Shown piece after piece: positions 1 to 64,000 of a DNA stretch of 64,000 nt. Both the position numbers and the translations under genes were made by a program. Every line of letters begins with the position of its first letter. Within the stretch, counting starts at the first letter, position 1. The notes beneath the pieces are model-generated. The model made no database searches, had not been told where the DNA came from, and saw only the letters and a list, made by a program, of their open reading frames with translations. Source of the DNA: Streptomyces sp. Je 1-369 (GTDB lineage: Bacteria > Actinomycetota > Actinomycetes > Streptomycetales > Streptomycetaceae); assembly GCF_026810505.1 (NCBI RefSeq), contig NZ_CP101750.1, positions 124,001 to 188,000 on the forward strand, given 5' to 3'.

Positions 1-1335
1 GGCTGCGGCCTGGGCCGATGCGGTATCCAGCAGGTCGCGGGCGGCGGCCTTGCCCAGCAGCGGCGCCAGGACGGCGGCGATCCGCTCGGAGACGATCAGG
101 CCGCCGGTCAGGGTGGTGTTGGCGCGCATCCGTGCGGCATCCACCCGCAGCCGGCCCACCAGCTCGGCGGCCTGGTGGGCCGCTCCCCCGGCCAGCCGCA
201 GCAGGGCGCGCAGCGGCTCCCACTCGGCGTGCCAGGCACCGGCCGAGCGCTCGTCCTCGCTCAGCATGCAGCCCAGCACGCCCGCCGCCAGCGGCGGGGC
301 CTGCAGCGCGGCGGAGCGGATGGCGGTGGCCAGTACGGGGTTCTGCTTGTGCGGCATCGCCGAGGACGCGCCGCGCCCGGCGGGCGCCGGCTCGCGCACC
401 TCGCCGACCTCGGTGCGGGTCAGCGACAGCACATCCACGGCGATCTTGCCCAGGGCGGCGCAGGTGAACGCGGCGCCCTGGGCCAGGTCGGCCACCGGGG
501 TGCGCAGCACGTGCCAGGGCAACAGCGGTGCGCGCAGCCCCACTTCGGCGGCGAAGGCCTCGGTGAGATCACGGGTATAGGCGGCGGGGTCGGTGCCCGG
601 GGCGTGGGCGAGGTAGCCGGCCAGGGTGCCGGCGGCCCCGCCGAGCTGGACGGGTGCCGCCGCGTCCAGGGCGGCGAGCCGGTCGGCGGCATCCAGTACG
701 AGGTGGCGCCAGCCCGCCGCCTTGCAGCCGAAGGTGGTGGGCACCGCGTGCAGGGCCAGGGTGCGCCCGGCCATCAGGGTGTCGCGGTGGGTATGGGCCA
801 GCGCGGCCAGCGCCTGCTCGGTACGGGCCAGATCGGCGCGGATCAGGCGCAGCGCCCGCCGGGCGACGAGCATGGCGGCCGTGTCGAAGATGTCCTGGCT
901 GGTGGAGCCGCGGTGCACGTAGGCGGCCGCGGCCGTGTCGCGGGCGGCCACCAGCGCGGTGAACTCCCGGACCAGGGCCACCACCGGGTTGGCGGACTGG
1001 CGGGCCCGGGCCGCCAGCGCCACCACGTCCAGCCGCTCCGCCCGCGCCGTCTCGGTGATCACCCGGGCGGCGGCCTCGGGCACCGTGCCAAGGCGCGCCT
1101 GGGCCCGGCTCAGCCCCGCCTCGGCATCGAGCATGGCCTGCAGCCACGCCCCGTCCCCCACCGCCCCCGCCACCGGCACCCCGGCCCACACGGGCGCAAG
1201 CAGCCCGGCATCCGGACCTGCCATGTCCGGTCCCGCCGTGTCCGGTCCCGCCATGTCCGGGCCCGCCATGTCCGGGCCCGCCGCGCCGGTTTTGGGCGGA
1301 GGCGGCGGGGTGGTGCTCGGCGGATCAGCGCTCAT
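1..1335 (-). CDS. CreD-like nitrosuccinate lyase (fumarase/aspartase superfamily), 3' end cut by window edge
   Basis: A minus-strand frame of about 445 codons opens at the ATG at 1335 and runs off the left edge. It carries the superfamily signature GRGASSAMPHKQNP and an upstream VHRGSTSQDIFDTA block, as in 3-carboxymuconate cycloisomerase and adenylosuccinate lyase. Because it follows a CreE-like flavoprotein, it is best read as a CreD-type lyase that splits nitrosuccinate to fumarate and nitrous acid. The N-terminus has an odd AGPDM repeat of about five units, encoded by 15-bp repeats near 1216-1280. A generic cycloisomerase is the alternative. The fold is clear from sequence; the nitrosuccinate role is inferred from the neighbour. 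Confidence 0.8.
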   Translation of the reverse strand, partial: MSADPPSTTPPPPPKTGAAGPDMAGPDMAGPDTAGPDMAGPDAGLLAPVWAGVPVAGAVGDGAWLQAMLDAEAGLSRAQARLGTVPEAAARVITETARAERLDVVALAARARQSANPVVALVREFTALVAARDTAAAAYVHRGSTSQDIFDTAAMLVARRALRLIRADLARTEQALAALAHTHRDTLMAGRTLALHAVPTTFGCKAAGWRHLVLDAADRLAALDAAAPVQLGGAAGTLAGYLAHAPGTDPAAYTRDLTEAFAAEVGLRAPLLPWHVLRTPVADLAQGAAFTCAALGKIAVDVLSLTRTEVGEVREPAPAGRGASSAMPHKQNPVLATAIRSAALQAPPLAAGVLGCMLSEDERSAGAWHAEWEPLRALLRLAGGAAHQAAELVGRLRVDAARMRANTTLTGGLIVSERIAAVLAPLLGKAAARDLLDTASAQAAA

Positions 1336-2109
1336 GGGTGGCTCCTTGTTCCTGTTCTGTACGGGGGTCCGGCCTCGGCGCAACTCCCGCGTACTGGGGG
1401 GGCTGGTTGCCGCCGGGGTGGAGGGTCGACGGGGCCCCGGGGGGGGCGGGCGTGACGGCCGGACGGCCGGTCGGACGGTCGTGACGGGTCGGGCGGCCGG
1501 TCGGACGGACGTGACGGGTCGGGCGGCCGGTCGGACGGTCGGTCGGTCGGACGGTCGGTCGGTCGGACGGGTCAGGCGGACGGCGGAGGCCGTGGCGGGC
1601 TCCCCCCGCCCGGCCTCGGGGCGGCTGCGCCCGCTTGCGGCTGGGCGGTTGCCGCCGAGTCGTGGCGCGGCAGGCGGACGGGCAGCGGACTCGCGCCACC
1701 CCAGGCCCGGACGGCACGGTCTCAGCTCGCCTCCTGCTCCGGGCGGCCGGCTGTCGCCCCACGGGGCAACGGGGGCAGGCGGACGGGCGGCGAACATGGT
1801 GGGCTCCCCCACCCGGCTCCGACTCAACGCCCCCCTGCGGTTGGGGCGTTGCCGCCGCGTCGGGGAGACGGCGCGGCAGGCGGGCGGGTGGACGACGCGC
1901 GCTGCTCCCTGTCCGGGCGGCCCCGGGTCCCGGTTCGGCTCCCGCCCCCGGCCGGTCGGCAGGCGAGGTGGCGGCAGGCGCGGGGCGTGGTGGCCCGGGC
2001 CAAGAGGGGGCCCCGGTCCGGGGCACCCTCTCCCCGGCGCGTGGCTGATGCCCGGGGGTGGGCGGGCATGGCAGGCCCGGCTCGAGGGCGAGCCCCGTAC
2101 CGGGAAAAC
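1336..2109. other. Long non-coding spacer with short direct repeats
   Basis: No convincing gene lies between the lyase start and the 98-bp array. Around 1450-1575 the sequence is a stutter of the octamer GGACGGTC and relatives (CGGTCGGA, GTGACGGGTCGGGCGGCC). Long open frames here result from extreme GC content and lack recognisable domains. Confidence 0.7.
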
Positions 2110-2640
2110 TTCCGCCCACCGACCCATGGTTGGCGCCGGGAGGGAGGCGGGTGCGGTGACGGGCAGGCAGGTAGTCCTGGTCCGGAGAGCCCCGGACCCA
2201 GGAGCAAACACCGCCCATCGAACCATGGTTGACGCCGAGAGGGTGCAGGCGCGGTGACGGGCAGGCAGGTAGTCCTGGACCGGTGAACCCCGGACCCAGG
2301 AGCAAACACCGCCCACCGACCCATGGTTGACGCCGAGAGGGTGCAGGCGCGGTGACAGGTGGGCAGGTGGGCCTGGACCGGTGAACCCCGGGCCCGGGAG
2401 CAAACACCGCCCACCGACCCACGGTTGACGCCGAGAGGGCGCGGGCGCGGTGACGGGCAGGCAGGTAGTCCTGGACCGGTGAGCCCTGGGCCCGGGAGCA
2501 AATACCGCCCACCGGCCCATGGTTGGCTCCGGCAGGGGGGGCGGGCGCGGTGACAGGTGGGCAGGTGGTCCTGGACCGGAGAGCCCCGGGCCCAGGAGCA
2601 AACCCCGACCACCGACCCATGGTTGACGCCGGGAGGGGGC
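2110..2640. repeat. Tandem array of about 98-bp repeats, 5.5 copies
   Basis: The marker CATGGTTG (once CACGGTTG) recurs at about 2125, 2224, 2322, 2420, 2518 and 2618, a period of 98-100 bp. Each unit also carries blocks similar to GGTGACGGGCAGGCAGG, CCTGGACCGG and GGAGCAAACACCGCCCACC. The array lies between two genes that should act together (CreE-like and CreD-like), so it either adds a long intercistronic spacer or hosts a separate promoter for the lyase. Confidence 0.9.
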
Positions 2641-2673
2641 GGGTGTGGCGGGCGGTGGGTGGCGTGGTGTGGG

Positions 2674-4743
2674 TCAGGTTTCTGCTCGGTCGGGCAGGGG
2701 CGTCCCGGGAGCGGGGTCGGTCGGGTACGGGGCCGGGGCCGGGTGGGGGGTCGGGGTGGTGGTGGGCCGGGAGGTGGCGGGGGTGGTGGTGGGCCGGAGT
2801 GTGGCGGGTGCGGGGGTGGGGTGGGGCGGGTGGTGCAGGGCCGCGCGGGCGATCGCGTCCGCGTCGGTGAGGGTCACCGAGTTGACGCCGGGGCGGATGC
2901 CCGCGGCCGTCACCCAGTGCACCGCTTCGGTGGGCACCCCGAAGGCGTAGCGGTGCGGGTGCGGGCGGCCCGCCGCGTCGATCAGGCGGAAGGGGCGCGG
3001 TGTGACGGCCAGCCCGTCGCTGTCGAAGGGCTGTACGCCGCGGGTGCGGATGCGGTGGGCGGTGCACTGGCCGGTGGCCAGCAGGTGGCGCAGCAGCCGG
3101 TCCTCGGTGCGGCGCAGCGTGATCGCGGGCAGCCGGGCCTCGACGACCGCGTCCACCTCCCGCGCCGAGTCGGGCACCAGCGGGGAGGCGGCGGTGCAGC
3201 GGCCGTGCTCCACCTGCACGCGCAGGCCGGGGCCGATCACGTCCAGCACCCCGGCCTCGATCAGCGCGGTCATCTCCTCCACCCGGCGGGCCGGCGGGCC
3301 GATCGACAGGTGCGCGTTGAGCGGCGTGTACCAGCCGTCCAGGTCGGTGCGGTGGGAGTCGCCGTCCAGGCCGCCGTGGTCGACGGCCAGGCGGATCTCG
3401 TTGCGCAGGTCCCGCAGTACGTCCAGGGCCGCCTTGAGGGGCCCGCTGACGTTGCCCGCCCGCGCCTCGGCCACGTCCTGGCGCAGCTGGTCCAGGAGCC
3501 AGCCGGTGAAGTCGTGCGGGCCGGTGAACTCCCGGTCGCGCCAGGGGCGGGCCAGCAGCTCCCAGTCCAGGCGGTCCTTCTCGCCGATGCCGTACTCCTC
3601 CAGCACCGCCCGCAGGTGCCGCTCCCCCGGCGGGGCGGCCAGGCAGGCGGCCTCCAGCTGCCGGGCCGGCAGCGCCTCGCCGCGCGAGCGCAGCAAGGTG
3701 GCGTAGTAGACGGCCTCCGCCTCCCGGGCGATCAGCGGCCACACATCGCGCCGGAAGTCCAGGCCGCCCACGGCGTGTTCGCGGCGCAGCACGGCGATGC
3801 GCCCGGCGGTGAGCAGGCGCGGCTCGTGGCGGCCGTGCGGGCCCTTCTCGTTCTCGCCGCGCGCCTGGTAGGGAACGCCGCGCCGCGATCCCGCGTACAG
3901 CTGCGGCTCGCGGCCCGAGGCCTGGTAGTACAGCCGGCCACCGCGGCGGGTGAAGGTGCCGCCGCGGCCGGCGGTGAGCCGGGCCAGGTAGTCGAAGAAG
4001 TTCAGGCCCAGGCCGCGCAGCAGCACCCGCATGCCCGGCGCCAGCGCGCGCAGGTCCACATCGGCGGGGTTGGCCGGCGCCAGGTGGGGCAGCCCCGCGG
4101 CGCGGGCGCGGCCGGCGAAGGCCCGCTCCCCCGCGTCCGCGCCGGCCGGCAGGTGGCCCTGGCACAGGATGACCGCGTCCAGTCCGCCGAGCACCGTGCC
4201 GTCCGCCAGCCGCACCCGCTGCCGCCCGCCACCGGACGGCCCCGTACCTGTGGGGGGTTCGTCGTCCAGCGCGACGGCCAGGCCGCGGTGGAAGGTGACA
4301 CGCACCCGGGCGGGCGCGCCGCGCACCACGCGCCGGCACACCCAGCGCAGGTAGTGGCCGTAAAAGGCGCGGGTGGGATACGTGTCGGGGCCCAGCGCGC
4401 GGGCCTGGGCCACCACCTCCTGCGGGTAGGCGTCGCCGAGCTGCCCGGCGGCCAGCGCGAGGGCCCACTCGTGCAGGCTGGGCCCCGGCTCCAGCGGCCC
4501 CGCAAGGTCGACGCTGGCATCGGTGAACACCGAGATCTGGCCGGCCACGGTGTTCATGAGCAGGTGCGGGGACTGGTCGGTGCGCCACACCCGGCCGGGG
4601 CCGGGCGGGCAGGGGTCGATCACATGGATGCGGAGGGGGCCGTCCTGCGGCCGCAGGCGGGCGTTGGCGCACAGGCGCTCGAGTACGGACAGGCCGCGCG
4701 GTCCGGCACCTACCACGCACACCGTGCGGGGGCTCGCTGTCAT
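2674..4743 (-). CDS. CreE-like FAD-dependent aspartate N-oxygenase (nitrosuccinate-forming)
   Basis: The 689-residue protein starts with a dinucleotide-binding motif, VCVVGAGPRGLSVLERL, and has the layout of the FAD/NAD(P)-binding family that includes CreE (cremeomycin) and FzmM (fosfazinomycin). Those enzymes oxidise the amino group of L-aspartate in steps to nitrosuccinate, from which the partner lyase releases nitrous acid. The lyase-type gene follows downstream on the same strand, which supports the pairing. The last 60 or so residues are a Thr/Pro-rich tail of low complexity that probably is not catalytic. The ATG at 4743 has only a weak ribosome binding site. An uncharacterised flavoprotein is the alternative. 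Confidence 0.78.
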   Translation of the reverse strand: MTASPRTVCVVGAGPRGLSVLERLCANARLRPQDGPLRIHVIDPCPPGPGRVWRTDQSPHLLMNTVAGQISVFTDASVDLAGPLEPGPSLHEWALALAAGQLGDAYPQEVVAQARALGPDTYPTRAFYGHYLRWVCRRVVRGAPARVRVTFHRGLAVALDDEPPTGTGPSGGGRQRVRLADGTVLGGLDAVILCQGHLPAGADAGERAFAGRARAAGLPHLAPANPADVDLRALAPGMRVLLRGLGLNFFDYLARLTAGRGGTFTRRGGRLYYQASGREPQLYAGSRRGVPYQARGENEKGPHGRHEPRLLTAGRIAVLRREHAVGGLDFRRDVWPLIAREAEAVYYATLLRSRGEALPARQLEAACLAAPPGERHLRAVLEEYGIGEKDRLDWELLARPWRDREFTGPHDFTGWLLDQLRQDVAEARAGNVSGPLKAALDVLRDLRNEIRLAVDHGGLDGDSHRTDLDGWYTPLNAHLSIGPPARRVEEMTALIEAGVLDVIGPGLRVQVEHGRCTAASPLVPDSAREVDAVVEARLPAITLRRTEDRLLRHLLATGQCTAHRIRTRGVQPFDSDGLAVTPRPFRLIDAAGRPHPHRYAFGVPTEAVHWVTAAGIRPGVNSVTLTDADAIARAALHHPPHPTPAPATLRPTTTPATSRPTTTPTPHPAPAPYPTDPAPGTPLPDRAET

Positions 4744-5098
4744 GTCTACCGTTTCTGCTGGTCACGCAACGGGGCGAGGACCACGGGACACCGCGCGGGC
4801 CGCCGCCCCTGAAGCGGGGTGGCAGGACTGCGGGGCCGGGTCCGGGCCTGGCGCCGAGCCGGGCTCGGCGGCAGGCGTGCGCACGCCCCGCCGGCCCGGG
4901 CAGACCTCACCCCTGGGCGGCGGACCACACCCGGCACGCCGGATGGGCGGCGGGAGGGTGTGGGCGTACGGCGGCGCGTGCGGGAGGGGAAGACGGGCGG
5001 CGGGGGCGGCGGCGGGCGGTGTGCCGCGCCGCGGGTGCTCCCCGCGCGTCCCTCCTGCGCCGGCCGTCAGCCGCTGTCGCGGGGCGGACGGTAGCCGT
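4744..5098. other. Spacer upstream of the CreE-like gene
   Basis: GC-rich non-coding sequence between the oxygenase start and a possible small ORF. It should contain the promoter of the CreE-like gene if the small ORF is not co-transcribed; no clear -10/-35 pair was seen. Confidence 0.5.
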
Positions 5099-5308
5099 TC
5101 ACCATGCGCGCCGGGTCGGCCCCGCGGCCGCACGGCCGCCTCCCCCGCGCGTCAGCAGAAACAGAACCGGATCATCGCCGAAGGGGCGGGGGCCGGTGCA
5201 AGGGCGGGCGGACACAGCGGAGCCGGGACCGGTGCCGGTCCCGGTGCCGGTCCCGGTGCCGGGGGCAGTGCCGGGGCCAAGGGCGTACACGGTGCTGGCG
5301 GTGTTCAT
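5099..5308 (-). CDS. Possible 69-residue small ORF with Gly-Thr repeat
   Basis: The ATG at 5308 is preceded at good spacing by GAGAGGAG, a strong Shine-Dalgarno match, which is why this short frame is listed. The product begins MNTASTVYALGPG, contains a Gly-Thr/Gly-Pro run encoded by repeats of GGTGCCGGTCCC, and ends in an Arg/Gly-rich stretch. It lies between mevalonate kinase and the CreE-like gene in the same orientation. No family was recognised, and it could be a chance frame. Confidence 0.3.
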   Translation of the reverse strand: MNTASTVYALGPGTAPGTGTGTGTGTGPGSAVSARPCTGPRPFGDDPVLFLLTRGGGGRAAAGPTRRAW

Positions 5309-5335
5309 GTGCCTGCTCCTCTCGCCTGTCCGTAC

Positions 5336-5404
5336 ACGGATACGTGGATGGTGCCGGGATACGTGGATGGTGCGGGGATGGTGCCGGGATACGTGGATGG
5401 TGCC
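5336..5404. repeat. Short tandem repeat, GGATACGTGGATGGTGC units
   Basis: Three full copies and one partial copy of a roughly 17-19 bp unit (GGATACGTGGATGGTGC) stand between mevalonate kinase and the small ORF. No function is evident. Confidence 0.8.
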
Positions 5405-5465
5405 GCCGGGTACCGCCGGGTGACGCCGGGGGTGGATGCCGGGGGTCAGGAAGCGGTGCGGGGGG

Positions 5466-6518
5466 TCAGGAGGTGGCGCGGGGGCCGCCGGTGCGGCGGG
5501 CCGTCAGCGGCAGGACCCAGGTCTGCTGCGCGCCGGCCGCGTGGAGGCGGCGGGTGACGGCGCCGGCCTGGTCGCAGGGGACCAGCGCGATCATGCAGCC
5601 GCCGAGCCCGCCCCCGGTGATCTTGGCGCCGAGGCTGCCCGCGGCCAGCGCCGCCTCGACCAGCGCGTCGATGCGCTCGGTGCTCAGCCGGGCCTCGCGC
5701 AGCAGGTGGTGATAGGCCGTCAGGTAGGGGCCGAGGTCGTCGGGGGTGTCCTGGGCCAGGGCGTGGCGGGCCCGGTCGGTCAGCAGGGCGGCGCGGCGCA
5801 GGAAGTGGTGCCGGCTGCCGGGGTGGCGGGTGAAGCCGTCACGCAGCCGGGTCACCGCGTCCTTGGTACGGCCCACCTCGCCGCTGTCGGCCACGATGAA
5901 CAGCCCTTCGCAGCCCACCTCCAGGTCCTGGGCGGCTCCCTGCTGGAACAGCAGCGGGCCGGGCGCGCCCACGGCGGTGGCATCGACGCCGCTGGCCCGG
6001 CCGTGGGCCACGTTCTCGGCGCTCTGCACCAGGTCGAAGACCGTGCGCGCATCGACCTCGCGGCCAAAGAGGTCGGCCAGGGCCAGGACCACGGCGCGGG
6101 CGCACGCGGCGCTGGAGCCCAGGCCGCGGCCGGGCGGGATCGCGCAGTCCAGGATCACCTCCAGGTGCACGTCCGCGGCCACGTCCATGGCGGTACGGAA
6201 CTCCGCGGCCAGCTGCCGCAGCCCGTCGGAGGCCTCGGTGGCCACCGGCCGGGAGGGGGAGCCGGTCATCGTCAGGGACACCCCGCCGGCGGCGGCGGGG
6301 CCCGGCGCGGACCAGCCGGCGCTGGCCGTGACCGCCAGCTGCGGCACCGGCAGTGCCAGGGCGGGCGCCCCGTACACCACGGCGTGCTCGCCCAGCAGGA
6401 TCGTCTTGGCGTGGGCGCGGCCGACCCCGACCGTGCGGGCCCGGCGGGCGGCGGGGGCGGCGTCCGGGGCCGGGGCCGGTGGTGTCAACGCGCTCAGCTC
6501 CCCTGGTGTTTTCCGCAT
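5466..6518 (-). CDS. mvk: Mevalonate kinase
   Basis: GHMP-kinase fold of 350 residues that phosphorylates (R)-mevalonate with ATP. All three GHMP motifs are visible: KTILLGEHAVVYG near residues 38-50, PPGRGLGSSAA in the ATP-binding loop, and KITGGGLGGCM near the C-terminus. The frame stays open upstream of the chosen ATG (6518), but the extension does not resemble the family. Streptomyces normally makes isoprenoids by the MEP route; a mevalonate pathway gene usually marks a terpenoid or meroterpenoid cluster. The other mevalonate genes are not in the window and may lie left of it. Confidence 0.93.
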   Translation of the reverse strand: MRKTPGELSALTPPAPAPDAAPAARRARTVGVGRAHAKTILLGEHAVVYGAPALALPVPQLAVTASAGWSAPGPAAAGGVSLTMTGSPSRPVATEASDGLRQLAAEFRTAMDVAADVHLEVILDCAIPPGRGLGSSAACARAVVLALADLFGREVDARTVFDLVQSAENVAHGRASGVDATAVGAPGPLLFQQGAAQDLEVGCEGLFIVADSGEVGRTKDAVTRLRDGFTRHPGSRHHFLRRAALLTDRARHALAQDTPDDLGPYLTAYHHLLREARLSTERIDALVEAALAAGSLGAKITGGGLGGCMIALVPCDQAGAVTRRLHAAGAQQTWVLPLTARRTGGPRATS

Positions 6519-6724
6519 GGAGATCGCATCGTCCAGACTTCTCGGAAGGAATGAGGAAACGCAGACGTACGACGGGTACGTAAAAGGCGTAGCAGGGCGC
6601 AGCGGTAAGGCCCGTCCGGTGCTGCGCCGTGCCGATCCGGCTGCCGGTCCGGTCCGGGGGCGTATTCGCCTCACCGGTTGCGGATACGGGGCGCCCCGGC
6701 CCAATCCCCCGCCGCGGCAGGGTA

Positions 6725-6810
6725 TTTGGGCAGGGTGGATGCACCGGAATAGTGACACGCGGGATGAGGCTGCGCCTAGGGCGCGTGGGGGTGGTGTGGG
6801 TCACGTGAGG
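6725..6810. promoter_or_regulatory. Conserved upstream element shared with the THN synthase side
   Basis: TTTGGGCAGGG (6725-6735) and GGAATAGTGACACG (6746-6759) recur with the same 23-bp offset at 27864-27900. A TCACGTGA palindrome follows at about 6801, and the second locus has AGTGAC-N4-GTCACT in the equivalent place. On the minus strand the element lies about 230 bp upstream of mevalonate kinase. It is a candidate promoter or operator for a pathway regulator such as a SARP; which factor binds is not visible. Confidence 0.55.
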
Positions 6811-6811
6811 C

Positions 6812-6859
6812 TGAAAAGCCCGTACCGCCCCCGGGGCAGGACCCGGGGGCGGTACGGGC
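6812..6859 (-). terminator. Rho-independent terminator of the MFS-side transcript
   Basis: A perfect 18-bp inverted repeat (6818-6835 with 6842-6859, loop of 6 nt) is followed on the minus strand by TTTTCAG. It lies about 100 bp past the MFS stop codon, so it should end the long right-hand minus-strand transcript before mevalonate kinase. Confidence 0.88.
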
Positions 6860-6906
6860 AGAACAAACCGTCGGCCATCGGCCGCCGAAAGGCGTTATGG
6901 CAGCAC

Positions 6907-6963
6907 GGTGTTACGGCATTGCGGTGTTACGGCATTGCGGTGTGACGGCATTGCGGTGTTACG
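6907..6963. repeat. 16-bp tandem repeat overlapping the MFS stop codon
   Basis: GGTGTTACGGCATTGC occurs three times (third copy with one change) plus a 9-bp partial copy. The TAA stop of the exporter gene (6959-6961) lies inside the last copy, so the array has grown directly from the 3' end of the gene. Confidence 0.9.
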
Positions 6964-8485
6964 AGGAGACGCCGGTGGCGGCGGGCTTGTCGGCCGCTTC
7001 CGCGTCGGGCTCCGCCTCGGCCTCGGCGAGCACGTTGCGCGGCACCGCGTCCACCTTCTGCATCAGGACGACGACGAGCACCGCGGCGACGGCCACCAGG
7101 ATGGCGCCGACCTGGAAGGCCCGCGAGGTTCCGTCGGACTGTGCGACGGTGGGGATGACGCCGTCGCCGATGTGGTCGGTGGTGTAGCGGATGGCCAGCG
7201 GCACCAGGGTGGCCAGGCCGAGCGCGCCGCCGATCTGCTGCATGGCGGTCTGCACGCCGGAGGCCAGGCCGGAGTCCTTGCCGGTGACCTGGTAGAGCGC
7301 GCCGTTGACCAGGGCCGGGTAGCACATGGCGCTGAACAGGCCGAAGACGATCATGCCGGGCAGGACGCCGTTGAGGTAGGTGGAGTCGGACTCCAGGGTG
7401 GAGGCGACGACCAGGCCCGCGGCCGCGCCGCCGAAGCCGATGGCCAGGACCGCCTTGACGCCGATGCGGGGCATCAGGCCGGAGGCGGCGCCCATGCCGG
7501 CGCCCATCGCGAAGGCCAGCGGCACCACGGCCATGCCCGACTTGATCGCGGAGTACTCGAGGACGTCCTGCATGTACATGATCAGCAGGAAGGCGTAGCA
7601 GTGGAAGCTGGCCAGCAGCGCCAGGGTCACCACGTTGGAGGTGACGCGGGTGCGGTTGGTGAAGAAGCGGATGGGCACCATCGGGTCGGGGGTGCGCGTC
7701 TCCCAGACGGCCGCCAGGAGCAGCACGGCGATGCCGCCGAGCAGCGGGATCAGCACGGTCGAGGAGCCCCAGGAGTGGTCGGCGGCCTTGATCAGGCCGT
7801 ACACGACGGCGACCAGGCCGCCGGTGATGGACAGCGCGCCGACGACGTCGACACGGCGGCCCTCGCGCTCCATGCGGCTCTCGGGCATGACCTTGGGCAC
7901 CAGGATCAGCGCGGCGAGGGCGATGGGGATGTTGATGTAGAAGATCCAGCGCCAGTCGACGTATTCGGTCAGGGCGCCGGAGACGACCGAGCCGATTACG
8001 CCGCCCAGGGCGGCGGTGCCGCCCCATACGCCCAGCGCCTTCATCCGCTCCTTGGCGTCGGGGAACAGCACGGGGATCATGCCGAGCGCGGCCGGGCCGC
8101 ACAGCGCCTCGCCCAGGCCCTGGACGAAGCGGCTGGAGACCAGCATGCCGGAGGACATCGCGGCGCCGCAGGTGGCCGAGGCGACACCGAAGAAGATGAC
8201 GCCGACCATGAAGATCTTGCGGCGGCCGTACATGTCGGCCAATCGGCCGCCCAGGAGCAGGAATCCGCCGGCCATCAGCACATAGCCGTTGATGACCCAG
8301 GCGAGGTCGCCCTCGGTGGAGAAGGTCAGATCGCTCCTGATTTCGGGAAGCGCGACGAGCACAATCGTGACGTCCATGACGAGCATGAACTGAATGGCGG
8401 CCAAAATGGCCAGCGCTTTCCAGCGCCGCGGGTCGCCGACGGGGGCTTCCGCCCCGCCCGTGGACTCTTTGTCGAGAGTACTCAT
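6959..8485 (-). CDS. MFS drug/proton antiporter, DHA2 (EmrB/QacA) type
   Basis: The 508-residue protein has the 14-helix DHA2 pattern. The first helix is ALAILAAIQFMLVMDVTIV, motif A is GGRLADMYGRRK after helix 2, and motif C-like Gly-rich helices (GGTAALGGVIGSVVSG) follow. It probably exports the cluster product or protects against it. It is the last gene of the right-hand minus-strand group, ahead of a strong terminator. The C-terminus ends in an acidic Ala/Glu-rich tail. The substrate cannot be read from sequence. Confidence 0.92.
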   Translation of the reverse strand: MSTLDKESTGGAEAPVGDPRRWKALAILAAIQFMLVMDVTIVLVALPEIRSDLTFSTEGDLAWVINGYVLMAGGFLLLGGRLADMYGRRKIFMVGVIFFGVASATCGAAMSSGMLVSSRFVQGLGEALCGPAALGMIPVLFPDAKERMKALGVWGGTAALGGVIGSVVSGALTEYVDWRWIFYINIPIALAALILVPKVMPESRMEREGRRVDVVGALSITGGLVAVVYGLIKAADHSWGSSTVLIPLLGGIAVLLLAAVWETRTPDPMVPIRFFTNRTRVTSNVVTLALLASFHCYAFLLIMYMQDVLEYSAIKSGMAVVPLAFAMGAGMGAASGLMPRIGVKAVLAIGFGGAAAGLVVASTLESDSTYLNGVLPGMIVFGLFSAMCYPALVNGALYQVTGKDSGLASGVQTAMQQIGGALGLATLVPLAIRYTTDHIGDGVIPTVAQSDGTSRAFQVGAILVAVAAVLVVVLMQKVDAVPRNVLAEAEAEPDAEAADKPAATGVSS

Positions 8486-8686
8486 GGCCTGATTACTTCC
8501 TCCGAATAAGTGCGACCCAAGAAGGCCGTCCGCGCGGACATTCCGGCCGGCGCCGGTGAGTGGCCCGCGCCCGCGGTGCGCGGGTTGGCGCCGTCTCCAC
8601 CGGTACGACGATGCAGCCCTCCGGAATGTGAGGGGGAGTTCGCGATTCCGCCCCCGCCGGGGGGGGGCGGGGCGGTGCGGGCGGGG

Positions 8687-9154
8687 TCAGCCGGTCAGGT
8701 AGCGCTGGATGGTGGGCGAGACGAGGGCGACGACGTCGTCGACGGAGGCGGAGGCGATCGGCTCCAGCTTCACGACGTAGCGCAGCACGGCCACGCCCCA
8801 CACCTGGGCCTGGGCGGCGTTGATGTTCATCGGCGGCACGCCGAGCGCCCTGGCCACCTCCTCGAAGTCCTTGGGGGGTTGTCCGTCGTCGAGGGAGGCG
8901 GCCAGCTGCTGGAAGATCTGGCGGGACATGAAGTCGCGCATCTGCGCGGCGCCCTGGTCGTCGGCGAACACGGCGCTGAAGGCGCCCAGGAGCTGCGGGC
9001 GGGCCTGGGGGTCCTCCCATTTGGACAGGGCGGCCCGCAGCAGGCCCTCGGCGAGCCGGCCGCGTTCGCCGGTGAGCGAGGCCGCTCCGGCCTCGGCGAG
9101 GGCGTCCCCGATGTCGCTCAGGGCGTTGGGGCCTTCGGCGGCGGCTGTGGACAT
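8687..9154 (-). CDS. TetR ligand-binding-domain-only protein (no HTH)
   Basis: The 155-residue product aligns in pattern with the C-terminal domain of TetR/AcrR regulators: LLRAALSKWEDPQARPQLL, then RYVVKLEPIASASVDDVVALV, ending PTIQRYLTG. No helix-turn-helix precedes it. The ATG at 9154 has a near-perfect AGGAGGAG ribosome binding site, so this is a complete short gene and not a truncation artefact. It lies between the SAM-cycle genes and the exporter. It could be a ligand-binding partner or anti-repressor, or a TetR-type domain recruited for a binding or catalytic job. Function unknown. Confidence 0.8.
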   Translation of the reverse strand: MSTAAAEGPNALSDIGDALAEAGAASLTGERGRLAEGLLRAALSKWEDPQARPQLLGAFSAVFADDQGAAQMRDFMSRQIFQQLAASLDDGQPPKDFEEVARALGVPPMNINAAQAQVWGVAVLRYVVKLEPIASASVDDVVALVSPTIQRYLTG

Positions 9155-9422
9155 CGCTCCTCCTGGTGAACGGGGGCCCGCGCTGTGGGTGTCGGGCCCC
9201 GGTCGGGCGTGCGGTGGTGCCGGTCTTCGGGAAGAGCGGCCATCGTCGCCCATGGCCGCTCTTGAGCCGCTCAATGTCCGCTCGAACCGGCCGGGCGGTC
9301 GCCGCGGGTGGCGTGATCCGTGCGGACCGGGGCGCGCCCCCGCCCCCGTGCACGGGGGCGGGGCGGGGTGGACTGCCGCCGGAGCCGGGCCGGTTGGGGG
9401 GCTGCGGCCCCGGCGGCGGGGG

Positions 9423-9563
9423 TCAGTCGATGCCGCGCACGACGTTGGGCTCCCCGGTGTCGTCCTCGTCGATGCCGGCGAGCCGGAGCGGCGGGGTGCC
9501 CGGAACAGACAGGGCCAGGCCCGGTCCGGGCGGCCTGGTGTCCTCCTCTTCGGTGTCGTGCAC
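9423..9563 (-). CDS. Small acidic 46-residue ORF between SAHase and the TetR-like gene
   Basis: A GTG at 9563 is preceded by AGGAGGAG and opens a 46-codon frame starting VHDTEEEDTRPPG and ending in TGEPNVVRGID before TGA. The strong ribosome binding site and same-strand position in a tightly packed operon support translation. No transmembrane segment or cysteine is present. It might be a small partner protein or a peptide of no known role. Confidence 0.5.
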   Translation of the reverse strand: MHDTEEEDTRPPGPGLALSVPGTPPLRLAGIDEDDTGEPNVVRGID

Positions 9564-9601
9564 GTGCTCCTCCTGTTCCGGCGGCCGGGGGCCGGTCCGT
9601 G

Positions 9602-11065
9602 TCAGTAGCGGTAGTGATCGGGCTTGAAGGGGCCGTCGACCTCGACGCCGATGTAGGCGGCCTGTTCCGCGCTCAGCGTGGTGAGCTTCACGCCCAGCGA
9701 GTCGAGGTGGAGGCGGGCGACCTTCTCGTCCAGGTGCTTGGGCAGCACGTAGACACCGGTCGGGTAGGCCTCCTGCTTGGTGAACAGCTCGATCTGCGCC
9801 AGCGTCTGGTCCGCGAACGAGTTCGACATCACGAACGACGGGTGCCCGGTGGCGTTGCCCAGGTTCAGCAGACGGCCCTCGGACAGCACGATCAGGACCT
9901 TGCCGTCCGGGTGGGTCCAGGTGTGCACCTGCGGCTTGACCTCGTCCTTGACGATGCCCGGCAGCTGCGCGAGACCGGCCATGTCGATCTCGTTGTCGAA
10001 GTGACCGATGTTGCCCACGATCGCCTGGTGCTTCATCCGGGCCATGTCCGCGGCCATGATGATGTCCTTGTTGCCCGTCGTCGTGATGAAGATGTCGGCG
10101 CTTTCGACGACCTCGTCGAGCGTGGTGACCTGGTAGCCGTCCATCGCCGCCTGCAGCGCGCAGATCGGGTCGATCTCCGTGATGATCACCCGGGCGCCCT
10201 GGCCGCGCAGCGACTCCGCACAGCCCTTGCCCACATCCCCGTAACCGCAGATCACCGCGGTCTTGCCGCCGATCAGGACATCGGTGGCGCGGTTGATGCC
10301 GTCCACCAGCGAGTGGCGGCAGCCGTACTTGTTGTCGAACTTCGACTTGGTCACCGCGTCGTTCACGTTGATCGCCGGGAACAGCAGCTGGCCGTCACGC
10401 TGCATCTCATACAGCCGGTGCACACCGGTGGTGGTCTCCTCGGTCACCCCGCGGATCTCCGAGGCCAGCTGGGTCCACTTCTGCGAGCCCTCGGTGATGG
10501 TGCGGTTCAGCAGCTGCAGGATGACGCGGTGCTCGTCGTTCTCCGCGCTGTCGACGGCGGGAACCTTGCCCGCCTTCTCGTACTCGACGCCCTTGTGCAC
10601 CAGCAGGGTGGCGTCCCCGCCGTCGTCCAGGATCATGTTCGGGCCGCCGGTGGGCGTGTTCGGCCAGGTCAGCGCCTGCTCCGTGCACCACCAGTACTCC
10701 TCCAGGGACTCGCCCTTCCAGGCGAACACCGGAATGCCCTGCGGGTCCTCCGGCGTGCCGGTGGGACCCACCGCGATCGCGGCGGCCGCGTGGTCCTGGG
10801 TGGAGAAGATGTTGCAGGACACCCAGCGGACCTCGGCGCCCAGCGCGACCAGGGTCTCGATGAGCACCGCGGTCTGCACCGTCATGTGCAGGGAACCCAT
10901 GATGCGGGCCCCCGCCAGCGGCTGGGAGGCCGCGAACTCCTTGCGGATCGACATCAGACCGGGCATCTCGTGCTCGGCCAGAGTGATCTCCTTGCGGCCG
11001 AAGGCCGCCAGGGACAGGTCGGCGACCTTGAAGTCGTGGCCGTCAGTGGTGGGCTGCGAGGTCAT
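9602..11065 (-). CDS. ahcY: S-adenosylhomocysteinase
   Basis: The 487-residue enzyme hydrolyses S-adenosylhomocysteine to adenosine and homocysteine, removing the inhibitor left by methyltransferases. Visible hallmarks are the NAD-binding [13 protein letters not shown], the active-site [14 protein letters not shown] stretch and the C-terminal KPDHYRY tail that ends family members. Its start overlaps the metF stop by 23 nt, so the two are probably translationally coupled. Together with the next four genes it closes a SAM regeneration cycle inside the biosynthetic cluster. It may be a second copy alongside a housekeeping gene elsewhere. Confidence 0.97.
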
Positions 11066-11948
11066 GCGGGGTGCTCCTTGAGTTCGTGACGTTGCGGTGG
11101 ATCTCGAGGGTGGCCGTCGAGCGGTTGAGGGTGATGTAGTGCAGGCCGGGGGCGCCTTCGGCCAGCAGCTGCTGGGCCATCGTGGTGGCGTGCTCGACGC
11201 CGATGCGGTGTCCCTCGGCGGGGTCCTCGCGGGCGGCGTCCAGGCGGTGGGCCAGCTGTTCGGGGAAGGCGGCGCCGCTGAGCTGGGCGAAGCGGCTGAT
11301 CTGGCGCACGTCGGTGGCCGGCATGATCTCGGGGATGATCGGGGTGGTGCAGCCGGCCGCGGTGACCTTGTCGCGCAGGCGCAGGTAGTCCTCGACGTGG
11401 AAGAACATCTGGGTGATGGCGTAGTCGGCGCCGGCCCGGCACTTGGCGACGAAGTGCTTGATGTCGCTGTCCCAGTCGGCCGAGCGCGGGTGGCGTTCGG
11501 GGAAGGCGGCCACGCCGACGCTGAACTCCCCCGACTCCTTGACCAGGCGCACCAGTTCGTGGGCGTGGGTCAGGCCCTGGGGGTGGGCGGTCCAGGGGGC
11601 GCCGGGGTCGCCGGGCGGGTCACCGCGCACCGCCAGGACGTCGCGGACGCCGGCGTCGGCGTACTGGCCGATGATGTGGCGCAGTTCGGCCACCGAGTGG
11701 CCCACCGCGGTCAGGTGGGCGACGGGGCGCAGGGTGGTTTCGGCGGCGATGCGTTTGGTGACTTCCACGGTGCGGTCGCGGGAGGAGCCGCCGGCGCCGT
11801 AGGTGACCGAGACGAAGGTGGGGGCGAGGGTTTCGATGCGGCGGATGGCCTTCCACAGGGTGCGGGCGGCGGCGTCGCTCTTGGGCGGGAAGAACTCGAA
11901 GGAGAAGCTGGGGGTGTCCTGGTCGATGAGGTCGCGCAGGGCGGTCAT
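11043..11948 (-). CDS. metF: 5,10-methylenetetrahydrofolate reductase
   Basis: The 301-residue flavoprotein reduces methylene-THF to methyl-THF for methionine synthase. The N-terminal [11 protein letters not shown] and the [15 protein letters not shown] and [12 protein letters not shown] blocks are typical MetF. The ATG overlaps the metH stop (ATGA), and its own stop lies inside the SAHase coding start, so the unit is compact. The C-terminal 20 residues after the conserved YITLNRS block are variable. Confidence 0.96.
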
Positions 11949-14900
11949 GGCCGGCCTCCGGCGTTGAAGTAGCTGGCCTGGGGGTGATGCAGGACGATGG
12001 CGTCGGTGGACTGCTCGGGGTGGAGCTGGAATTCCTCGGAGAGCTGTACGCCGATCCGCTCGGGCCGCAGCAGGGCGGCGATCTTGGCGCGGTCGGCGAG
12101 GTCGGGGCAGGCCGGGTAGCCCAGGGAGTAGCGGCAGCCCTGGTACTGGGTGCGGAACATGCCCTCGACGCTGTCCGGGTCGCTGCCGGCGATGCCGAGT
12201 TCGGCGCGTACCCGGGCGTGCCAGTACTCGGCGAGGGCCTCGGCGAGCTGGACGGACAGGCCGTGCAGTTCGAGGTAGTCGCGGTAGGAGTCGGCGGCGA
12301 ACAGTTCCGCGGTGGCCTCGCCGATCTTCGAGCCGACGGTGACGACCTGCAGCCCCACGACATCGGTCTCGCCGGATTCCTCGGGGCGGAAGAAGTCGGC
12401 CAGGCACAGGCGTCGCCCGCGCGGCTGGCGGGGGAAGGTGAAGCGGGTGTGCTCGGCGCCGGCCTCGTCCAGCAGGATCAGGTCGTCGCCCTTGGCAACG
12501 CAGCGGAAGTAGCCGTGGACGACGGCGGCTTCGAGCAGGCCCTCGGTCTGTACCCGCTCCAGCCAGCCGCGCAGCCGGGGCCGTCCCTCGCTCTCGACGA
12601 GCTCCTCGTAGGAGGGCCCCTGGCCGGTGCGGTCTTGTTTGAGCCCCCACTGGCCCTTGAACAGGGCGCCCTCATCGAGCCAGGAGGCGTACTCCTTGAG
12701 CTGGATGCCCTTGATGACGCGGGTGCCCCAGAACGGGGGCGTGGGCAGCGGGTTGTCGACGGCCACATCCGAGCGGGAGGGACCCTCGGCCTCCTCGACG
12801 GCCACCGGCGCCTCGCGCTTGGGCACACGGCGCTGCTTGAGCTCGGGCAGGCTCGCCCCGGGCACACCCCGCTTCACCGCGATCAACGCGTCCATCAGAC
12901 GCAGGCCCTCGAACGCGTCGCGGGCGTAGCGCACTTCGCCTTCGTAGATCTCGTGCAGGTCCTGCTCGACGTAGGCGCGGGTCAGCGCCGCCCCGCCCAG
13001 GATGACCGGGTAGTCCGCGGCCATCCGGCGCTGGTTGAGCTCCTGAAGGTTCTCCTTCATGATCACCGTGGACTTGACCAGCAGCCCCGACATGCCGATC
13101 ACATCGGCCCTGTGCTCCGCCGCGGCATCCAGGATCGCCGCGACCGGCTGCTTGATCCCCAGATTGACCACGTTGTAGCCGTTGTTGGACAAAATGATGT
13201 CCACCAGGTTCTTGCCGATGTCATGGACGTCACCACGGACGGTGGCCAGCACGATGGTGCCCTTGCCCTCGTCGTCCGTCTTCTCCATGTGCGGCTCCAG
13301 ATGCGCCACCGCCGTCTTCATCACCTCGGCGGACTGCAGCACGAAGGGCAGCTGCATCTGCCCGGACCCGAACAGCTCACCGACGACCTTCATGCCCTCC
13401 AGCAGGATGTTGTTGACGATGTCCAGCGCCGGAGTGTCCTGGAGCGCCTCGTCGAGGTCGGCCTCCAGACCGTTCTTCTCCCCGTCGATGATGCGCCGCT
13501 GCAGACGCTCCTCCAGCGGCAGCGCGAGGAGCTCCTCGGCCTTGCCCGCCCTCATCGACTTCGTGGAGACCCCCTCGAAGAGCTCCATGAGCCTCTGCAG
13601 CGGGTCGTAGCCCTCCGCACGCCGGTCGTAGATCAGGTCGAGTGCGACCGTGACCTGCTCCTCCTCCAGACGCGCGATCGGCAGGATCTTCGAGGCGTGC
13701 ACGATCGCCGAATCCAGGCCCGCCTTGACACACTCGTGAAGGAAGACGGAGTTGAGCACGACCCGCGCGGCCGGGTTCAGACCGAAGGAGATGTTGGACA
13801 GCCCCAGCGTGGTCTGCACCTGCGGGTGACGCTTCTTCAGCTCCCGGATCGCCTCGATGGTGGCGATGCCGTCCCCCCGGGACTCCTCCTGGCCGGTGCA
13901 GATGGTGAAGGTCAGGGTGTCGATGAGGATGTCCGACTCCTGGATGCCCCAGGTGCCGGTCAGGTCCTCGATCAGCCGCTCGGCGATGGCGACCTTGTGC
14001 TCGGGAGTACGCGCCTGGCCCTCCTCATCGATGGTCAGCGCGATCAGCGCCGCACCGTGCTCCCGGGCCAGCGCGGTGACCTTCGCGAAGCGGGACTCGG
14101 GCCCGTCCCCGTCCTCGTAGTTCACCGAGTTGATGACCGCCCGGCCGCCCAGCTTCTCCAGACCCGCCCGGATGACGGGGAGCTCGGTGGAGTCCAGGAC
14201 GATGGGCAGGGTGGAGGCGGTGGCGAAGCGGCCCGCGAGTTCCGCCATGTCCGCCACACCGTCACGGCCCACGTAGTCCACACACAGATCCAGCATGTGC
14301 GCGCCCTCACGGATCTGCTCCCGCGCCATCTCCACACAGTCGTCCCAGCGGGCCTCAAGCATCGCCTCACGGAACTTCCTCGAACCGTTGGCGTTGGTCC
14401 GCTCCCCGATCGCCATGTACGCGGTGTCCTGACGGAAGGCAACCGTCTGGTACAGCGAGGCGGCGCCCGGCTCGGGGCGCGGGGTGCGGGCGGGCGGGGT
14501 CAGGCCCCGGACCCGCTCCACGACCTGGCGCAGGTGCTCCGGAGTCGTCCCGCAGCAGCCGCCGACCAGCGAGAGACCGTAGTCGCGCACGAAGTTCTCC
14601 TGCGCGTCGGCCAGTCCGTCGGGATCCAGCGGGAAGTGCGCGCCGCCCTTGGTCAGGACGGGCAGCCCGGCGTTGGGCATGCACAGCAGCGGGATGCGGG
14701 AGTGGCGGGCCAGGTAGCGCAGGTGTTCGCTCATCTCGGCGGGGCCGGTGGAGCAGTTCAGGCCGATCATGTCGATGCCGAGGGGTTCGAGCACGGTCAG
14801 CGCGGCGCCGATCTCGGAGCCCAGGAGCATGGTGCCGGTGGTCTCGAAGGCCAGGGAGCACACCAGCGGCAGGTCGAGGCCGGCCCGGTCCAGGGCGCGG

Positions 14901-15445
14901 CGGGCGCCCAGGAGGGCGGCCTTGGTCTGCAGGAGGTCCTGGGTGGTCTCCACGATGAGGAGGTCGGCGCCGCCGTCGATGAGGCCTTCGGCGTTGGCCT
15001 GGAAGCCGTCGCGCAGGGTGGCGAAGCCGGTGTGGCCCAGGGTGGGGAGTTTGGTGCCGGGGCCCATCGAGCCCAGGACGAAGCGCTGTTGTCCGGTGGC
15101 GGCGGTGAACTCGTCGGCGACCTGGCGGGCGATGCGGGCGCCGGCCCGGGAGAGTTCGGTGATGCGGTGGGCGATGTCGTACTCGCCAAGGGCGGCGTGG
15201 TTGGCGCCGAAGGTGTTGGTCTCCACGCAGTCCACGCCGGCCGCGAAGTACTCCTGGTGCACCGAGCGCACGATGTCGGGGCGGGTGACGTTGAGGATCT
15301 CGTTGCAGCCCTCGAGCTGCTGGAAGTCCTCAAGGGTGGGGTCCTGTGCCTGGAGCATGGTGCCCATCGCGCCGTCGGCCACCACCACGCGGGTGGCCAG
15401 GGCCTGGCGCAGGGCGGCGGCGCGGGCGCGGGGCGTGGGGTTCAC
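11945..15445 (-). CDS. metH: Cobalamin-dependent methionine synthase
   Basis: The 1166-residue protein has all four MetH modules in order: homocysteine-binding barrel with the zinc motif [11 protein letters not shown], pterin-binding domain ([16 protein letters not shown]), cobalamin domain with DVHDIGK and the [13 protein letters not shown] loop, and a C-terminal activation domain with [14 protein letters not shown]. It remethylates homocysteine to methionine. The GTG start at 15445 overlaps the adenosine kinase stop (GTGA), and the 3' end overlaps metF. Requiring B12 and activation by SAM is expected from the family. Confidence 0.97.
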
Positions 15446-16422
15446 AGGGTCCTCACGATCCGCGCCTCCAGGGCGCGGGCGGCGCCGGCTCCGTAGGTGT
15501 GCTCGATGCGGGCCGTCAGGTCGGCGGGGATGAGCTTGTACTCCTGGGTGCCGACCGATTCCAGGACGGTGGTGGCCAGGGCGCAGCCGAGCTGGGCGGC
15601 GCGTTCGTGGGGCAGTTGCCAGGCGGTGCCGGCCAGGAAGCCGGCGCGGAAGGCGTCGCCGGCGCCGGTGGGGTCGGCGATCTTGCCGGTGGGGACGGCG
15701 GGCACGGGCAGCGGGGGGCAGCCGGCGCGGGCCAGTGTGACGCCGTCGGCGCCCAGGGTGGTGATCCAGGTGCCGACGCGGTCCAGGATCTGCTGTTCGC
15801 TCCAGCCGGTGCGCTCCTGCAGCAGGGCGGCCTCGTATGCGTTGGTGAACAGCCAGCGGGCGCCGTCCACCAGGCGGCGGGCCTGCTCGCCGTCCAGGCG
15901 GGCCAGTTGCTGGGAGGGGTCGGCGGCCACGGGGATGTTCAGGCGGTGGGCGGTGGCGGTGTGGCGCAGCATGGCGGCGGGGTCGTCCGCGCCGATCAGG
16001 ACGAGGGCGGGGGCGGTGCCGGCGGTGACGGCGGCCAGGTCGATGTGGGCGGCCTCGGCCATGGCGCCGGCGTAGAAGGTGGCGATCTGGTTCTGGTCCT
16101 GGTCGGTGGTGCACACGAAGCGGGCGGTGTGCAGGGTGTCGCTGACCTGGACGGCGCCGGTGTCCACGCCGTGTTCGCGCAGCCAGTGGCCGTACTCGGC
16201 GAAGTCCAGGCCGGCCGCGCCGATCAGGAGGGGGTCCAGGCCGAGCAGGCCCAGGCCGAAGGCGATGTTGGCGCCGACGCCGCCGCGGCGGACCTCCAGG
16301 CGGTCGGCGAGGAAGGACAAGGAGACCCGCTCCAGCTGTTCCTTGAGCAGCTGTTCGGCGAAGCGTCCGGGAAAGACCATCAGGTGGTCGGTCGCTATCG
16401 ATCCGGTCACGGCGATACGCAC
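15442..16422 (-). CDS. Adenosine kinase (PfkB/ribokinase family)
   Basis: The 326-residue protein has the PfkB C-terminal signature DPTGAGDAFRAGFLAG and the N-terminal RRGGVGANIAFGLGLLGL block. In this setting it should phosphorylate the adenosine released by SAHase, pulling the reversible hydrolysis forward. The GTG at 16422 is chosen because AAGGAGTG lies 7 nt upstream; the longer frame is low-complexity. The gene overlaps metH by four bases. A general sugar kinase is the alternative, made less likely by the operon. Confidence 0.9.
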   Translation of the reverse strand: MRIAVTGSIATDHLMVFPGRFAEQLLKEQLERVSLSFLADRLEVRRGGVGANIAFGLGLLGLDPLLIGAAGLDFAEYGHWLREHGVDTGAVQVSDTLHTARFVCTTDQDQNQIATFYAGAMAEAAHIDLAAVTAGTAPALVLIGADDPAAMLRHTATAHRLNIPVAADPSQQLARLDGEQARRLVDGARWLFTNAYEAALLQERTGWSEQQILDRVGTWITTLGADGVTLARAGCPPLPVPAVPTGKIADPTGAGDAFRAGFLAGTAWQLPHERAAQLGCALATTVLESVGTQEYKLIPADLTARIEHTYGAGAARALEARIVRTL

Positions 16423-16467
16423 GGCAGGGCACTCCTTGACGCTGGGTGGGTCGGCGGTGTGGCCGGC

Positions 16468-16502
16468 GCCCCGCCCCCCCCGGGGGGGGTGCCGGGCGGG
16501 GC
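16468..16502. other. GC hairpin between metK and adenosine kinase genes
   Basis: GCCCCGCCC (16468-16476) pairs with GGGCGGGGC (16494-16502). No T-run follows on either side, so it may slow polymerase or define an RNA processing point rather than terminate. Confidence 0.5.
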
Positions 16503-16674
16503 ACGGCACGGGGGGGGGCGGGTGGCCGGTGGCCGAAGCGGGGCGGGGGTGATGAGTGGTGAGGGCCCCGGGACCCGGGCCCCGGGGGGGCGGGGCCCGG
16601 GAGTCCGGGCCGGGGGGGCGGAGCCCGGGGGTGCGGGCCCCGGGGGTGCGGGCGGGTGGGTGCGGGCGGGTGGG

Positions 16675-17886
<1,212 letters not shown>

Positions 17887-18240
17887 GGCTCTCCTGGCGG
17901 GAGGGGGCGGGTGGGTGTGGCGGGTGGTGGGTGGTGGTGGGGGGGGCGGGTGATGCGTGATGCGTGGTGGGGGGGGCGGGCGCGGTGGACGTCTCGGGGG
18001 CGGGTGCGGCCCAACTTCCCGCTCTGCGGCGGGAGTTCACTTTCGCCGTACGCCGGGGGGCGGTGTGCTGCCCGGCAGGGGCGGCAGGAAGCCGCCCCAC
18101 TCCCCCGCCCCCTCGCTCCCGGCCCGCCCCGCCTGTTTTCTCGCGGTTCTGGTGTGTGTCTTGCGCGGGCCGGGGCGGGGCGGGGGTGCTGGCTCCGGTG
18201 GCTGCGGGGGGTGCCCCCAGGGGGCCGTGGGTGGGGTGGG
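17887..18240. other. Spacer between metK and the AMP-ligase gene
   Basis: No gene seen. The sequence includes a small inverted repeat CCCGC-N5-GCGGG near 18018 and G-rich stretches. It may hold a secondary promoter for the SAM-cycle genes. Confidence 0.5.
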
Positions 18241-19830
18241 TCAGGCGGGGTCGGGCAGGTGGTGTGGGAGCTGGTGGGCCAGGGCGATGCGCTGGACCTT
18301 GAGGGTGGCGGTGCGCGGCAGGTCGGCCTGGGGGAGCTGGACGGGGTCGGCGAGCTGGGGGAAGTCGGTGACGGCGGCGCGCCAGCGCTCCAGGTCCAGG
18401 GGGGCGTCGTCGGTGGTGCACACGACGGGCACGGGCCGGTCGTCGGGGCCGGGCACCACGACCAGTTCGCTCAGTTCGGCCAGCCGGCCAAGGACGACGT
18501 CCTCGACCTCCAGGGAGCTGCGTACTCCCTCGATCATGTCGACTTCGCGGTCGAGCATGTGCAGGCAGCCCAGTTTGGTGCGGTAGCCGACGTCGCCGGT
18601 GCGCCACCAGGCGCCGTTGCGGTTGGTGTCGTAGCGGTCCTGTTCGGCGTAGTAGGTCTTGGCCAGGCCGGGCCAGGCGACCTCGATGAAGCCGGGGTTG
18701 GCGGGTGAGGGGGTCTTGCCGTTGCGGCTGACGACGCGGACCTTGGCGGCGCCGTTGGGCATGGCCCAGCCCACGCAGCGTCCGTTGGCCTTGTGGGCGG
18801 AGTTGCGGAAGTAGGCGCGGCCGACGGCCGGGCCGACCTCGCTCTGTCCGTAGATCTGGAAGAACAGGGCGCCGGGCCGGTCGGAGGAGTTCAGCAGCCG
18901 GCTCATGGTGCGCGGGTGGATGGCGTCGAAGGTGCTGCTGAAGACCTTCACCGAGGCGAAGGGGCGGCGCGGGTCGCCGGCCAGGTCTTCCCAGTCCATC
19001 AGGGAGTTGGGCAGGGCTTCGACGAAGCCGGGCCGGTGGGCCAGGAACTGCTCGGCGACGCTGTCGGGGTCGGATTCGTTCATGAGGAGGATCGGCAGCT
19101 GTTTTAGCAGGGCCAGGGACATCGCCGCGACCATCCGGGAGTGCACGAAGGGGATGTGGATGGCGACGGTGTCCTTGCGGCGCAGCAGGGCCAGCAGCCG
19201 CCACTGCGGGACCAGGCGGATGCCCTGGGTGCGGGGGGTGTGCACGACGAGTTTGGGCAGGCCGGTGGTGCCGGAGGTGTGGGTGATGACGGCGGCCTCG
19301 TCGATGGGCCGTACCACCGGGGTGACGCGGGGGGCGTCGGCGAGGTCGGCCAGGGACTGGGTGCCCTCGCGTTCGCCGGCGGTGATCAGGACGTGCCGGG
19401 TGAGGTCGGCCAGGGCCTCCTTGGCCAGGCCGGCGTCGAGTTTGGGCAGGTCGGTCAGGAGGCTGGGGCGTTCCAGGCGCTGCATCAGGGCGGCGACGGT
19501 GGGGGCGTCCAGGGCGGGCGAGAGCATCACCGGGACGGCGCCGATGCGGGAGGCGGCGGCGCCCAGCATCCAGATGTCGGCGTTGGCGCTCTTGTGGATG
19601 ACCAGGTGTTCGTCGGGGCGGATGCCGGCCGCCCACAGGCGTGCGGCCAGGTCGTCGATGGCCTGGGCGAACTCGGCCAGGGTCAGGCGGCGGCCGGCCT
19701 GGGGCAGGACGTGCAGGTCGTGGTCGAGGGTGATGGGGATGGAGCCGTTGACGGCGGCGGCCATCTCCGGCAGGAGACCGAGGTGCAGACCGCGTTTTTG
19801 GATCGATGCGTAGACCGTGGAGCCCTTCAT
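18241..19830 (-). CDS. AMP-forming acyl-CoA-synthetase-like ligase, candidate ATP-dependent diazotase
   Basis: The 529-residue ANL-superfamily enzyme has the phosphate-binding motif THTSGTTGLPK (residues 183-193), the YGQSE motif, the WRTGDVGYRT hinge and a C-terminal Lys in RTATLKVQRIAL. There is no carrier protein or obvious acid substrate nearby. Since the window also encodes nitrous-acid-forming enzymes and an aminotransferase for a naphthoquinone, the enzyme fits the ATP-dependent diazotase type (AvaA6/CmaA6), which activates nitrite and couples it to an aryl amine. A normal acyl-CoA ligase remains possible. ATG 19830 has AAGGAG upstream. Confidence 0.75.
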   Translation of the reverse strand: MKGSTVYASIQKRGLHLGLLPEMAAAVNGSIPITLDHDLHVLPQAGRRLTLAEFAQAIDDLAARLWAAGIRPDEHLVIHKSANADIWMLGAAASRIGAVPVMLSPALDAPTVAALMQRLERPSLLTDLPKLDAGLAKEALADLTRHVLITAGEREGTQSLADLADAPRVTPVVRPIDEAAVITHTSGTTGLPKLVVHTPRTQGIRLVPQWRLLALLRRKDTVAIHIPFVHSRMVAAMSLALLKQLPILLMNESDPDSVAEQFLAHRPGFVEALPNSLMDWEDLAGDPRRPFASVKVFSSTFDAIHPRTMSRLLNSSDRPGALFFQIYGQSEVGPAVGRAYFRNSAHKANGRCVGWAMPNGAAKVRVVSRNGKTPSPANPGFIEVAWPGLAKTYYAEQDRYDTNRNGAWWRTGDVGYRTKLGCLHMLDREVDMIEGVRSSLEVEDVVLGRLAELSELVVVPGPDDRPVPVVCTTDDAPLDLERWRAAVTDFPQLADPVQLPQADLPRTATLKVQRIALAHQLPHHLPDPA

Positions 19831-21376
19831 CGGGGCTGTCTCCTTAGGTGAGTTGGCCGGACGTCGGCGGGTGGGGCGGGGGCCCGGGGCGGGGGGGTGG
19901 TGCGGTGGTGCGTGTCCCGGGGCGGGGTGTGAGGCGGTGCGTGCCCTGGGGCGGGGTGGTGGGGCAGTGCCCTCCCCCGGGGCGGGGTGGTGAGGCGGTA
20001 CGTGCTCCGGGGCGGGGTGGTGAGGCGGTGCCCTCCCCCGGGCCGGGGTGCGAGACGGACTTGGCGCGGGGTGGTGCGGTGGTGCGTGCCCCGGGGCGGG
20101 GTGGTGAGGCGGTGCCCTCCCCCGGGCCGGGGTCGGTCAGGCAGTGCCCGGGGCCGGGGTGCGAGAGGGACCCGGCGCGGAGTTGGCGGGAGCGGGCCCG
20201 CCTCGGTGGTGAGGCTGACTTGGCTTGGAGCGGCGCGGCGAACGGCCCCGGGTGGCGGGACGGGTGGCCAAGGGCGGTGCGGCGGGTGCTGCGGGCCGGT
20301 CAGGCGGACGGCCCGCTCGGCCCGGACCGCTCGCGGTCGGCCGAGGCGGGCCGGGCCGAGGTGGGGCGGGTCGTGGTGGGGCGGGTCGTGGTGGGGCGGG
20401 TCGTGGTGGGGCGGGTCGTGGTGGGGCGGGGCCCCGCATCTCCCGCTCCGCGGTCGACGACGACGCCGCCGCCGTCCGGGACGACATCTCGTACGGTCTG
20501 CGTGGTGGGGCGGGTCGTAACCGGGGTCGTGACCGGCGGGGTCGTGGTCGACCACGTCCTGGTCGGGCGGGCCGTGGCCGGCCGGAGCGTGGTTGTGCGG
20601 GCCGTGATCGGCCAGCCGTGGTCGGCGCCGCGCCCTGGCGCGGGCGGGCGGGCCGTGGCCGGCCGGATCGTGGTCGACCGAACCGTAGTTGGCCGTGCCG
20701 TGGCCGGGCGGATTGTGGTCAGCCGGACCGTGGCCCGCCGTGATCGGGCAGGCCGTGGTCCGGCCGGACCCTGGCCAACCTGACCGTGAGCGGCCCACGC
20801 GCAACCAGCGCCACGCCCTGGCGAGACGGGGCGGGCGAGCCGGATCGTGGTCGGCCGGACCCTAGTTGGCCGTGCCATGGCCGGCCGGGCTGTGATCGAC
20901 CCGCTCATGGCCAGCACTACGACCCGGCCGGGCGGTGCGTAGCCGGGCGGACCATAACCAGCCCCGCCGTGGTCGGCCGGACCCTGGCTCGCCGTGATGG
21001 GGCGGGGCGTGGCTCGCCGTGACCGGACAGGCCGTGGTCGGCCGGGGCGTGGCCCGCCGTGATCGGGGCGGGGCGTGGTCGGCCGGGGCGGTTGGGGAAG
21101 GAATTTCGGGGCCTGGCTCACATTGCGTGGGGCTGTGTCGTCGGAGGGGTGAGGCGGACGAGGCGGACGCCGCCGGCCCGGAGCGTGTGGGCCGGGCGGG
21201 TCGCTGCCCCGGGCCGCACCGGGGTGCCGGGGGCGCCCCCTCGGGCCGGGTCTGCCGACCGGCCGCGTCCCCGGCCCCGCCCACGGCCACCGGCCGGGCC
21301 CGTGCGGTTCTGACCGAAGCCGCGCGGGCCCGGCCGGCTCACCGCCCCCGCCCCCGGGCAGGGCGGCGGGGGCGGG
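19831..21376. repeat. 1.5-kb non-coding block of GC-rich direct repeats
   Basis: Three repeat types follow one another. At about 19880-20150, variants of CCCCGGGGCGGGGTGGTG recur. At 20359-20430, the 15-bp unit GTGGGGCGGGTCGTG is repeated about five times. At about 20560-21080, GGCCGGCCG-type units alternate with CGTGGTCG. No gene was recognised on either strand. The block separates the ligase gene from the quinone reductase gene. Confidence 0.85.
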
Positions 21377-21988
21377 TCAGGCGGCGGCGCGGCCGGCTTT
21401 GAGGGCGGCGGCGGTGTCCACGACGCGGCGGGCCTGGTGGCGGGCGGCTTGCAGGGCGACTTCGCCGGGTGCGCCGTCGCCGGCGACGTGCGAGGTGCCG
21501 TAGGGGTTGCCGGACTGGAACTGGATGGGGTCGGTGTAGCCGGGGGGCACGATGATGCCGCCCCAGTGGTAGAAGGTGTTCGACAGGGCCAGGATGGTGG
21601 ATTCCTGTCCGCCGTGGGCGGTGTTGCTGGCGGTGAACGCGGAGAACACCTTCCCGGCGATCTTCCCGGCGAACCAGAGGGGGCCGGTGGTGTCGATGAA
21701 GGCGCGCAGCTGGCTGGCGGGGTTGCCGAAGCGGCTGGGGGTGCCGAACAGGACCGCGTCCGCCCAGGCGAGGTCGTCGTGGGTGGCCTCGGCGAGGTCG
21801 GTGGTGGCCGCCCGGTGCTCGACCCAGGCCGGGTTGGCCTGGACGGCCGCCTCGGGGGCGGTCTCGGCGACCTTGCGCAGCCGCACGGTGGCGCCGGCCT
21901 TCTCCGCGCCCTCGGCCACCGCCTGAGCCAACGTGTGCACGTTGCCGGTCGCGCTGTAATAGATGACGGACACGTTCACAGGTTCCAC
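21377..21988 (-). CDS. WrbA-like NAD(P)H:quinone oxidoreductase (type IV)
   Basis: The 203-residue flavodoxin-fold protein begins with the FMN-phosphate loop YYSATGNVHTLA and carries FGTPSRFGNPASQLRAFID and HWGGIIVPPGY, as in WrbA. It would reduce a quinone by two electrons, which fits a pathway through amino-naphthoquinones and could supply the reductant for removal of a diazonium. The chosen start is GTG 21988 with AGGAAA upstream. A detoxifying housekeeping role is the alternative. Confidence 0.88.
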   Translation of the reverse strand: MEPVNVSVIYYSATGNVHTLAQAVAEGAEKAGATVRLRKVAETAPEAAVQANPAWVEHRAATTDLAEATHDDLAWADAVLFGTPSRFGNPASQLRAFIDTTGPLWFAGKIAGKVFSAFTASNTAHGGQESTILALSNTFYHWGGIIVPPGYTDPIQFQSGNPYGTSHVAGDGAPGEVALQAARHQARRVVDTAAALKAGRAAA

Positions 21989-22099
21989 AGCTGTTTCCTC
22001 GTGTTCTGGGTGCTGAGTACTGAGTACGGGGTGCTGAGCAGGGGGTGCTGGTGCTGAGTACGGGGTGCTGGTGCTGGGTGGGTGTGGTGCGCGGTGCCG

Positions 22100-23212
22100 C
22101 TAGCGGGCGATGACCAGGGTGGCGGGCGGCGCGGAGTGGAAGGTGATGTCGCTGAAGCCGGCCTTGGTGAGCCAGGCGTGGTAGTCGGCGCGCCGCCAGG
22201 TGCCGCCCTGCTGGGACTTGAGGAGCATTTCGGAGGCGAACAGCAGCGGGAAGGCCGGTCCTGCGCGGTCGTCGTCGACGACGTAGTCGCAGACCACCAG
22301 GGCGCCGCCGGGCCTGAGGGCGTCCTTGAGGCGGGTGAAGACCGCGATGTTGTCCTCGGGGCCTTCCTGGTGGGCGATGTGCGAGTACAGCGCCACGTCA
22401 TAGGCGCCGGTGCCGAATTCGGTGGTGTGGAAGTCGCCGTCGATGCAGGTGAAGCGGTCGGCGACGCCGCGGGCGGCGAGCAGCTCGCGGGCGATGGCGT
22501 TGATGGGCTCCCAGTCCAGCTGGGTGGCGCGGGCCTTGGGGTTGGCCTCCAGCCAGGTGGCGGAGTAGATGCCCGAGCCGCCGCCGACGTCCAGGATGGA
22601 CAGCGGGCCGGCCTCGGACAGGCGCAGCACGTCGGCGGCGATGGCGGCGGCGGGCACCGACTGGGCGGCGATGGCCGGCACGACCTGGCCCCAGTGGGGG
22701 TTGTCGGCGACTTCGGTGGTGGGGTCGCTGACCGGGCCGCCGGCGCGGACCACCTCGGGCAGGGCGGCCAGCTTGCCCATGTGGGTGAGCTTGAGGCGGG
22801 CCATCGCGGACAGGTCGGCGGGCCGGCCGGTGACCAGGTAGGCGGAGGCGGCGGGGGTGTTGCGGTAGCGGCCCTGCTCGAGGGTGATCAGGCCGATGCT
22901 GACCAGGCCGTCCAGCAGGGTCTGGGCGCCGCGCTCGGAGATGTCCGCGCGGGCGGCCAGCTCGGTGGCGTTGCCTGCGCCGTCCTCGAGGTGGGTGAAC
23001 AGCTGGTGCTCGGCGGCGGCGCCCAGGATGCCGGTGGACCAGTAGCCGTTGATGAGCCGCAGGATGGTGTCCGGACCGCTGTCCGGGCCGCCGCCCGCAC
23101 CGGCCGCCGCCGCACCGGCCGTGGCTGCCGTGGCGGTCTGCACGGTGGAGTCCTTGGTGTCCCGGGTGTTCTTGGTGTCCCGGGTGTTCTTGGTGTTCTG
23201 GTGCTCGCTCAT
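22100..23212 (-). CDS. SAM-dependent O-methyltransferase with winged-helix dimerisation domain
   Basis: The 370-residue protein has a winged-helix dimerisation domain (about residues 50-140) and a class I SAM domain with LDVGGGSGIYSATWLEANP as motif I and an LRPGGALVVCDYVVDDD strand. It resembles small-molecule O-methyltransferases of polyketide pathways and probably methylates a hydroxyl of the THN-derived ring; the SAM-cycle genes serve it. The start overlaps the aminotransferase stop by four bases. The first 20 residues are an odd NTKNTRDTK repeat made by an 18-bp DNA repeat near 23150-23205. Confidence 0.92.
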   Translation of the reverse strand: MSEHQNTKNTRDTKNTRDTKDSTVQTATAATAGAAAAGAGGGPDSGPDTILRLINGYWSTGILGAAAEHQLFTHLEDGAGNATELAARADISERGAQTLLDGLVSIGLITLEQGRYRNTPAASAYLVTGRPADLSAMARLKLTHMGKLAALPEVVRAGGPVSDPTTEVADNPHWGQVVPAIAAQSVPAAAIAADVLRLSEAGPLSILDVGGGSGIYSATWLEANPKARATQLDWEPINAIARELLAARGVADRFTCIDGDFHTTEFGTGAYDVALYSHIAHQEGPEDNIAVFTRLKDALRPGGALVVCDYVVDDDRAGPAFPLLFASEMLLKSQQGGTWRRADYHAWLTKAGFSDITFHSAPPATLVIAR

Positions 23213-24414
23213 GCGGTTCCTCCCCGGCCCGCGGGGGCCGCGTGGGTACGAAGGGCGGTGCGCAGCGCCGTGACCACGCGCTCGACCTGGTCGGCGGTGA
23301 GTTCGGCGTGCATGGGGATGGCCAGGTGGCGGGCGAACAGGTCGGCGGAGACGGGGCAGCTGCGGCCGCCGGCGAAGACGGGCTGCAGGTGGCTGGCCCA
23401 GGTGCCGTGGCCGCAGCCGATGCCCTGGCCGCGCAGGTCGGTGGCGAGGGCGGCCCGGTCCACCCGGGCGTCCAGGGCCACCAGGTAGGACTGCCAGGCG
23501 TGGGTGCGGTCGGCGGGCACCTGGGGCAGCGTCAGCAGCTCCTCCTGGGCCAGCAGTTCGGCGTACTGCCGGGCCACCTGATCGCGGCGGGCCAGCAGTT
23601 CCTCGATCCGCCCGAGCTGGACCTGCAGGATGGCGGCGGCGATGTCGGAGAGTTTGAAGTTGTAGCCGACCTCGGTGAACTCCGGGACGGGCAGGCCGAC
23701 GATCTTCGACTGGTCGAAGATGCTGCCGATGCCGAAGGAGGAGCGCAGCCGGGCGTCGGCGGCGATGGCCGGGTCGGCGGCCAGCAGCGCGCCGCCCTCG
23801 CCGCTGGTGGCGCCCTTGCGGCCGTGGAAGGACAGGCAGGAGACGGGGGCCAGCGCGCCGGCCTGGCGGCCCTGGTAGGTGGCGCCGACCGCGCAGGCGG
23901 CGTCCTCGATGAGGAACAGGCCGTGCCGGTCGGCCAGGGCCTGCAGTTCGCGGTAGTCGGCGGGCAGCCCGACGGTGTCCACCGCGATGATGCCGGTGGT
24001 GCGCGGGGTGATGAGGTCGGCGACCGCCTGCACGTCGACGGTGTGGGTGTCGGGGCGTACGTCGGCGAAGACGGGCACCGCGTCCAGGTAGCGCACCGCG
24101 TGGGCGGGGGCGGGGAAGGTGTAGTCGGCGACGATGACTTCGTCGCCGCGCTGCACGCCCAGGGCCAGCAGCGCCACGTGCAGGGCGGCGCCGCAGTTGC
24201 TCAGGGCGACCGCGTCCATGGCGTAGCGCTCGGTGAGCTGGGCTTCCAGGGCCTTGCCCCGGGGGCCCTGGCCGGCCGGCCAGCCGGAGGCGAACACCTC
24301 CGCGACGGCGGCCAGTTCCTGCTCGCCCAGGCTGGCGTGCACCAGCGGAACGGCAGAAGCAGCCGCAGCCGCCGAGGCGGCCGAGGCGGCGGGGGCGGGT
24401 GTGGTGGTGGTCAT
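23209..24414 (-). CDS. DegT/DnrJ/EryC1-family PLP aminotransferase
   Basis: The 401-residue enzyme has the fold-type I pattern: substrate loop SNCGAALHVALLALG, PLP-binding Asp171 in LIEDAACAVGA and Lys200 in SFHGRKGATSGEGG. Members usually aminate keto-sugars, but homologues in THN meroterpenoid clusters put an amino group on flaviolin to give 8-amino-flaviolin, which fits the cupin oxygenase next door. The ATG at 24414 is listed; a GTG at 24423 that overlaps the cupin stop (GTGA) is an equally good start. The N-terminus is a Thr/Ala-rich run. Confidence 0.88.
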   Translation of the reverse strand: MTTTTPAPAASAASAAAAASAVPLVHASLGEQELAAVAEVFASGWPAGQGPRGKALEAQLTERYAMDAVALSNCGAALHVALLALGVQRGDEVIVADYTFPAPAHAVRYLDAVPVFADVRPDTHTVDVQAVADLITPRTTGIIAVDTVGLPADYRELQALADRHGLFLIEDAACAVGATYQGRQAGALAPVSCLSFHGRKGATSGEGGALLAADPAIAADARLRSSFGIGSIFDQSKIVGLPVPEFTEVGYNFKLSDIAAAILQVQLGRIEELLARRDQVARQYAELLAQEELLTLPQVPADRTHAWQSYLVALDARVDRAALATDLRGQGIGCGHGTWASHLQPVFAGGRSCPVSADLFARHLAIPMHAELTADQVERVVTALRTALRTHAAPAGRGGTA

Positions 24415-24419
24415 GGCGG

Positions 24420-25001
24420 TCACGTCCCCTGCGGCTGCTGTGGTGTGGTGGGGGCTGCGGTGGTGGCGGGTGCGGTGGTGGCGGGTGGCTGGTAGCGCAG
24501 GGGGGTGAGTTCCTCGACGTCGTAGCGCTTGCGCATCTCCTCCACGGCGGCGGGGTCCACGGTGGTGCCGCGCGCCCAGATCTCCGCGATCTCCTCGAAG
24601 TACTGCTCGTGGTCGGGTGAGGGGAAGCTCTGGAAGAGCATCTTGACCGGCTTGTCGGTGGCGTTGCGAAAGGCGTGCGGGGTGCCGGTCGGCACGAACA
24701 TGCAGCCGCCCTCGGCGGCGCGGATGACGCGCTGGCCGTCGGCGGACTGCCAGTGGTGCCAGGTGTCCCGGGTGCGCTCGGTGGGCTCGAAGCACATCAG
24801 GTCCAGCTCGCCCTCAAGGACGTAGAAGAACTCCTGGGACTCGTGGTGCACGTGGGCGCCGACGTCGAAGCCGGGCGGCACGATCACCTCGAAGATGGAG
24901 ACGGCGGAGCCCTGCGCCTGGGTGGCCTTGAAGGTCACCTCCTGCGCCGGTGTTTTCAGCGTGCGTCCCCCACCGGGCGGGACGATCAGGCTGCCAGTCA
25001 T
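24420..25001 (-). CDS. MomA-like cupin quinone-forming monooxygenase
   Basis: The 193-residue cupin has metal-binding motif 1 HVHHESQEFFYVLEG (His50, His52, Glu57) and a motif 2 His in PTGTPHAFRN. It is placed directly after THN synthase and matches the MomA type, which oxidises 1,3,6,8-tetrahydroxynaphthalene to flaviolin. The C-terminal 25 residues are a Thr/Ala/Pro tail with no predicted role. ATG 25001 follows a weak GGAAA site. The cupin fold is clear; the substrate is inferred from position. Confidence 0.85.
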   Translation of the reverse strand: MTGSLIVPPGGGRTLKTPAQEVTFKATQAQGSAVSIFEVIVPPGFDVGAHVHHESQEFFYVLEGELDLMCFEPTERTRDTWHHWQSADGQRVIRAAEGGCMFVPTGTPHAFRNATDKPVKMLFQSFPSPDHEQYFEEIAEIWARGTTVDPAAVEEMRKRYDVEELTPLRYQPPATTAPATTAAPTTPQQPQGT

Positions 25002-25124
25002 GTGATGGTTTTCCTTTGGTTGTCACGGACATCGCGCACAGCACACAAAGCGCCCCAGGTCCTGCCCCAGGTCCTGCCTCGGGGCGGGGCGGGGCGGGGC
25101 GGCTTCGGCGGGGGCGGGCGCGGG

Positions 25125-26192
25125 TCAGCCGGCGGCGGGCGGGGTGTCGCTGTTCCAGCGGCCCAGGGCCATCTCGGCGGTGATGCCGGGGCCGAACCCG
25201 GCGATCAGACCGGTGGCGTCGGGCATCGGGGTGTCCTCTTCGAACAGGCGCAGTGCCGCGTCCAGGACGACCGCGCTGGCGATGTTGCCGTACTCGGTCA
25301 GCGTCGACCAGCTGTGGCGGAACACCTTGCGGTCCACGTCCAGGAACTTGGCCAGGTCGTTGAGGATGCGCGGGCCGCCGGCGTGCACGATGTAGAAGTC
25401 GAGGTTGGAGGCGTCCCACTGGTGGCCGGCGGCGAACTCGCGCAGCACCGGGGCCAGCGGCTCCATGGTGCCGGGCACCCGGCGGTCCAGCTGGAAGTGG
25501 AAGCCGGTGTCACGCACCGAGTAGGAGATCCAGTCCTCGGTGTGGGGGATGAGGTAGGAGGAGTTGCGCTCCAGCTCGATGCCGGTGCCGCCGATGCCGC
25601 GCACCACGGCGGCGGCGACCGCGTCGCCGAACAGGCCGTCCGAGAGCAGCGAGCCGATGTCGTCCATGTCGGGCTGGTAGCACAGTGAGCACAGCTCGCA
25701 GGAGACGATCAGGACGTTGCTGCCGGGGTGGGCCACGCAGAAGTCGTGGGCGCGGTTGATGGCGGCGCCGCCGGCCGCGCAGCCCAGCTGGGAGATGGGG
25801 ATCTGGCGGGTGTCGGAGCGGAAGCCCATCTTGTTGATGAGCCAGGCGGTCAGCGAGGGCATCAGGAACCCGGTGCACGACACGTAGATGATCGCGTCGA
25901 TGTCCCGGGCGCTGACCTCGGCGTTGGCCAGGGCCTCCTCGACGACCTCGGGGGTGCGCTTTTTGGACTCCGCCTCGTAGATGCGGTTGCGCTCGGTCAG
26001 GCCGGGGTGTGCCAGGGTCTGCTCGATGGGCTGCACGATATGCCGCTTCAGCACCCCCGTGTTACGGATCAGGCGCAGCGCCAGGGGAAGCTGCGGCTTT
26101 CCGGCGTGGGCCTTCTCGGCGAATTGGAGCGTCTCTTCCGCTGTGATGACGTATTCCGGCACACGCACTGACGGCTTGCATAGCCTAGGCAT
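25125..26192 (-). CDS. rppA: Type III polyketide synthase, 1,3,6,8-tetrahydroxynaphthalene synthase (RppA type)
   Basis: The 355-residue enzyme condenses five malonyl-CoA units to THN. The catalytic triad falls at Cys138 (QLGCAAGG), His270 (YIVHAGGP) and Asn303 (TEYGNIAS), the same numbering as in the Streptomyces coelicolor enzyme, and the family's extra Cys106 (YVSCTGF) is present. It is the first gene of the long minus-strand operon. The cupin, aminotransferase and methyltransferase genes follow, so it sets the polyketide core of the product. ATG 26192 has a poor ribosome binding site. Confidence 0.97.
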   Translation of the reverse strand: MPRLCKPSVRVPEYVITAEETLQFAEKAHAGKPQLPLALRLIRNTGVLKRHIVQPIEQTLAHPGLTERNRIYEAESKKRTPEVVEEALANAEVSARDIDAIIYVSCTGFLMPSLTAWLINKMGFRSDTRQIPISQLGCAAGGAAINRAHDFCVAHPGSNVLIVSCELCSLCYQPDMDDIGSLLSDGLFGDAVAAAVVRGIGGTGIELERNSSYLIPHTEDWISYSVRDTGFHFQLDRRVPGTMEPLAPVLREFAAGHQWDASNLDFYIVHAGGPRILNDLAKFLDVDRKVFRHSWSTLTEYGNIASAVVLDAALRLFEEDTPMPDATGLIAGFGPGITAEMALGRWNSDTPPAAG

Positions 26193-27863
26193 ATCGGGAA
26201 TCCACTTTCTCTAGAGTCTGCCTTCTGCACGTGGAGAAGCTTTCGCGCACTCCCGGTGCCGCCCGCGGGGGCGGTGGAAGGGGGGCAGCTGCTGTGACGG
26301 CGTCTGCCGCGCCGCCTTCTCCGGACCCGGACCGATCACCACTCCCCACCCCGCTGCCCCGCCGCCCCGCTGCCCGTCTGGGCCTCCCTCGGGGGGGCCT
26401 CGGGGTTCCTAGGGGCTCCTCGGGGCGCCTTGGGCTCTTGAGGGCCGGGGGCCTTGGGGGCCTTGGGGGCCTTGGGGGCCTTGGGCAGCCTCGCGGGGCG
26501 CGGCCCGTTGAGGCAGGGCCCGTTGAGGCAGGAGTGGTGATCGGTCCGGGCGCCGGGGAAGGCGGCGCGGATGGGACGACCGGCCGGGGCCGGGTGGGGC
26601 GGGCCGGCCGGGGCCGGGTGGGGCGTGAGTGCGGAGGTTGCGGGAGCTGTGGCGCTGTCCCTCTCCCCCGGGGGTCGGGGGTATGGCCGGGCGGGGCACG
26701 GAGGTTCGGGGGCGGGGCCGCAGCCCTGCCCAGCGGGGCTGCCGTCCCGTCCCGGGGGCGCGGTCGGGGCGGAGCGGAACGGGGTCGGGGCGGCGCGGGG
26801 CGGAACGGGGCCGGGGCGGCGCGGGGTTGAGGCAGGACCGCGGTTCTGCCCCGGGCGGGACGCGGCTGAGGCCGGGTGGCACGGAGGTGTCGGCAGGCCG
26901 GGTGGCACGGAGGTGCGGGGAGGCCAGGGTGCAGGGGGCCGAGGTGCGGAGGTGCGGAGGTGCGGGTGCAAGGCCTCGGTCCCGCCCGGGCGCAGCGGGG
27001 GGGTTGGGGCGGTGTGCGGGAGCGCGGGCCCTGCCCCGGGCGGGGGCCGGGCTGAGGACTGGTGGCACGCAGGTGCGGAGGTGCCGGGTGCGGGAGTGCC
27101 GGGTGCGCCAGGTGCGGAGGTGCCGGGTGCGCCAGGTGCCGGGTGCGCCAGGTGCGGGTGCAAGGCCGCGGTCCTGCCCGGGGCGGAGCGGGGCGGGGGT
27201 CCGGGGCGCGGGCGTGGGGCAGTGGGGCTGGTCGCCCGGGGTGCGGGCCGGGGCCGGGCGGGCGGTGCGGGTACCGGGCGGGTACGGGGGCTGCTCTGGC
27301 GGTACGGGAGCGGTGCCCTCTGCCCGGCGCGCCCGGGGGCTGGCTGTCCCCGGGTTCTGACGTCCCGGCGGGGGCGCGGGCTGCGTACCGGCCCGGGCGG
27401 GCCACGGGCACCGGTCCGGCCCGCGCGCCTACCGGCCCGCCGGCCTCCTGCCCGGCGCGCCACTCCCCCGCCCCCTTCCCCCCGGCCGCCGACTCACCTA
27501 CGGGCGGGGAGGCGGGAGTTGGGACAGAACGAGGATGCGCCGGCCGGACTGCGCCGGGCCGGGGCCCTGGCACGGCGGTGCCCGCGCGGTGCCGGTGCCG
27601 GTGCCGGTGCCGGCTGATGGTGCCGGTGGCGGTGCCGGCCGATGGTGCAGGGCTGCTCTTTTCCGGCACAGATTTCGGCACGCTCAGGGCAGCCGGAATG
27701 AGGGAGGGAGAAATCCCCGCCGGGTCCGTGTCCGTGGACGCCGGGCGTCATGGCATACGGGCAATGAAATGCGGTGGGGGGAAGCGATACCGCCGGGGCA
27801 TGAACTCGGCACGGCCCGTAAGAGGCGGCGGATACGACACTCAACCCACCGCCTCAGAACCGG
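26193..27863. repeat. Non-coding GC-rich repeat tract upstream of THN synthase
   Basis: No gene recognised. Repeats include four copies of CCTTGGGGG at about 26450-26485, units similar to GGTGCGGAGGTGCCGGGTGCGCC at 27065-27165, and GGTGCC runs near 27590. A TCTCTAGAG motif about 15-25 bp upstream of the synthase ATG (near 26208) is the only nearby promoter-like sequence. Long frames here are compositional. Confidence 0.8.
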
Positions 27864-27945
27864 CTTTGGGCAGGGAAGTCGTGCGGAAATAGTGACACGG
27901 ATGCCGTCCCCGCACCAAGGGACTCCGAAAGTGACGTAGGTCACT
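27864..27945. promoter_or_regulatory. Second copy of the shared upstream element plus palindrome
   Basis: CTTTGGGCAGGG (27864-27875) and GGAAATAGTGACACGG (27885-27900) match the element near mevalonate kinase with the same spacing. AGTGAC-GTAG-GTCACT follows at about 27929-27945. If it drives the THN synthase operon, the leader would be about 1.7 kb, which would suggest that the repeats have pushed the promoter away from the gene. Confidence 0.5.
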
Positions 27946-28707
27946 GGGGCGGGGTGTTGTGCGGACCGGATTCCCCGACTGCCGCTCCGCCCCGCACGGA
28001 GTCACCGCGTCCGCATCTTCCGTGCGCCCGGGCCGAGTTGACGGCCGTGACGCCAGGCGCTCGGGGGCGGGGAGGATGAGGGCTGGGAGGATGAGGGCTA
28101 GGAGGATGAGGGCTGGGCGGATGAGGGAGCGGGCGGGCGGGCCGAGCGCCATCCGCGGACCGGCGCCCCAGGGCCCCGGGGCCCGACTTCCCCGCACCGC
28201 CGCGGCCGCGGCCGGGGCGCACGGTTGCCCCTGCCGGGGCCACGGCACTCCCCCGGGGCCGCCCGGCTGCGCTGCGGCGGCCCCCGGGGGGGCGCCCGCA
28301 ACGGCCGTATGGCGGCGCGCTGTCCGGCGTCCGCCGCCGCAGGGACCCGCCTCCGGGAGGCGGGGGCCGCGTGAGCCGGAGTCCGTGGCGTGCCGCCCGG
28401 CGGGGGCAGTGCGAGGAGGGGCCCCGGCCGCCCGGGGCGGCGCCGGGACGGCCGGAGTGCCGGGGGGGGGCGGGCCGGGGCCCGGCACAACACCCGAGCT
28501 TGAGTTTCAACCTCGGGCCGGCTTGCCGGCCCCGTCTCCCGTAGTGGGCAACGCCGGTTCCGCCCGGCTCAGGCAGGTGCCGAGAGGTTCTGAAACGGCA
28601 TGGGGCCATCGGGGCGTCCGGCAGGTGTTCCGTAACCTCTCCCTCCGGGGCCCCGGGGTGTGTGCGGCTCCGGGCGGGTTCCGCCGGAGCGAGGAGCCGG
28701 GCGAAGT
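27946..28707. other. Spacer with GAGGATGAGGGCTGG repeats
   Basis: Non-coding GC-rich sequence. At 28070-28125 the unit GAGGATGAGGGCTGG is repeated about four times with small changes. No domain was recognised in any frame. Confidence 0.7.
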
Positions 28708-29286
28708 TCACAACTCAGGCTGGAGCTTCCCGGGCAGCTCCGCGACAAGGCCGCGGGCGTACGCCTCATCCGTACCGGGGATGGAGAAGACCACCCGGAA
28801 GTAGAGCGGCGCAACGATCCGGTCCAGAACCTGCTCCAGGGACGGGGGCGCCTCGCCGCGCTCCCGCGCCGCGTCGAGGACCGGGCGGAAGCGCTCGCTG
28901 ACCCTGCGCAGACATTCGCGCAGTCCGTCGTGGCGCTCGTCGACGTCGGGCGCGACTTCGGCGCGGAAGAAGGCGATGCCGCCGGGCCGGGAGAGCTCCG
29001 CCAGCGTCCAGACCGCCTGGTTCTCCAGGTCGGTGCGCAGGTCACCGGCGAGCGGGGGCGCGCCGGTGTCGCCGCGGTGCTGGGCGATGTCGGCCAGGAG
29101 CGCGGCGAGCGTACCCCAGCGCCGGTAGAGGGTGCTGGAGTTGACCCCCGCGCGCTGGGCCACGGCGGGGAGGGTCACCTGGTCGGCGCCCAACTCGCCC
29201 ACCAGCGCGACCGCGGCGCTGTGTACGGCGGCACGGACGTGGGCGCTGCGGCCGCCGGGCCGCTTCGTCGATGCGTCAGCGTTCAC
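28708..29286 (-). CDS. TetR-family transcriptional repressor
   Basis: The 192-residue protein has an N-terminal HTH (TLPAVAQRAGVNSSTLYRRWGTLAALLADI) and a C-terminal ligand domain of the TetR_C type (VLDRIVAPLYFRVVF). It is transcribed away from the NTF2-fold gene at 29385, and the 98-bp gap contains a perfect 9-bp inverted repeat, so it most likely represses both itself and that gene. The ligand is unknown. Confidence 0.92.
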   Translation of the reverse strand: MNADASTKRPGGRSAHVRAAVHSAAVALVGELGADQVTLPAVAQRAGVNSSTLYRRWGTLAALLADIAQHRGDTGAPPLAGDLRTDLENQAVWTLAELSRPGGIAFFRAEVAPDVDERHDGLRECLRRVSERFRPVLDAARERGEAPPSLEQVLDRIVAPLYFRVVFSIPGTDEAYARGLVAELPGKLQPEL

Positions 29287-29342
29287 CCCTCCACCTTAAA
29301 GCAAAGAGTTGCGCCTTAGCGAGCAGGGGGCTTACGGTCACG

Positions 29343-29366
29343 CTAAAGCGGAGATCACCGCTTTAG
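29343..29366. promoter_or_regulatory. TetR operator candidate
   Basis: CTAAAGCGG-AGATCA-CCGCTTTAG is a perfect 9-bp inverted repeat 18 bp upstream of the NTF2-fold gene. A looser related sequence (TTAAAGC...GCCTTAG, about 29297-29318) lies nearer the repressor gene. Confidence 0.75.
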
Positions 29367-29384
29367 TGTTGTGAAGGGAATGCC

Positions 29385-29771
29385 ATGTCCACCAACGAAG
29401 CCCCCCTCGCCCTCGGGCGCACCTTCCACCAGGCCCTGGTCTCGGGCGACTGGGACGGCATCCGGGCCCTGCTGCACGACGACGCCACCTGGACCCTGCC
29501 CGGCGACAACACCATCTCCGGCACAGCCGACGGCGCCGAGGCGGTGGTGGAGCGCGCTCAGCTGATCGCCTCGTACGGCCTCGACTTCGAGCTGCTGCAT
29601 CTCCTGGCCAGCAGGGAGAACATGGCGCTCTCCCTGCACAACACCGCGCACCGGGAAGACGCCGTGCTGGACGAATACCTGGCCACGGTCTGCCGGCTCC
29701 GCGACGGAAAGATCGCGAGTATCGAGACCTATCTCTCCGACGTGCCCGGGATGAACGCCTTCTTCGTCTGA
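29385..29771 (+). CDS. SnoaL/NTF2-like fold protein
   Basis: The 128-residue protein has the ketosteroid-isomerase-like layout: a first helix ALGRTFHQALVSGDWDGIRALL, DDATWTLPGDNTISG, and the C-terminal strand LRDGKIASIETYLSD. Such proteins act as polyketide cyclases, isomerases, or unknown small enzymes. It is divergent from the TetR gene and has AAGGGA upstream of its ATG. It may belong to the cluster or be a stand-alone stress gene under TetR control. Confidence 0.85.
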   Translation: MSTNEAPLALGRTFHQALVSGDWDGIRALLHDDATWTLPGDNTISGTADGAEAVVERAQLIASYGLDFELLHLLASRENMALSLHNTAHREDAVLDEYLATVCRLRDGKIASIETYLSDVPGMNAFFV

Positions 29772-31030
29772 CGACTCCCGGCCTGGGTTCTGACCTTCGA
29801 CCGGCTCCTCACCCCAGCGCGACCACGCCTCGGCCCTCCTGGCGTCCGCCCTGAGCCGGGCGGGATCGGCGGCGGATACCGCGGAGACGGGGCGAGCAAG
29901 CCGTCCGAGATTAAAACTCGAGCTGAGCGCGCCACCCAACAGATCGCCGCGCCGGGTGGCGCACCGCGGCCCGGCGTTCCGGGGCACCGGGGCGGGCCGG
30001 CATGTCGCCTCGGCGTGTCGCGTGCGCGGGAGTTCGTGATGCCCCCGGCGGGTGGACAGACGTCAGGGCCACGTGACACACCGGCCTCCGGCTGCCCGGG
30101 ACGGCCCGGTCCTGCCGCCCGGGCCAGCCGCCTTGGCCAGCCGCCTTAATGTGTCGCCTTAATGTGTCGCCTTGGCCTGTCGCCTTGGTGTGTCGCCGGG
30201 GGCGGGCGGGCAGACGTCAGAGCCGGGCGGCATGCCGGGGCCCGACGTCTGGGGGCGGCGCGGCCGGGGCGCCCGGGGCCGGCCGGACGCCTCGCCCCGC
30301 CTCGGGGCGCTGCGTATACGGAAGTTCACAGCGCCTGCCCGGGCGGACGGCAGGCGTCGGGGCCCTATGACGCGCCGGTACCCAACCACCCGGGACGGGA
30401 CCGGGCCGGACTGCTGGGCCAGGCAGGGCTGTTGGGCCGGGCCGGACTGCTGGGCCGGGCCGGACTGCTGGGCCGGGCAGGGCCGGGCCGGGCCGGGCCG
30501 GGCCGGGCCGGGCTGCTGGGCGTATCGGCTGCGGGTGTCGCTTACGGGGAGGCCGGGCTGCTCACGGCGGGGGCGGACGTCCGGGCCGGTCCAAGCACCG
30601 GACGTCTGCGGTCCGGGACGGGGGCCGGGCACGTCGCCGCAGCGTGCCGCCGTACGCCGGCATCCCCAATACACCCCGTCCGGCAGGCAGACGCCAGAGC
30701 CGGAGGACGCGCCGGGGCACCGGCGCCTCACCAGGCCCGGGCAGGGCCGGGCAGGGCCGGGCAGGGCGCGACGCCAGGGAGGTGGGCGGGTGCGGGAGTT
30801 CGTGTCGGCCCCGGCGGGCGGACAGGCGTCGGGGCCGGGTGGGGCGGCCGGGCCCGGGAGGCCGGGGCGGGGCCGGGTGGGGCGGCCGGACCCGGGAGGC
30901 CGGGGCGGGGCCGGGTGGGGCGGCCGGACCCGGGAGGCCGGGGCGGGGCCGGGTGCCGGGCCCCGCCGCGGGGCCGCGGGCGCGGGGGTCGGTGGTGGCG
31001 CGGGCCGGGACGGGGGGCGGCTGGGCGGGG
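29772..31030. repeat. Non-coding spacer with several short tandem arrays
   Basis: Near 30120-30200 the unit TGTCGCCTTGG (and CCAGCCGCCTT) repeats. At 30405-30480 the unit CTGCTGGGCCGGGCCGGA repeats three to four times. At 30835-30955 a unit of about 36 bp containing GGGGCGGCCGG and CCCGGGAGGCC repeats three times. No gene was supported on either strand. Confidence 0.8.
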
Positions 31031-31990
31031 TCACAGGACGCGGATGGCGGATTCGGCGTGACGGCGGGCCAGTTGCAGGATCTGGCGGCTGTCGCGGGCG
31101 AGGTCGGCACGGATACGGCGGCGGGCCTCGGCGAGGGTGGCGCCGGCGCCCAGGACCTGTTCGATGCGGTCCTCGCGCAGCAGGGCATGGTGCTGGGCGA
31201 CCACGGTGACGCCCCGTTCGTCGGGCAGGACCGACCATTCACCGCAGTGCGCGGCCAGCAGCGGGCGGGGCACGGTGGCCTTGTGCACGATACGGCCGGC
31301 GTGCGGGAAACAGATACGGATCCCGGCCACCCCGGGGGCGGGCCCGCCGTCGGCGGCGGTGAGTTCCAGGGCGACTTTCTGGATGCCGAGGTGGGGCTCT
31401 TCCAGCGCGGCCCGGCGCACGTGCGGGAGCTGGCCGGGCCAGTCGGCCACATCGTAGAGGAAACCGTAGACCAGCTCGGCGGGCCCCTTCACCCGCACCG
31501 ACTCGGCGAAGGAGAGGGCCAGCTCGTCCAGGCGGCTCCAGCGCTCGGCCAGAAACTGCAGGCTGCGCAGGGTGGAACGGGTGTTGTCGGCGGTGACCTG
31601 GGCAAGCCAGAGGGCGTCCTGGGGCCGGCCGGGGGCAGCGGTGAACTCGTGTTCCAGGGTCAGCCGGCAGCGGCCCGGCGCCAGCGGCCGCACACTCCAG
31701 CACCCGGCCATCGAGGTGGCCGGCTCCATCAGCACATCCTGACGGAAGGAAATCAGCCGGCGCACCGGATCCTGGGTGCGGCAGGCGGTCCAGGACACGA
31801 TCCGGCCCTCGGCCAGCGCCCACAGACGGACCCGTTCGTTGACGCCGTCGAAGTCCAGACGCTGGGCGTAGACGCTGCGCGGCAGGTACAGCGGCCAGCG
31901 CTCAGGGTCCGCGATCAGCGCGTAGAGGGTGGAGGCGGGCGCGGCCACCTCCAGCGTGTGCGACAACCGGTGGATACGCTCGCCGGGCAC
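31031..31990 (-). CDS. Didomain aromatase/cyclase (SRPBCC/START fold)
   Basis: The 319-residue protein consists of two SRPBCC domains: about residues 1-155 (ERIHRLSHTLEVAAPASTLYALIADPERWPLYLP) and 165-319 (VRVKGPAELVYGFLYDVADWPGQLPHV). This is the layout of didomain aromatase/cyclases of type II polyketide pathways, for example ActVII and TcmN-related proteins. No type II synthase is in the window, so it may help ring closure or folding of the THN-derived intermediate, or have another lipid-binding role. The GTG at 31990 is chosen for its AAAGGGGGG site. Confidence 0.88.
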   Translation of the reverse strand: MPGERIHRLSHTLEVAAPASTLYALIADPERWPLYLPRSVYAQRLDFDGVNERVRLWALAEGRIVSWTACRTQDPVRRLISFRQDVLMEPATSMAGCWSVRPLAPGRCRLTLEHEFTAAPGRPQDALWLAQVTADNTRSTLRSLQFLAERWSRLDELALSFAESVRVKGPAELVYGFLYDVADWPGQLPHVRRAALEEPHLGIQKVALELTAADGGPAPGVAGIRICFPHAGRIVHKATVPRPLLAAHCGEWSVLPDERGVTVVAQHHALLREDRIEQVLGAGATLAEARRRIRADLARDSRQILQLARRHAESAIRVL

Positions 31991-33192
31991 CGGACCCCCC
32001 TTTCTCTCGCGCCATGTGCACGCAATGGTCGTGACGAAGCCGGGCCGAGCGGGCCAGACGCAACAGAGCGGCACAGCAGCGCGCAGCGGTACCCGGTGAC
32101 GGGCAGGTGGAACCCGGTGACGGGCAGGTGGTGCCCGGTGGCGGGCAGGCCCGGGGCGAACGCGCCGGGAGCGGGGCCGGTGGTCTGTGCAGTGTGCCCC
32201 ACCCGGCTCGACGCGTGCCCGCACACGGCTCGAGTCCGCCTCGCTGCGCAGCGCACGCAACACGACCGCCCCCACACACCGGACAACCACCCCGCCCCTG
32301 ACCGGCCCCGCCCCGGCCGGGGTGGCCCGGGGACAGCCAGACCGCCCCCGCGCCCGCCCCGGTCCGCCCGGCCCGGGCACCGCACGCGAGGCAGGCAGGC
32401 AGCGGATGCGGCGCGAGCAGACCCCGGGGGGGCAGGTGACCGGACGGCCAGGTGACCGGACAGCCGGTGAGCAGGTGGCCGGACCACCGGGCGGCCGGAC
32501 AGCCGGGGCGGCCTGGTGGCCGGGCCCCCGGGTGAGCAGGTGGCCGTGGCCCGACGGCCGAGCCGCCCGGTGGCCGGACAGCCCGACGACCGGTGGCCGG
32601 GGCCGCCGCGTGACCGGTGCCCGTGGCCGGACGGCCGGTCACCAGGCGCTTCCGGCCGGGCAACCGGTCACCGAACGGCGCGCGGCCAGAGCGCCGGTCA
32701 CCAGCCGGCCCCGGGGCGGACAACCGGACACCGAACGGCCAGAAGCCCAAAAGCCAGCGACCGACAGCCGGGCCGCCAAGTGGCCCGGCCCGAACGGCCC
32801 GTGACCAGAGCAGCAGTCACCAGGCGGCCCCAGGGCGGACAACCGGACACCAGACGGCCGGAAGCCCACAGGCCGGCGACCGGCAGCCGGAACCGGACAG
32901 CCCGGCCGCCATGAGCCCCTGACCGAACAGCACATGACCAGAGCGGCAGTCACCAAGCGGCCCCGGGCCGGACAAGCCGGACACCGAACGGCCGGAAGCC
33001 CACAGGCCGGCGACCGGCAGCCCGGGTGCCAAGTGGCCCTGCCCGAACGGCCTGTGGCCAGGCGGCCGGTCACCGGGTGGCCCCGGCCGGACGGCCGGAA
33101 GCCGCAACGGCCGGTCACCGGATCGCCGTGGCCGGACGGCCGGTGACCGGGCGTGCGGGCGGCCGTGGCCGGACGGCCGCATCGGCCGGCGG
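31991..33192. repeat. Non-coding spacer with imperfect 119-133 bp repeats
   Basis: The block GTCACCAGGCGGCCCC recurs at about 32697, 32816 and 32949, each followed by GACAACCGGACACC, ACGGCCGGAAGCCCA and GGCGACCGGCAGCC. Shorter GGTGACCGGACGGCC units fill 32435-32640 and 33050-33185. No gene recognised. Confidence 0.85.
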
Positions 33193-34014
33193 TCAGGCGG
33201 CGTACAGGTCGAACGTGGAGCTGCGCCGCGGCCCGGCGGTGACGTCCAGCTGGGGATCGACGGCCAGCATGGCCTGGTGCAGCCGCTGCACCTGCGGGGA
33301 GGGCTCCACCCCCAGCCCTTCGATCATGCGGATCCGCAGCTTGCGGTAGATCTCCAGCGCCGAGGCCTGCCGCCCCGAACGGTAGAGCGCCACCATGGCC
33401 TGCGAGTGCAGTCCTTCGTGCTGGGGGTAGCGCGCGGTCAGTTCGGTGAGTTCGGCGATGAGTTCGGAGTGCCGGCCCAGCCGCAGATCGGCATCGATAC
33501 GCCGCTCCACCGTGCCAAGACGCGACTCCTCCAGACGCATGACCTCGATCTCCAGGATGGGACCGACCCGCACATCGACCAGCGCGGGCCCGCGCCACAG
33601 CGCCAGCGCCCGACGGAAACGGTCGGCGGCGGTGGCATCATCCCCGCTCTCGAAGGCGCCACGGCCCTCGGTGGCCAGACGGTCGTACTCGTGCACGTCC
33701 ACGCCATCAGCCGGTATCTGCATCAGATAACCGCCGTGCCGGGTGGCCAGCACCTCCTTGGCGGTCCCCGGAGTACCGGGCCCCAGCGCGGTGCCCAGAT
33801 GCCGGCGCAGCTGCAGGATGTAGGTCTGCAGGGTGGTCAGCGCACTCTGGGGCGGCTCAGTGCCCCAGAGCTCCTCCATGAGCGTGGGAACAGGCATGAC
33901 CTGTCCCGGATAGAGGGCAAACAGGGACAAGATCTGCCGCGGCTTGCGTGCCGTCGGAACAATCGATCCCCCGTTGACCTCGGCGCTCAACGGACCCAGA
34001 ACCTGAATCTTCAT
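33193..34014 (-). CDS. SARP-family transcriptional activator 1
   Basis: The 273-residue protein has the SARP layout: an OmpR-type winged-helix domain (residues 1-100, with TARKPRQILSLFALYPGQ and ALTTLQTYILQLRRHLG) and a bacterial transcriptional activation domain (about 105-250). Members bind direct repeats near -35 and recruit polymerase at cluster promoters, so it is the likely pathway activator. ATG 34014 gives the exact family N-terminus MKIQVLGPLSAEVNG. A second SARP lies 0.9 kb upstream on the same strand. Confidence 0.95.
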   Translation of the reverse strand: MKIQVLGPLSAEVNGGSIVPTARKPRQILSLFALYPGQVMPVPTLMEELWGTEPPQSALTTLQTYILQLRRHLGTALGPGTPGTAKEVLATRHGGYLMQIPADGVDVHEYDRLATEGRGAFESGDDATAADRFRRALALWRGPALVDVRVGPILEIEVMRLEESRLGTVERRIDADLRLGRHSELIAELTELTARYPQHEGLHSQAMVALYRSGRQASALEIYRKLRIRMIEGLGVEPSPQVQRLHQAMLAVDPQLDVTAGPRRSSTFDLYAA

Positions 34015-34920
34015 GGGTGTTCTCCGTACTTCGTCGAGTTCTTGTCTTGACTGCATTCCGTCGCCGCGGGCGCTCTCGTATCGGGTGCGGGGCACCCTCC
34101 TTTCGCCGTACGGGGCACCACACACCGAAACAGAAACAGGCACAAACACAGACGCTGACGCTGCGCTGGCGCCGGTGCTGACGCTGGTGCTGGTGCTGGC
34201 GCTGCGCTGGTGTTGACGCTGCGCTGGTGCTGGAACTGGCACGTGGTGCTGGGACTTGGTGCTGGAACTGGCACGTAGTACTGGGACTGGAACTGGCACG
34301 TAGTACCGGGCTGGTGCTGGCACGTAGTGCTGGTCCTGGCGCTGGTCCTGGTTCTGGAACTGGCACGTGGTGCTGGGACTTGGTGCTGAAACTGGCACTT
34401 GGCACGTAGTGCTGGCGTTTGGTGCTTGGTGCTTGGTGTACCGGAACAGGGCTGAGGGGGCAGGAACCGCGGGAGGCGGGCGGAGTGCGGCACAGTCAGG
34501 CGCCGTGACGGGCGGGCGGGTTGAGGCCGTCCCGGGGGACGGGCTCCCAGGGGCACGGTAGGCGGCGCGGGCCAGGTGCGCCTGGCCCGGAGTGAAGTCC
34601 GCGCGGCCGGCAAGGAAACGTTGTCGCACACCGCCCACCGCCCCCTCGCTCCCCACGTCCTTGCACGGTTGCAGCTGCGGTACCGGACACCCGCCGCACG
34701 GCAACACGAGGCCGGCAGACGACGGAACACGGCAGTACACGCTGAGCACGGCCGGCCCCGGGGCACACGCGGGATCGACGCGGCCCGCCCGCCCACCGCG
34801 CAAACCCGCAGCGGGCCAGCACACGACCACAAGCAACAGACCCCCGACAGGGACGGCCCGGCACGCAAACCCCCAGCCCCGGCCCGGAAGCCCGGACCGG
34901 ACCCGCCCGCACCCAACGGC
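34015..34920. repeat. Spacer between the two SARP genes with 33-bp type repeats
   Basis: From about 34170 to 34420 the unit CTGGAACTGGCACGTAGT and variants with GGTGCTGGGACTTGG repeat in a degenerate array. This is less GC-rich than its surroundings. The rest is unstructured GC-rich sequence with no supported gene. The promoter of SARP 1 should lie just upstream of 34014. Confidence 0.75.
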
Positions 34921-36102
34921 TCAGCCGGTGGGCACCAGCCGCACACGGCCCACAGAAACCCCCGCCCCCGCCCCCGCCGCGCCAGGCGCGGAGACCGCAG
35001 CCCCCGCAGCCAGCCGACCAGCCGCAGCAGCAGACACGGGAGCAGGCGCGGGAGCGGGCGCGGGGGCGGGGGCGGTGAGGTCGTGGCCGGCACTCAGAAT
35101 GGACCGCTGCAGACGCCGCAGCCGGACCGAGGGCTCCAGACCCAGCTCCTGCACCAGCGTGGCCCGCAGCCGCTGATAGGCATCCAGCGCCTCACCACGC
35201 CGCCCCGAACGGTGCAGCGCAAGCATGTACTGGGCATGCAGACTCTCATGCGTGCGGTAGCCATTGACCAGCACCGTCAGCTCGGCCAGCAGCTCCCGGT
35301 GCCGGCCCAACCGCAGATCGGCCTCGATCCGCCGGTCCAGCGCACACAGCCGGCTCTCATCCAGCCGCTTGATCTCCATCTGCAACTGCGGACCCGCCTG
35401 CACATCCGCGAAAGCCGTACCCGACCACAACGCCAGCGCCTCACGCAGCCGCCCCGCCGCCCCCGCACAATCCCCCGCATCCATCGCCCGATACCCCGCC
35501 CCCGCCAACTCCTCAAAAGCCCGCACATCACTCACCCCGCCACCACCACACAGCAGATACCCACCCGGCATCGTCACCAACACCTCCTTGGCACTGCGCA
35601 CCCCACCCACCCCGACAGGGACGGCCGCGGCCGCGACTGCGGCTTCGGCGGGGACAGCCTCAGGAACAGTTACGGCAGGAACGACTGCACCCGGCCCAGC
35701 AGGGGCCGCGACTGCGGCAGGAACGACTGCGGCAGGGACAGCGGCGACTGCGGCGGGGACGGCTGCACCCAGCACGGCGGGGACGGCGGCGGGGGCAGCA
35801 CCCGGCACGGCCGCGACTGCGGCGGCCACCGGGGCAGGGGCAGGGGCGGCGGCGGGGACGGCCTCCCGGGCCAGCGCGGCAGCGATGAGCTCACGCAGCT
35901 GCAGCACATACGTCTGCAACGTCGTCCGGGCACTGCGCGGCGGAGCCGCACCCCACAACTCCTGCGCCAGAACCGACACCGGCACCATCCGGTCCGCATG
36001 CAACGCCAACAACGCCAGCACCTGCCGCGGCTTGGGCGCCGTAGGCACCACCGACACCCCGTTCACCCGCACCCCCAGCGCGCCGAGCACCTCAACATCC
36101 AC
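34921..36102 (-). CDS. SARP-family transcriptional activator 2 with Ala/Pro/Val-rich insertion
   Basis: The 393-residue protein has the same domains as the first SARP, but about 88 residues of Ala/Pro/Val-rich low-complexity sequence (about residues 80-168) are inserted between the winged helix (ending TLQTYVLQLRELIAAALA) and the activation domain (AKEVLVTMPGGYLL). SARP 1 has about 12 residues at that place. The start chosen is GTG 36102 with GGGGGA upstream, which gives the family-like VDVEVLGALGVRVNG. Two SARPs in one cluster match what I recall for furanonaphthoquinone I. Confidence 0.92.
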   Translation of the reverse strand: MDVEVLGALGVRVNGVSVVPTAPKPRQVLALLALHADRMVPVSVLAQELWGAAPPRSARTTLQTYVLQLRELIAAALAREAVPAAAPAPAPVAAAVAAVPGAAPAAVPAVLGAAVPAAVAAVPAAVVPAAVAAPAGPGAVVPAVTVPEAVPAEAAVAAAAVPVGVGGVRSAKEVLVTMPGGYLLCGGGGVSDVRAFEELAGAGYRAMDAGDCAGAAGRLREALALWSGTAFADVQAGPQLQMEIKRLDESRLCALDRRIEADLRLGRHRELLAELTVLVNGYRTHESLHAQYMLALHRSGRRGEALDAYQRLRATLVQELGLEPSVRLRRLQRSILSAGHDLTAPAPAPAPAPAPVSAAAAGRLAAGAAVSAPGAAGAGAGVSVGRVRLVPTG

Positions 36103-37353
36103 AGCGTCCCCCAGAAAGTGGTAGTTACCGCCCGCAGCCACGCCACACACGGAGCCGATCCCCTTTACCGCACCCAGATTCAAATAGATTCCACGACCCC
36201 TGTCAATACAAAACCGCGTAGCTGGTTTCTAGCAGCGCTGGAGCCCACCTCCGGCCATCCACCCACCCCCCTCAAGCAGATCTTGAGAAACCACCAGACC
36301 AGACACCCACCCACCCCCACCCCCAGCCACCCACCCACACCCACCCAGCCACACACCCCCACCCCACCCCCCACCCCAAAACAGCGAACACCCGCCGTTA
36401 CACAACCCGACCACCAGAAACCAGGGACCAGCAGCCAAGGACCAGAGGCCGGAGGCGGGGGCGCCCCCAAGGACAGGGCCAAGGACCCACCCGGGCAAGC
36501 CCGGCAGACCCCGCACCCCGCACCCCGCACCCGGCACCCGGCACCCGGCACCCGGCACCCGGCACCCGGAAGCGGAACCATCGGCTGAGGGCTGGCCCGA
36601 CGGCTCGGGAGCCCCGCGGCCAGCAAATGCACGGCCAAGCCCCCCAGCTCCCGGCTTCCTCCCCCAGCGGGACCAGCCGAGTCAAATAACTCGGCCCAGA
36701 CCGGGCGAGACGGCCTGGGCCGGCCCGCAAACCACGCGTCAACCCAGATGCAGCCAATCGACCCGGATAGGACAGGCCGAACCGGACCAGCCGAGCCAGG
36801 CGGGGCGGAGCGACCAAGCCAGGCGGGGCGGGTTGACCAAGCCGGGCAGGGCGGGTCGACCGGACCGGCCCGACTGGATGGCGCCAGGCCGGGTGGTACG
36901 CGTTGGCGGAGTGGATGGCGGCGGCCGCACCCCACCCCGCATACTCCCGGGCCCGGCAGGATGCCCCCGAAGCCGCCCGCAGGACTCTGCAGATCCGGGG
37001 GCACGCGGGCCACCCTGAGCACGCGGCCAAACCTGAGCACGCGGGCCGCCCAAGGTGCGCCGACCACCCGAAGCGCGCTGGCCCGCCACCAGCGACGCTT
37101 CGACCACCCTGCTCGGCGGGACCGCTCCGGAGCCACGCCGACCGCCCGGGGAAGTGGGACCGGACTGTACGGGGGCGGCGCGCGGGACTGTGCGGGGCGG
37201 CGAGGGTGGGACCGTACGGGACGACGGACGCGGGACGGTACGGGACGACGGGACCGCCCGGAGTGCCGGACGCAAGGCCGTGCCGGACGGCGGGGCCGTG
37301 CCGGGCGGCGAGGCCGTGCGGGCGGCGAGGCGCGCGGGACGACCGCGCGCGGG
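36103..37353. repeat. Non-coding spacer with CACCCA and CCCGGCA repeats
   Basis: A C/A-rich stretch of CCACCCACC units spans about 36295-36370. A CACCCGGCAC run follows at 36505-36570. Further on are imperfect GGGACGGTACGGGACGACG units near 37215-37250. No gene recognised. Confidence 0.8.
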
Positions 37354-38934
37354 TTACTGCGGCGGGTTGCCGTGTTTGCGGGAGGGCAGGTCGGCGTGTT
37401 TGGTGCGCAGCATGGCCAGGGACTGGATGAGGATCTCGCGAGTGGCGGCGGGGTCGATGACGTCATCGACCAGGCCGCGCTCGGCGGCGTAGTAGGGGTG
37501 CATCAGCTCGGCCCGGTACTCCTTGGCCACACGGGCGCGCATCGCTTCGGGATCAGGGGCGGCAGCGATCTGCCTGCGGAAGATGACGTTGGCCGCACCC
37601 TCGGCGCCCATCACCGCGATCTCGTTGGTGGGCCAGGCATAGGTGAGGTCCGCGCCGATGGACTGGCTGTCCATGACGATGTAGGCCCCGCCGTAGGCCT
37701 TGCGCAGCACCAGGGAGATACGGGGCACGGTGGCATTGCAGTACGCATACAACAGCTTGGCACCGTGACGGATGATCCCACCGTGCTCCTGGTCGACGCC
37801 GGGCAGGAAGCCGGGCACATCCACCAGCGTCACGATCGGGATGTTGAAGGCATCGCACATCTGCACGAAGCGCGCGGCCTTCTCCGACGCCTCGATGTCC
37901 AGCACACCCGCCAGCGTCGCCGGCTGACTGGCGACCAGCCCCACGACCTGCCCGTCCAGCCGGGCCAGGGCACAGATGATGTTGCGCGCCCAGCGCTCGT
38001 GGACCTCCAACAGCTCGCCGTCATCGACGAGTTCCTCCAGCACCCGATGCATGTCATAGGGGCGGCTGCCATCGGCCGGCACCACCTCCAGCAGCTTCGG
38101 GACGGCCCGGTCGGCGGGATCAGTGCAGGGGGCGGGCGGCGGGGCCTGGCGGTTGTTGGAGGGCAGCAGCGAGAGCAGGTAGCGCACCTCGGCCAGGCAG
38201 GTCTCCTCGTCGTCGTAGGCGAAGTGGCACACCCCGGAGGTCTCGGCGTGCACGTCCGCGCCGCCCAGCCCGTTCTGGGTGATCTCCTCGCCGGTGACCG
38301 CCTTGACCACGTCGGGGCCGGTGATGAACATCTGCGAGGTTTCGCGCACCATGAACACGAAATCGGTCAGCGCGGGACTGTAGGCGGCGCCGCCCGCACA
38401 CGGGCCCAGCATCACACTGATCTGCGGAATGACCCCCGAGGCCCTGGTGTTGCGGGTGAAGATGCCGCCGTAGCCGGCCAGTGCCGACACACCCTCCTGG
38501 ATGCGGGCACCCGCCCCGTCGTTGAGGGAGACCAGCGGCGCACCCGCCGCCAGCGCCATGTCCATAATCTTGTGGATCTTGGTCGCGTGGGCCTCGCCCA
38601 GCGCGCCGCCGAAAATACGGAAGTCGTGCGCGTAGATGAAGACGGTACGGCCCTCGACCGTGCCCCAGCCGGTGACCACCCCGTCCGTGTACGGCCGCTT
38701 CCCCTCCAGGCCGAACCCGGTGGCCCGGTGCCGGCGCAGCGCCTCCACCTCCCGGAAACTGCCCTCATCCATCAGCAGGGCGATCCGCTCCCGGGCCGTC
38801 AACTTGCCTTTGGCGTGCTGCGCCCGGGTCGCCTCCCCACCTGGCCCGGCCAGCGCCTGCCCCCGCACTGCCGCCAGCTCCGCCACCCGCGCCTGAGCCG
38901 ACACCCCGCCTGCTACAGAAGACCCCGCCGCCAT
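37354..38934 (-). CDS. Acyl-CoA carboxylase carboxyltransferase (beta) subunit
   Basis: The 526-residue protein is a biotin-dependent carboxyltransferase of the AccD/PccB type. It has the N-terminal KLTARERIALLMDEGSF block, the oxyanion loop GPCAGGAAYSPALTDF in the first half and the matching RKAYGGAYIVMDS segment in the second. With an alpha subunit encoded elsewhere it would make malonyl-CoA (or methylmalonyl-CoA), feeding the malonyl-CoA-hungry THN synthase. ATG 38934 has GGGGGGAG upstream. Whether acetyl- or propionyl-CoA is preferred depends on one residue that was not assigned here. Confidence 0.94.
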   Translation of the reverse strand: MAAGSSVAGGVSAQARVAELAAVRGQALAGPGGEATRAQHAKGKLTARERIALLMDEGSFREVEALRRHRATGFGLEGKRPYTDGVVTGWGTVEGRTVFIYAHDFRIFGGALGEAHATKIHKIMDMALAAGAPLVSLNDGAGARIQEGVSALAGYGGIFTRNTRASGVIPQISVMLGPCAGGAAYSPALTDFVFMVRETSQMFITGPDVVKAVTGEEITQNGLGGADVHAETSGVCHFAYDDEETCLAEVRYLLSLLPSNNRQAPPPAPCTDPADRAVPKLLEVVPADGSRPYDMHRVLEELVDDGELLEVHERWARNIICALARLDGQVVGLVASQPATLAGVLDIEASEKAARFVQMCDAFNIPIVTLVDVPGFLPGVDQEHGGIIRHGAKLLYAYCNATVPRISLVLRKAYGGAYIVMDSQSIGADLTYAWPTNEIAVMGAEGAANVIFRRQIAAAPDPEAMRARVAKEYRAELMHPYYAAERGLVDDVIDPAATREILIQSLAMLRTKHADLPSRKHGNPPQ

Positions 38935-39690
38935 CACCACAACACTCCCCCCATCCCACACCCACCCCAACCAACCAACCCACAACACCAGCCCCACACC
39001 ACACCAGCCCCCACGGGGCGTGGCCATTCGGCGCCCTGGGCAGCGCGGCGCGTCAGCGCCAGCTGTGCGGAGCCCGATACGCCGCGGCAAGTTCCCGCGG
39101 GCGCCAGGCCGCCGTCCGACCCGGCCCACGCGGCGCCCGGCCTCCATCCCGCGGCCGGCCGGCCGCCAGCGACATCAGCGTCACCGCAACAGCAGCGAGC
39201 TCCACATCACTGGCCCGCCCACGTTCAACCCTGAACAGGACAGACCCATCACCGACACTCTCCACAACCCCACCTCCCTTTCCACCCCAACGGTCGACCG
39301 CCCCCCTCAACACAAGCTCGGGTCCGCCTTGAGCAACCCCCAACAAAAGCCAGCCCAGCCGACACAACGCCGACGGCCCCGGCGGACACGAGCGGCCTGG
39401 ACCCCGACAGCACACGTGAGGCCCAACAGCACGCGGCAGCACCCGGGTTACACCCAGCCAGCCCGAGGAGAAGTCAGACAGCCGAGGACAGACGGCACCT
39501 GAGACACAGGCCCGGCATGACCCGAAACGAAAGCCTCCCCGCTCCGCGCCCCTCACCACCCACCACACCGCGCCACCCACCGCACCACACCGCCCATCGC
39601 AATGCACCGAACGGGCCGAGCCGTCCGGGCAGGCCATCCGGGCCTACCCTTTGAGCGGCCCAAAGGTGCAGAAGTGACACACGGTTTGCT

Positions 39691-39714
39691 TAAAAACCGC
39701 TTGTACGGTTTTTA
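39691..39714. promoter_or_regulatory. ARE-like palindrome 1
   Basis: TAAAAACCG-CTTGTA-CGGTTTTTA is a perfect 9-bp inverted repeat with a 6-bp spacer. Its AT-rich ends around an ACCG/CGGT core match autoregulatory elements bound by ScbR/ArpA-type receptors. It lies about 285 bp upstream of such a gene. Confidence 0.75.
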
Positions 39715-39940
39715 ATGGGGCTAATGTCACGGGCATGTTCCCCGCCGACAATCCCCCGCCCAAGCCGTCGGGCAGCCGGAGCGGAACCCTCGGCTTCCGG
39801 CCAAAGCGCCACCCACCACCCCGGACCCGCCCCACGGATACCTGCCGAGGTGGCTACCCTGCAGCGACCGACGGACAGGCAAGCGGAATGCGTCACGCCG
39901 AGCCGTTCCCGCAGTAGGGTCCGACCCACCTCTAGAGATC

Positions 39941-39958
39941 AAACCGTCAAGTTGGTTT
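39941..39958. promoter_or_regulatory. ARE-like palindrome 2
   Basis: AAACCGTCAAGTTGGTTT, a weaker palindrome with AAACC/GGTTT ends, lies 40 bp upstream of the receptor-like start codon, a position suited to autorepression. Confidence 0.6.
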
Positions 39959-39997
39959 TATACGCGGTCTGGACACCATTCGTGACGGGAGTCACCA

Positions 39998-40654
39998 GTG
40001 AGCAAGCAGGAACGGGCCACCCGTACCCGCAACGCCCTCATCCGCTCCGCCGCCGAACTCTTCGAGCGGCACGGCTACGTACGGGCCAGCCTGGACGAGA
40101 TCAGCTCCGGCGCCAACGTGAGCCGCGGCGCACTGCACTTCCACTTCGAGAACAAGGCGGCAGTGGCCGACGCCGTGGAACAGGCCGCCGCCCAGACCCT
40201 GCGTGAGACCGCCGACTCAGTACCCCTGGGCCAGGAAAGCGCCATGCAGCACCTGATGGACCTCTCCCACCGCATGGTCCAACTCCTGCACCACGACGTG
40301 GTAGTACGCGCCGGGTTCCGGCTCAACTGCGACACCGGCCCACGCACCCCGCTGGACCTGCGCCAGCAATGGCAGACCCGCGTCCAACAACTGGTCACCC
40401 GCGCCGCAGACGAACACGCCCTCGCCACCGGCGTTTCACCCGAGGGCCTGGTCGCCACCATCGTCGCCACCACCGTCGGCCTCGAGGTCCTCAGCCGCGC
40501 CAACCGTGGCTGGCTCTCCCCCACCCCCCTCACCAACTTCTGGCAACTCCTCCTGCCCTCGGTAGCCAGCCCACCCACCCTCCCCACTCTCCAACCCGCC
40601 GGCACGCCCACCCACCCCCTACCAGCAACAACCCACCACGCCCCCACCCACTAA
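39998..40654 (+). CDS. Gamma-butyrolactone-receptor-like TetR repressor (ScbR/ArpA type)
   Basis: The 218-residue protein opens with KQERATRTRNALIRSAAELFERHGYVRASLDEISSG-like receptor sequence, and the recognition helix region SRGALHFHFENKAAVADAV is characteristic of ScbR/ArpA/JadR2 proteins. Such repressors bind ARE palindromes and control cluster activators such as SARPs. Two palindromes lie upstream. It may be a true receptor or a pseudo-receptor that senses antibiotics; no butyrolactone synthase gene is visible here. The start is GTG 39998 with GGGAG upstream. The C-terminal 30 residues are Pro/Thr/His-rich. Confidence 0.92.
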   Translation: MSKQERATRTRNALIRSAAELFERHGYVRASLDEISSGANVSRGALHFHFENKAAVADAVEQAAAQTLRETADSVPLGQESAMQHLMDLSHRMVQLLHHDVVVRAGFRLNCDTGPRTPLDLRQQWQTRVQQLVTRAADEHALATGVSPEGLVATIVATTVGLEVLSRANRGWLSPTPLTNFWQLLLPSVASPPTLPTLQPAGTPTHPLPATTHHAPTH

Positions 40655-40715
40655 CCCCAATCCAAACCAGCCCAGCCCAGACCACACCCACACCCACACC
40701 CACACCCACAGCAGC

Positions 40716-41315
40716 TTGGCCAGGACCGAGCTCGTACACCGAGTGCACCGGATCGCGGCGATCGCGCTTTCCCACCTGCACGATCACGCCGACCCCGCTC
40801 AGCGCGCCGTTTACCAGCGTGCACTTGGAACGGCGCAGGCGTTCCTGCTCCACACACAGTCTCCCGACGGGTTCTGGCCGGCCGCCTGGGGAGTCAACAG
40901 GATCTACGGCACGCTGTTCGCCGTACGCGGACTGCTGGCCTCAGGGCTGCCCCGTACCCACCCCAGCCTCACCAAGACCGCTTGGTGGCTGGAGAACATC
41001 CAACTCCCCTACGGCGGCTGGGCCGAGCACCACAGCGGCTGCTCGACCAACACGTACGTGCCCGGCCCGACCAGCCAACCCGCAAGCACTGCCTGGGCCT
41101 TGCTCGCCCTCCTGTCGCTGAGAGTCGCTCTGAGGAGGCCCCCCACACACGCCGGGTGGTGCTGGAAGTCGGTACGCGGGTTTTACGACCAACGAAGGCC
41201 GCCCTGGACCGTGGGTGCGGGAAGATTGTGGGCAAGCGGCGGGACGAACAACTCGCCGTTCAAGGATCCGGCCTGGCCCGCTTCAGCCACCCCAGTTATC
41301 GAACATGCACGCTAG
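40716..41315 (+). pseudogene. Squalene-hopene cyclase C-terminal remnant
   Basis: About 130 residues match the C-terminal half of squalene-hopene/terpene cyclases: DGFWPAAWGVNRIYGTLFAV, WLENIQLPYGGW and TYVPGPTSQPASTAWALLALL are QW-type repeats. The 5' two-thirds of the gene is absent and the only start is a TTG without a ribosome binding site. After about 41130 the expected C-terminal part is lost by frame changes. It is best explained as a decayed triterpene cyclase gene at the edge of the cluster. Confidence 0.75.
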
Positions 41316-41396
41316 GCTACGGCAGATCATCCCGCCCTCTCGGGCAGGAGCAGCACCTTGCGGCAAGCACCGCCCCAGCCAAGGAGAACGCGGCAC

Positions 41397-42167
41397 ATGA
41401 CTCAGCATCAGGGATCCCTCGCCGGCAAGGTCGCCCTGATCACCGGAGCCAGCAGCGGGATCGGCGCCGCAGCCGCCCGCGTCTTCACCCGCGAGGGTGC
41501 CCGGGTCGTCCTGGTCGCCCGGCGCGAAGACCGGCTGCAGACGCTGGTCAAGGAACTGCACGCGGTCGGCGCCGAAGCGTCCTACTGCACCGGCGACGTA
41601 CAGATCGCCACCGACATGCAACGCGCCGTCGCATACGCCGTCGACACCTGCGGACGCCTGGACATCGCCTTCAACAACGCAGGCGCCGCAGCGGAGAAGA
41701 GCCCTCTGCACCTCATGGACGACGCCACCTACGACCGGATCATGGACACCAACGTCCGCGGCGTGTGGAACTGCCTGCGCCCTCAGATCAGCGCCATGCT
41801 CACCACCGGCAGCGGCGCCATCGTCAACACCAGCAGCGTCGCCGGTCTCGTCGCCACCTCCGTCGCCGCCCCTTACATCGCTGCCAAGCACGCGGTGATC
41901 GGCCTCACCAAAGTCGCCGCAGTCGAATACGCCCCCCACCACATCCGGATCAACGCCATCGCCCCCGGCCTGGCCCGCTCCGAGATGACGGAGGACTGGT
42001 TCACCCGCTACCCCGCCCAGGAGGCCAAAAGCAAAGCCTCCTCCCCGCAAAACCGCATGGCCGAACCCGAGGAAGTCGCCGAGGCGGCCGCCTGGCTCTG
42101 CAGCGACCACGCTTCCTTCATCACCGGCACCACCCTCCCCGTCGACGGCGGCGCCACCACCTGGTAG
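41397..42167 (+). CDS. SDR-family oxidoreductase
   Basis: The 256-residue classical short-chain dehydrogenase has the Rossmann motif TGASSGIG (16-23), NNAG at about 93-96, Ser146/147 and the YxxxK pair Tyr160/Lys164, ending in PVDGGATTW. It reduces or oxidises a carbonyl/alcohol with NAD(P). ATG 41397 has AAGGAGAA eight bases upstream; the frame extends further upstream but without a site. It could be a tailoring enzyme of the cluster, of which it would be the right-hand end, or an unrelated gene. Confidence 0.93.
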   Translation: MTQHQGSLAGKVALITGASSGIGAAAARVFTREGARVVLVARREDRLQTLVKELHAVGAEASYCTGDVQIATDMQRAVAYAVDTCGRLDIAFNNAGAAAEKSPLHLMDDATYDRIMDTNVRGVWNCLRPQISAMLTTGSGAIVNTSSVAGLVATSVAAPYIAAKHAVIGLTKVAAVEYAPHHIRINAIAPGLARSEMTEDWFTRYPAQEAKSKASSPQNRMAEPEEVAEAAAWLCSDHASFITGTTLPVDGGATTW

Positions 42168-42705
42168 GCCCCCGGAACAGCGCCAGCGCTATCACTCCAG
42201 GTGCTTCCGACGCCACGGCGCCACCGTCCTGGCTTCGCAGAGAAGCAGGTCCGCAGAGAATCCGGGCCGTTGTGACGGTGGCACCCGCCGGACGGCGGCG
42301 GCCCGGTCGCGCGGCGCGATGCGAGCGCTCGCCTTCCACCAGCGCGTCGCCCGCGCGACGGTGGATACGGGCGAACCGCCAGAACGGCCGCGGCCCGTAC
42401 TGACAGTTGGGCGTGGTCCACGGCGCCCGCAGGGCCCATGGCCCCATGCGGGCGTGAAGTGCCGGGTCCGCTCGGCGAGCCGCTCGCAGAGTTCCTGCAC
42501 TCCGAGTTCGCGCTGCCGAACATGCATCCGCGTGATGTCTGCTGTGGTGACGCCCGGACGGCGGAACCCGCAAAAACGGGTGGTTTGTCCCTATAGGTGG
42601 CGGGCAGGCGCTCACCGAGTGCTTGGGATAACAGGTGCTCCTCAACGAGACGACCAGGCCCCCGATCCCTGGACCGCTCCCCCCACCGCGATGAGGAACA
42701 CCCCC
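42168..42705. other. Spacer before the sigma factor gene
   Basis: No supported gene. A minus-strand frame at 42192-42527 starting MHVRQRELGVQELCERLAER looks protein-like for its first 40 residues, then degenerates, and may be a gene remnant. Sequence changes here from cluster-like to average composition. Confidence 0.5.
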
Positions 42706-43506
42706 ATGCCCAGCCGCCGTACCCACGACGACGCCCCCGACACCGAGCAGACCTTCCGTCACCTGGCCACCACTCCCCCCGGCCGCGAGCGCGACGCGCT
42801 GGTAGCGGAATTGGTGGAGGCCTGGCTGCCGCTGGCACGCCGCCTGGCCGGCCGGTTCCGCCACAAGGGCGAGAGCATGGACGACTTGAAGCAGGTCGCG
42901 GCCCTGGGTCTGCTCAAGGCGGTAGAACGCTACGACCCCGACCGCGGCGCCTTCCCCTCCTACGCCGTCCCCATGGTCACCGGTGAACTGCACCGCCACT
43001 TCCGCGACCACAGCTGGGACGTCCACGTCCCGCGGCGCGTACAGGAACTGCGCAACAAGGTCCGCAGCACCCACCAGGACCTCATGAACCGACCCGATCA
43101 CCCCGCCGAGCCCGACCTCGAGGAGATCGCCGCGCAGGCGGGACTCACCCTGGCGGAGGTGCACAACGGCATGGAGGCCTGGGACAGCAACAACAGCCTC
43201 TCCCTGGATGCCGACATCGGCACCGCACCGCACGGCGACAGCTTCACCCTCGCCGACACTCTCGGACACACCGACCCCGGCTACGACCTGGCCACCGACC
43301 GCGAAGCCGCCAGGCGAGGCCTTGCCCAGCTCACAGAACGGGAACGCAGCATCCTCTACCTGCGCTTCTTCGAAGACATGCCGCAGTCCCGTATCGCAGA
43401 GGAGATCGGCGTCTCCCAAATGCACATCTCCCGCCTCATCACCCGCAGCTGCGCCCAGGTCCGCGAACACACCCAGGCCGACCCACGCCCCAGGCAGGCA
43501 GCCTGA
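42706..43506 (+). CDS. SigB/SigF/SigG-family RNA polymerase sigma factor
   Basis: The 266-residue group 3 sigma factor has region 2 (RRLAGRFRHKGESMDDLKQVAALGLLKAVERYDPDRG), region 3 (WDVHVPRRVQELRNKV) and region 4 (LTERERSILYLRFFEDMPQSRIAEEIGVSQMHISRL split over its HTH). These direct stress and morphological regulons in Streptomyces and are normally held by anti-sigma factors; none is adjacent. ATG 42706 is preferred over ATG 42691 because GAGGAA lies 7 nt before it. Confidence 0.94.
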   Translation: MPSRRTHDDAPDTEQTFRHLATTPPGRERDALVAELVEAWLPLARRLAGRFRHKGESMDDLKQVAALGLLKAVERYDPDRGAFPSYAVPMVTGELHRHFRDHSWDVHVPRRVQELRNKVRSTHQDLMNRPDHPAEPDLEEIAAQAGLTLAEVHNGMEAWDSNNSLSLDADIGTAPHGDSFTLADTLGHTDPGYDLATDREAARRGLAQLTERERSILYLRFFEDMPQSRIAEEIGVSQMHISRLITRSCAQVREHTQADPRPRQAA

Positions 43507-43627
43507 CCCTTGCGTTGGGCTCGCACCTGCGCACGACGGGTGCGGGAGCGCCTGGTTCCACAGAGGGACCTCGCAGGCCCGGCCGCACCGGAAGGATGCT
43601 CGCCTGTCGCGCCGGGTCGCGATGCCT

Positions 43628-44248
43628 TCAGTCCATCGTGGTGCGGCGGGCATACGCGCGGGCGGCACGGGCGCGGTCGCCGCAGCGGGTGGAGCACCAC
43701 TGGCGGCGGCCGTGCTTGAGCAGGAAGCGGTTGCAGGGCGGGGACGCGCAGGCGGTCAGGCGGGCGGCGTCGGAGGCAGTGAGCAGGTCGGCGGCGTCGG
43801 AGGCGATGACGGCCAGGGCGTGCTCGACGATCGCGGTGGTGGGGTGGGGTGTGGCGCGGTAGGGGCCGGTCTCCGCGTCCCACATCAGGAGGGATGCGGT
43901 GGGGACCCGGGTCATCGCGTCATTGACCGCCGTGACGGCGGCGGGCGGGGCGGGCTGCCCGGCGACGCGGGAGGCCAGTAGCGACCTCACCTGCTCCCGC
44001 AGTACACGCAGCCGTGCCGCGCACACCTCCGCCAAGCCGGCGTCGGCCGGGGCGAGGTCGCGCCGCGCCAACCACTGCTCGGCCTGCGCCGGGGTGCCCA
44101 GGAGGTCGACCGTGCGCCCGCCGGGCAGTACGAGGGCACTGTTCGCCAGGGCCAGGGCGGGGTGCTCATCCTCGCCCGGCGCCGACGACGTGGCCGCTTC
44201 TTCCGTCACGAACTCTTCCACGCTTCTCATGGTACGGCTTGCCGCCAT
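43628..44248 (-). CDS. ABATE/CGNR zinc-finger regulator
   Basis: The 206-residue protein has an N-terminal ABATE-like stress domain and a C-terminal CGNR zinc finger: Cys pair in CASPPCNRFLLKHGRRQWC and STRCGDRARAARAYARR, where the family CGNR reads CGDR. Such proteins are DNA-binding regulators. It is divergent from a metallo-beta-lactamase-fold gene, and three CCGTGAG motifs fill the gap. There is no ribosome binding site; TAGGCAT about 15 nt upstream of ATG 44248 suggests a leaderless transcript. ATG 44230 is an alternative start. Confidence 0.85.
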   Translation of the reverse strand: MAASRTMRSVEEFVTEEAATSSAPGEDEHPALALANSALVLPGGRTVDLLGTPAQAEQWLARRDLAPADAGLAEVCAARLRVLREQVRSLLASRVAGQPAPPAAVTAVNDAMTRVPTASLLMWDAETGPYRATPHPTTAIVEHALAVIASDAADLLTASDAARLTACASPPCNRFLLKHGRRQWCSTRCGDRARAARAYARRTTMD

Positions 44249-44302
44249 CCGTGAGATATGCCTACAGTCACCTCACGGTTAACACCCCGACTATCCGTGA
44301 GG
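44249..44302. promoter_or_regulatory. Divergent operator with three CCGTGAG motifs
   Basis: ATCCGTGAG occurs at 44247-44255 and again at 44293-44301, with the inverse CTCACGG at 44272-44278. The spacing and the overlap with both promoters fit binding by the CGNR regulator to control itself and the hydrolase gene. Confidence 0.65.
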
Positions 44303-44312
44303 AACTCTTAAC

Positions 44313-45107
44313 GTGTCTTCCCCGACCCTGCGGACCGCTCCGTTCCCCATCCGCGTCTTCGGCGGCCCGACCGCCCTTTTCGACTACGCCGGCCTGCGCT
44401 TTCTCACCGACCCGACCTTCGACGCCCCCGGCGACCACCAGGCACCGGCCGTCGTGCTGACCAAGACGGCGGCGGCCGACGGCAGCCCGGCCGACCTCGG
44501 CCGCGTCGACGTGGTCCTGCTCTCGCACGACGAGCACGCCGACAACCTCGACACCTCCGGCCGGGCCCTGCTCGCCGACGTCCCGCTGACGCTCACCACC
44601 CCCAGCGGCGGGGAGCGTCTGGGGAAGGCGGCCACCGGCCTGGCCGACTGGCAATCGGTCGAGCTCGAGCGTCGGGACGGCGGACCCGGCACCGTTACCG
44701 TGACCGGCGTGCCCGCCATCCACGGCCCCGGCCCGCGCGAGGAGGTCGAGCCGATCACCGGCCAGGTCGTCGGCTTCGTCCTGACCGGCGAGGGCCTGCC
44801 CACCGTCTACGTCAGCGGCGACAACGCCTCTCTCGACGCGGTCACGGACATCGCCGAGCGCTTCGCCCCGGTGGACACGGCCCTCCTCTTCGCCGGAGCA
44901 CCCCGCTTCCCCGAAGTCTTCGACAACGAGGTGATCGTCCTGGACAGCGCCCAAGCCGCTCGGGCCGCGAAGATCCTCGACGCCGGCCGCGTGGTCCCCG
45001 TCCACTACGACAGCTGGGCCCACTTCACCGAGGGCCGTGACGAGCTCGCTGCCGCCTTTGCCGCCGCCGGTCTCACCGAACGCGTCGACTTCGGCGTCCG
45101 CGGCTGA
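44313..45107 (+). CDS. Metallo-beta-lactamase-fold hydrolase (UlaG-like)
   Basis: The 264-residue protein has the metal-binding LLSHDEHADNLD motif (HxxHxDx type), YVSGDNASLD with the bridging Asp, and a late VVPVHYDSW His, as in UlaG-like and RNase-Z-related hydrolases. The GTG start at 44313 has GAGGAAC upstream. It is controlled in all likelihood by the divergent CGNR regulator. The substrate is unknown; phosphodiester or lactone hydrolysis are common in the family. Confidence 0.9.
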   Translation: MSSPTLRTAPFPIRVFGGPTALFDYAGLRFLTDPTFDAPGDHQAPAVVLTKTAAADGSPADLGRVDVVLLSHDEHADNLDTSGRALLADVPLTLTTPSGGERLGKAATGLADWQSVELERRDGGPGTVTVTGVPAIHGPGPREEVEPITGQVVGFVLTGEGLPTVYVSGDNASLDAVTDIAERFAPVDTALLFAGAPRFPEVFDNEVIVLDSAQAARAAKILDAGRVVPVHYDSWAHFTEGRDELAAAFAAAGLTERVDFGVRG

Positions 45108-45141
45108 CCCCACGCACGCCGGGCACACGGGCCGGACCCGG

Positions 45142-45190
45142 CCGGGCGCCGGCCGACAGCGAACCGCCGCAGCTGTCGCCCGGCGCCCGG
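45142..45190. terminator. Bidirectional GC-rich terminator
   Basis: A 19-bp inverted repeat with a single mismatch (45142-45160 and 45172-45190, loop 11 nt) lies between the convergent hydrolase and NACHT genes. T-runs are lacking, as is common in Streptomyces. Confidence 0.75.
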
Positions 45191-45228
45191 CCCCTCCCTC
45201 GCCTCCCCCACCTGCCGCCCCTGCGCCG

Positions 45229-48204
45229 TCACACCGTGGGCACGGTCGCCCGAGGGTCTTCCTGCGACGCCTCGGCGCCCGAGGCGAGTCGCTGTTGCAT
45301 GCGCAGATGCCGGAACTCGTAGTGCGCGCCGGACTGTCGTAGTACTCCCCTGCGGTGCGCTTCGTCGAGGAACGTCATGATCCGCCACGGCAGCCGCCCC
45401 GTCAGAGCCAGCCAGACGCGGGCGACCGCCAGTTGCCCCCAAGCGGTGAGTGCGAGGGCGGCGGTGCCCATCGGGACCCACATCTGCGCCGCGACGTGGT
45501 CGAGCCCGCCCTGCGACGCGAACGCCCAGGCCAGGACGACACACACGCCGCCCGTCATGACCGCCACGACTCCGGACCGGGACAGCGAAGCCATGCGGTC
45601 CGTGCGCAGGGTGACTTGCGGGTTGGCCGCCCGGATGAGGTCGGAGGGAGTGCTGAGCGCACGGTAGAGACCCGAAGCGGGGCCGCCGATCAGCGCGATC
45701 AGGACTCCACCCATGGCACCGGGAAGCAGGAACCCCTCGACAGGGTGCCGGGCGGCGCTCTGCGCGAGCCAGGTCCTGGACTGCTCGGGCAGCTCCGGCA
45801 GCATGTTCACCGCATCGGCGGCGATATATGCGGTAGGCGCTATAGGCGCTGTGTCCGCCGTGTTGCCGTCGACGAGTACGCGCAGGTCGCCCTGGGCGAC
45901 GCGGAAGGTCACCCGCGTATCGAACGACTCGCACCTGCGGCCGCAGTTCGGCGGACGGCTGCCGTGCGGGTACGCCATGGGCCGGGTGCCCGCCTGTGGG
46001 TACACCAGGATGACCGCGATCTCCGTCGAGGACTCGACGGTGCGGACGCCGTCAGGTGTTTCCCGGTGCGACCACTCCCCGATCCGCCTGCCGTTCAGGT
46101 CGGGCGCTCGTGAGGTCTCCACCGCGGAGAACGCGCAGGCGACGGCGCCCACCGTCCCGCCTGCCGCCACTCCGACGAGCAGGCACACAGCCCAGCCGTG
46201 CAGAAGCCCGGTGACGAAACGCCGGGCGATACGGCTCTCGCCGCCGAGGGAAACGCCCGTCCGCACCCCCTGTCGCCCCGCCGCCGCCCACAGGCACAGG
46301 GCCGCGGCGAAGCACAGGGCGCCGGCCACCATCGGCCACGTGCCGAGGCCGCGCCCGAGCAGCCATGACGTGAGGAGAAAGAACCCCACCAGGGCGAGAG
46401 CACCACTCCCGGACCGCGCCGCGAGCCGACCGGTGGGGCTGCCCGCCCAGGGCAACCCGAGCGGCACCGCGTGGCGGGCCAGCCCCGCTACCCCGAAGTA
46501 CAGGGCGATCAGTACGCCGAAGACCGCGCCCCCGAACAGCTCGGCCACCCAGCCGTCCGTGACCGTGCCGAACTGCAGCCCGAACTGCACGGAGCCTCCG
46601 GTGAGGCCGTATCCGAGGGTGGCCGCGGCGGCCGTCGCCATGCAGACCGTGAGCTGCCGGGGCAGGGCCGAGCGCCCTTCGCGCCGCGCGACCGATACGG
46701 GCAGGAGCAGGGCAAGACCGCCGGCGAATCCGACCAGGTTGCCGACCAGATTGGCTGCCAAGGACGGCCTGTCGTCGAAGACGAAGACGTCGCCTCCGAC
46801 GCTGGAAAGCAGGATGGGGGCGGCCAGGACGAACGTGAGCGCCTGCGCGAGCAGGGCGGGTGCCGCCAGCCGCAGCACCCGCGGCACGCAGAGATACAGC
46901 TCCCACCAGGCGAGCCGTTTGGTCTCGCGCCGCTCCAACTCGCGGGCCAACCAGGCCAGCCAGCGCCTGGCGTCCGCGGCGCGCCACCGTGAGTCGGTGT
47001 CCCCGTCGCCGAACGCGGCCGGTACGAACGCGTCGAGGAGGTGCTGCTCGATCCCCGCCGTCGTCCCGAAACGAGGGTCGTCGAGGAGCTCTTGGGGGTC
47101 GCGGGACACATCGCCGTACACCGTACGTGCCAGGGCCACCATGAGCGGGTTGGTCAGGACCTGCAACAGCGCGTCGGCTGCCGGGGTACGCGAGTCCTGC
47201 TGGAGGGAGTCAAGCACCGGGGTCCACACCGTCGTACGGCGATCACCGGGACCGCGTACCGGGCGCGCGGTGCGCTCCAGATACGACGTCGACTCGGCGA
47301 ACTCCAGCGGCAGGAGCTCTAGGACCTCCGCGCCCGTCAGTACGTCGCTGCACGCGACCGTGGTGCGCCAGGCCGTGGTCCGCGAGGTGACGAGCACCGG
47401 CATGCCGTCGTCCAACTCGGCGTTGAGCCTGCGCATCGCGATGCCGTACAACGCCGGCGGCAGCTCGTCGAAGCCGTCCAGAACAGGCACGATCAGTCCG
47501 GCATCGAGCAGCGCTCCGGCCAAGGGGGTGCCGTCGGTGGTGGCCGCCAGCGGCCGGTATTCCGCCACGAGCCGCTCGAGAAGCCAGGCACGCAGCGAGG
47601 TGGTATCCGGGTCCCAGGCCGCCAGGGGGAAGATCACGGGCACCGCCGTGCCGGGCGTGCGCGTCCTCAGCAGATCGAGCGTGCAGCACACAGCGAGCAC
47701 GCTCTTCCCCGAACCAGGGCTTCCGAGTACGACCATGCGCCTCGACGGCACCTCGACGAAGGTCGTGGCGATCGACGCCAGACAGTCGTCGCCGGGCCGG
47801 GGCTCCGGCACCGGGCGACCGCGCCGGATGTTCCGTATGTCGTCCGCGAGCAGCCGGTCGGCCCACCGCCAGCGGACGTTCAGCGGCTTCGGGTCCTGCA
47901 GCCGCCGCAGCCGCGCCTCCTGCGCCCATTGGATCCGTACCGCATCGGCGAGCGCATCAGAGGTCTGCCGCAGCACGGCGCCGGGTTCCGAGGACGTACT
48001 CGCGCGACGCAGGATGTCCACGAGCAGTGCTACGACGGACACCATGACGCCGACCACGGATACGACGAACGCGGGTCCGTCGTACTGCGCTTGCCCGCCG
48101 TCCCCTCCGCCGACCTGGCGCAGCGTGGCGGCCAGCACGACCAGCGCCGCACACCCGACGCCGCCCCACAGCCTGCGCCGTGTCCAGACTTGCCGCCCCC
48201 GCAT
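45229..48204 (-). CDS. Polytopic membrane protein with NACHT-type NTPase domain
   Basis: The 991-residue protein begins with two hydrophobic segments (about residues 15-32 and 44-65), then a NACHT/STAND NTPase with Walker A GSPGSGKS (161-168) and Walker B VLDGFDE (241-247). The second half holds about ten further hydrophobic segments (for example LTFVLAAPILLSSVGG and FFLLTSWLLG) with an extracytoplasmic-looking domain between. STAND NTPases act as sensors, including in phage defence, and a membrane half suggests a pore or signalling effector. No sensor repeats such as TPR or LRR are visible. The start is ATG 48204. Confidence 0.85.
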   Translation of the reverse strand: MRGRQVWTRRRLWGGVGCAALVVLAATLRQVGGGDGGQAQYDGPAFVVSVVGVMVSVVALLVDILRRASTSSEPGAVLRQTSDALADAVRIQWAQEARLRRLQDPKPLNVRWRWADRLLADDIRNIRRGRPVPEPRPGDDCLASIATTFVEVPSRRMVVLGSPGSGKSVLAVCCTLDLLRTRTPGTAVPVIFPLAAWDPDTTSLRAWLLERLVAEYRPLAATTDGTPLAGALLDAGLIVPVLDGFDELPPALYGIAMRRLNAELDDGMPVLVTSRTTAWRTTVACSDVLTGAEVLELLPLEFAESTSYLERTARPVRGPGDRRTTVWTPVLDSLQQDSRTPAADALLQVLTNPLMVALARTVYGDVSRDPQELLDDPRFGTTAGIEQHLLDAFVPAAFGDGDTDSRWRAADARRWLAWLARELERRETKRLAWWELYLCVPRVLRLAAPALLAQALTFVLAAPILLSSVGGDVFVFDDRPSLAANLVGNLVGFAGGLALLLPVSVARREGRSALPRQLTVCMATAAAATLGYGLTGGSVQFGLQFGTVTDGWVAELFGGAVFGVLIALYFGVAGLARHAVPLGLPWAGSPTGRLAARSGSGALALVGFFLLTSWLLGRGLGTWPMVAGALCFAAALCLWAAAGRQGVRTGVSLGGESRIARRFVTGLLHGWAVCLLVGVAAGGTVGAVACAFSAVETSRAPDLNGRRIGEWSHRETPDGVRTVESSTEIAVILVYPQAGTRPMAYPHGSRPPNCGRRCESFDTRVTFRVAQGDLRVLVDGNTADTAPIAPTAYIAADAVNMLPELPEQSRTWLAQSAARHPVEGFLLPGAMGGVLIALIGGPASGLYRALSTPSDLIRAANPQVTLRTDRMASLSRSGVVAVMTGGVCVVLAWAFASQGGLDHVAAQMWVPMGTAALALTAWGQLAVARVWLALTGRLPWRIMTFLDEAHRRGVLRQSGAHYEFRHLRMQQRLASGAEASQEDPRATVPTV

Positions 48205-48474
48205 GCCGTCCCCTCCGTACCCCTCGCCCCGTGTGGAACCGAGCGTTTCAGGGAAGATGCGCCTGCCGGTGAGTCAGTGCACTTCTGCAGCGGGGCGCTT
48301 AGTGGTGAACCGGGGGCGTGGGGCACAGGCGTGTACGCCGTGCACGGTACGCTCCGGGCGGGGTGTTCTCCTCAAGGGCTCAGGTGCTCCCCGGCGCCCC
48401 CAGCAGTTGGGCGCTGTCGGGCCGGGCCGGATGGCCGTGTCGTTCAGGCGGATTCGAGGATCGGGCGGATCTCG

Positions 48475-48921
48475 ATGGTCTCCGGGGTGGGAAGGCTCTT
48501 GGGGTCCGAGCTGCTCCTGGACGCGCTGCACCGCACCCTCGGCCCCGACCTCGGCTACCGTGACACCGGCGACGTCCGCGCCGACCTGCGCGAACAGTTC
48601 GTCCGCTCCAGTACCGCACTGCGGAGCCCCGCGATCTGGCCCGTCTACCGTGCCGTCATCATCGCGGCCCAGGACGACGACGCGCTGCGCGAGCGGCTCT
48701 ACGAGCAGTTCCTCTCCGTGATCGAACAGCGCACTCTGGACCGCCTCACCAGCGCCCAGCGTACCGGCGAACTCGTCGCGGACGCCGACCTCACCTACTC
48801 CGCCGAGGTGTTGTGCGGTGCCCTTTACTACCGGGGATTGCTGTCCACACGCCCCATCGACGAAGCGGCGATCGACGGTCTGCTCGACATGTTCATGGCC
48901 GCGTACGCCGTCTCCCCGTGA
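48475..48921 (+). pseudogene. TetR-family C-terminal fragment lacking the HTH
   Basis: Residues starting GSELLLDALHRTLGPDLGY and ending LLDMFMAAYAVSP match the end of the HTH module and the C-terminal domain of TetR regulators with a TetR_C fold. The first 40-50 residues with the HTH are missing, and ATG 48475 has no convincing ribosome binding site. It is probably a truncated gene. It could be translated, but unlike the protein at 8687-9154 it has no good start. Confidence 0.7.
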
Positions 48922-49084
48922 CGTCTCGCGAGCGGAACCTCGGCGGATACCAGCCTGAGCAACTCGTCGCCCTCTTCGACTACTTCCGCTACTTCCGCCC
49001 TGAGGTCGCCCTTCGGCGGCGGACTGATCTGGTCGGCCGAGAGAAGCAGGCTGCCCGAACGTCACGCCGCGAACGACCACGGTG

Positions 49085-49950
49085 ACTGCGACCTCGGTCG
49101 CGGGCCGGACGTACCCAGGGCGGCCACCGGGCATCAGCATGCCGCGCACTCCCCCTCCACCGCCTCGGGTACGAGCGTCGACAGCCTCACCGAGCGGGGC
49201 CTGTCGGGGCCGGTGCGCCGCTTCGAGCTCACCGGCCGAACAGCCAGGATCCGCCTCGACTCGGGCTACACCATCGACGCCTGGACCTTCAACGGAAGCC
49301 CCCCGGTCCCCGAACTACGGTTACGTCAGAACGAGTTGGTCGAAGTCACCACCCTCGCGAATGCCGACGTCAAGGCTGGGGTGACCCTGCGCTGGGCACG
49401 GCTACAACGTGCCCAACGCCGCCGACGGAGCCGTCGGCGTCACCCAGAACGCGGTGGCCCCGGGAGCCGCATGACGTACCGGTTCCGGGCCAAGGACGCC
49501 GACACCTACTCGTACCACTCGCACCAGCAGTCGGACGAGCAGGTACAGCGCGGCCTTACGGCCTGCGGTGGCAGCGGATCTCTCCCGGCACTCCGGTGCG
49601 GCTCCGGTTGGTCAACACCGCCAACGACCCCGTCGACCTGACCCTGGTCGGCAGCCCCTTCCGGGTCGCCGCGATCGACGGTGGTGAGCTGTACGGCCCC
49701 GGCGAGATCCGTGGCAAGACCCTGCCGATGGCAGCCGGCGGGCGCTACGACCTGACCTTCACCATGCGGGACCATCAAGATGACCTTCGTCAATCGCAGC
49801 TACGACCACCATCCCATGCACCACTGCCACAACCTGTTCCGTGCCCAGGTCGGCATGATGCTCCATCTCGTCTACGCCGGGGTGACCACTCCGTACGCGT
49901 CCGGCACGGCCACCCCCAACCAGCCCGAACAGCACCTCATCGACGTGGGT
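49085..49950 (+). pseudogene. Frameshifted and internally deleted multicopper oxidase
   Basis: Three frames in succession read as a copper oxidase: RRFELTGRTARIRLDSGYTI and ELRLRQNELVEVT; then after a one-base shift near 49396 HGYNVPNAADG; then TYRFRAKDADTYSYHSHQQSDEQ with the type 3 copper HSH; later VAAIDGGELYGPGEI; and finally HHPM joined directly to HCHNLFRAQVGMMLHLVYAGV. The segment between the HPMH and HCHN copper motifs is deleted. At least three frameshifts and the deletion show it is dead. Confidence 0.88.
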
Positions 49951-50004
49951 CACTCAACCTCTGCGCTCCGGGGCGCCGGACCGTTCGCGGGCGGCCGCCC
50001 TGCA

Positions 50005-50700
50005 TCAGGTGCCCGACTTGCGGCCGTAGACGAAGACGTCGTCGCCCTTGCGCAGCATGCTCCAGTACTTCGTCGCGTCCTTCTTCGTCATGTTGACGCA
50101 TCCGTGGGAGCCCGGCGGGGCCCAGACGCTGATGCCGACCGAGTGGAACGCCTGGCCGCCGTCGAAGAACTGGCTGTATGGCATCGGCACGTGATAGATG
50201 CTCGACACGTGGTCGATGTCGCGCCAGTAGACCTTCTTCAGTCCGGTGCGGGTCTCATGGCCATTGCGGCCGGTGCGCACCGGCACCGGGCCGTACTTGA
50301 GGTTCTTGCCGTCCTGGATCCAGCTGAGCTGAAGCGTCAGATCGACACAGGCGATGCGGCCCTTGTTGGTCGGGCACTTGCCCGCCTTGTTGGGGTTGTT
50401 GCCCACGGCTTTCTGCTTGTTCATGAGGTTCATGACACCCCAGGTGACACTGCCCGCGTACCCGGCGTTCGGGGTGATCTTGTGCTTAGTCTGGAAGGCC
50501 TTGATGGCCTTGCAGTCGGCCGCCGACTGCCTGCCGTCCACCGGGCGGCCGAGGAACTTCTCGACCTGCTTCTGGTACGGGCCGGTCTGTGTCGAGCACG
50601 ACGCTGCCTGAGCGCTGCCGGAGCCGAGCGCCACCGTGAGCGGGGCCACCAACATGGTGATCCCCAGAACTGCGGCTCCTCGTCTGCGTATGTCCCCCAT
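50005..50700 (-). CDS. Secreted L,D-transpeptidase (YkuD fold)
   Basis: The 231-residue protein has a Sec signal peptide (LGITMLVAPLTVALGSGSAQAA), a putative peptidoglycan-binding-like N-terminal part with Cys residues, and a YkuD catalytic motif SHGCVNM near the C-terminus preceded by HSVGISVWAPPG. It would form 3-3 cross-links in peptidoglycan outside the membrane. ATG 50700 is chosen because GAGGAG precedes it and a signal peptide follows at once. It stands alone. Confidence 0.92.
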   Translation of the reverse strand: MGDIRRRGAAVLGITMLVAPLTVALGSGSAQAASCSTQTGPYQKQVEKFLGRPVDGRQSAADCKAIKAFQTKHKITPNAGYAGSVTWGVMNLMNKQKAVGNNPNKAGKCPTNKGRIACVDLTLQLSWIQDGKNLKYGPVPVRTGRNGHETRTGLKKVYWRDIDHVSSIYHVPMPYSQFFDGGQAFHSVGISVWAPPGSHGCVNMTKKDATKYWSMLRKGDDVFVYGRKSGT

Positions 50701-51627
50701 TGCTGCCCACTCCTCGTTCGTCGTTCGTCTGCATTCGCCTGCGGGGTGTGTCCCATCTGCTAGACGACGCGCCCGCGGGGTTCGTTGTAGGGCGAATCGG
50801 CACAGGTGTGTAACAGAGGGCGATTTGCCGCGCGATTTGCCGCTGGGGGCCGCCGTCCGGTGCTCGATCGACCGTTCCGGGGCAGTGCGCCGACGAGCCC
50901 CCATGGGCACCGGTGGGCTCGTGTGTCACGGTTTCGCGTCCTGCTGCGCCGGTCCTGTTGCCGCACCTCACCCGACGACGAACGGGGGGCCGCGCGATGG
51001 TCACGGACGCACCACTTACCCGACGGCGCGTCGCACGCCCTCGCGAACTCGCCCGATACGTCGGTCCGCAGCTCCCGCTCCTCGTAAGGCCATTCGTAGG
51101 AGGACGACTTGCGGAACATGGCGGGCGCTCCGCACGACACCGGCACGTCCTCGAACTGGCGCTCGAGCAACGCCCTTTGCTCGCCTACCTCCCGGACGAG
51201 GACCAGACCCTCATCGTCATCGAGGCCGGAGACCGGTGCACAGAGACCCGGGCGCCCTGGTCACCGCCGCACGCCAAGCACTGGGAACGGACCCCACTTC
51301 GGGTGGCACCGAGGGACCTCGTGCTGATCCAGGAAGGCCTGGAAGGCGGTCGGTGGTCGTGGTGAAGGCCTTCGCTCGGTCGGTGGCAGGCTGCTGCGGC
51401 GGAGCGGACCGCGTGACGGGCCATCCACTCGGGTGTCTGCTGTCCGGCCGGAGACGGAGACGGCGCGATGCGCCGGACGGGCGTGGATGCGAGGCAACGT
51501 CCGGGCGTCGTTGGTGGCAGCCGAGGCGGTGGCCACGTCCGTGATCACGTTGACATCCCCTTTGCCCGCTGATCCGCACGGAGCACCCCCGTCCCGGCCA
51601 GGGCGAAGAACAGGGCGCGCCGGTCAG
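50701..51627. other. Intergenic region without a confident gene
   Basis: Both strands have short frames. A minus-strand frame containing MFRKSSSYEWPYEERELRT (near 51110) vaguely recalls DUF397 proteins, and a plus-strand frame ends LVLIQEGLEGGRWSW at about 51365. Neither has a good start and a recognisable domain. The region may be the remains of a small regulator locus. Confidence 0.5.
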
Positions 51628-51666
51628 TGAACTGGGGCCCGGCCGAAAGCGGCCGGGCCCAGTTCA
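51628..51666 (-). terminator. Terminator hairpin of the small secreted protein gene
   Basis: TGAACTGGGGCCCGGCCG and its near-perfect complement (51650-51666) flank a tight AAAG loop 15 bp past the stop codon at 51681; one G is bulged. Confidence 0.8.
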
Positions 51667-51680
51667 GACTGGATCAACGG

Positions 51681-52028
51681 TCAGCGGACGATGAAGACCG
51701 ACTGCAGGCCGGGGCCGTTGATGAGTTCCTCGCCGTCACCGAGCTGGTAGTCCGGGTAGCCGGCGCAGTTGGCCACCTTGAAGAGCTGCACCGTACGGCC
51801 GCTCTCGTTGTAGAAGTCGCGGCCGATGCGGATGTTCTTGCACGTGCCGGTCTGGTGCTCCGAAGGGCTCGCGTTGGTCTCGACGACGTCGACCGTCCTG
51901 CTCTTCGTCGGGCGGGTGGGGTTTTCGAAGGCGTAGAAGTGCGTGCGCGGAGCGGCGCTCGCCGGGACGGCCGCGACAAGGGCCAGCACGGTCGCCAGCG
52001 ATGCCAGGGCGGTGTACCTGCGCTTCAA
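51681..52028 (-). CDS. Small secreted protein of unknown function
   Basis: A TTG at 52028 follows GGAGGAGA and opens a 115-codon frame. It begins with a Sec signal peptide (LASLATVLALVAAVPASA, cleavage before AP) and continues with HFYAFENPTRPTK, two Cys residues (GTCKNIRIG and VANCAGYPD) that may form a disulfide, and a C-terminus GPGLQSVFIVR. I do not recognise the family. A terminator hairpin follows. It is likely a lone extracellular protein. Confidence 0.75.
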   Translation of the reverse strand: MKRRYTALASLATVLALVAAVPASAAPRTHFYAFENPTRPTKSRTVDVVETNASPSEHQTGTCKNIRIGRDFYNESGRTVQLFKVANCAGYPDYQLGDGEELINGPGLQSVFIVR

Positions 52029-52501
52029 GAGATCTCCTCCAGGTCCGGCCGGCACGACGTTGGCCGGGCCTGTCGCCCGGCCACCGCGTGCCGTTCCGCC
52101 CCAGGGGCTACCCAGCTGCCGTCTTTGATCACCACCCCCACCACACCCGCCACCCGAAGGAAGAAGCGCACGCCGCACACCCCGACGGCCGCATCCGTAC
52201 GCCCTCCACACCGCACCGCACGCCCCAACCGGATCCGCAGGCACGGCGGAAACACAGGAAGGGGCATGGGGCGCCGGAGCCGACGGCGTCCGTGCCAGCC
52301 GAACGAGTCCTCGGTGCCCGCGACAAACGCCCAGCTCCGTTCTGGCACCCATCCGGTGCCGGGCACGGCCCCTGGTCCGCTCCCTGTGGCCGCGTACGCA
52401 GGGTGCCTGTCGACCTTCCCGTGATCGCTCACCCGGTGGGTGAATCTGGTCGACAGTGCTGCCGTACGGCAAACTCACTTGGGTGTGGATCCTTTGAAGT
52501 G
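52029..52501. other. Intergenic region
   Basis: No supported gene. It should contain the promoters of the leftward secreted protein and of the rightward winged-helix-like protein. Confidence 0.5.
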
Positions 52502-53080
52502 ATGCTCGGCTCGAAGACATTGATTGACAGTGTGGGAGACGGCGGGCTTGCTTCTACCGTTGCAGAGTGGCGGTGGGACGCCATGGTGTCTTTGGCCGAA
52601 GAGCTTCAGGCGCGGCAGGCCGCGGTCCGGCGACATGTCGAGGAACTCCAGGCGAGGGCGGCGGAGTTGGCCTTGCGGTTAGAGAGGGCGCGGGACGATC
52701 CGTCACGACTGGAGATCACGCGGGAAACCGTCGCGCAGGTGCTGGCAGAGCTCTCAGCCACGGAGGCCGAACCGGACGTCGTGTCGGGCGATGCATCGGA
52801 GACGGACGAAACGTCAGTGCCTCGTGGCGCTGGGGTGATGGTGGTGCCGCCGTGGCGTGAGGGCCTGGTCGTGACGGTGTTGCCGGATATCTACCGGGAC
52901 ATCGTGGAGATCATCACGGATGCGCCAGAGCCGGTGCAGGCCAAGCAGATCGTGCCGCGGATCGGGCTGCCGACGACGACCGGGAAGATGGAGGGCACCC
53001 GGGGAAAGCTGAAGCGCCTGGTGGAACGCGGCTGGCTGACCGCCCAGGCCGGGCCCGAAAGCGGAGCGGAAATGGTGCAC
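52502..53080 (+). pseudogene. Coiled-coil plus winged-helix conserved hypothetical, 3' end replaced
   Basis: About 190 residues resemble a conserved Streptomyces hypothetical: a coiled coil (SLAEELQARQAAVRRHVEE through LEITRETVAQVLAEL) and a winged-helix-like segment (PVQAKQIVPRIGLPTTTGK, GTRGKLKRLVERGWL). The usual stop soon after this segment is missing and the frame runs on into the transposase remnant, so the gene was probably cut and fused by the insertion. Which start is used (ATG 52502 or ATG 52584) is unclear. Confidence 0.6.
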
Positions 53081-53087
53081 CGCCTCC

Positions 53088-53480
53088 GTGATCCATCCCC
53101 CGGAACAGGTCGTCTCCGGCGCCTTCGCCCAGGCCGCATCCCGCGACCCGCAGCATTTGCGGGACTGGATCGTGCTCGTCGACGGCGCCCGCCACCAACT
53201 CGACCTGATCCAGGACGAAGCCGCCCGCCGCGGCATCCACATTCATGTCCTGCTCGACTTCGTGCACGTCGCCGAGTACACATGGACAGCCGCGCACGCC
53301 TTCCGTCCTGTCGGCAGCCGCCAGGCCGAGACCTGGGCCGCGGACAGACTCACCGCCATCCTCGCCGGTCAAGCCGGCCGCGCAGCCCAGGAGATGACTG
53401 CTCCGGCCGGGGCCGAACAGCTCCCCGCTGCCCGCCGCGAGGCCGTCACCACCTGCGCGCCCGCTACTGGGTTCCCATGC
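53088..53480 (+). mobile_element. ISKra4-family transposase remnant
   Basis: A stretch of about 125 residues matches the middle of ISKra4 transposases: RDWIVLVDGARHQLDLIQDEA with the catalytic-region Asp, HVLLDFVHVAEYTWTAAHAF and ETWAADRLTAILAGQAG. The N- and C-terminal thirds are missing and no inverted repeats were found, so it cannot move by itself. It lies between a disrupted gene and the structured elements, marking past rearrangement. Confidence 0.78.
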
Positions 53481-53855
53481 TCGATCCCACGTCCGCGGCA
53501 GTTCTCTATCCTTCGGCTCTGGATGTCCCGGCACGATTGCGGATCCTCGCCGACCCGAGTGGCCGACGGTGACCCCGTCTACACCCGGGCGCTGTCCGAG
53601 CACGGTGGCTGGCGAGGTCATGGCATGACGGCATGGGTGGGTTCCGGGTTCGTTGCGCGTGCCCGTCAGCCGTGCCTGGCCCGTCATCGGGGACACCACG
53701 GGCCTCCACGTGCCTCCTGTCGGGTGTCCCGCGTGACCGCGAAGACCAACGGCACCTCGCGTAAGAACCGGTGGAGGACACCGCCGATGTGGTGCGTAGT
53801 GAACGGCGTACGACAAAGCCCCCGGCGTGGGAAGCCAGGGGCTTGAAGTCGGCGG
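53481..53855. other. Non-coding stretch with a 7-bp hairpin
   Basis: AAGCCCC (53816-53822) pairs with GGGGCTT (53838-53844) with a nested GGC/GCC pair inside the loop. It lies 12 bp before the first structured element and may be part of the same RNA. No gene seen. Confidence 0.5.
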
Positions 53856-54002
53856 TGAGGAAAGCGAGGAGGCTATTTCTACAGGAAAGGTATGAGAAGG
53901 AAGCCTCTTCATGGCCTCGCCGGCCTGAGCTGAGGAAAGCGAAAGGGCTATATTTGAACCCCCGAAAGGGTGGGTTGAGAAGGAAGCCCTTTCATGGCCT
54001 CA
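53856..54002. ncRNA. Two tandem structured elements with compensatory base changes
   Basis: Element 1 (53856-53919) and element 2 (53931-54002) share TGAGGAAAGCGA, GAGAAGGAAGCC and TTCATGGCCTC. In each, TGAGG pairs with the final CCTCR, and a 9-bp inner stem forms: GAGGAGGCT/AGCCTCTTC in the first, GAAAGGGCT/AGCCCTTTC in the second. The stems differ at two to three positions on each side and stay paired, which argues for selection on RNA structure. Element 2 adds a CCC-GAAA-GGG hairpin. The strand is not decided; on the minus strand they would be the 3' UTR of the SCO0988-like gene. Confidence 0.6.
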
Positions 54003-54021
54003 ACGTGCTGAACGCTACCAG

Positions 54022-56196
54022 TCACTCGGGGATCAGGTCGCGCAGATTTTCCGGAGTGAAGATCCGCGACTCGGGGTGCAGCCCTTCGGGGCGCTGCATG
54101 CCCAGGTAGGTGACCGGCCCTCCCGGGGTGCTCTTGCCGTCCCACAAGGTCACTTCCGTATCGCCCATCAGGCCGATCAGCCAGCGCACCGTCAACTGTT
54201 CCCGCTCGACGATGCCGCGCGCCAGTTCCTCCACCGTCGCACGGGTCTCCTCGACGCGGTTGGCGGCCGGCATGCCCTTGAGATACAAGTGCAGCCAGTG
54301 CGCACGCCACCGGCCGTTGTCGCCGCGCTGGAACACCAGCGGCAGCGCCACCCGGCCGGGGCCCCGCAGATCCGACTTCATCCGCACGGTCCGCGGTTCG
54401 AACGGCCGACCCTTCTGCTCGCCTTCTCGCAGCATGAACCCGAAGAACGACTCCTCGGTGTCCAGGAAGCTCTCCCCGGAGTACAGCAGGACCTGCGGGA
54501 CGACGAAGCTGCCGCGTACCGCTCCCAGCCGCAGCTCGATGAACTCCGAGGCACCCTCGGGTGCTTCGGTGATGTCTCCGGAATGCCGGCCCTCCACGTC
54601 CGTCAGCTGGGTGTACGAGAGCCAGGTGACCTGCTCGTAGTTCTCGTCCAGGACTACCGCGGACAAGTCGTAGTCGGTGGTCTGGCTCTTCTGCTTCCAG
54701 TACACGAAGAACCGCAGCAGCTCGCCCTCGACAGGCGACACCGAGCCGCGCGGCAGCACCCCGAGCCCGGAGGCGACCGCCTTGCCGCTGAGCGGCAGCG
54801 CCACATCGAGGAAGTCCGGGTCAATGAGCACCGACCCGGCATCCGGCAGTCGGCTCGCGATCTCCGTGTCGAGCAGCTCGATCAGTCGCTCCCTGGCAGA
54901 GCCGGGCAGTGCGGGGCGGGTGTCCTCGGTGACCCAGGCACGCCCGAGCCGGTTGATGAACACCCTGCGTGCGCCGCCCTGTTCGAGCTGGTCTCCCCGG
55001 TTCAGCAGGTGCTGGCGCACCGACAGCAGTACCCGCCCGGCAGCCTGCCGGGCCGCCTTTTCGGCCCCGGCGAGCACAGCCGCGTACTCCTCGTCCGTAC
55101 GGGCCAAGCGCACCAGCCGGTCAAGGGCCCGCAGCAGCACACCCGGTGCGGACTCCAGCAGGTTCACGGCACCGGCCAGGTCGCCCTGGCCCAGCAGCTC
55201 CTCGACCCGGCTCGCGAACGATCGCACCCGCTGCTCACCGCGCGCCACCGCGAACACCCGGGCGGCGTAGGGCCACTGGGGGAACTCGTGCGGGTGCAGC
55301 CGCTCACCGAGCCGCTTCCATACTTCCCGGCGCGCGCTCACATCGGCCAGCTTCGCGGGCGCCGCGGCGACCACCGCGTCAAGGCCCGCGAGCAGCGCCC
55401 GGCGCGCGGGCCTCGACAGCTTCACGAACTTGGTGGGCCCAAGCAGGGACACGTCGCCGTCCGCCAGCGCGCAGGCAAGTCGCAGCACATCGGTCACGGT
55501 GTCGAGGAGCAGCCCCGTACCGGCCCGCAGACGTGCCTTGTTGATCACGGCGCGGTTCTCTCGCACGGGGATCTCTTCGGGCTGCGGGCCGTCCGCGCAG
55601 TGCGTCGCCAGCGCATCGAGGTCACGGAGGTGTTCCTCACTCAGCGGTGTGCGGCTGCCTGCGAGCTTGCGGTACAGCTCGCCGACCTCGTCCGGTGCGT
55701 CCTGGCCGAGGTGCAGCACCGTCACCCGGTCACCGGCCGCCGCGAGCAACTCGTCGTGGTGGTTGAGCATTTGGGTGTACGTGTGCTGGTAGCGGCCGTA
55801 GGAAGGCAGCGTCAGCAGATTCACCACGCCAGTGCTGAGCTGCTCGAGGGTGCCTTCGCGGGTTTCGTCGTCGGCGAGCGCCTCGCGGATGCACTGCATC
55901 CAGAAGTCCAGGGTGTCCGGCACATTGGCCGGGAAGCCGATGAAGTACGTGTTGTGCCGCACGTGGTCACCCACCAGCTCACGCACGCCGGTCAGCGTCC
56001 GCACGGCGATATCGACCACCGCGTCCTGGGACAGCCCGGCCAGTCGCTCGAGGAGGGGACCGGACAACTTGAACCCCACGGACATCAAGGCTGAGTCGAA
56101 CTGCCGCGCAGCGGCGGCACCGTCACCGATTGGCCCCTCGGGGGCAGGGAGACGGTGGGTGTGTCGGACGACCAGATGTTCGAGAGGGTGGGCCAT
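54022..56196 (-). CDS. MXAN_6230/SCO0988-family protein with C-terminal TerD-like domain
   Basis: The 724-residue protein has a long helical N-terminal part and a TerD-like C-terminal domain (YDLSAVVLDENYEQVTWLSYTQ, HSGDITEAPEGASEFIEL, FFGFMLREGEQKGRPFEP). TerD domains bind calcium and occur in stress and conflict systems. The family name is from memory. ATG 56196 gives MAHPLEHLVVRHTHRLPAPEG; the frame extends to 56388, but that part is Arg/Ser-rich and unlikely. Two structured RNA-like elements lie 20 bp past its stop codon, which could be its 3' UTR or a partner RNA. Confidence 0.85.
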   Translation of the reverse strand: MAHPLEHLVVRHTHRLPAPEGPIGDGAAAARQFDSALMSVGFKLSGPLLERLAGLSQDAVVDIAVRTLTGVRELVGDHVRHNTYFIGFPANVPDTLDFWMQCIREALADDETREGTLEQLSTGVVNLLTLPSYGRYQHTYTQMLNHHDELLAAAGDRVTVLHLGQDAPDEVGELYRKLAGSRTPLSEEHLRDLDALATHCADGPQPEEIPVRENRAVINKARLRAGTGLLLDTVTDVLRLACALADGDVSLLGPTKFVKLSRPARRALLAGLDAVVAAAPAKLADVSARREVWKRLGERLHPHEFPQWPYAARVFAVARGEQRVRSFASRVEELLGQGDLAGAVNLLESAPGVLLRALDRLVRLARTDEEYAAVLAGAEKAARQAAGRVLLSVRQHLLNRGDQLEQGGARRVFINRLGRAWVTEDTRPALPGSARERLIELLDTEIASRLPDAGSVLIDPDFLDVALPLSGKAVASGLGVLPRGSVSPVEGELLRFFVYWKQKSQTTDYDLSAVVLDENYEQVTWLSYTQLTDVEGRHSGDITEAPEGASEFIELRLGAVRGSFVVPQVLLYSGESFLDTEESFFGFMLREGEQKGRPFEPRTVRMKSDLRGPGRVALPLVFQRGDNGRWRAHWLHLYLKGMPAANRVEETRATVEELARGIVEREQLTVRWLIGLMGDTEVTLWDGKSTPGGPVTYLGMQRPEGLHPESRIFTPENLRDLIPE

Positions 56197-56446
56197 GCGG
56201 GAATGGTGGCAGAGCGATATCGCCGTGCGCACCTGGGTTTCCGGTACGAGCAAGCGGACACGAAGCCGAGGCTTCGCGCTGCTCCCGCGGGATATACAGG
56301 CCCCCGGGCTCGTGGTCGCGAAGGCTGTGCGGCAAGGGCGAGAGTTGCGGGTCAATGCGCTTCTTTTCGTGTGCGTGCCCTCGGCCATGTCATCTCATGT
56401 CATCTACCACAGGCTCCTCGCTGTAAGGGTCGCGTGAGTGTGGTGC
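56197..56446. other. Upstream region of the SCO0988-like gene
   Basis: No gene was recognised. It should hold the promoter of the leftward gene. Together with the next remnant it makes a stretch of about 700 bp without an intact gene. Confidence 0.45.
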
Positions 56447-56680
56447 CTACTCGAACAGGTAGCGGTGGGTTTGGCTCCAGGTCAGTTCGTCCTGGAGGTC
56501 TCGCAGGTAGCCGTCGGCGACCCAGCGGGTGGTGAGTGGGCCGGCTGCGGCGTTGTCGCTCGTGCGCGATGCGGGGCCGGGCTCGGTAGTGGGGGGGGCA
56601 CCGGCCGGGTTGTTTGGAAGTACAGCTGGGCGGGCGCGGGCGCTTCGGGCCGATGAGGTTCGCGGTCGGCCCCTTTGCCG
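56447..56680 (-). pseudogene. C-terminal tail of an unidentified gene
   Basis: A minus-strand frame reads RWVADGYLRDLQDELTWSQT and ends HRYLFE before a stop at 56447. The codon use is good, but upstream the frame becomes Pro/Thr-rich and has no start. It looks like the surviving 3' end of a lost gene of unknown family. Confidence 0.35.
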
Positions 56681-56905
56681 TTCGGGCTTATCGCCGGGGT
56701 TCGCCGACGATCGGGGCGAACACCGGGCGTGACGCCGGGTCGTCTCCCCAGTGGTTGTGTCCGGCGAGTGCAGCCGGGACGGTAGCGCTGCCGTCTCCTT
56801 CGTCGCGGTCAGCGTGGCCGCTGGCTGGTTCTCCGGCGCGGTGGGCAGGATCTCGGCGCGGCGCTGGCTGTCGCCGGTCCGACGGGTGCTGCGGCCCCTG
56901 GTCTT

Positions 56906-57502
56906 CTAGGTACGGCTGGTTGCGTGCAGCGTTTGCGAGAGCGCGTCAAGAGTCACGCCCACGACGGCCAGGAGCTGCGCCGGGCTTGCCCCGGCTCTGC
57001 TCATGACGGCGAGGGACTGGTTCACGGCCGCCGTGTGTTCGGCGAAGGCATCGGCGTCCCGGTCGGTCAGTCGCCCGGCTTTCAGCGCGGCGCGCAGGCG
57101 CAGACGCTGAAAGCCGAGCGCCTCTTTTGCGTGCGCCCCGACGGCCGGGCTCAGCACCGGAATGGCCATGGCCGACTGGGCGATCAGGCACCCGTCGGGC
57201 AGTTCGGGATCGGCGATGCGCTCGAGGGTGACGTCGAAGAACGCGCGGAGGGCCGCGAGGGGTTGCTTGGCTGCACAGGACAGGGCGGCGTCGTACTTGT
57301 CGCCATAGCGCGCGGCGTAGCGATCCAGGCAGCGCAGGAAGAGCGTGTCCTTGCCGCCGAGCGAGGAGTAGATGGAGCTGCGGTTCAGGCCGGTTGCCCG
57401 CGACAGGTCGTCCAGGGAAGTGTCGGCGTAGCCGGCGCGCCAGAACTGGATCATCGCGGCGTCCAATGCCGTCTCCATGTCGAACTGCTTCTTGCCTGCC
57501 AC
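56906..57502 (-). CDS. TetR-family transcriptional regulator
   Basis: The 198-residue regulator has an HTH (TSLDDLSRATGLNRSSIYSSLGGKDTLF) of the AcrR/NemR type and a TetR_C ligand domain containing DGCLIAQSAMAIPVLSP. A perfect palindrome with 10-bp arms lies 57 bp upstream. The divergent hydrolase gene starts 410 bp away, so it may be the target, though a gene between them may have been lost. Confidence 0.92.
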   Translation of the reverse strand: MAGKKQFDMETALDAAMIQFWRAGYADTSLDDLSRATGLNRSSIYSSLGGKDTLFLRCLDRYAARYGDKYDAALSCAAKQPLAALRAFFDVTLERIADPELPDGCLIAQSAMAIPVLSPAVGAHAKEALGFQRLRLRAALKAGRLTDRDADAFAEHTAAVNQSLAVMSRAGASPAQLLAVVGVTLDALSQTLHATSRT

Positions 57503-57558
57503 GTGACACTTCCTTGCCGATGTTGTTCATGTCTATGGGCTGTATTGCACACCATTTC

Positions 57559-57582
57559 ATCTTGAACTGAATAGTTCAAGAT
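57559..57582. promoter_or_regulatory. Perfect operator palindrome of the TetR gene
   Basis: ATCTTGAACT-GAAT-AGTTCAAGAT: 10-bp arms without mismatch. Its position between the divergent promoters and its size suit a TetR dimer. Confidence 0.85.
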
Positions 57583-57911
57583 GTGTTACGTTGCAGACAT
57601 GATCACGACCACGGGTCCCGGCAATCCGAGGAAGCGCCAAGGGCGCGCCTCCCGGTCCCGGCCACCGCCGTCCTCATGTGCCGTCGTCGTGGCTGGCGGG
57701 GATCTGACCGCTCTGCTCCTACGGCCTGCGGGCGCCAAAGTCCGGCTGCAGGTCTCTCTCCCCCCCGGGGCCTACTTCGCCTGCGTCACCCCGGCATCAC
57801 ACTGACCGTTCTCGCCACCGCCACCGCCACCGCGTTCGCGGGGCCGGCCCGGAGGCGTGGCCGAACCTGCAGACCCCACAACCCACAACCCCACACCAAC
57901 GGAGGACACCC
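57583..57911. other. Degenerate stretch between operator and hydrolase gene
   Basis: Short frames from ATG 57599 or 57583 have no recognisable domain. The spacing suggests that a TetR-controlled gene once stood here and was deleted. GGAGGACACCC just before 57912 is the ribosome binding site of the hydrolase gene. Confidence 0.45.
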
Positions 57912-58850
57912 GTGACTGACCCTGCGACCACCAATCAGCGTGCCTGCGAAGCCAACCCCGTCCGCGACCTGCCCCTGCACGGCCTGGACGGGTTCACCCA
58001 CCGCTGGGTCGACGCAGACGGCATCCGTCTTCATGCCGTCGAAGGCGGCCGACCGGCCGGTCCGGCTGTCGTCCTGCTCGCCGGGTTCCCGCAGACCTGG
58101 CGGGCCTGGCGAAAAGTCATGACCAGCCTCGCCGACCGGTTCCGCGTCATCGCGATCGACCTGCCGGGCCAGGGCCACTCCGAGCGACCGAAGCACAGCT
58201 ACGACACCCACACGGTCGCCGCCCACGTCCACGCCGCCGTCAAGGCGCTGGGAGTGTCGTCTTACTGGCTGGCCGCCCACGACATCGGCGCCTGGGTCGG
58301 CTTCTCGCTCGCCCTCAACTACGAGAGCCGGCTGCGTGGGGTCGCCCTGCTCGACGCCGGAATCCCCGGCATCACCCTGCCGGAAACGATTCCCACTGAC
58401 CCGGCCCGGGCGTGGAAGACGTGGCATTTCGCGTTCCACCTCGTGCCCGAGCTGCCCGAAACCCTGCTCGCCGGCCGCGAACGGGACTACGTCGGCTGGT
58501 TCCTGAAAACGAAGGCTCTGTCTCCCGACGCGTTCGACGACGCCGACCTCGACCACTACGCAGCGGCCCTCGCCGCCGACGGGGGCCTCCGCGCGTCCCT
58601 CGCCTACTACCGGGACGCCGCCGAGTCGGCGCGCAAGAACCACCAGGCGCTCGACCGGCAGCATCTGACCGTGCCTGTCCTCGGAATCTCCAGCAGCCAC
58701 GGCTCCATCCCGGACATGGCAGCCTCCATCAGCCCATGGGCCGACACCACCACCGGAGTCGTCGTGCCCGACGCCGGGCACTTCATCCCCGATGAGCAGC
58801 CCGAAGCCGTCGCTGCTGCCATAGCCGGCTTCATCGACGGCAGCGAATGA
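57912..58850 (+). CDS. Alpha/beta-fold hydrolase, epoxide-hydrolase-like
   Basis: The 312-residue enzyme has the nucleophile elbow AAHDIGAWVG (Asp124 as nucleophile, as in epoxide hydrolases and haloalkane dehalogenases) and a late catalytic His in DAGHFIPDEQPE. The usual oxyanion HGFP reads AGFP (57-60), so the His is replaced by Ala. The GTG start at 57912 has GGAGGA upstream. It may be controlled by the nearby TetR. Substrate unknown. Confidence 0.88.
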   Translation: MTDPATTNQRACEANPVRDLPLHGLDGFTHRWVDADGIRLHAVEGGRPAGPAVVLLAGFPQTWRAWRKVMTSLADRFRVIAIDLPGQGHSERPKHSYDTHTVAAHVHAAVKALGVSSYWLAAHDIGAWVGFSLALNYESRLRGVALLDAGIPGITLPETIPTDPARAWKTWHFAFHLVPELPETLLAGRERDYVGWFLKTKALSPDAFDDADLDHYAAALAADGGLRASLAYYRDAAESARKNHQALDRQHLTVPVLGISSSHGSIPDMAASISPWADTTTGVVVPDAGHFIPDEQPEAVAAAIAGFIDGSE

Positions 58851-59363
58851 CGCCGCCCACGGTTTCCGCCGCTGCCTGCGGCTCCTTCGGACCGGTCGGC
58901 GGCGCCCCGAAGGTAGTTTCGGGCCTGCCTGAGGCTCGGTGGCAGGTGTGTGCGGCTTGCGGAGGATGAGCGGTGCGCATCAGCAGGGTGCGCACGGGGA
59001 GTGCCCCCTCTGGCCAAGCGGCACGAACGGGGAGAAGACATGCGTACAGCACGGTTCATCGCGGCGTCCGCCGCCGCGCTCGCTCTCCCGGCCGTGTGGC
59101 CGGCACGTCGCACGCCGGCCACCGGCAACCCGCTCCCCCGTGCCGTGCCCCGCCCGGCCCCCCGCCGTACGGCAGACTCACTCGGCGGTTCGTTCCGCGT
59201 CTTCTCGACGAACATCGTCGGGAACCAGCCGTCGCCCCTCAGTCGTCGGGTGATCTCGAACGGCGGAGGGAAGGTCTCCCAGCGGTCGGCGCCTGTGGCA
59301 ACGCTCCGATGGCGGGGCTTGGCTTGTGTGTACGGGCATCCCTCGGCCGCGGGAGGGAACAGG
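58851..59363. other. Region with the 5' end of a lost secreted-protein gene
   Basis: ATG 59040 follows GGGGAGAAG and encodes a clear signal peptide start (MRTARFIAASAAALALPAVW), after which the sequence becomes Arg/Pro-rich and runs in frame into the DapB-like gene. It looks like a truncated secreted-protein gene. On the minus strand, RWETFPPPFEITRRLRGDG (about 59230-59290) also looks protein-like but belongs to no complete frame. Confidence 0.5.
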
Positions 59364-60113
59364 GTGGGCACCATCCGTGTGGGAGTGATCGGTGCGGCCG
59401 GGCGTATGGGTCGTGAAGTGGTCGCGGCCGTCGAGTCGGCTGACGATCTGGAACTGGTGGCGGCGCTGGGGCGCGCCGACCCCCTGCACGACCTCACCCG
59501 CGCCCGTGTCCAGGTCGCCGTGGAGCTGACCCATCCCGACGCGGCCATGGACCATGTGGAGTTCTGCGTGCGTGCGGGCATCCACGGGGTGGTCGGCACC
59601 ACGGGCTGGAGCGACGAGCGGCTGGAGACACTGCGAGGTTGGTTGGCCGGCTCTCCGACGACGGGCGTGCTCATCGGACCGCTCTCCGTCGGCGCGATGC
59701 TGACCATGCGGCTCGCGCAGTACGCGGCGCGCTGGTTCGAGTCCGTCGAGGTCGTCGAGAGGCATCATCCCGACAAGGTCGACGCCCCGAGCGGGGCGGC
59801 CGTGCGCACGGCCCGGCTCATCGCCGACGCCCGCCGTAAGGCCGGCAGGGTTGCGCAAGCGGATGCGACCACCACCGCGCTGCGGGGCGCCCGCGGCGCG
59901 GACGTCGAAGGCGTACCGGTGCACGCCGTGCGGGCACGCGGGCTCGTGGCCCACCAGGAAGTCATCTTCGGCGGAACGGGAGAAACGCTGACGATCCGGC
60001 ATGACTCCATGGACCGTGCCTGCTTCACGCCCGGCTTCCTGCTCGCGGTGCGCCGGGTGGGGGCGGTCCCGGGGCTGACCGTGGGGCTTGAGCCCTTCAT
60101 GGACTGGGAGTGA
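59364..60113 (+). CDS. 4-hydroxy-tetrahydrodipicolinate reductase (DapB)-like enzyme
   Basis: The 249-residue protein has the NAD(P) motif VGVIGAAGRMGREV, the GTTGW loop and the full catalytic motif ERHHPDKVDAPSGAA with the His pair and Lys of DapB. In lysine synthesis it reduces dihydrodipicolinate; here it heads a LysW-type operon, so it more likely reduces a related cyclic imine made by the pathway. The GTG start at 59364 has GGGAGG upstream. A duplicated housekeeping dapB is the alternative. Confidence 0.88.
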   Translation: MGTIRVGVIGAAGRMGREVVAAVESADDLELVAALGRADPLHDLTRARVQVAVELTHPDAAMDHVEFCVRAGIHGVVGTTGWSDERLETLRGWLAGSPTTGVLIGPLSVGAMLTMRLAQYAARWFESVEVVERHHPDKVDAPSGAAVRTARLIADARRKAGRVAQADATTTALRGARGADVEGVPVHAVRARGLVAHQEVIFGGTGETLTIRHDSMDRACFTPGFLLAVRRVGAVPGLTVGLEPFMDWE

Positions 60114-60144
60114 GGTCGGACGGCCTGCTCGTGGAGCCGTCCGG

Positions 60145-60299
60145 CACATACGCGTACACCGCAAGGTGTGTCCGGCGTATACACGTACAACGCAAGGCGC
60201 GTCCGACGCATACACGAACAACGCAAGGCGCGTCCGACGCATACACGAACAACGCAAGGCGCGTCCGGCGCACACACGTCCGCGACAAGGAGTGCGGGA
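60145..60299. repeat. Five tandem 31-bp repeats ending in the next gene's ribosome binding site
   Basis: Units start at 60145, 60176, 60207, 60238 and 60269, each with (C)GCATACACG, then AACAACGCAAGG, then CGCGTCCG. Copies 3 and 4 differ by a single base. In the last copy GCAAGGCGCG has become ACAAGGAGTG, which is the Shine-Dalgarno site for ATG 60301. The repeats may be duplications of an ancestral leader. Confidence 0.92.
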
Positions 60300-60300
60300 C

Positions 60301-61449
60301 ATGGCAGCAGAGAGCCCGGCCGGCGCGGTGCGCCCGCCGCTCGTATCGGATGCCACCCTGCGGGACTCCGCCCACATGGCGGGAGTCGAATTCCGTCCGA
60401 AGGACGCCGCCGCACTCGCGGGCCTGCTGGTCAGGACCGGCGTGGCGCTGGTCGAAGTGGGGATGGTGTCGGGCCCGGGCAGCAGGGACGCCGACCTCGT
60501 CCTCGCCGCTCATGAGGCCGTCGGTCCCGAGCGCTGTATGACACTGCTCGTCGTACGCGACCGTCGGCAGGTCGCCGCGGCCCTCGAGGAGGCCGGGCGG
60601 CTGGGGGTGCGGCACCTCATGTGCTCCATCCCCACCTCCGAGCGGCACGCCGCACTGAAGCTCGGCTCGTCCAGCCTCAAGTTTTTGCAGGTGCTGGCCC
60701 GTTCGGCCATTGAGCAGGCCAAGGAGCGCGGATTCCATGTCACCTTCAGCGGCGAGGACGGCGCCCGGACTCCCGTCGAACGGCTTCTGCCCTATGTGAC
60801 GACGGGGTTTCGGGCGGGAGCCGACCGCTTCCGGCTGGCGGAGACCGTCGCCTGTCTCGCTCCGTGGCAGATGGCGGAGTTGATTGGACACCTGGTGACA
60901 ATCGACCGCTCTGAGATCGAAGTGCACTCGCACAACATGCTGGGCATGGCCGTCGCCAACTCGCTGGCCGCGGCGCAAGCGGGCGCCCGGTGGATCTCCG
61001 CCACCGTGGGTGGCATCGGAGAGCGCGGGGGCAACACGCCGCTGGCCGAGCTGCTCATGGCCCTGCGCGTCCTGCACGCGGACACCCGTTTCGACCTCAC
61101 GCACCTCACCGAACTCTCCCGCCTCGCGCTGCGCGGTTCCGGACTCGGGGACGCCTTCCAACCCGGTCCGGCCACCCCACACGCATTCGCCTACGAGCTG
61201 GTCGGCCAGCTCAGCCACCCCGACGCGTACGAGACGCTGCCCGCCGAACTCCTCGGCAACGAACGGCGGTTACGTGTGCGCAGTCGTCTCACGCCCGCCC
61301 TGGTCCGCTGGGCGCTGGCCGGATCGGGCCTTCAGGTGGACGTCGACGTCCTCACCGCCTGGCTCGTCGAACGGCAGGAGCGGGACGGCGGCCCGCTGCT
61401 CGACCGGGACGCGATCCGTAGGGCTGCCGCGGCTTTCGCGTCCGCCTGA
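60301..61449 (+). CDS. Homocitrate-synthase/isopropylmalate-synthase-like DRE-TIM enzyme
   Basis: The 382-residue protein has the metal and active-site motif SDATLRDSAHMAGVEF, the metal His pair in EVHSHNMLGMAVANS and GIGERGGNTPL. These are the landmarks of enzymes that condense acetyl-CoA with a 2-keto acid. In the HxHN(D)xG motif the usual Asp is Met, a notable difference. There is no LeuA-type regulatory domain. As the second gene of a LysW-type operon it resembles the homocitrate synthase step of aminoadipate-lysine synthesis, but the acceptor acid is unknown. Confidence 0.85.
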   Translation: MAAESPAGAVRPPLVSDATLRDSAHMAGVEFRPKDAAALAGLLVRTGVALVEVGMVSGPGSRDADLVLAAHEAVGPERCMTLLVVRDRRQVAAALEEAGRLGVRHLMCSIPTSERHAALKLGSSSLKFLQVLARSAIEQAKERGFHVTFSGEDGARTPVERLLPYVTTGFRAGADRFRLAETVACLAPWQMAELIGHLVTIDRSEIEVHSHNMLGMAVANSLAAAQAGARWISATVGGIGERGGNTPLAELLMALRVLHADTRFDLTHLTELSRLALRGSGLGDAFQPGPATPHAFAYELVGQLSHPDAYETLPAELLGNERRLRVRSRLTPALVRWALAGSGLQVDVDVLTAWLVERQERDGGPLLDRDAIRRAAAAFASA

Positions 61450-61477
61450 CACCCACAGCAGGAATGGGAGACTGCGC

Positions 61478-61663
61478 ATGACGAGAGACACGCTCGCCGG
61501 TACCTGCCCCGAGTGCGAGACGGACCTGACCGTACCGGCGTTGGTCGAGGGCGAGACGCTCGCCTGCCCCGAGTGCATGCTCACCCTGCGCGTCGAGGGG
61601 ATCTCGGAGGGCCGGATGATCCTGCACATGGTCGAGACCCGGCTTCGCGACTGGGGTCAGTGA
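61478..61663 (+). CDS. LysW-like amino-group carrier protein with C-terminal Gln
   Basis: The 61-residue protein has the zinc ribbon of LysW (CPEC at 10-13 and CPEC at 30-33) and a C-terminus RDWGQ. In LysW and known carrier homologues the end reads EDWGE, and the side-chain carboxyl of the last Glu is joined to the amino group of the substrate. Here the last codon is CAG (Gln) before TGA, so that carboxyl is absent. GGGAG precedes ATG 61478. The ligase gene follows after one base, so the pair should still work together. Confidence 0.88.
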   Translation: MTRDTLAGTCPECETDLTVPALVEGETLACPECMLTLRVEGISEGRMILHMVETRLRDWGQ

Positions 61664-61664
61664 C

Positions 61665-62531
61665 GTGCCGCGGACGGTCGCCGTCGCCGCGGACCGGGTC
61701 GGCTGGGAAGAACGCCGAGTGATGGACGCCGGCCCGGCCTTCGGCCTGCGCCTGGAGTGGGTCAACGACGAGTCGCTGTGCCTGGGGCACCCGGACGCGC
61801 CCTCGCTCGCCGGCTACGACGCGCTGTGGGTGCGCAGCCGGAGCTACACCCGCGGCGGTCTCCTCGCCTCGCTCGCCGAGTCCGCCGCGCTCCGCACGCT
61901 GAACACGGCCCGTGCGATCGGGCTGTGCCAGAACAAGGCAGCCCTGCGTGCCGTGCTGCGCACCGCGGGCATCGCCGTCCCCGACTTCCGTCTCGTCCTG
62001 TCCCGTGGGGATTTCGATCGCTGCTTGCAAGAGCTGCCGCTGCCCCTCGTTCTCAAACCCGTCTTCGGCGGTATGGGCAAGCGCGTCACCCTGCTCCGGC
62101 ACGCCGACACCGCCGCGTCGATCTACGACTACGTCGAGGACCTCGGGCATGGCTTCGAACAGGCATGCCTGATGGAGCCGTACCTGGGCGACACCTCGGT
62201 GCGCTGCATGGTGGTGGGCAGCGAGCTGCTCGGTACGGTCGAGTGCACCGGCGGCACCGGCGACACCGGCGACAACGTCGACTGGCGCTCCAACGCGGCC
62301 CTCGGGCATCGGGCCCGCGCCGTGCCGAGCGACCCGGAGCTGCGCAAGGTGCTCGACGACGTGGTGGGCGAACTCGGCCCGGGCATTTACGGGGTCGACC
62401 TCTTCCGGGGCCCGGAACGCTACGTGGTCAACGAGGTCAATCACGCGCCGGGCTTCCGGTCGCTGGACGCGGTCACCGGCGCGGACACCCCCTCTGCCAT
62501 CGCCCGTCATCTCCGGGAGGTCCCCGCATGA
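61665..62531 (+). CDS. LysX-like ATP-grasp ligase (carrier-protein loading)
   Basis: The 288-residue protein is an ATP-grasp enzyme of the LysX/RimK group, with LPLVLKPVFGGMGKRV as the ATP-binding Lys region, CLMEPYLGDTSVRCMVVG, and VVNEVNHAPGFRSLDAVTG carrying the metal-binding Glu and Asn. LysX joins the amino group of its amino acid to the last Glu of LysW. It starts with GTG one base after the carrier stop and overlaps the next gene by four bases. It probably matches the unusual Gln-ended carrier. Confidence 0.88.
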   Translation: MPRTVAVAADRVGWEERRVMDAGPAFGLRLEWVNDESLCLGHPDAPSLAGYDALWVRSRSYTRGGLLASLAESAALRTLNTARAIGLCQNKAALRAVLRTAGIAVPDFRLVLSRGDFDRCLQELPLPLVLKPVFGGMGKRVTLLRHADTAASIYDYVEDLGHGFEQACLMEPYLGDTSVRCMVVGSELLGTVECTGGTGDTGDNVDWRSNAALGHRARAVPSDPELRKVLDDVVGELGPGIYGVDLFRGPERYVVNEVNHAPGFRSLDAVTGADTPSAIARHLREVPA

Positions 62532-63583
62532 TCCGTGCGGGCGTCATCGGCGCCTCCGGGCTCACCGGCGGTGAACTCATCAGACTCCTCACGCTGCACC
62601 CCCACCTCGAACTCACCTTCCTCGGGGGAGCCTCCAGCGTCGGCATGCGCCCCGGCGAGCTCCATCCCGGCCTGCGCATCGACCCGGCCCTGACGGTGCG
62701 GCGCGTCACCGCGGACATCGCCGATCAGCTCGATGTGGCCTTCCTGGCCACCCCCGCTCCGGTGTCGGCGGAACTCGCCGCACTGCTCGCGGACCGCGTA
62801 CCCGTCGTGATCGACCTCAGCGGCGCCTTCCGGATCCGTACCCGACAGCTCCACGACCGCTGGTACCCCGAAGTGGACCGCCGCGCCGACCTGGTGGACC
62901 GCTTCGTGTACGGCGTACCCGAGTTGACCGGCGAGCAACTGGACACCGCCGCGCTGATCTCGCTTCCCGGCTGCTACGCCACCGCGGTCACCCTGGGCCT
63001 GGCGCCTCTGGTCCTCGGCCTGGGTCTGCGCGTGGACCGGGTGCTCGTGGACGCCAAGGGCGGATCCAGCGGCAGCGGTCTGCGCCTGCGCACTGCCGGC
63101 CTGCATCCCCTGCGCAGCGGCGCCATCACCCCGTACGCCCCGACCGGCCACCGGCACGCCGCGGAGGTCACCGACTTTCTGCAGCGGACCCGATCCGGCT
63201 CCGTCGGCTCCCTGACCATGTCCGCGTACGGCGTCCCCACCGTGCGGGGCCTGCTGGCCAGCCTCTATGTGCTGAGCGACCGGACCATCACCCCACGGGA
63301 CCTCGAGCGGGCCTACCTCCGCTTCTACAAGGGGCATCCCTTCGTGCGCGTACGACGGCACACCGAGACTCGCATCCCCATGCCCGACCCGCAGGCGGTG
63401 CTGGGATCCAACTTCTGTGATGTGACCGCCCTCGTCGACGAGGACGGCGGCCACATCGTCGTCCTCGCCGCCCTCGACAACCTCGTCAAGGGCGCCGCGG
63501 GCCAAGCCGTGCAGGCAGCCAACCGGCGCTTCGGCCTCGCCGAGGAGACGGGGCTGACGATGCAGCCGGTGATGCCCGCATGA
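62528..63583 (+). CDS. ArgC/LysY-like N-acyl-gamma-glutamyl (or carrier-bound) phosphate reductase
   Basis: The 351-residue protein has the NADP motif VIGASGLTGGELIRLL and the catalytic Cys in SLPGCYATAVTLGL, as in ArgC and LysY. It would reduce a carrier-bound acyl phosphate to the semialdehyde. It overlaps the ligase stop and the kinase start by four bases each (ATGA), so the operon is translationally coupled. Its location in a LysW-type operon favours the LysY-like role over arginine synthesis. Confidence 0.92.
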   Translation: MIRAGVIGASGLTGGELIRLLTLHPHLELTFLGGASSVGMRPGELHPGLRIDPALTVRRVTADIADQLDVAFLATPAPVSAELAALLADRVPVVIDLSGAFRIRTRQLHDRWYPEVDRRADLVDRFVYGVPELTGEQLDTAALISLPGCYATAVTLGLAPLVLGLGLRVDRVLVDAKGGSSGSGLRLRTAGLHPLRSGAITPYAPTGHRHAAEVTDFLQRTRSGSVGSLTMSAYGVPTVRGLLASLYVLSDRTITPRDLERAYLRFYKGHPFVRVRRHTETRIPMPDPQAVLGSNFCDVTALVDEDGGHIVVLAALDNLVKGAAGQAVQAANRRFGLAEETGLTMQPVMPA

Positions 63584-64000
63584 GCACGATGCCGCAGACG
63601 CCGCACGGGTCGCACAGGCCGCCCGCGACCACGACCGTGGTCAAGCTCGGCGGGAGCTGCCTGGACACCCTCGACGACCCCTGGTGGGACGACCTGGCCC
63701 GCCTGGCACGGGAACGCCCGCTCATCCTCGTCCACGGCTGGTCACGCCCGCTGCAGCAGCTCGACCCGCGCCATCGCCCGCCATCGGCGATGCTGCGCGA
63801 CCGCTACGGCAACCAGAGCCGCTGGACCACGCCACAGGTCCTCGACGACATCAAGACCGTCAGCGCGGCACTGAGCGAAGAAATCCGGCACAAGCTGCGC
63901 ACGCGCGCCGTCACCACCCGACGGCTGCTCGGCAGCGACGGAATGATCAGCGCGGGCCCGGCCGAGCGCCTGTGGTGGCGGGACAGGGAGCTCGTCGAAC
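63580..64000 (+). CDS. LysZ/ArgB-like amino acid kinase, cut by window edge
   Basis: The visible 140 residues show the N-terminal TTTVVKLGGSCLDTL of the amino acid kinase family and LILVHGWSRPLQQLD, where family members usually have HGGG or HGGS. It should phosphorylate the carboxyl of the carrier-bound amino acid for the reductase. The C-terminal half lies past the right edge. Its neighbours make a LysZ-like role more likely than ArgB. Confidence 0.85.
   Translation, partial: MSTMPQTPHGSHRPPATTTVVKLGGSCLDTLDDPWWDDLARLARERPLILVHGWSRPLQQLDPRHRPPSAMLRDRYGNQSRWTTPQVLDDIKTVSAALSEEIRHKLRTRAVTTRRLLGSDGMISAGPAERLWWRDRELVE

What the first reader, a model, noticed from the sequence alone, without database searches (positions are those of the whole stretch)
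61478..61663. Amino-group carrier protein ends in Gln instead of the Glu that is loaded
The LysW-like protein ends RDWGQ. Known carriers end EDWGE, and the side-chain carboxyl of that Glu holds the substrate. Gln cannot form the same isopeptide bond by the usual route. Either loading occurs on the free C-terminal carboxyl, or Gln is first deamidated, or the carrier works by another chemistry. The rest of the loading set (ligase, kinase, reductase) is intact and coupled to it, so the gene is unlikely to be dead.
Basis: partly seen in the sequence, partly recalled or inferred. Interest (0 to 1): 0.85.

Follow-up and report, generated by a model that had tools for sequence, protein, structure and literature searches.

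The report
Gln-tipped amino-group carrier with linked amidase
A small carrier protein that should end in glutamate ends in glutamine in a broad family of soil bacteria, regularly beside a predicted amide-cutting enzyme, which suggests that the tip is unmasked by the same enzyme that later frees the product.

Summary
The 61-residue LysW-like carrier at 61478-61663 ends LRDWGQ (CAG). I read 118 carrier ORFs of this operon family (89 distinct DNAs): 86 end in CAG (Gln) and 3, all Rhodococcus, in GAG (Glu). Canonical carriers of other clusters end in Glu in 18 of 18.

Three things change with the Gln. The ligase loop reported to read the EDWGE tail, GSWGR, is GGMG[KR] in 100 of 100 partner ligases (GGLGR in one outlier). 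No LysK-like release peptidase was found in 105 of 105 family stretches. A class-I glutamine-amidotransferase-like hydrolase follows LysZ in 109 of 110 stretches; here it lies at 64437-65000, just past the window edge.

Best reading: Gln is a masked Glu. The operon's amidase removes the NH2, the ligase loads the freed gamma-carboxyl, and the same amidase later releases the product, as Dop does for Pup. This is inferred; no chemistry was tested. Against it, Gln is far more conserved here than in Pup. Relatives belong to species named in print as carrying clusters like the iso-maleimycin cluster, whose lysW/rimK pair is required. I found no account of the Gln tip in the held library.

The parts
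61478..61663 (+). Gln-ended LysW-like amino-group carrier protein, 61 aa, tail LRDWGQ
   Evidence: ending conserved
61658..61660 (+). C-terminal Gln codon CAG
   Evidence: CAG in 86 of 89 distinct carrier DNAs
61665..62531 (+). LysX/ArgX-type ATP-grasp ligase with KPVFGGMGKR loop instead of GSWGR
62528..63583 (+). LysY/ArgC-type acyl-phosphate reductase
   Evidence: Pfam; TIGR01850 318.8 bits against a cut-off of 233.6
63580..64000 (+). LysZ/ArgB-type amino-acid kinase; runs out of the window and ends at 64425 in window numbering. It is followed outside the window by the class-I GATase-like amidohydrolase at 64437-65000
60301..61449 (+). HMGL/isopropylmalate-synthase-like condensing enzyme, next to the carrier in this family
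   Evidence: Pfam PF00682; NCBIfam nearest homocitrate/isopropylmalate synthases, below cut-off; synteny
59364..60113 (+). DapB-type reductase upstream of the operon; among the loci compared found also in S. aurantiacus JA 4570 only
   Evidence: TIGR00036 192.4 bits against a cut-off of 122

Best explanation
The operon encodes a variant amino-group-carrier system. The carrier is made with its loading residue masked as Gln. The class-I GATase-like hydrolase coded after LysZ removes the side-chain NH2, so that the tip becomes Glu. LysX then joins the amino group of a substrate (probably an acidic amino acid such as glutamate) to the gamma-carboxyl, as in lysine and arginine biosynthesis. LysZ and LysY turn the substrate's side-chain carboxyl into an aldehyde, and the HMGL-like enzyme extends it by a carbon-carbon bond. 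The same hydrolase, in place of the missing LysK, cuts the gamma-amide to free the product and leaves a Glu tip that can be reloaded. Shown here: Gln conservation, gene partnership, no LysK found, loop change in the ligase, and a Glu-ended lineage that keeps the whole operon. Inferred: every catalytic step, the substrate, and that one enzyme both deamidates and releases.
Against: No chemistry was tested. If Gln were only a masked Glu, Glu should appear about as often as in Pup. It does not: 1 Glu among 85 distinct carrier proteins against 12 of 30 Pups (Fisher p 1.5e-7; within the window's genus 0 of 21 genomes against 4 of 9, p 0.005; sequences are related, so the p values are optimistic). 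Something selects for Gln in most lineages, and this model does not say what. The nearest solved relatives of the GATase are GMP-synthase glutaminase subunits; gamma-glutamyl peptidases are weaker matches; NCBIfam places the two relatives tested below every cut-off. The Glu-ended evidence comes from one lineage (three near-identical sources). Nothing here shows that the tail fits the GATase site.
Confidence: 0.5

Rival explanations
1. The ligase loads the cargo on the free alpha-carboxyl of the terminal Gln by an ordinary peptide bond, and the Gln side chain is a recognition mark read by the altered GGMG loop.
Against: Release would then need an alpha-peptidase; no M20/LysK match was found in 105 of 105 stretches, and a GATase-type enzyme is not expected to cut an alpha bond. 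The GATase next to it stays unexplained.
Confidence: 0.17
2. The Gln amide nitrogen itself takes part: an acyl group is joined to it, processed, and the GATase cuts the gamma-glutamyl side to release a primary amide. The carrier donates the nitrogen that ends in the imide of iso-maleimycin-type products.
For: Near-absolute Gln conservation. A GATase-like hydrolase, named by RefSeq a gamma-glutamyl-GABA hydrolase family protein in the four records looked at, lies beside it. The named product is a maleimide (PMC12022981; structure recalled). Precedent for use of glutamine as phosphorylated donor: the Campylobacter glutamine kinase (PMC9561416 passages); that the amide nitrogen is used there, and the hydrolase step, are recalled. 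The gamma-glutamyl-CDP-amidate hydrolase model gives weak hits here, 28.6 and 25.1 bits against a cut-off of 250.
Against: Rhodococcus has the full operon with Glu. The carrier would be consumed once per product. I know of no ATP-grasp enzyme that acylates an amide nitrogen.
Confidence: 0.12
3. The GATase only makes ammonia from free glutamine for another step, and the Gln tip is handled by an unlinked deamidase or is not deamidated at all.
Against: Among the six conserved genes none is recognised as ammonia-using, and no LysK was found, so release is unexplained.
Confidence: 0.15

Closest known systems
LysW/ArgW amino-group carrier systems of lysine and arginine biosynthesis (Thermus, Sulfolobus, Thermococcus, haloarchaea)
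   Same: Zinc-ribbon carrier of about 60 residues with a DWG tail; LysX-type ligase, LysY/ArgC and LysZ/ArgB encoded with it.
   Different: Tail LRDWGQ, not EDWGE; ligase loop GGMG[KR], not GSWGR; a GATase where LysK would be expected; a condensing enzyme is added. LysJ was not searched for.
Secondary-metabolite AmCPs of Streptomyces (vazabitide A and azinomycin type, DADH)
   Same: An AmCP used outside primary metabolism.
   Different: The carriers of other clusters seen here (18) end in Glu, with [GS]SWGR ligases (16 of 16) and an M20/LysK match in 16 of 19 stretches. Whether any of them is a DADH cluster was not tested. Hasebe 2016 itself was not read.
iso-Maleimycin cluster BGC23a of Streptomyces sp. 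QL37
   Same: A 2-isopropylmalate-synthase gene, lysW and rimK together; deletion of lysW and rimK abolishes iso-maleimycin. The paper names Streptomyces sp. SM11, S. filamentosus and S. shenzhenensis among strains with similar clusters (PMC12022981, sections 5 and 8 and passages). L129, L135 and L119 are family loci from genomes of those names, all Gln-ended and with the full gene set; that they are the clusters meant is inferred.
   Different: The QL37 carrier itself was not read. The window operon lacks the dehydrogenase, AMP ligase, aminotransferase and FAH-like genes.
Pup/Dop/PafA pupylation
   Same: A small protein loaded through its terminal residue, encoded as Gln or Glu; one amidase both deamidates and releases (PMC8223512 passages).
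   Different: Unrelated proteins and chemistry: here ATP-grasp and class-I GATase folds.

Membership tests
LysW/AmCP carrier | Zinc-ribbon with two CxxC pairs | tested here: met
   C10, C13, C30, C33 invariant in 19 aligned carriers; LysW profile NF041070 E 7e-10 but below its cut-off; Pfam PF21344 26.9 bits against 27
LysW/AmCP carrier | C-terminal Glu (EDWGE) that carries the cargo | tested here: not met
   Ends RDWGQ, CAG
LysW/AmCP carrier | Isopeptide loading through the gamma-carboxyl | not testable with these tools
   Needs mass spectrometry
LysX/ArgX ligase | ATP-grasp fold and sequence of LysX/ArgX | tested here: met
LysX/ArgX ligase | GSWGR loop that reads EDWGE | tested here: not met
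   KPVFGGMGKR; 100 of 100 family ligases have GGMG[KR], 16 of 16 canonical have [GS]SWGR; the outlier L227 has GGLGR
AmCP pathway | LysK-type release peptidase in the cluster | tested here: not met
   One LysK query: 0 of 105 family stretches, 16 of 19 canonical stretches
Class-I GATase / C26 hydrolase | Cys-His-Glu triad in a GATase fold | tested here: met
Gamma-glutamyl hydrolase (PuuD-like) | Hydrolysis of a gamma-glutamyl amide | not testable with these tools
   RefSeq names four relatives so; activity untested
iso-Maleimycin cluster | HMGL, LysW, RimK and AMP ligase together | tested here: inconclusive
   Present in L119, L129 and L135, from genomes bearing names given in the paper; the window genome has no close AMP ligase (best 35% identity)

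The most novel reading that the evidence does not exclude
The carrier's terminal Gln is a chemical participant: its side-chain amide nitrogen accepts the acyl group and ends up, after cleavage by the linked gamma-glutamyl hydrolase, as the nitrogen of the product. It would be a genetically encoded, protein-borne nitrogen donor for amides or imides.
Probability: 0.12. Interest if true: 0.92.

Novelty: new variant of a known kind. Interest (0 to 1): 0.62.

Why it matters
Amino-group carriers are understood through one loading residue, a C-terminal Glu. A broad actinobacterial branch with Gln, a linked amidase-like gene and a rewritten ligase loop gives a clean natural experiment on how the tail is read, activated and released. 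It proposes a function for a conserved, uncharacterised GATase-like gene in clusters that resemble the iso-maleimycin cluster, and makes a Pup/Dop-like masking logic in small-molecule biosynthesis directly testable with three purified proteins.

Tried and rejected
Sequencing error or pseudogene: rejected, because the ending is the same in 86 of 89 distinct DNAs. Glu-ended sisters within the window's genus: none among 21 genomes with the family carrier, own included. Amide strictly required: weakened by Rhodococcus. Rest of the pathway elsewhere in the genome: no FAH-like gene and no close AMP ligase. The empty own-genome searches have no positive control in the same genome; dehydrogenase and aminotransferase were sought only in the 30 kb around the operon.

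Ancestry: on a 47-row ligase tree the canonical ligases form one side of a starred branch. Rhodococcus lies inside the family, between a divergent Gln row (L227, long branch) and the rest. If that place of L227 is right the tip residue changed at least twice; if not, one change would do.

Leads that went nowhere: family searches of two other groups gave 0 of 35 and 0 of 22. Nine Acidobacteria/Terriglobia loci (L143-L151) matched only part of the cysteine region and were dropped. L168/L186 is a false hit (another zinc ribbon), kept in the 19 canonical stretches but not in the 18 carriers. Of 9 plasmid records I read 4 carriers. One of the ten frames given to (L044) was an arbitrary stretch and is not used. 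Papers: Hasebe 2016 and Matsuda 2017 were not looked up and not read; PMC4281745 is not held. No account of Gln-ended carriers turned up in searches; this covers the held library only. Product chemistry (C5 glutamate plus a C2 unit, then cyclisation to a cyclopentene dicarboxylate) was considered but left out of the claims. A GATase without any match among other folds is not claimed; fold lists were cut at 50 rows.

Full report
WHAT IS THERE. Window 61478-61663 (+) encodes a 61-residue LysW-like zinc-ribbon protein ending LRDWGQ, last codon CAG, stop TGA. It lies in a tight operon: DapB-type reductase 59364-60113, HMGL/isopropylmalate-synthase-like enzyme 60301-61449, the carrier, a LysX/ArgX-type ligase 61665-62531, a LysY/ArgC reductase 62528-63583 and a LysZ/ArgB kinase from 63580. 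The window is base 124001-188000 of an 8.82 Mb single-contig genome, whose nearest named relatives by ligase are Streptomyces. Reading past the edge, the kinase ends at 64425 in window numbering and is followed at 64437-65000 by a 187-residue class-I glutamine-amidotransferase-like protein. The next long frame, from 65216 on the other strand, looks like HtpG (recognised by eye). One LysW-like gene was found in the genome, by sequence and by alignment.

THE GLN IS A FAMILY TRAIT. A search of 394 genomes of the same family gave matches in 36. In 36 fetched stretches from the other genomes, 39 carrier ORFs were read: 37 end LRDWGQ and 2 end EDWGE. The latter are 38-39% identical to the query and lie in other clusters. 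A scan of named genomes kept the best 80 of 84 relatives; 70 loci are in Streptomyces, Kitasatospora, Streptacidiphilus, Actinacidiphila, Lentzea, Kribbella, Kutzneria, Glycomyces, Nocardia, Nocardiopsis, Streptomonospora, Sphaerisporangium, Actinoplanes, Saccharothrix and an Amycolatopsis MAG, and 70 of 70 end LRDWGQ. One of the two search patterns included the Gln, so the scan alone leans towards Gln; the other pattern lies at the first cysteines. Nine further loci of that scan, outside Actinobacteria, matched only part of the cysteine region and were dropped. Many unnamed and named loci are the same genomes. After pooling, 118 carrier ORFs in 115 stretches are 89 distinct DNAs: 86 end in CAG and 3 in GAG. 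Carriers of other clusters, found in 394 genomes of the class with an alignment that includes both types, end in Glu in 16 of 17 hits outside the family (14 EDWGE, 2 EDFGE); the seventeenth is another zinc ribbon.

A GLU-ENDED LINEAGE WITH THE SAME OPERON. Rhodococcus plasmids (R. fascians A21d2, R. erythropolis) carry HMGL, carrier, RimK-type ligase, ArgC, kinase, GATase, AMP ligase, aminotransferase, FAH-like gene and dehydrogenase. Their carrier ends LRDWGE, the ligase loop is GGMGR and the GATase triad is intact. A third source (G854, one of 2 matches among 351 genomes of its family; the other, G883, ends in Gln) has the same protein. On a ligase tree the canonical ligases separate on a starred branch and Rhodococcus falls inside the family. 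A long-branched Gln row (G1185, tail LPDWGQ) sits outside it. If that placement holds, the tip residue changed at least twice; if it does not, a single change would do. The lineage shows that the amide is not needed in every member and that the GATase is kept when there is no Gln to deamidate.

HOW IT MOST LIKELY WORKS. The known cycle needs loading, activation, reduction, a change on the aldehyde, and release. The minimal operon of this window supplies LysX, LysZ, LysY, an HMGL-like condensing enzyme and the GATase. The simplest assignment gives release to the GATase, which would hydrolyse the gamma-amide between carrier and product. Removing NH2 from a terminal Gln is the same reaction with ammonia as leaving group, so the same enzyme could unmask the tip. 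Actinobacterial Pup is a parallel of logic: in a number of species encoded with Gln, deamidated before ligation, with Dop doing both deamidation and depupylation (PMC8223512, passages). In 30 Pup genes read here, the best-scoring of 162 genomes with Pup, 18 end in Gln and 12 in Glu. I put this model at 0.5.

WHAT DOES NOT FIT. Pup toggles between Gln and Glu, 5 to 4 within the window's genus, whereas the carrier does so in one lineage only (84 Gln, 1 Glu among distinct proteins; Fisher p 1.5e-7 class-wide, 0.005 within the genus, both optimistic because sequences are related). So Gln seems to be selected in most lineages. It may insulate this system from canonical ones (G188 holds both kinds), it may be read by the new ligase loop with loading on the alpha-carboxyl, or its nitrogen may be used. 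The last is the boldest reading. Clusters that resemble this one are tied to a maleimide, and a class-I GATase-like hydrolase that frees an amidate from a gamma-glutamyl group has a recalled precedent in Campylobacter phosphoramidate synthesis (glutamine kinase: PMC9561416 passages). Rhodococcus argues against it.

LINK TO A PRODUCT. In Streptomyces sp. QL37 deletion of lysW and rimK in BGC23a abolishes iso-maleimycin and lugdunomycin; the cluster also has a 2-isopropylmalate-synthase gene. The authors name S. sp. SM11, S. filamentosus and S. shenzhenensis among strains with similar clusters (PMC12022981, abstract, outline, sections 5 and 8, and passages). Family loci from genomes of those names are L129, L135 and L119, all Gln-ended and all with the full set; that they are the clusters meant is inferred. 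The parts of the paper that I saw do not mention the tip residue or a carrier mechanism, and neither 'glutamine' nor 'glutamine amidotransferase' occurs in its text. The window strain lacks, beside its operon, the dehydrogenase, AMP ligase, aminotransferase and FAH-like genes of those clusters, and its genome has no close AMP ligase and no FAH-like match. It shares the minimal form, with DapB, with S. aurantiacus JA 4570; its product is probably different.

NOVELTY. Searches of the held library gave no account of Gln-ended carriers. The founding papers on Streptomyces AmCPs were not read, so priority is not established. I rate it a new variant of a known kind: it works like an amino-group carrier system, but the defining Glu tip, the GSWGR loop and LysK were tested and not met.

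Noticed in passing
L049, L051, L061; also L080 with L098 and L075 with L109: Five Streptomyces clusters hold two Gln-ended carriers about 10-11 kb apart in opposite orientation. In the second-carrier views L092, L098, L105, L109 and L111 the second copy lies beside the aminotransferase and AMDase-like genes, away from the ligase.
   Followed up: partly
L227 (G1185) 3-6883: A divergent family operon has a diaminopimelate-decarboxylase-like gene (recognised by eye) between carrier and ligase, and its carrier ends LPDWGQ. This hints at a diamino-diacid intermediate.
   Followed up: partly
L228 (G883) 12020-13479: A minimal operon with a RidA-like reading frame (recognised by eye) between LysZ and the GATase.
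   Followed up: no
window 59364-60113: DapB-type reductase (TIGR00036, above cut-off) next to the carrier operon, shared with S. aurantiacus JA 4570 at 85-86% identity.
   Followed up: partly
window 60110-60290: Short near-repeats (acgcaaggcgcgtccgacgcatacac) fill the gap between the DapB-type gene and the HMGL-like gene (seen by eye).
   Followed up: no
window 54025-56388, - strand: 788-residue reading frame without any Pfam match at E 0.001.
   Followed up: no
Pup genes, L191-L220: Within the window's own genus the Pup C-terminus alternates between Gln (5) and Glu (4) among 9 genomes read.
   Followed up: yes
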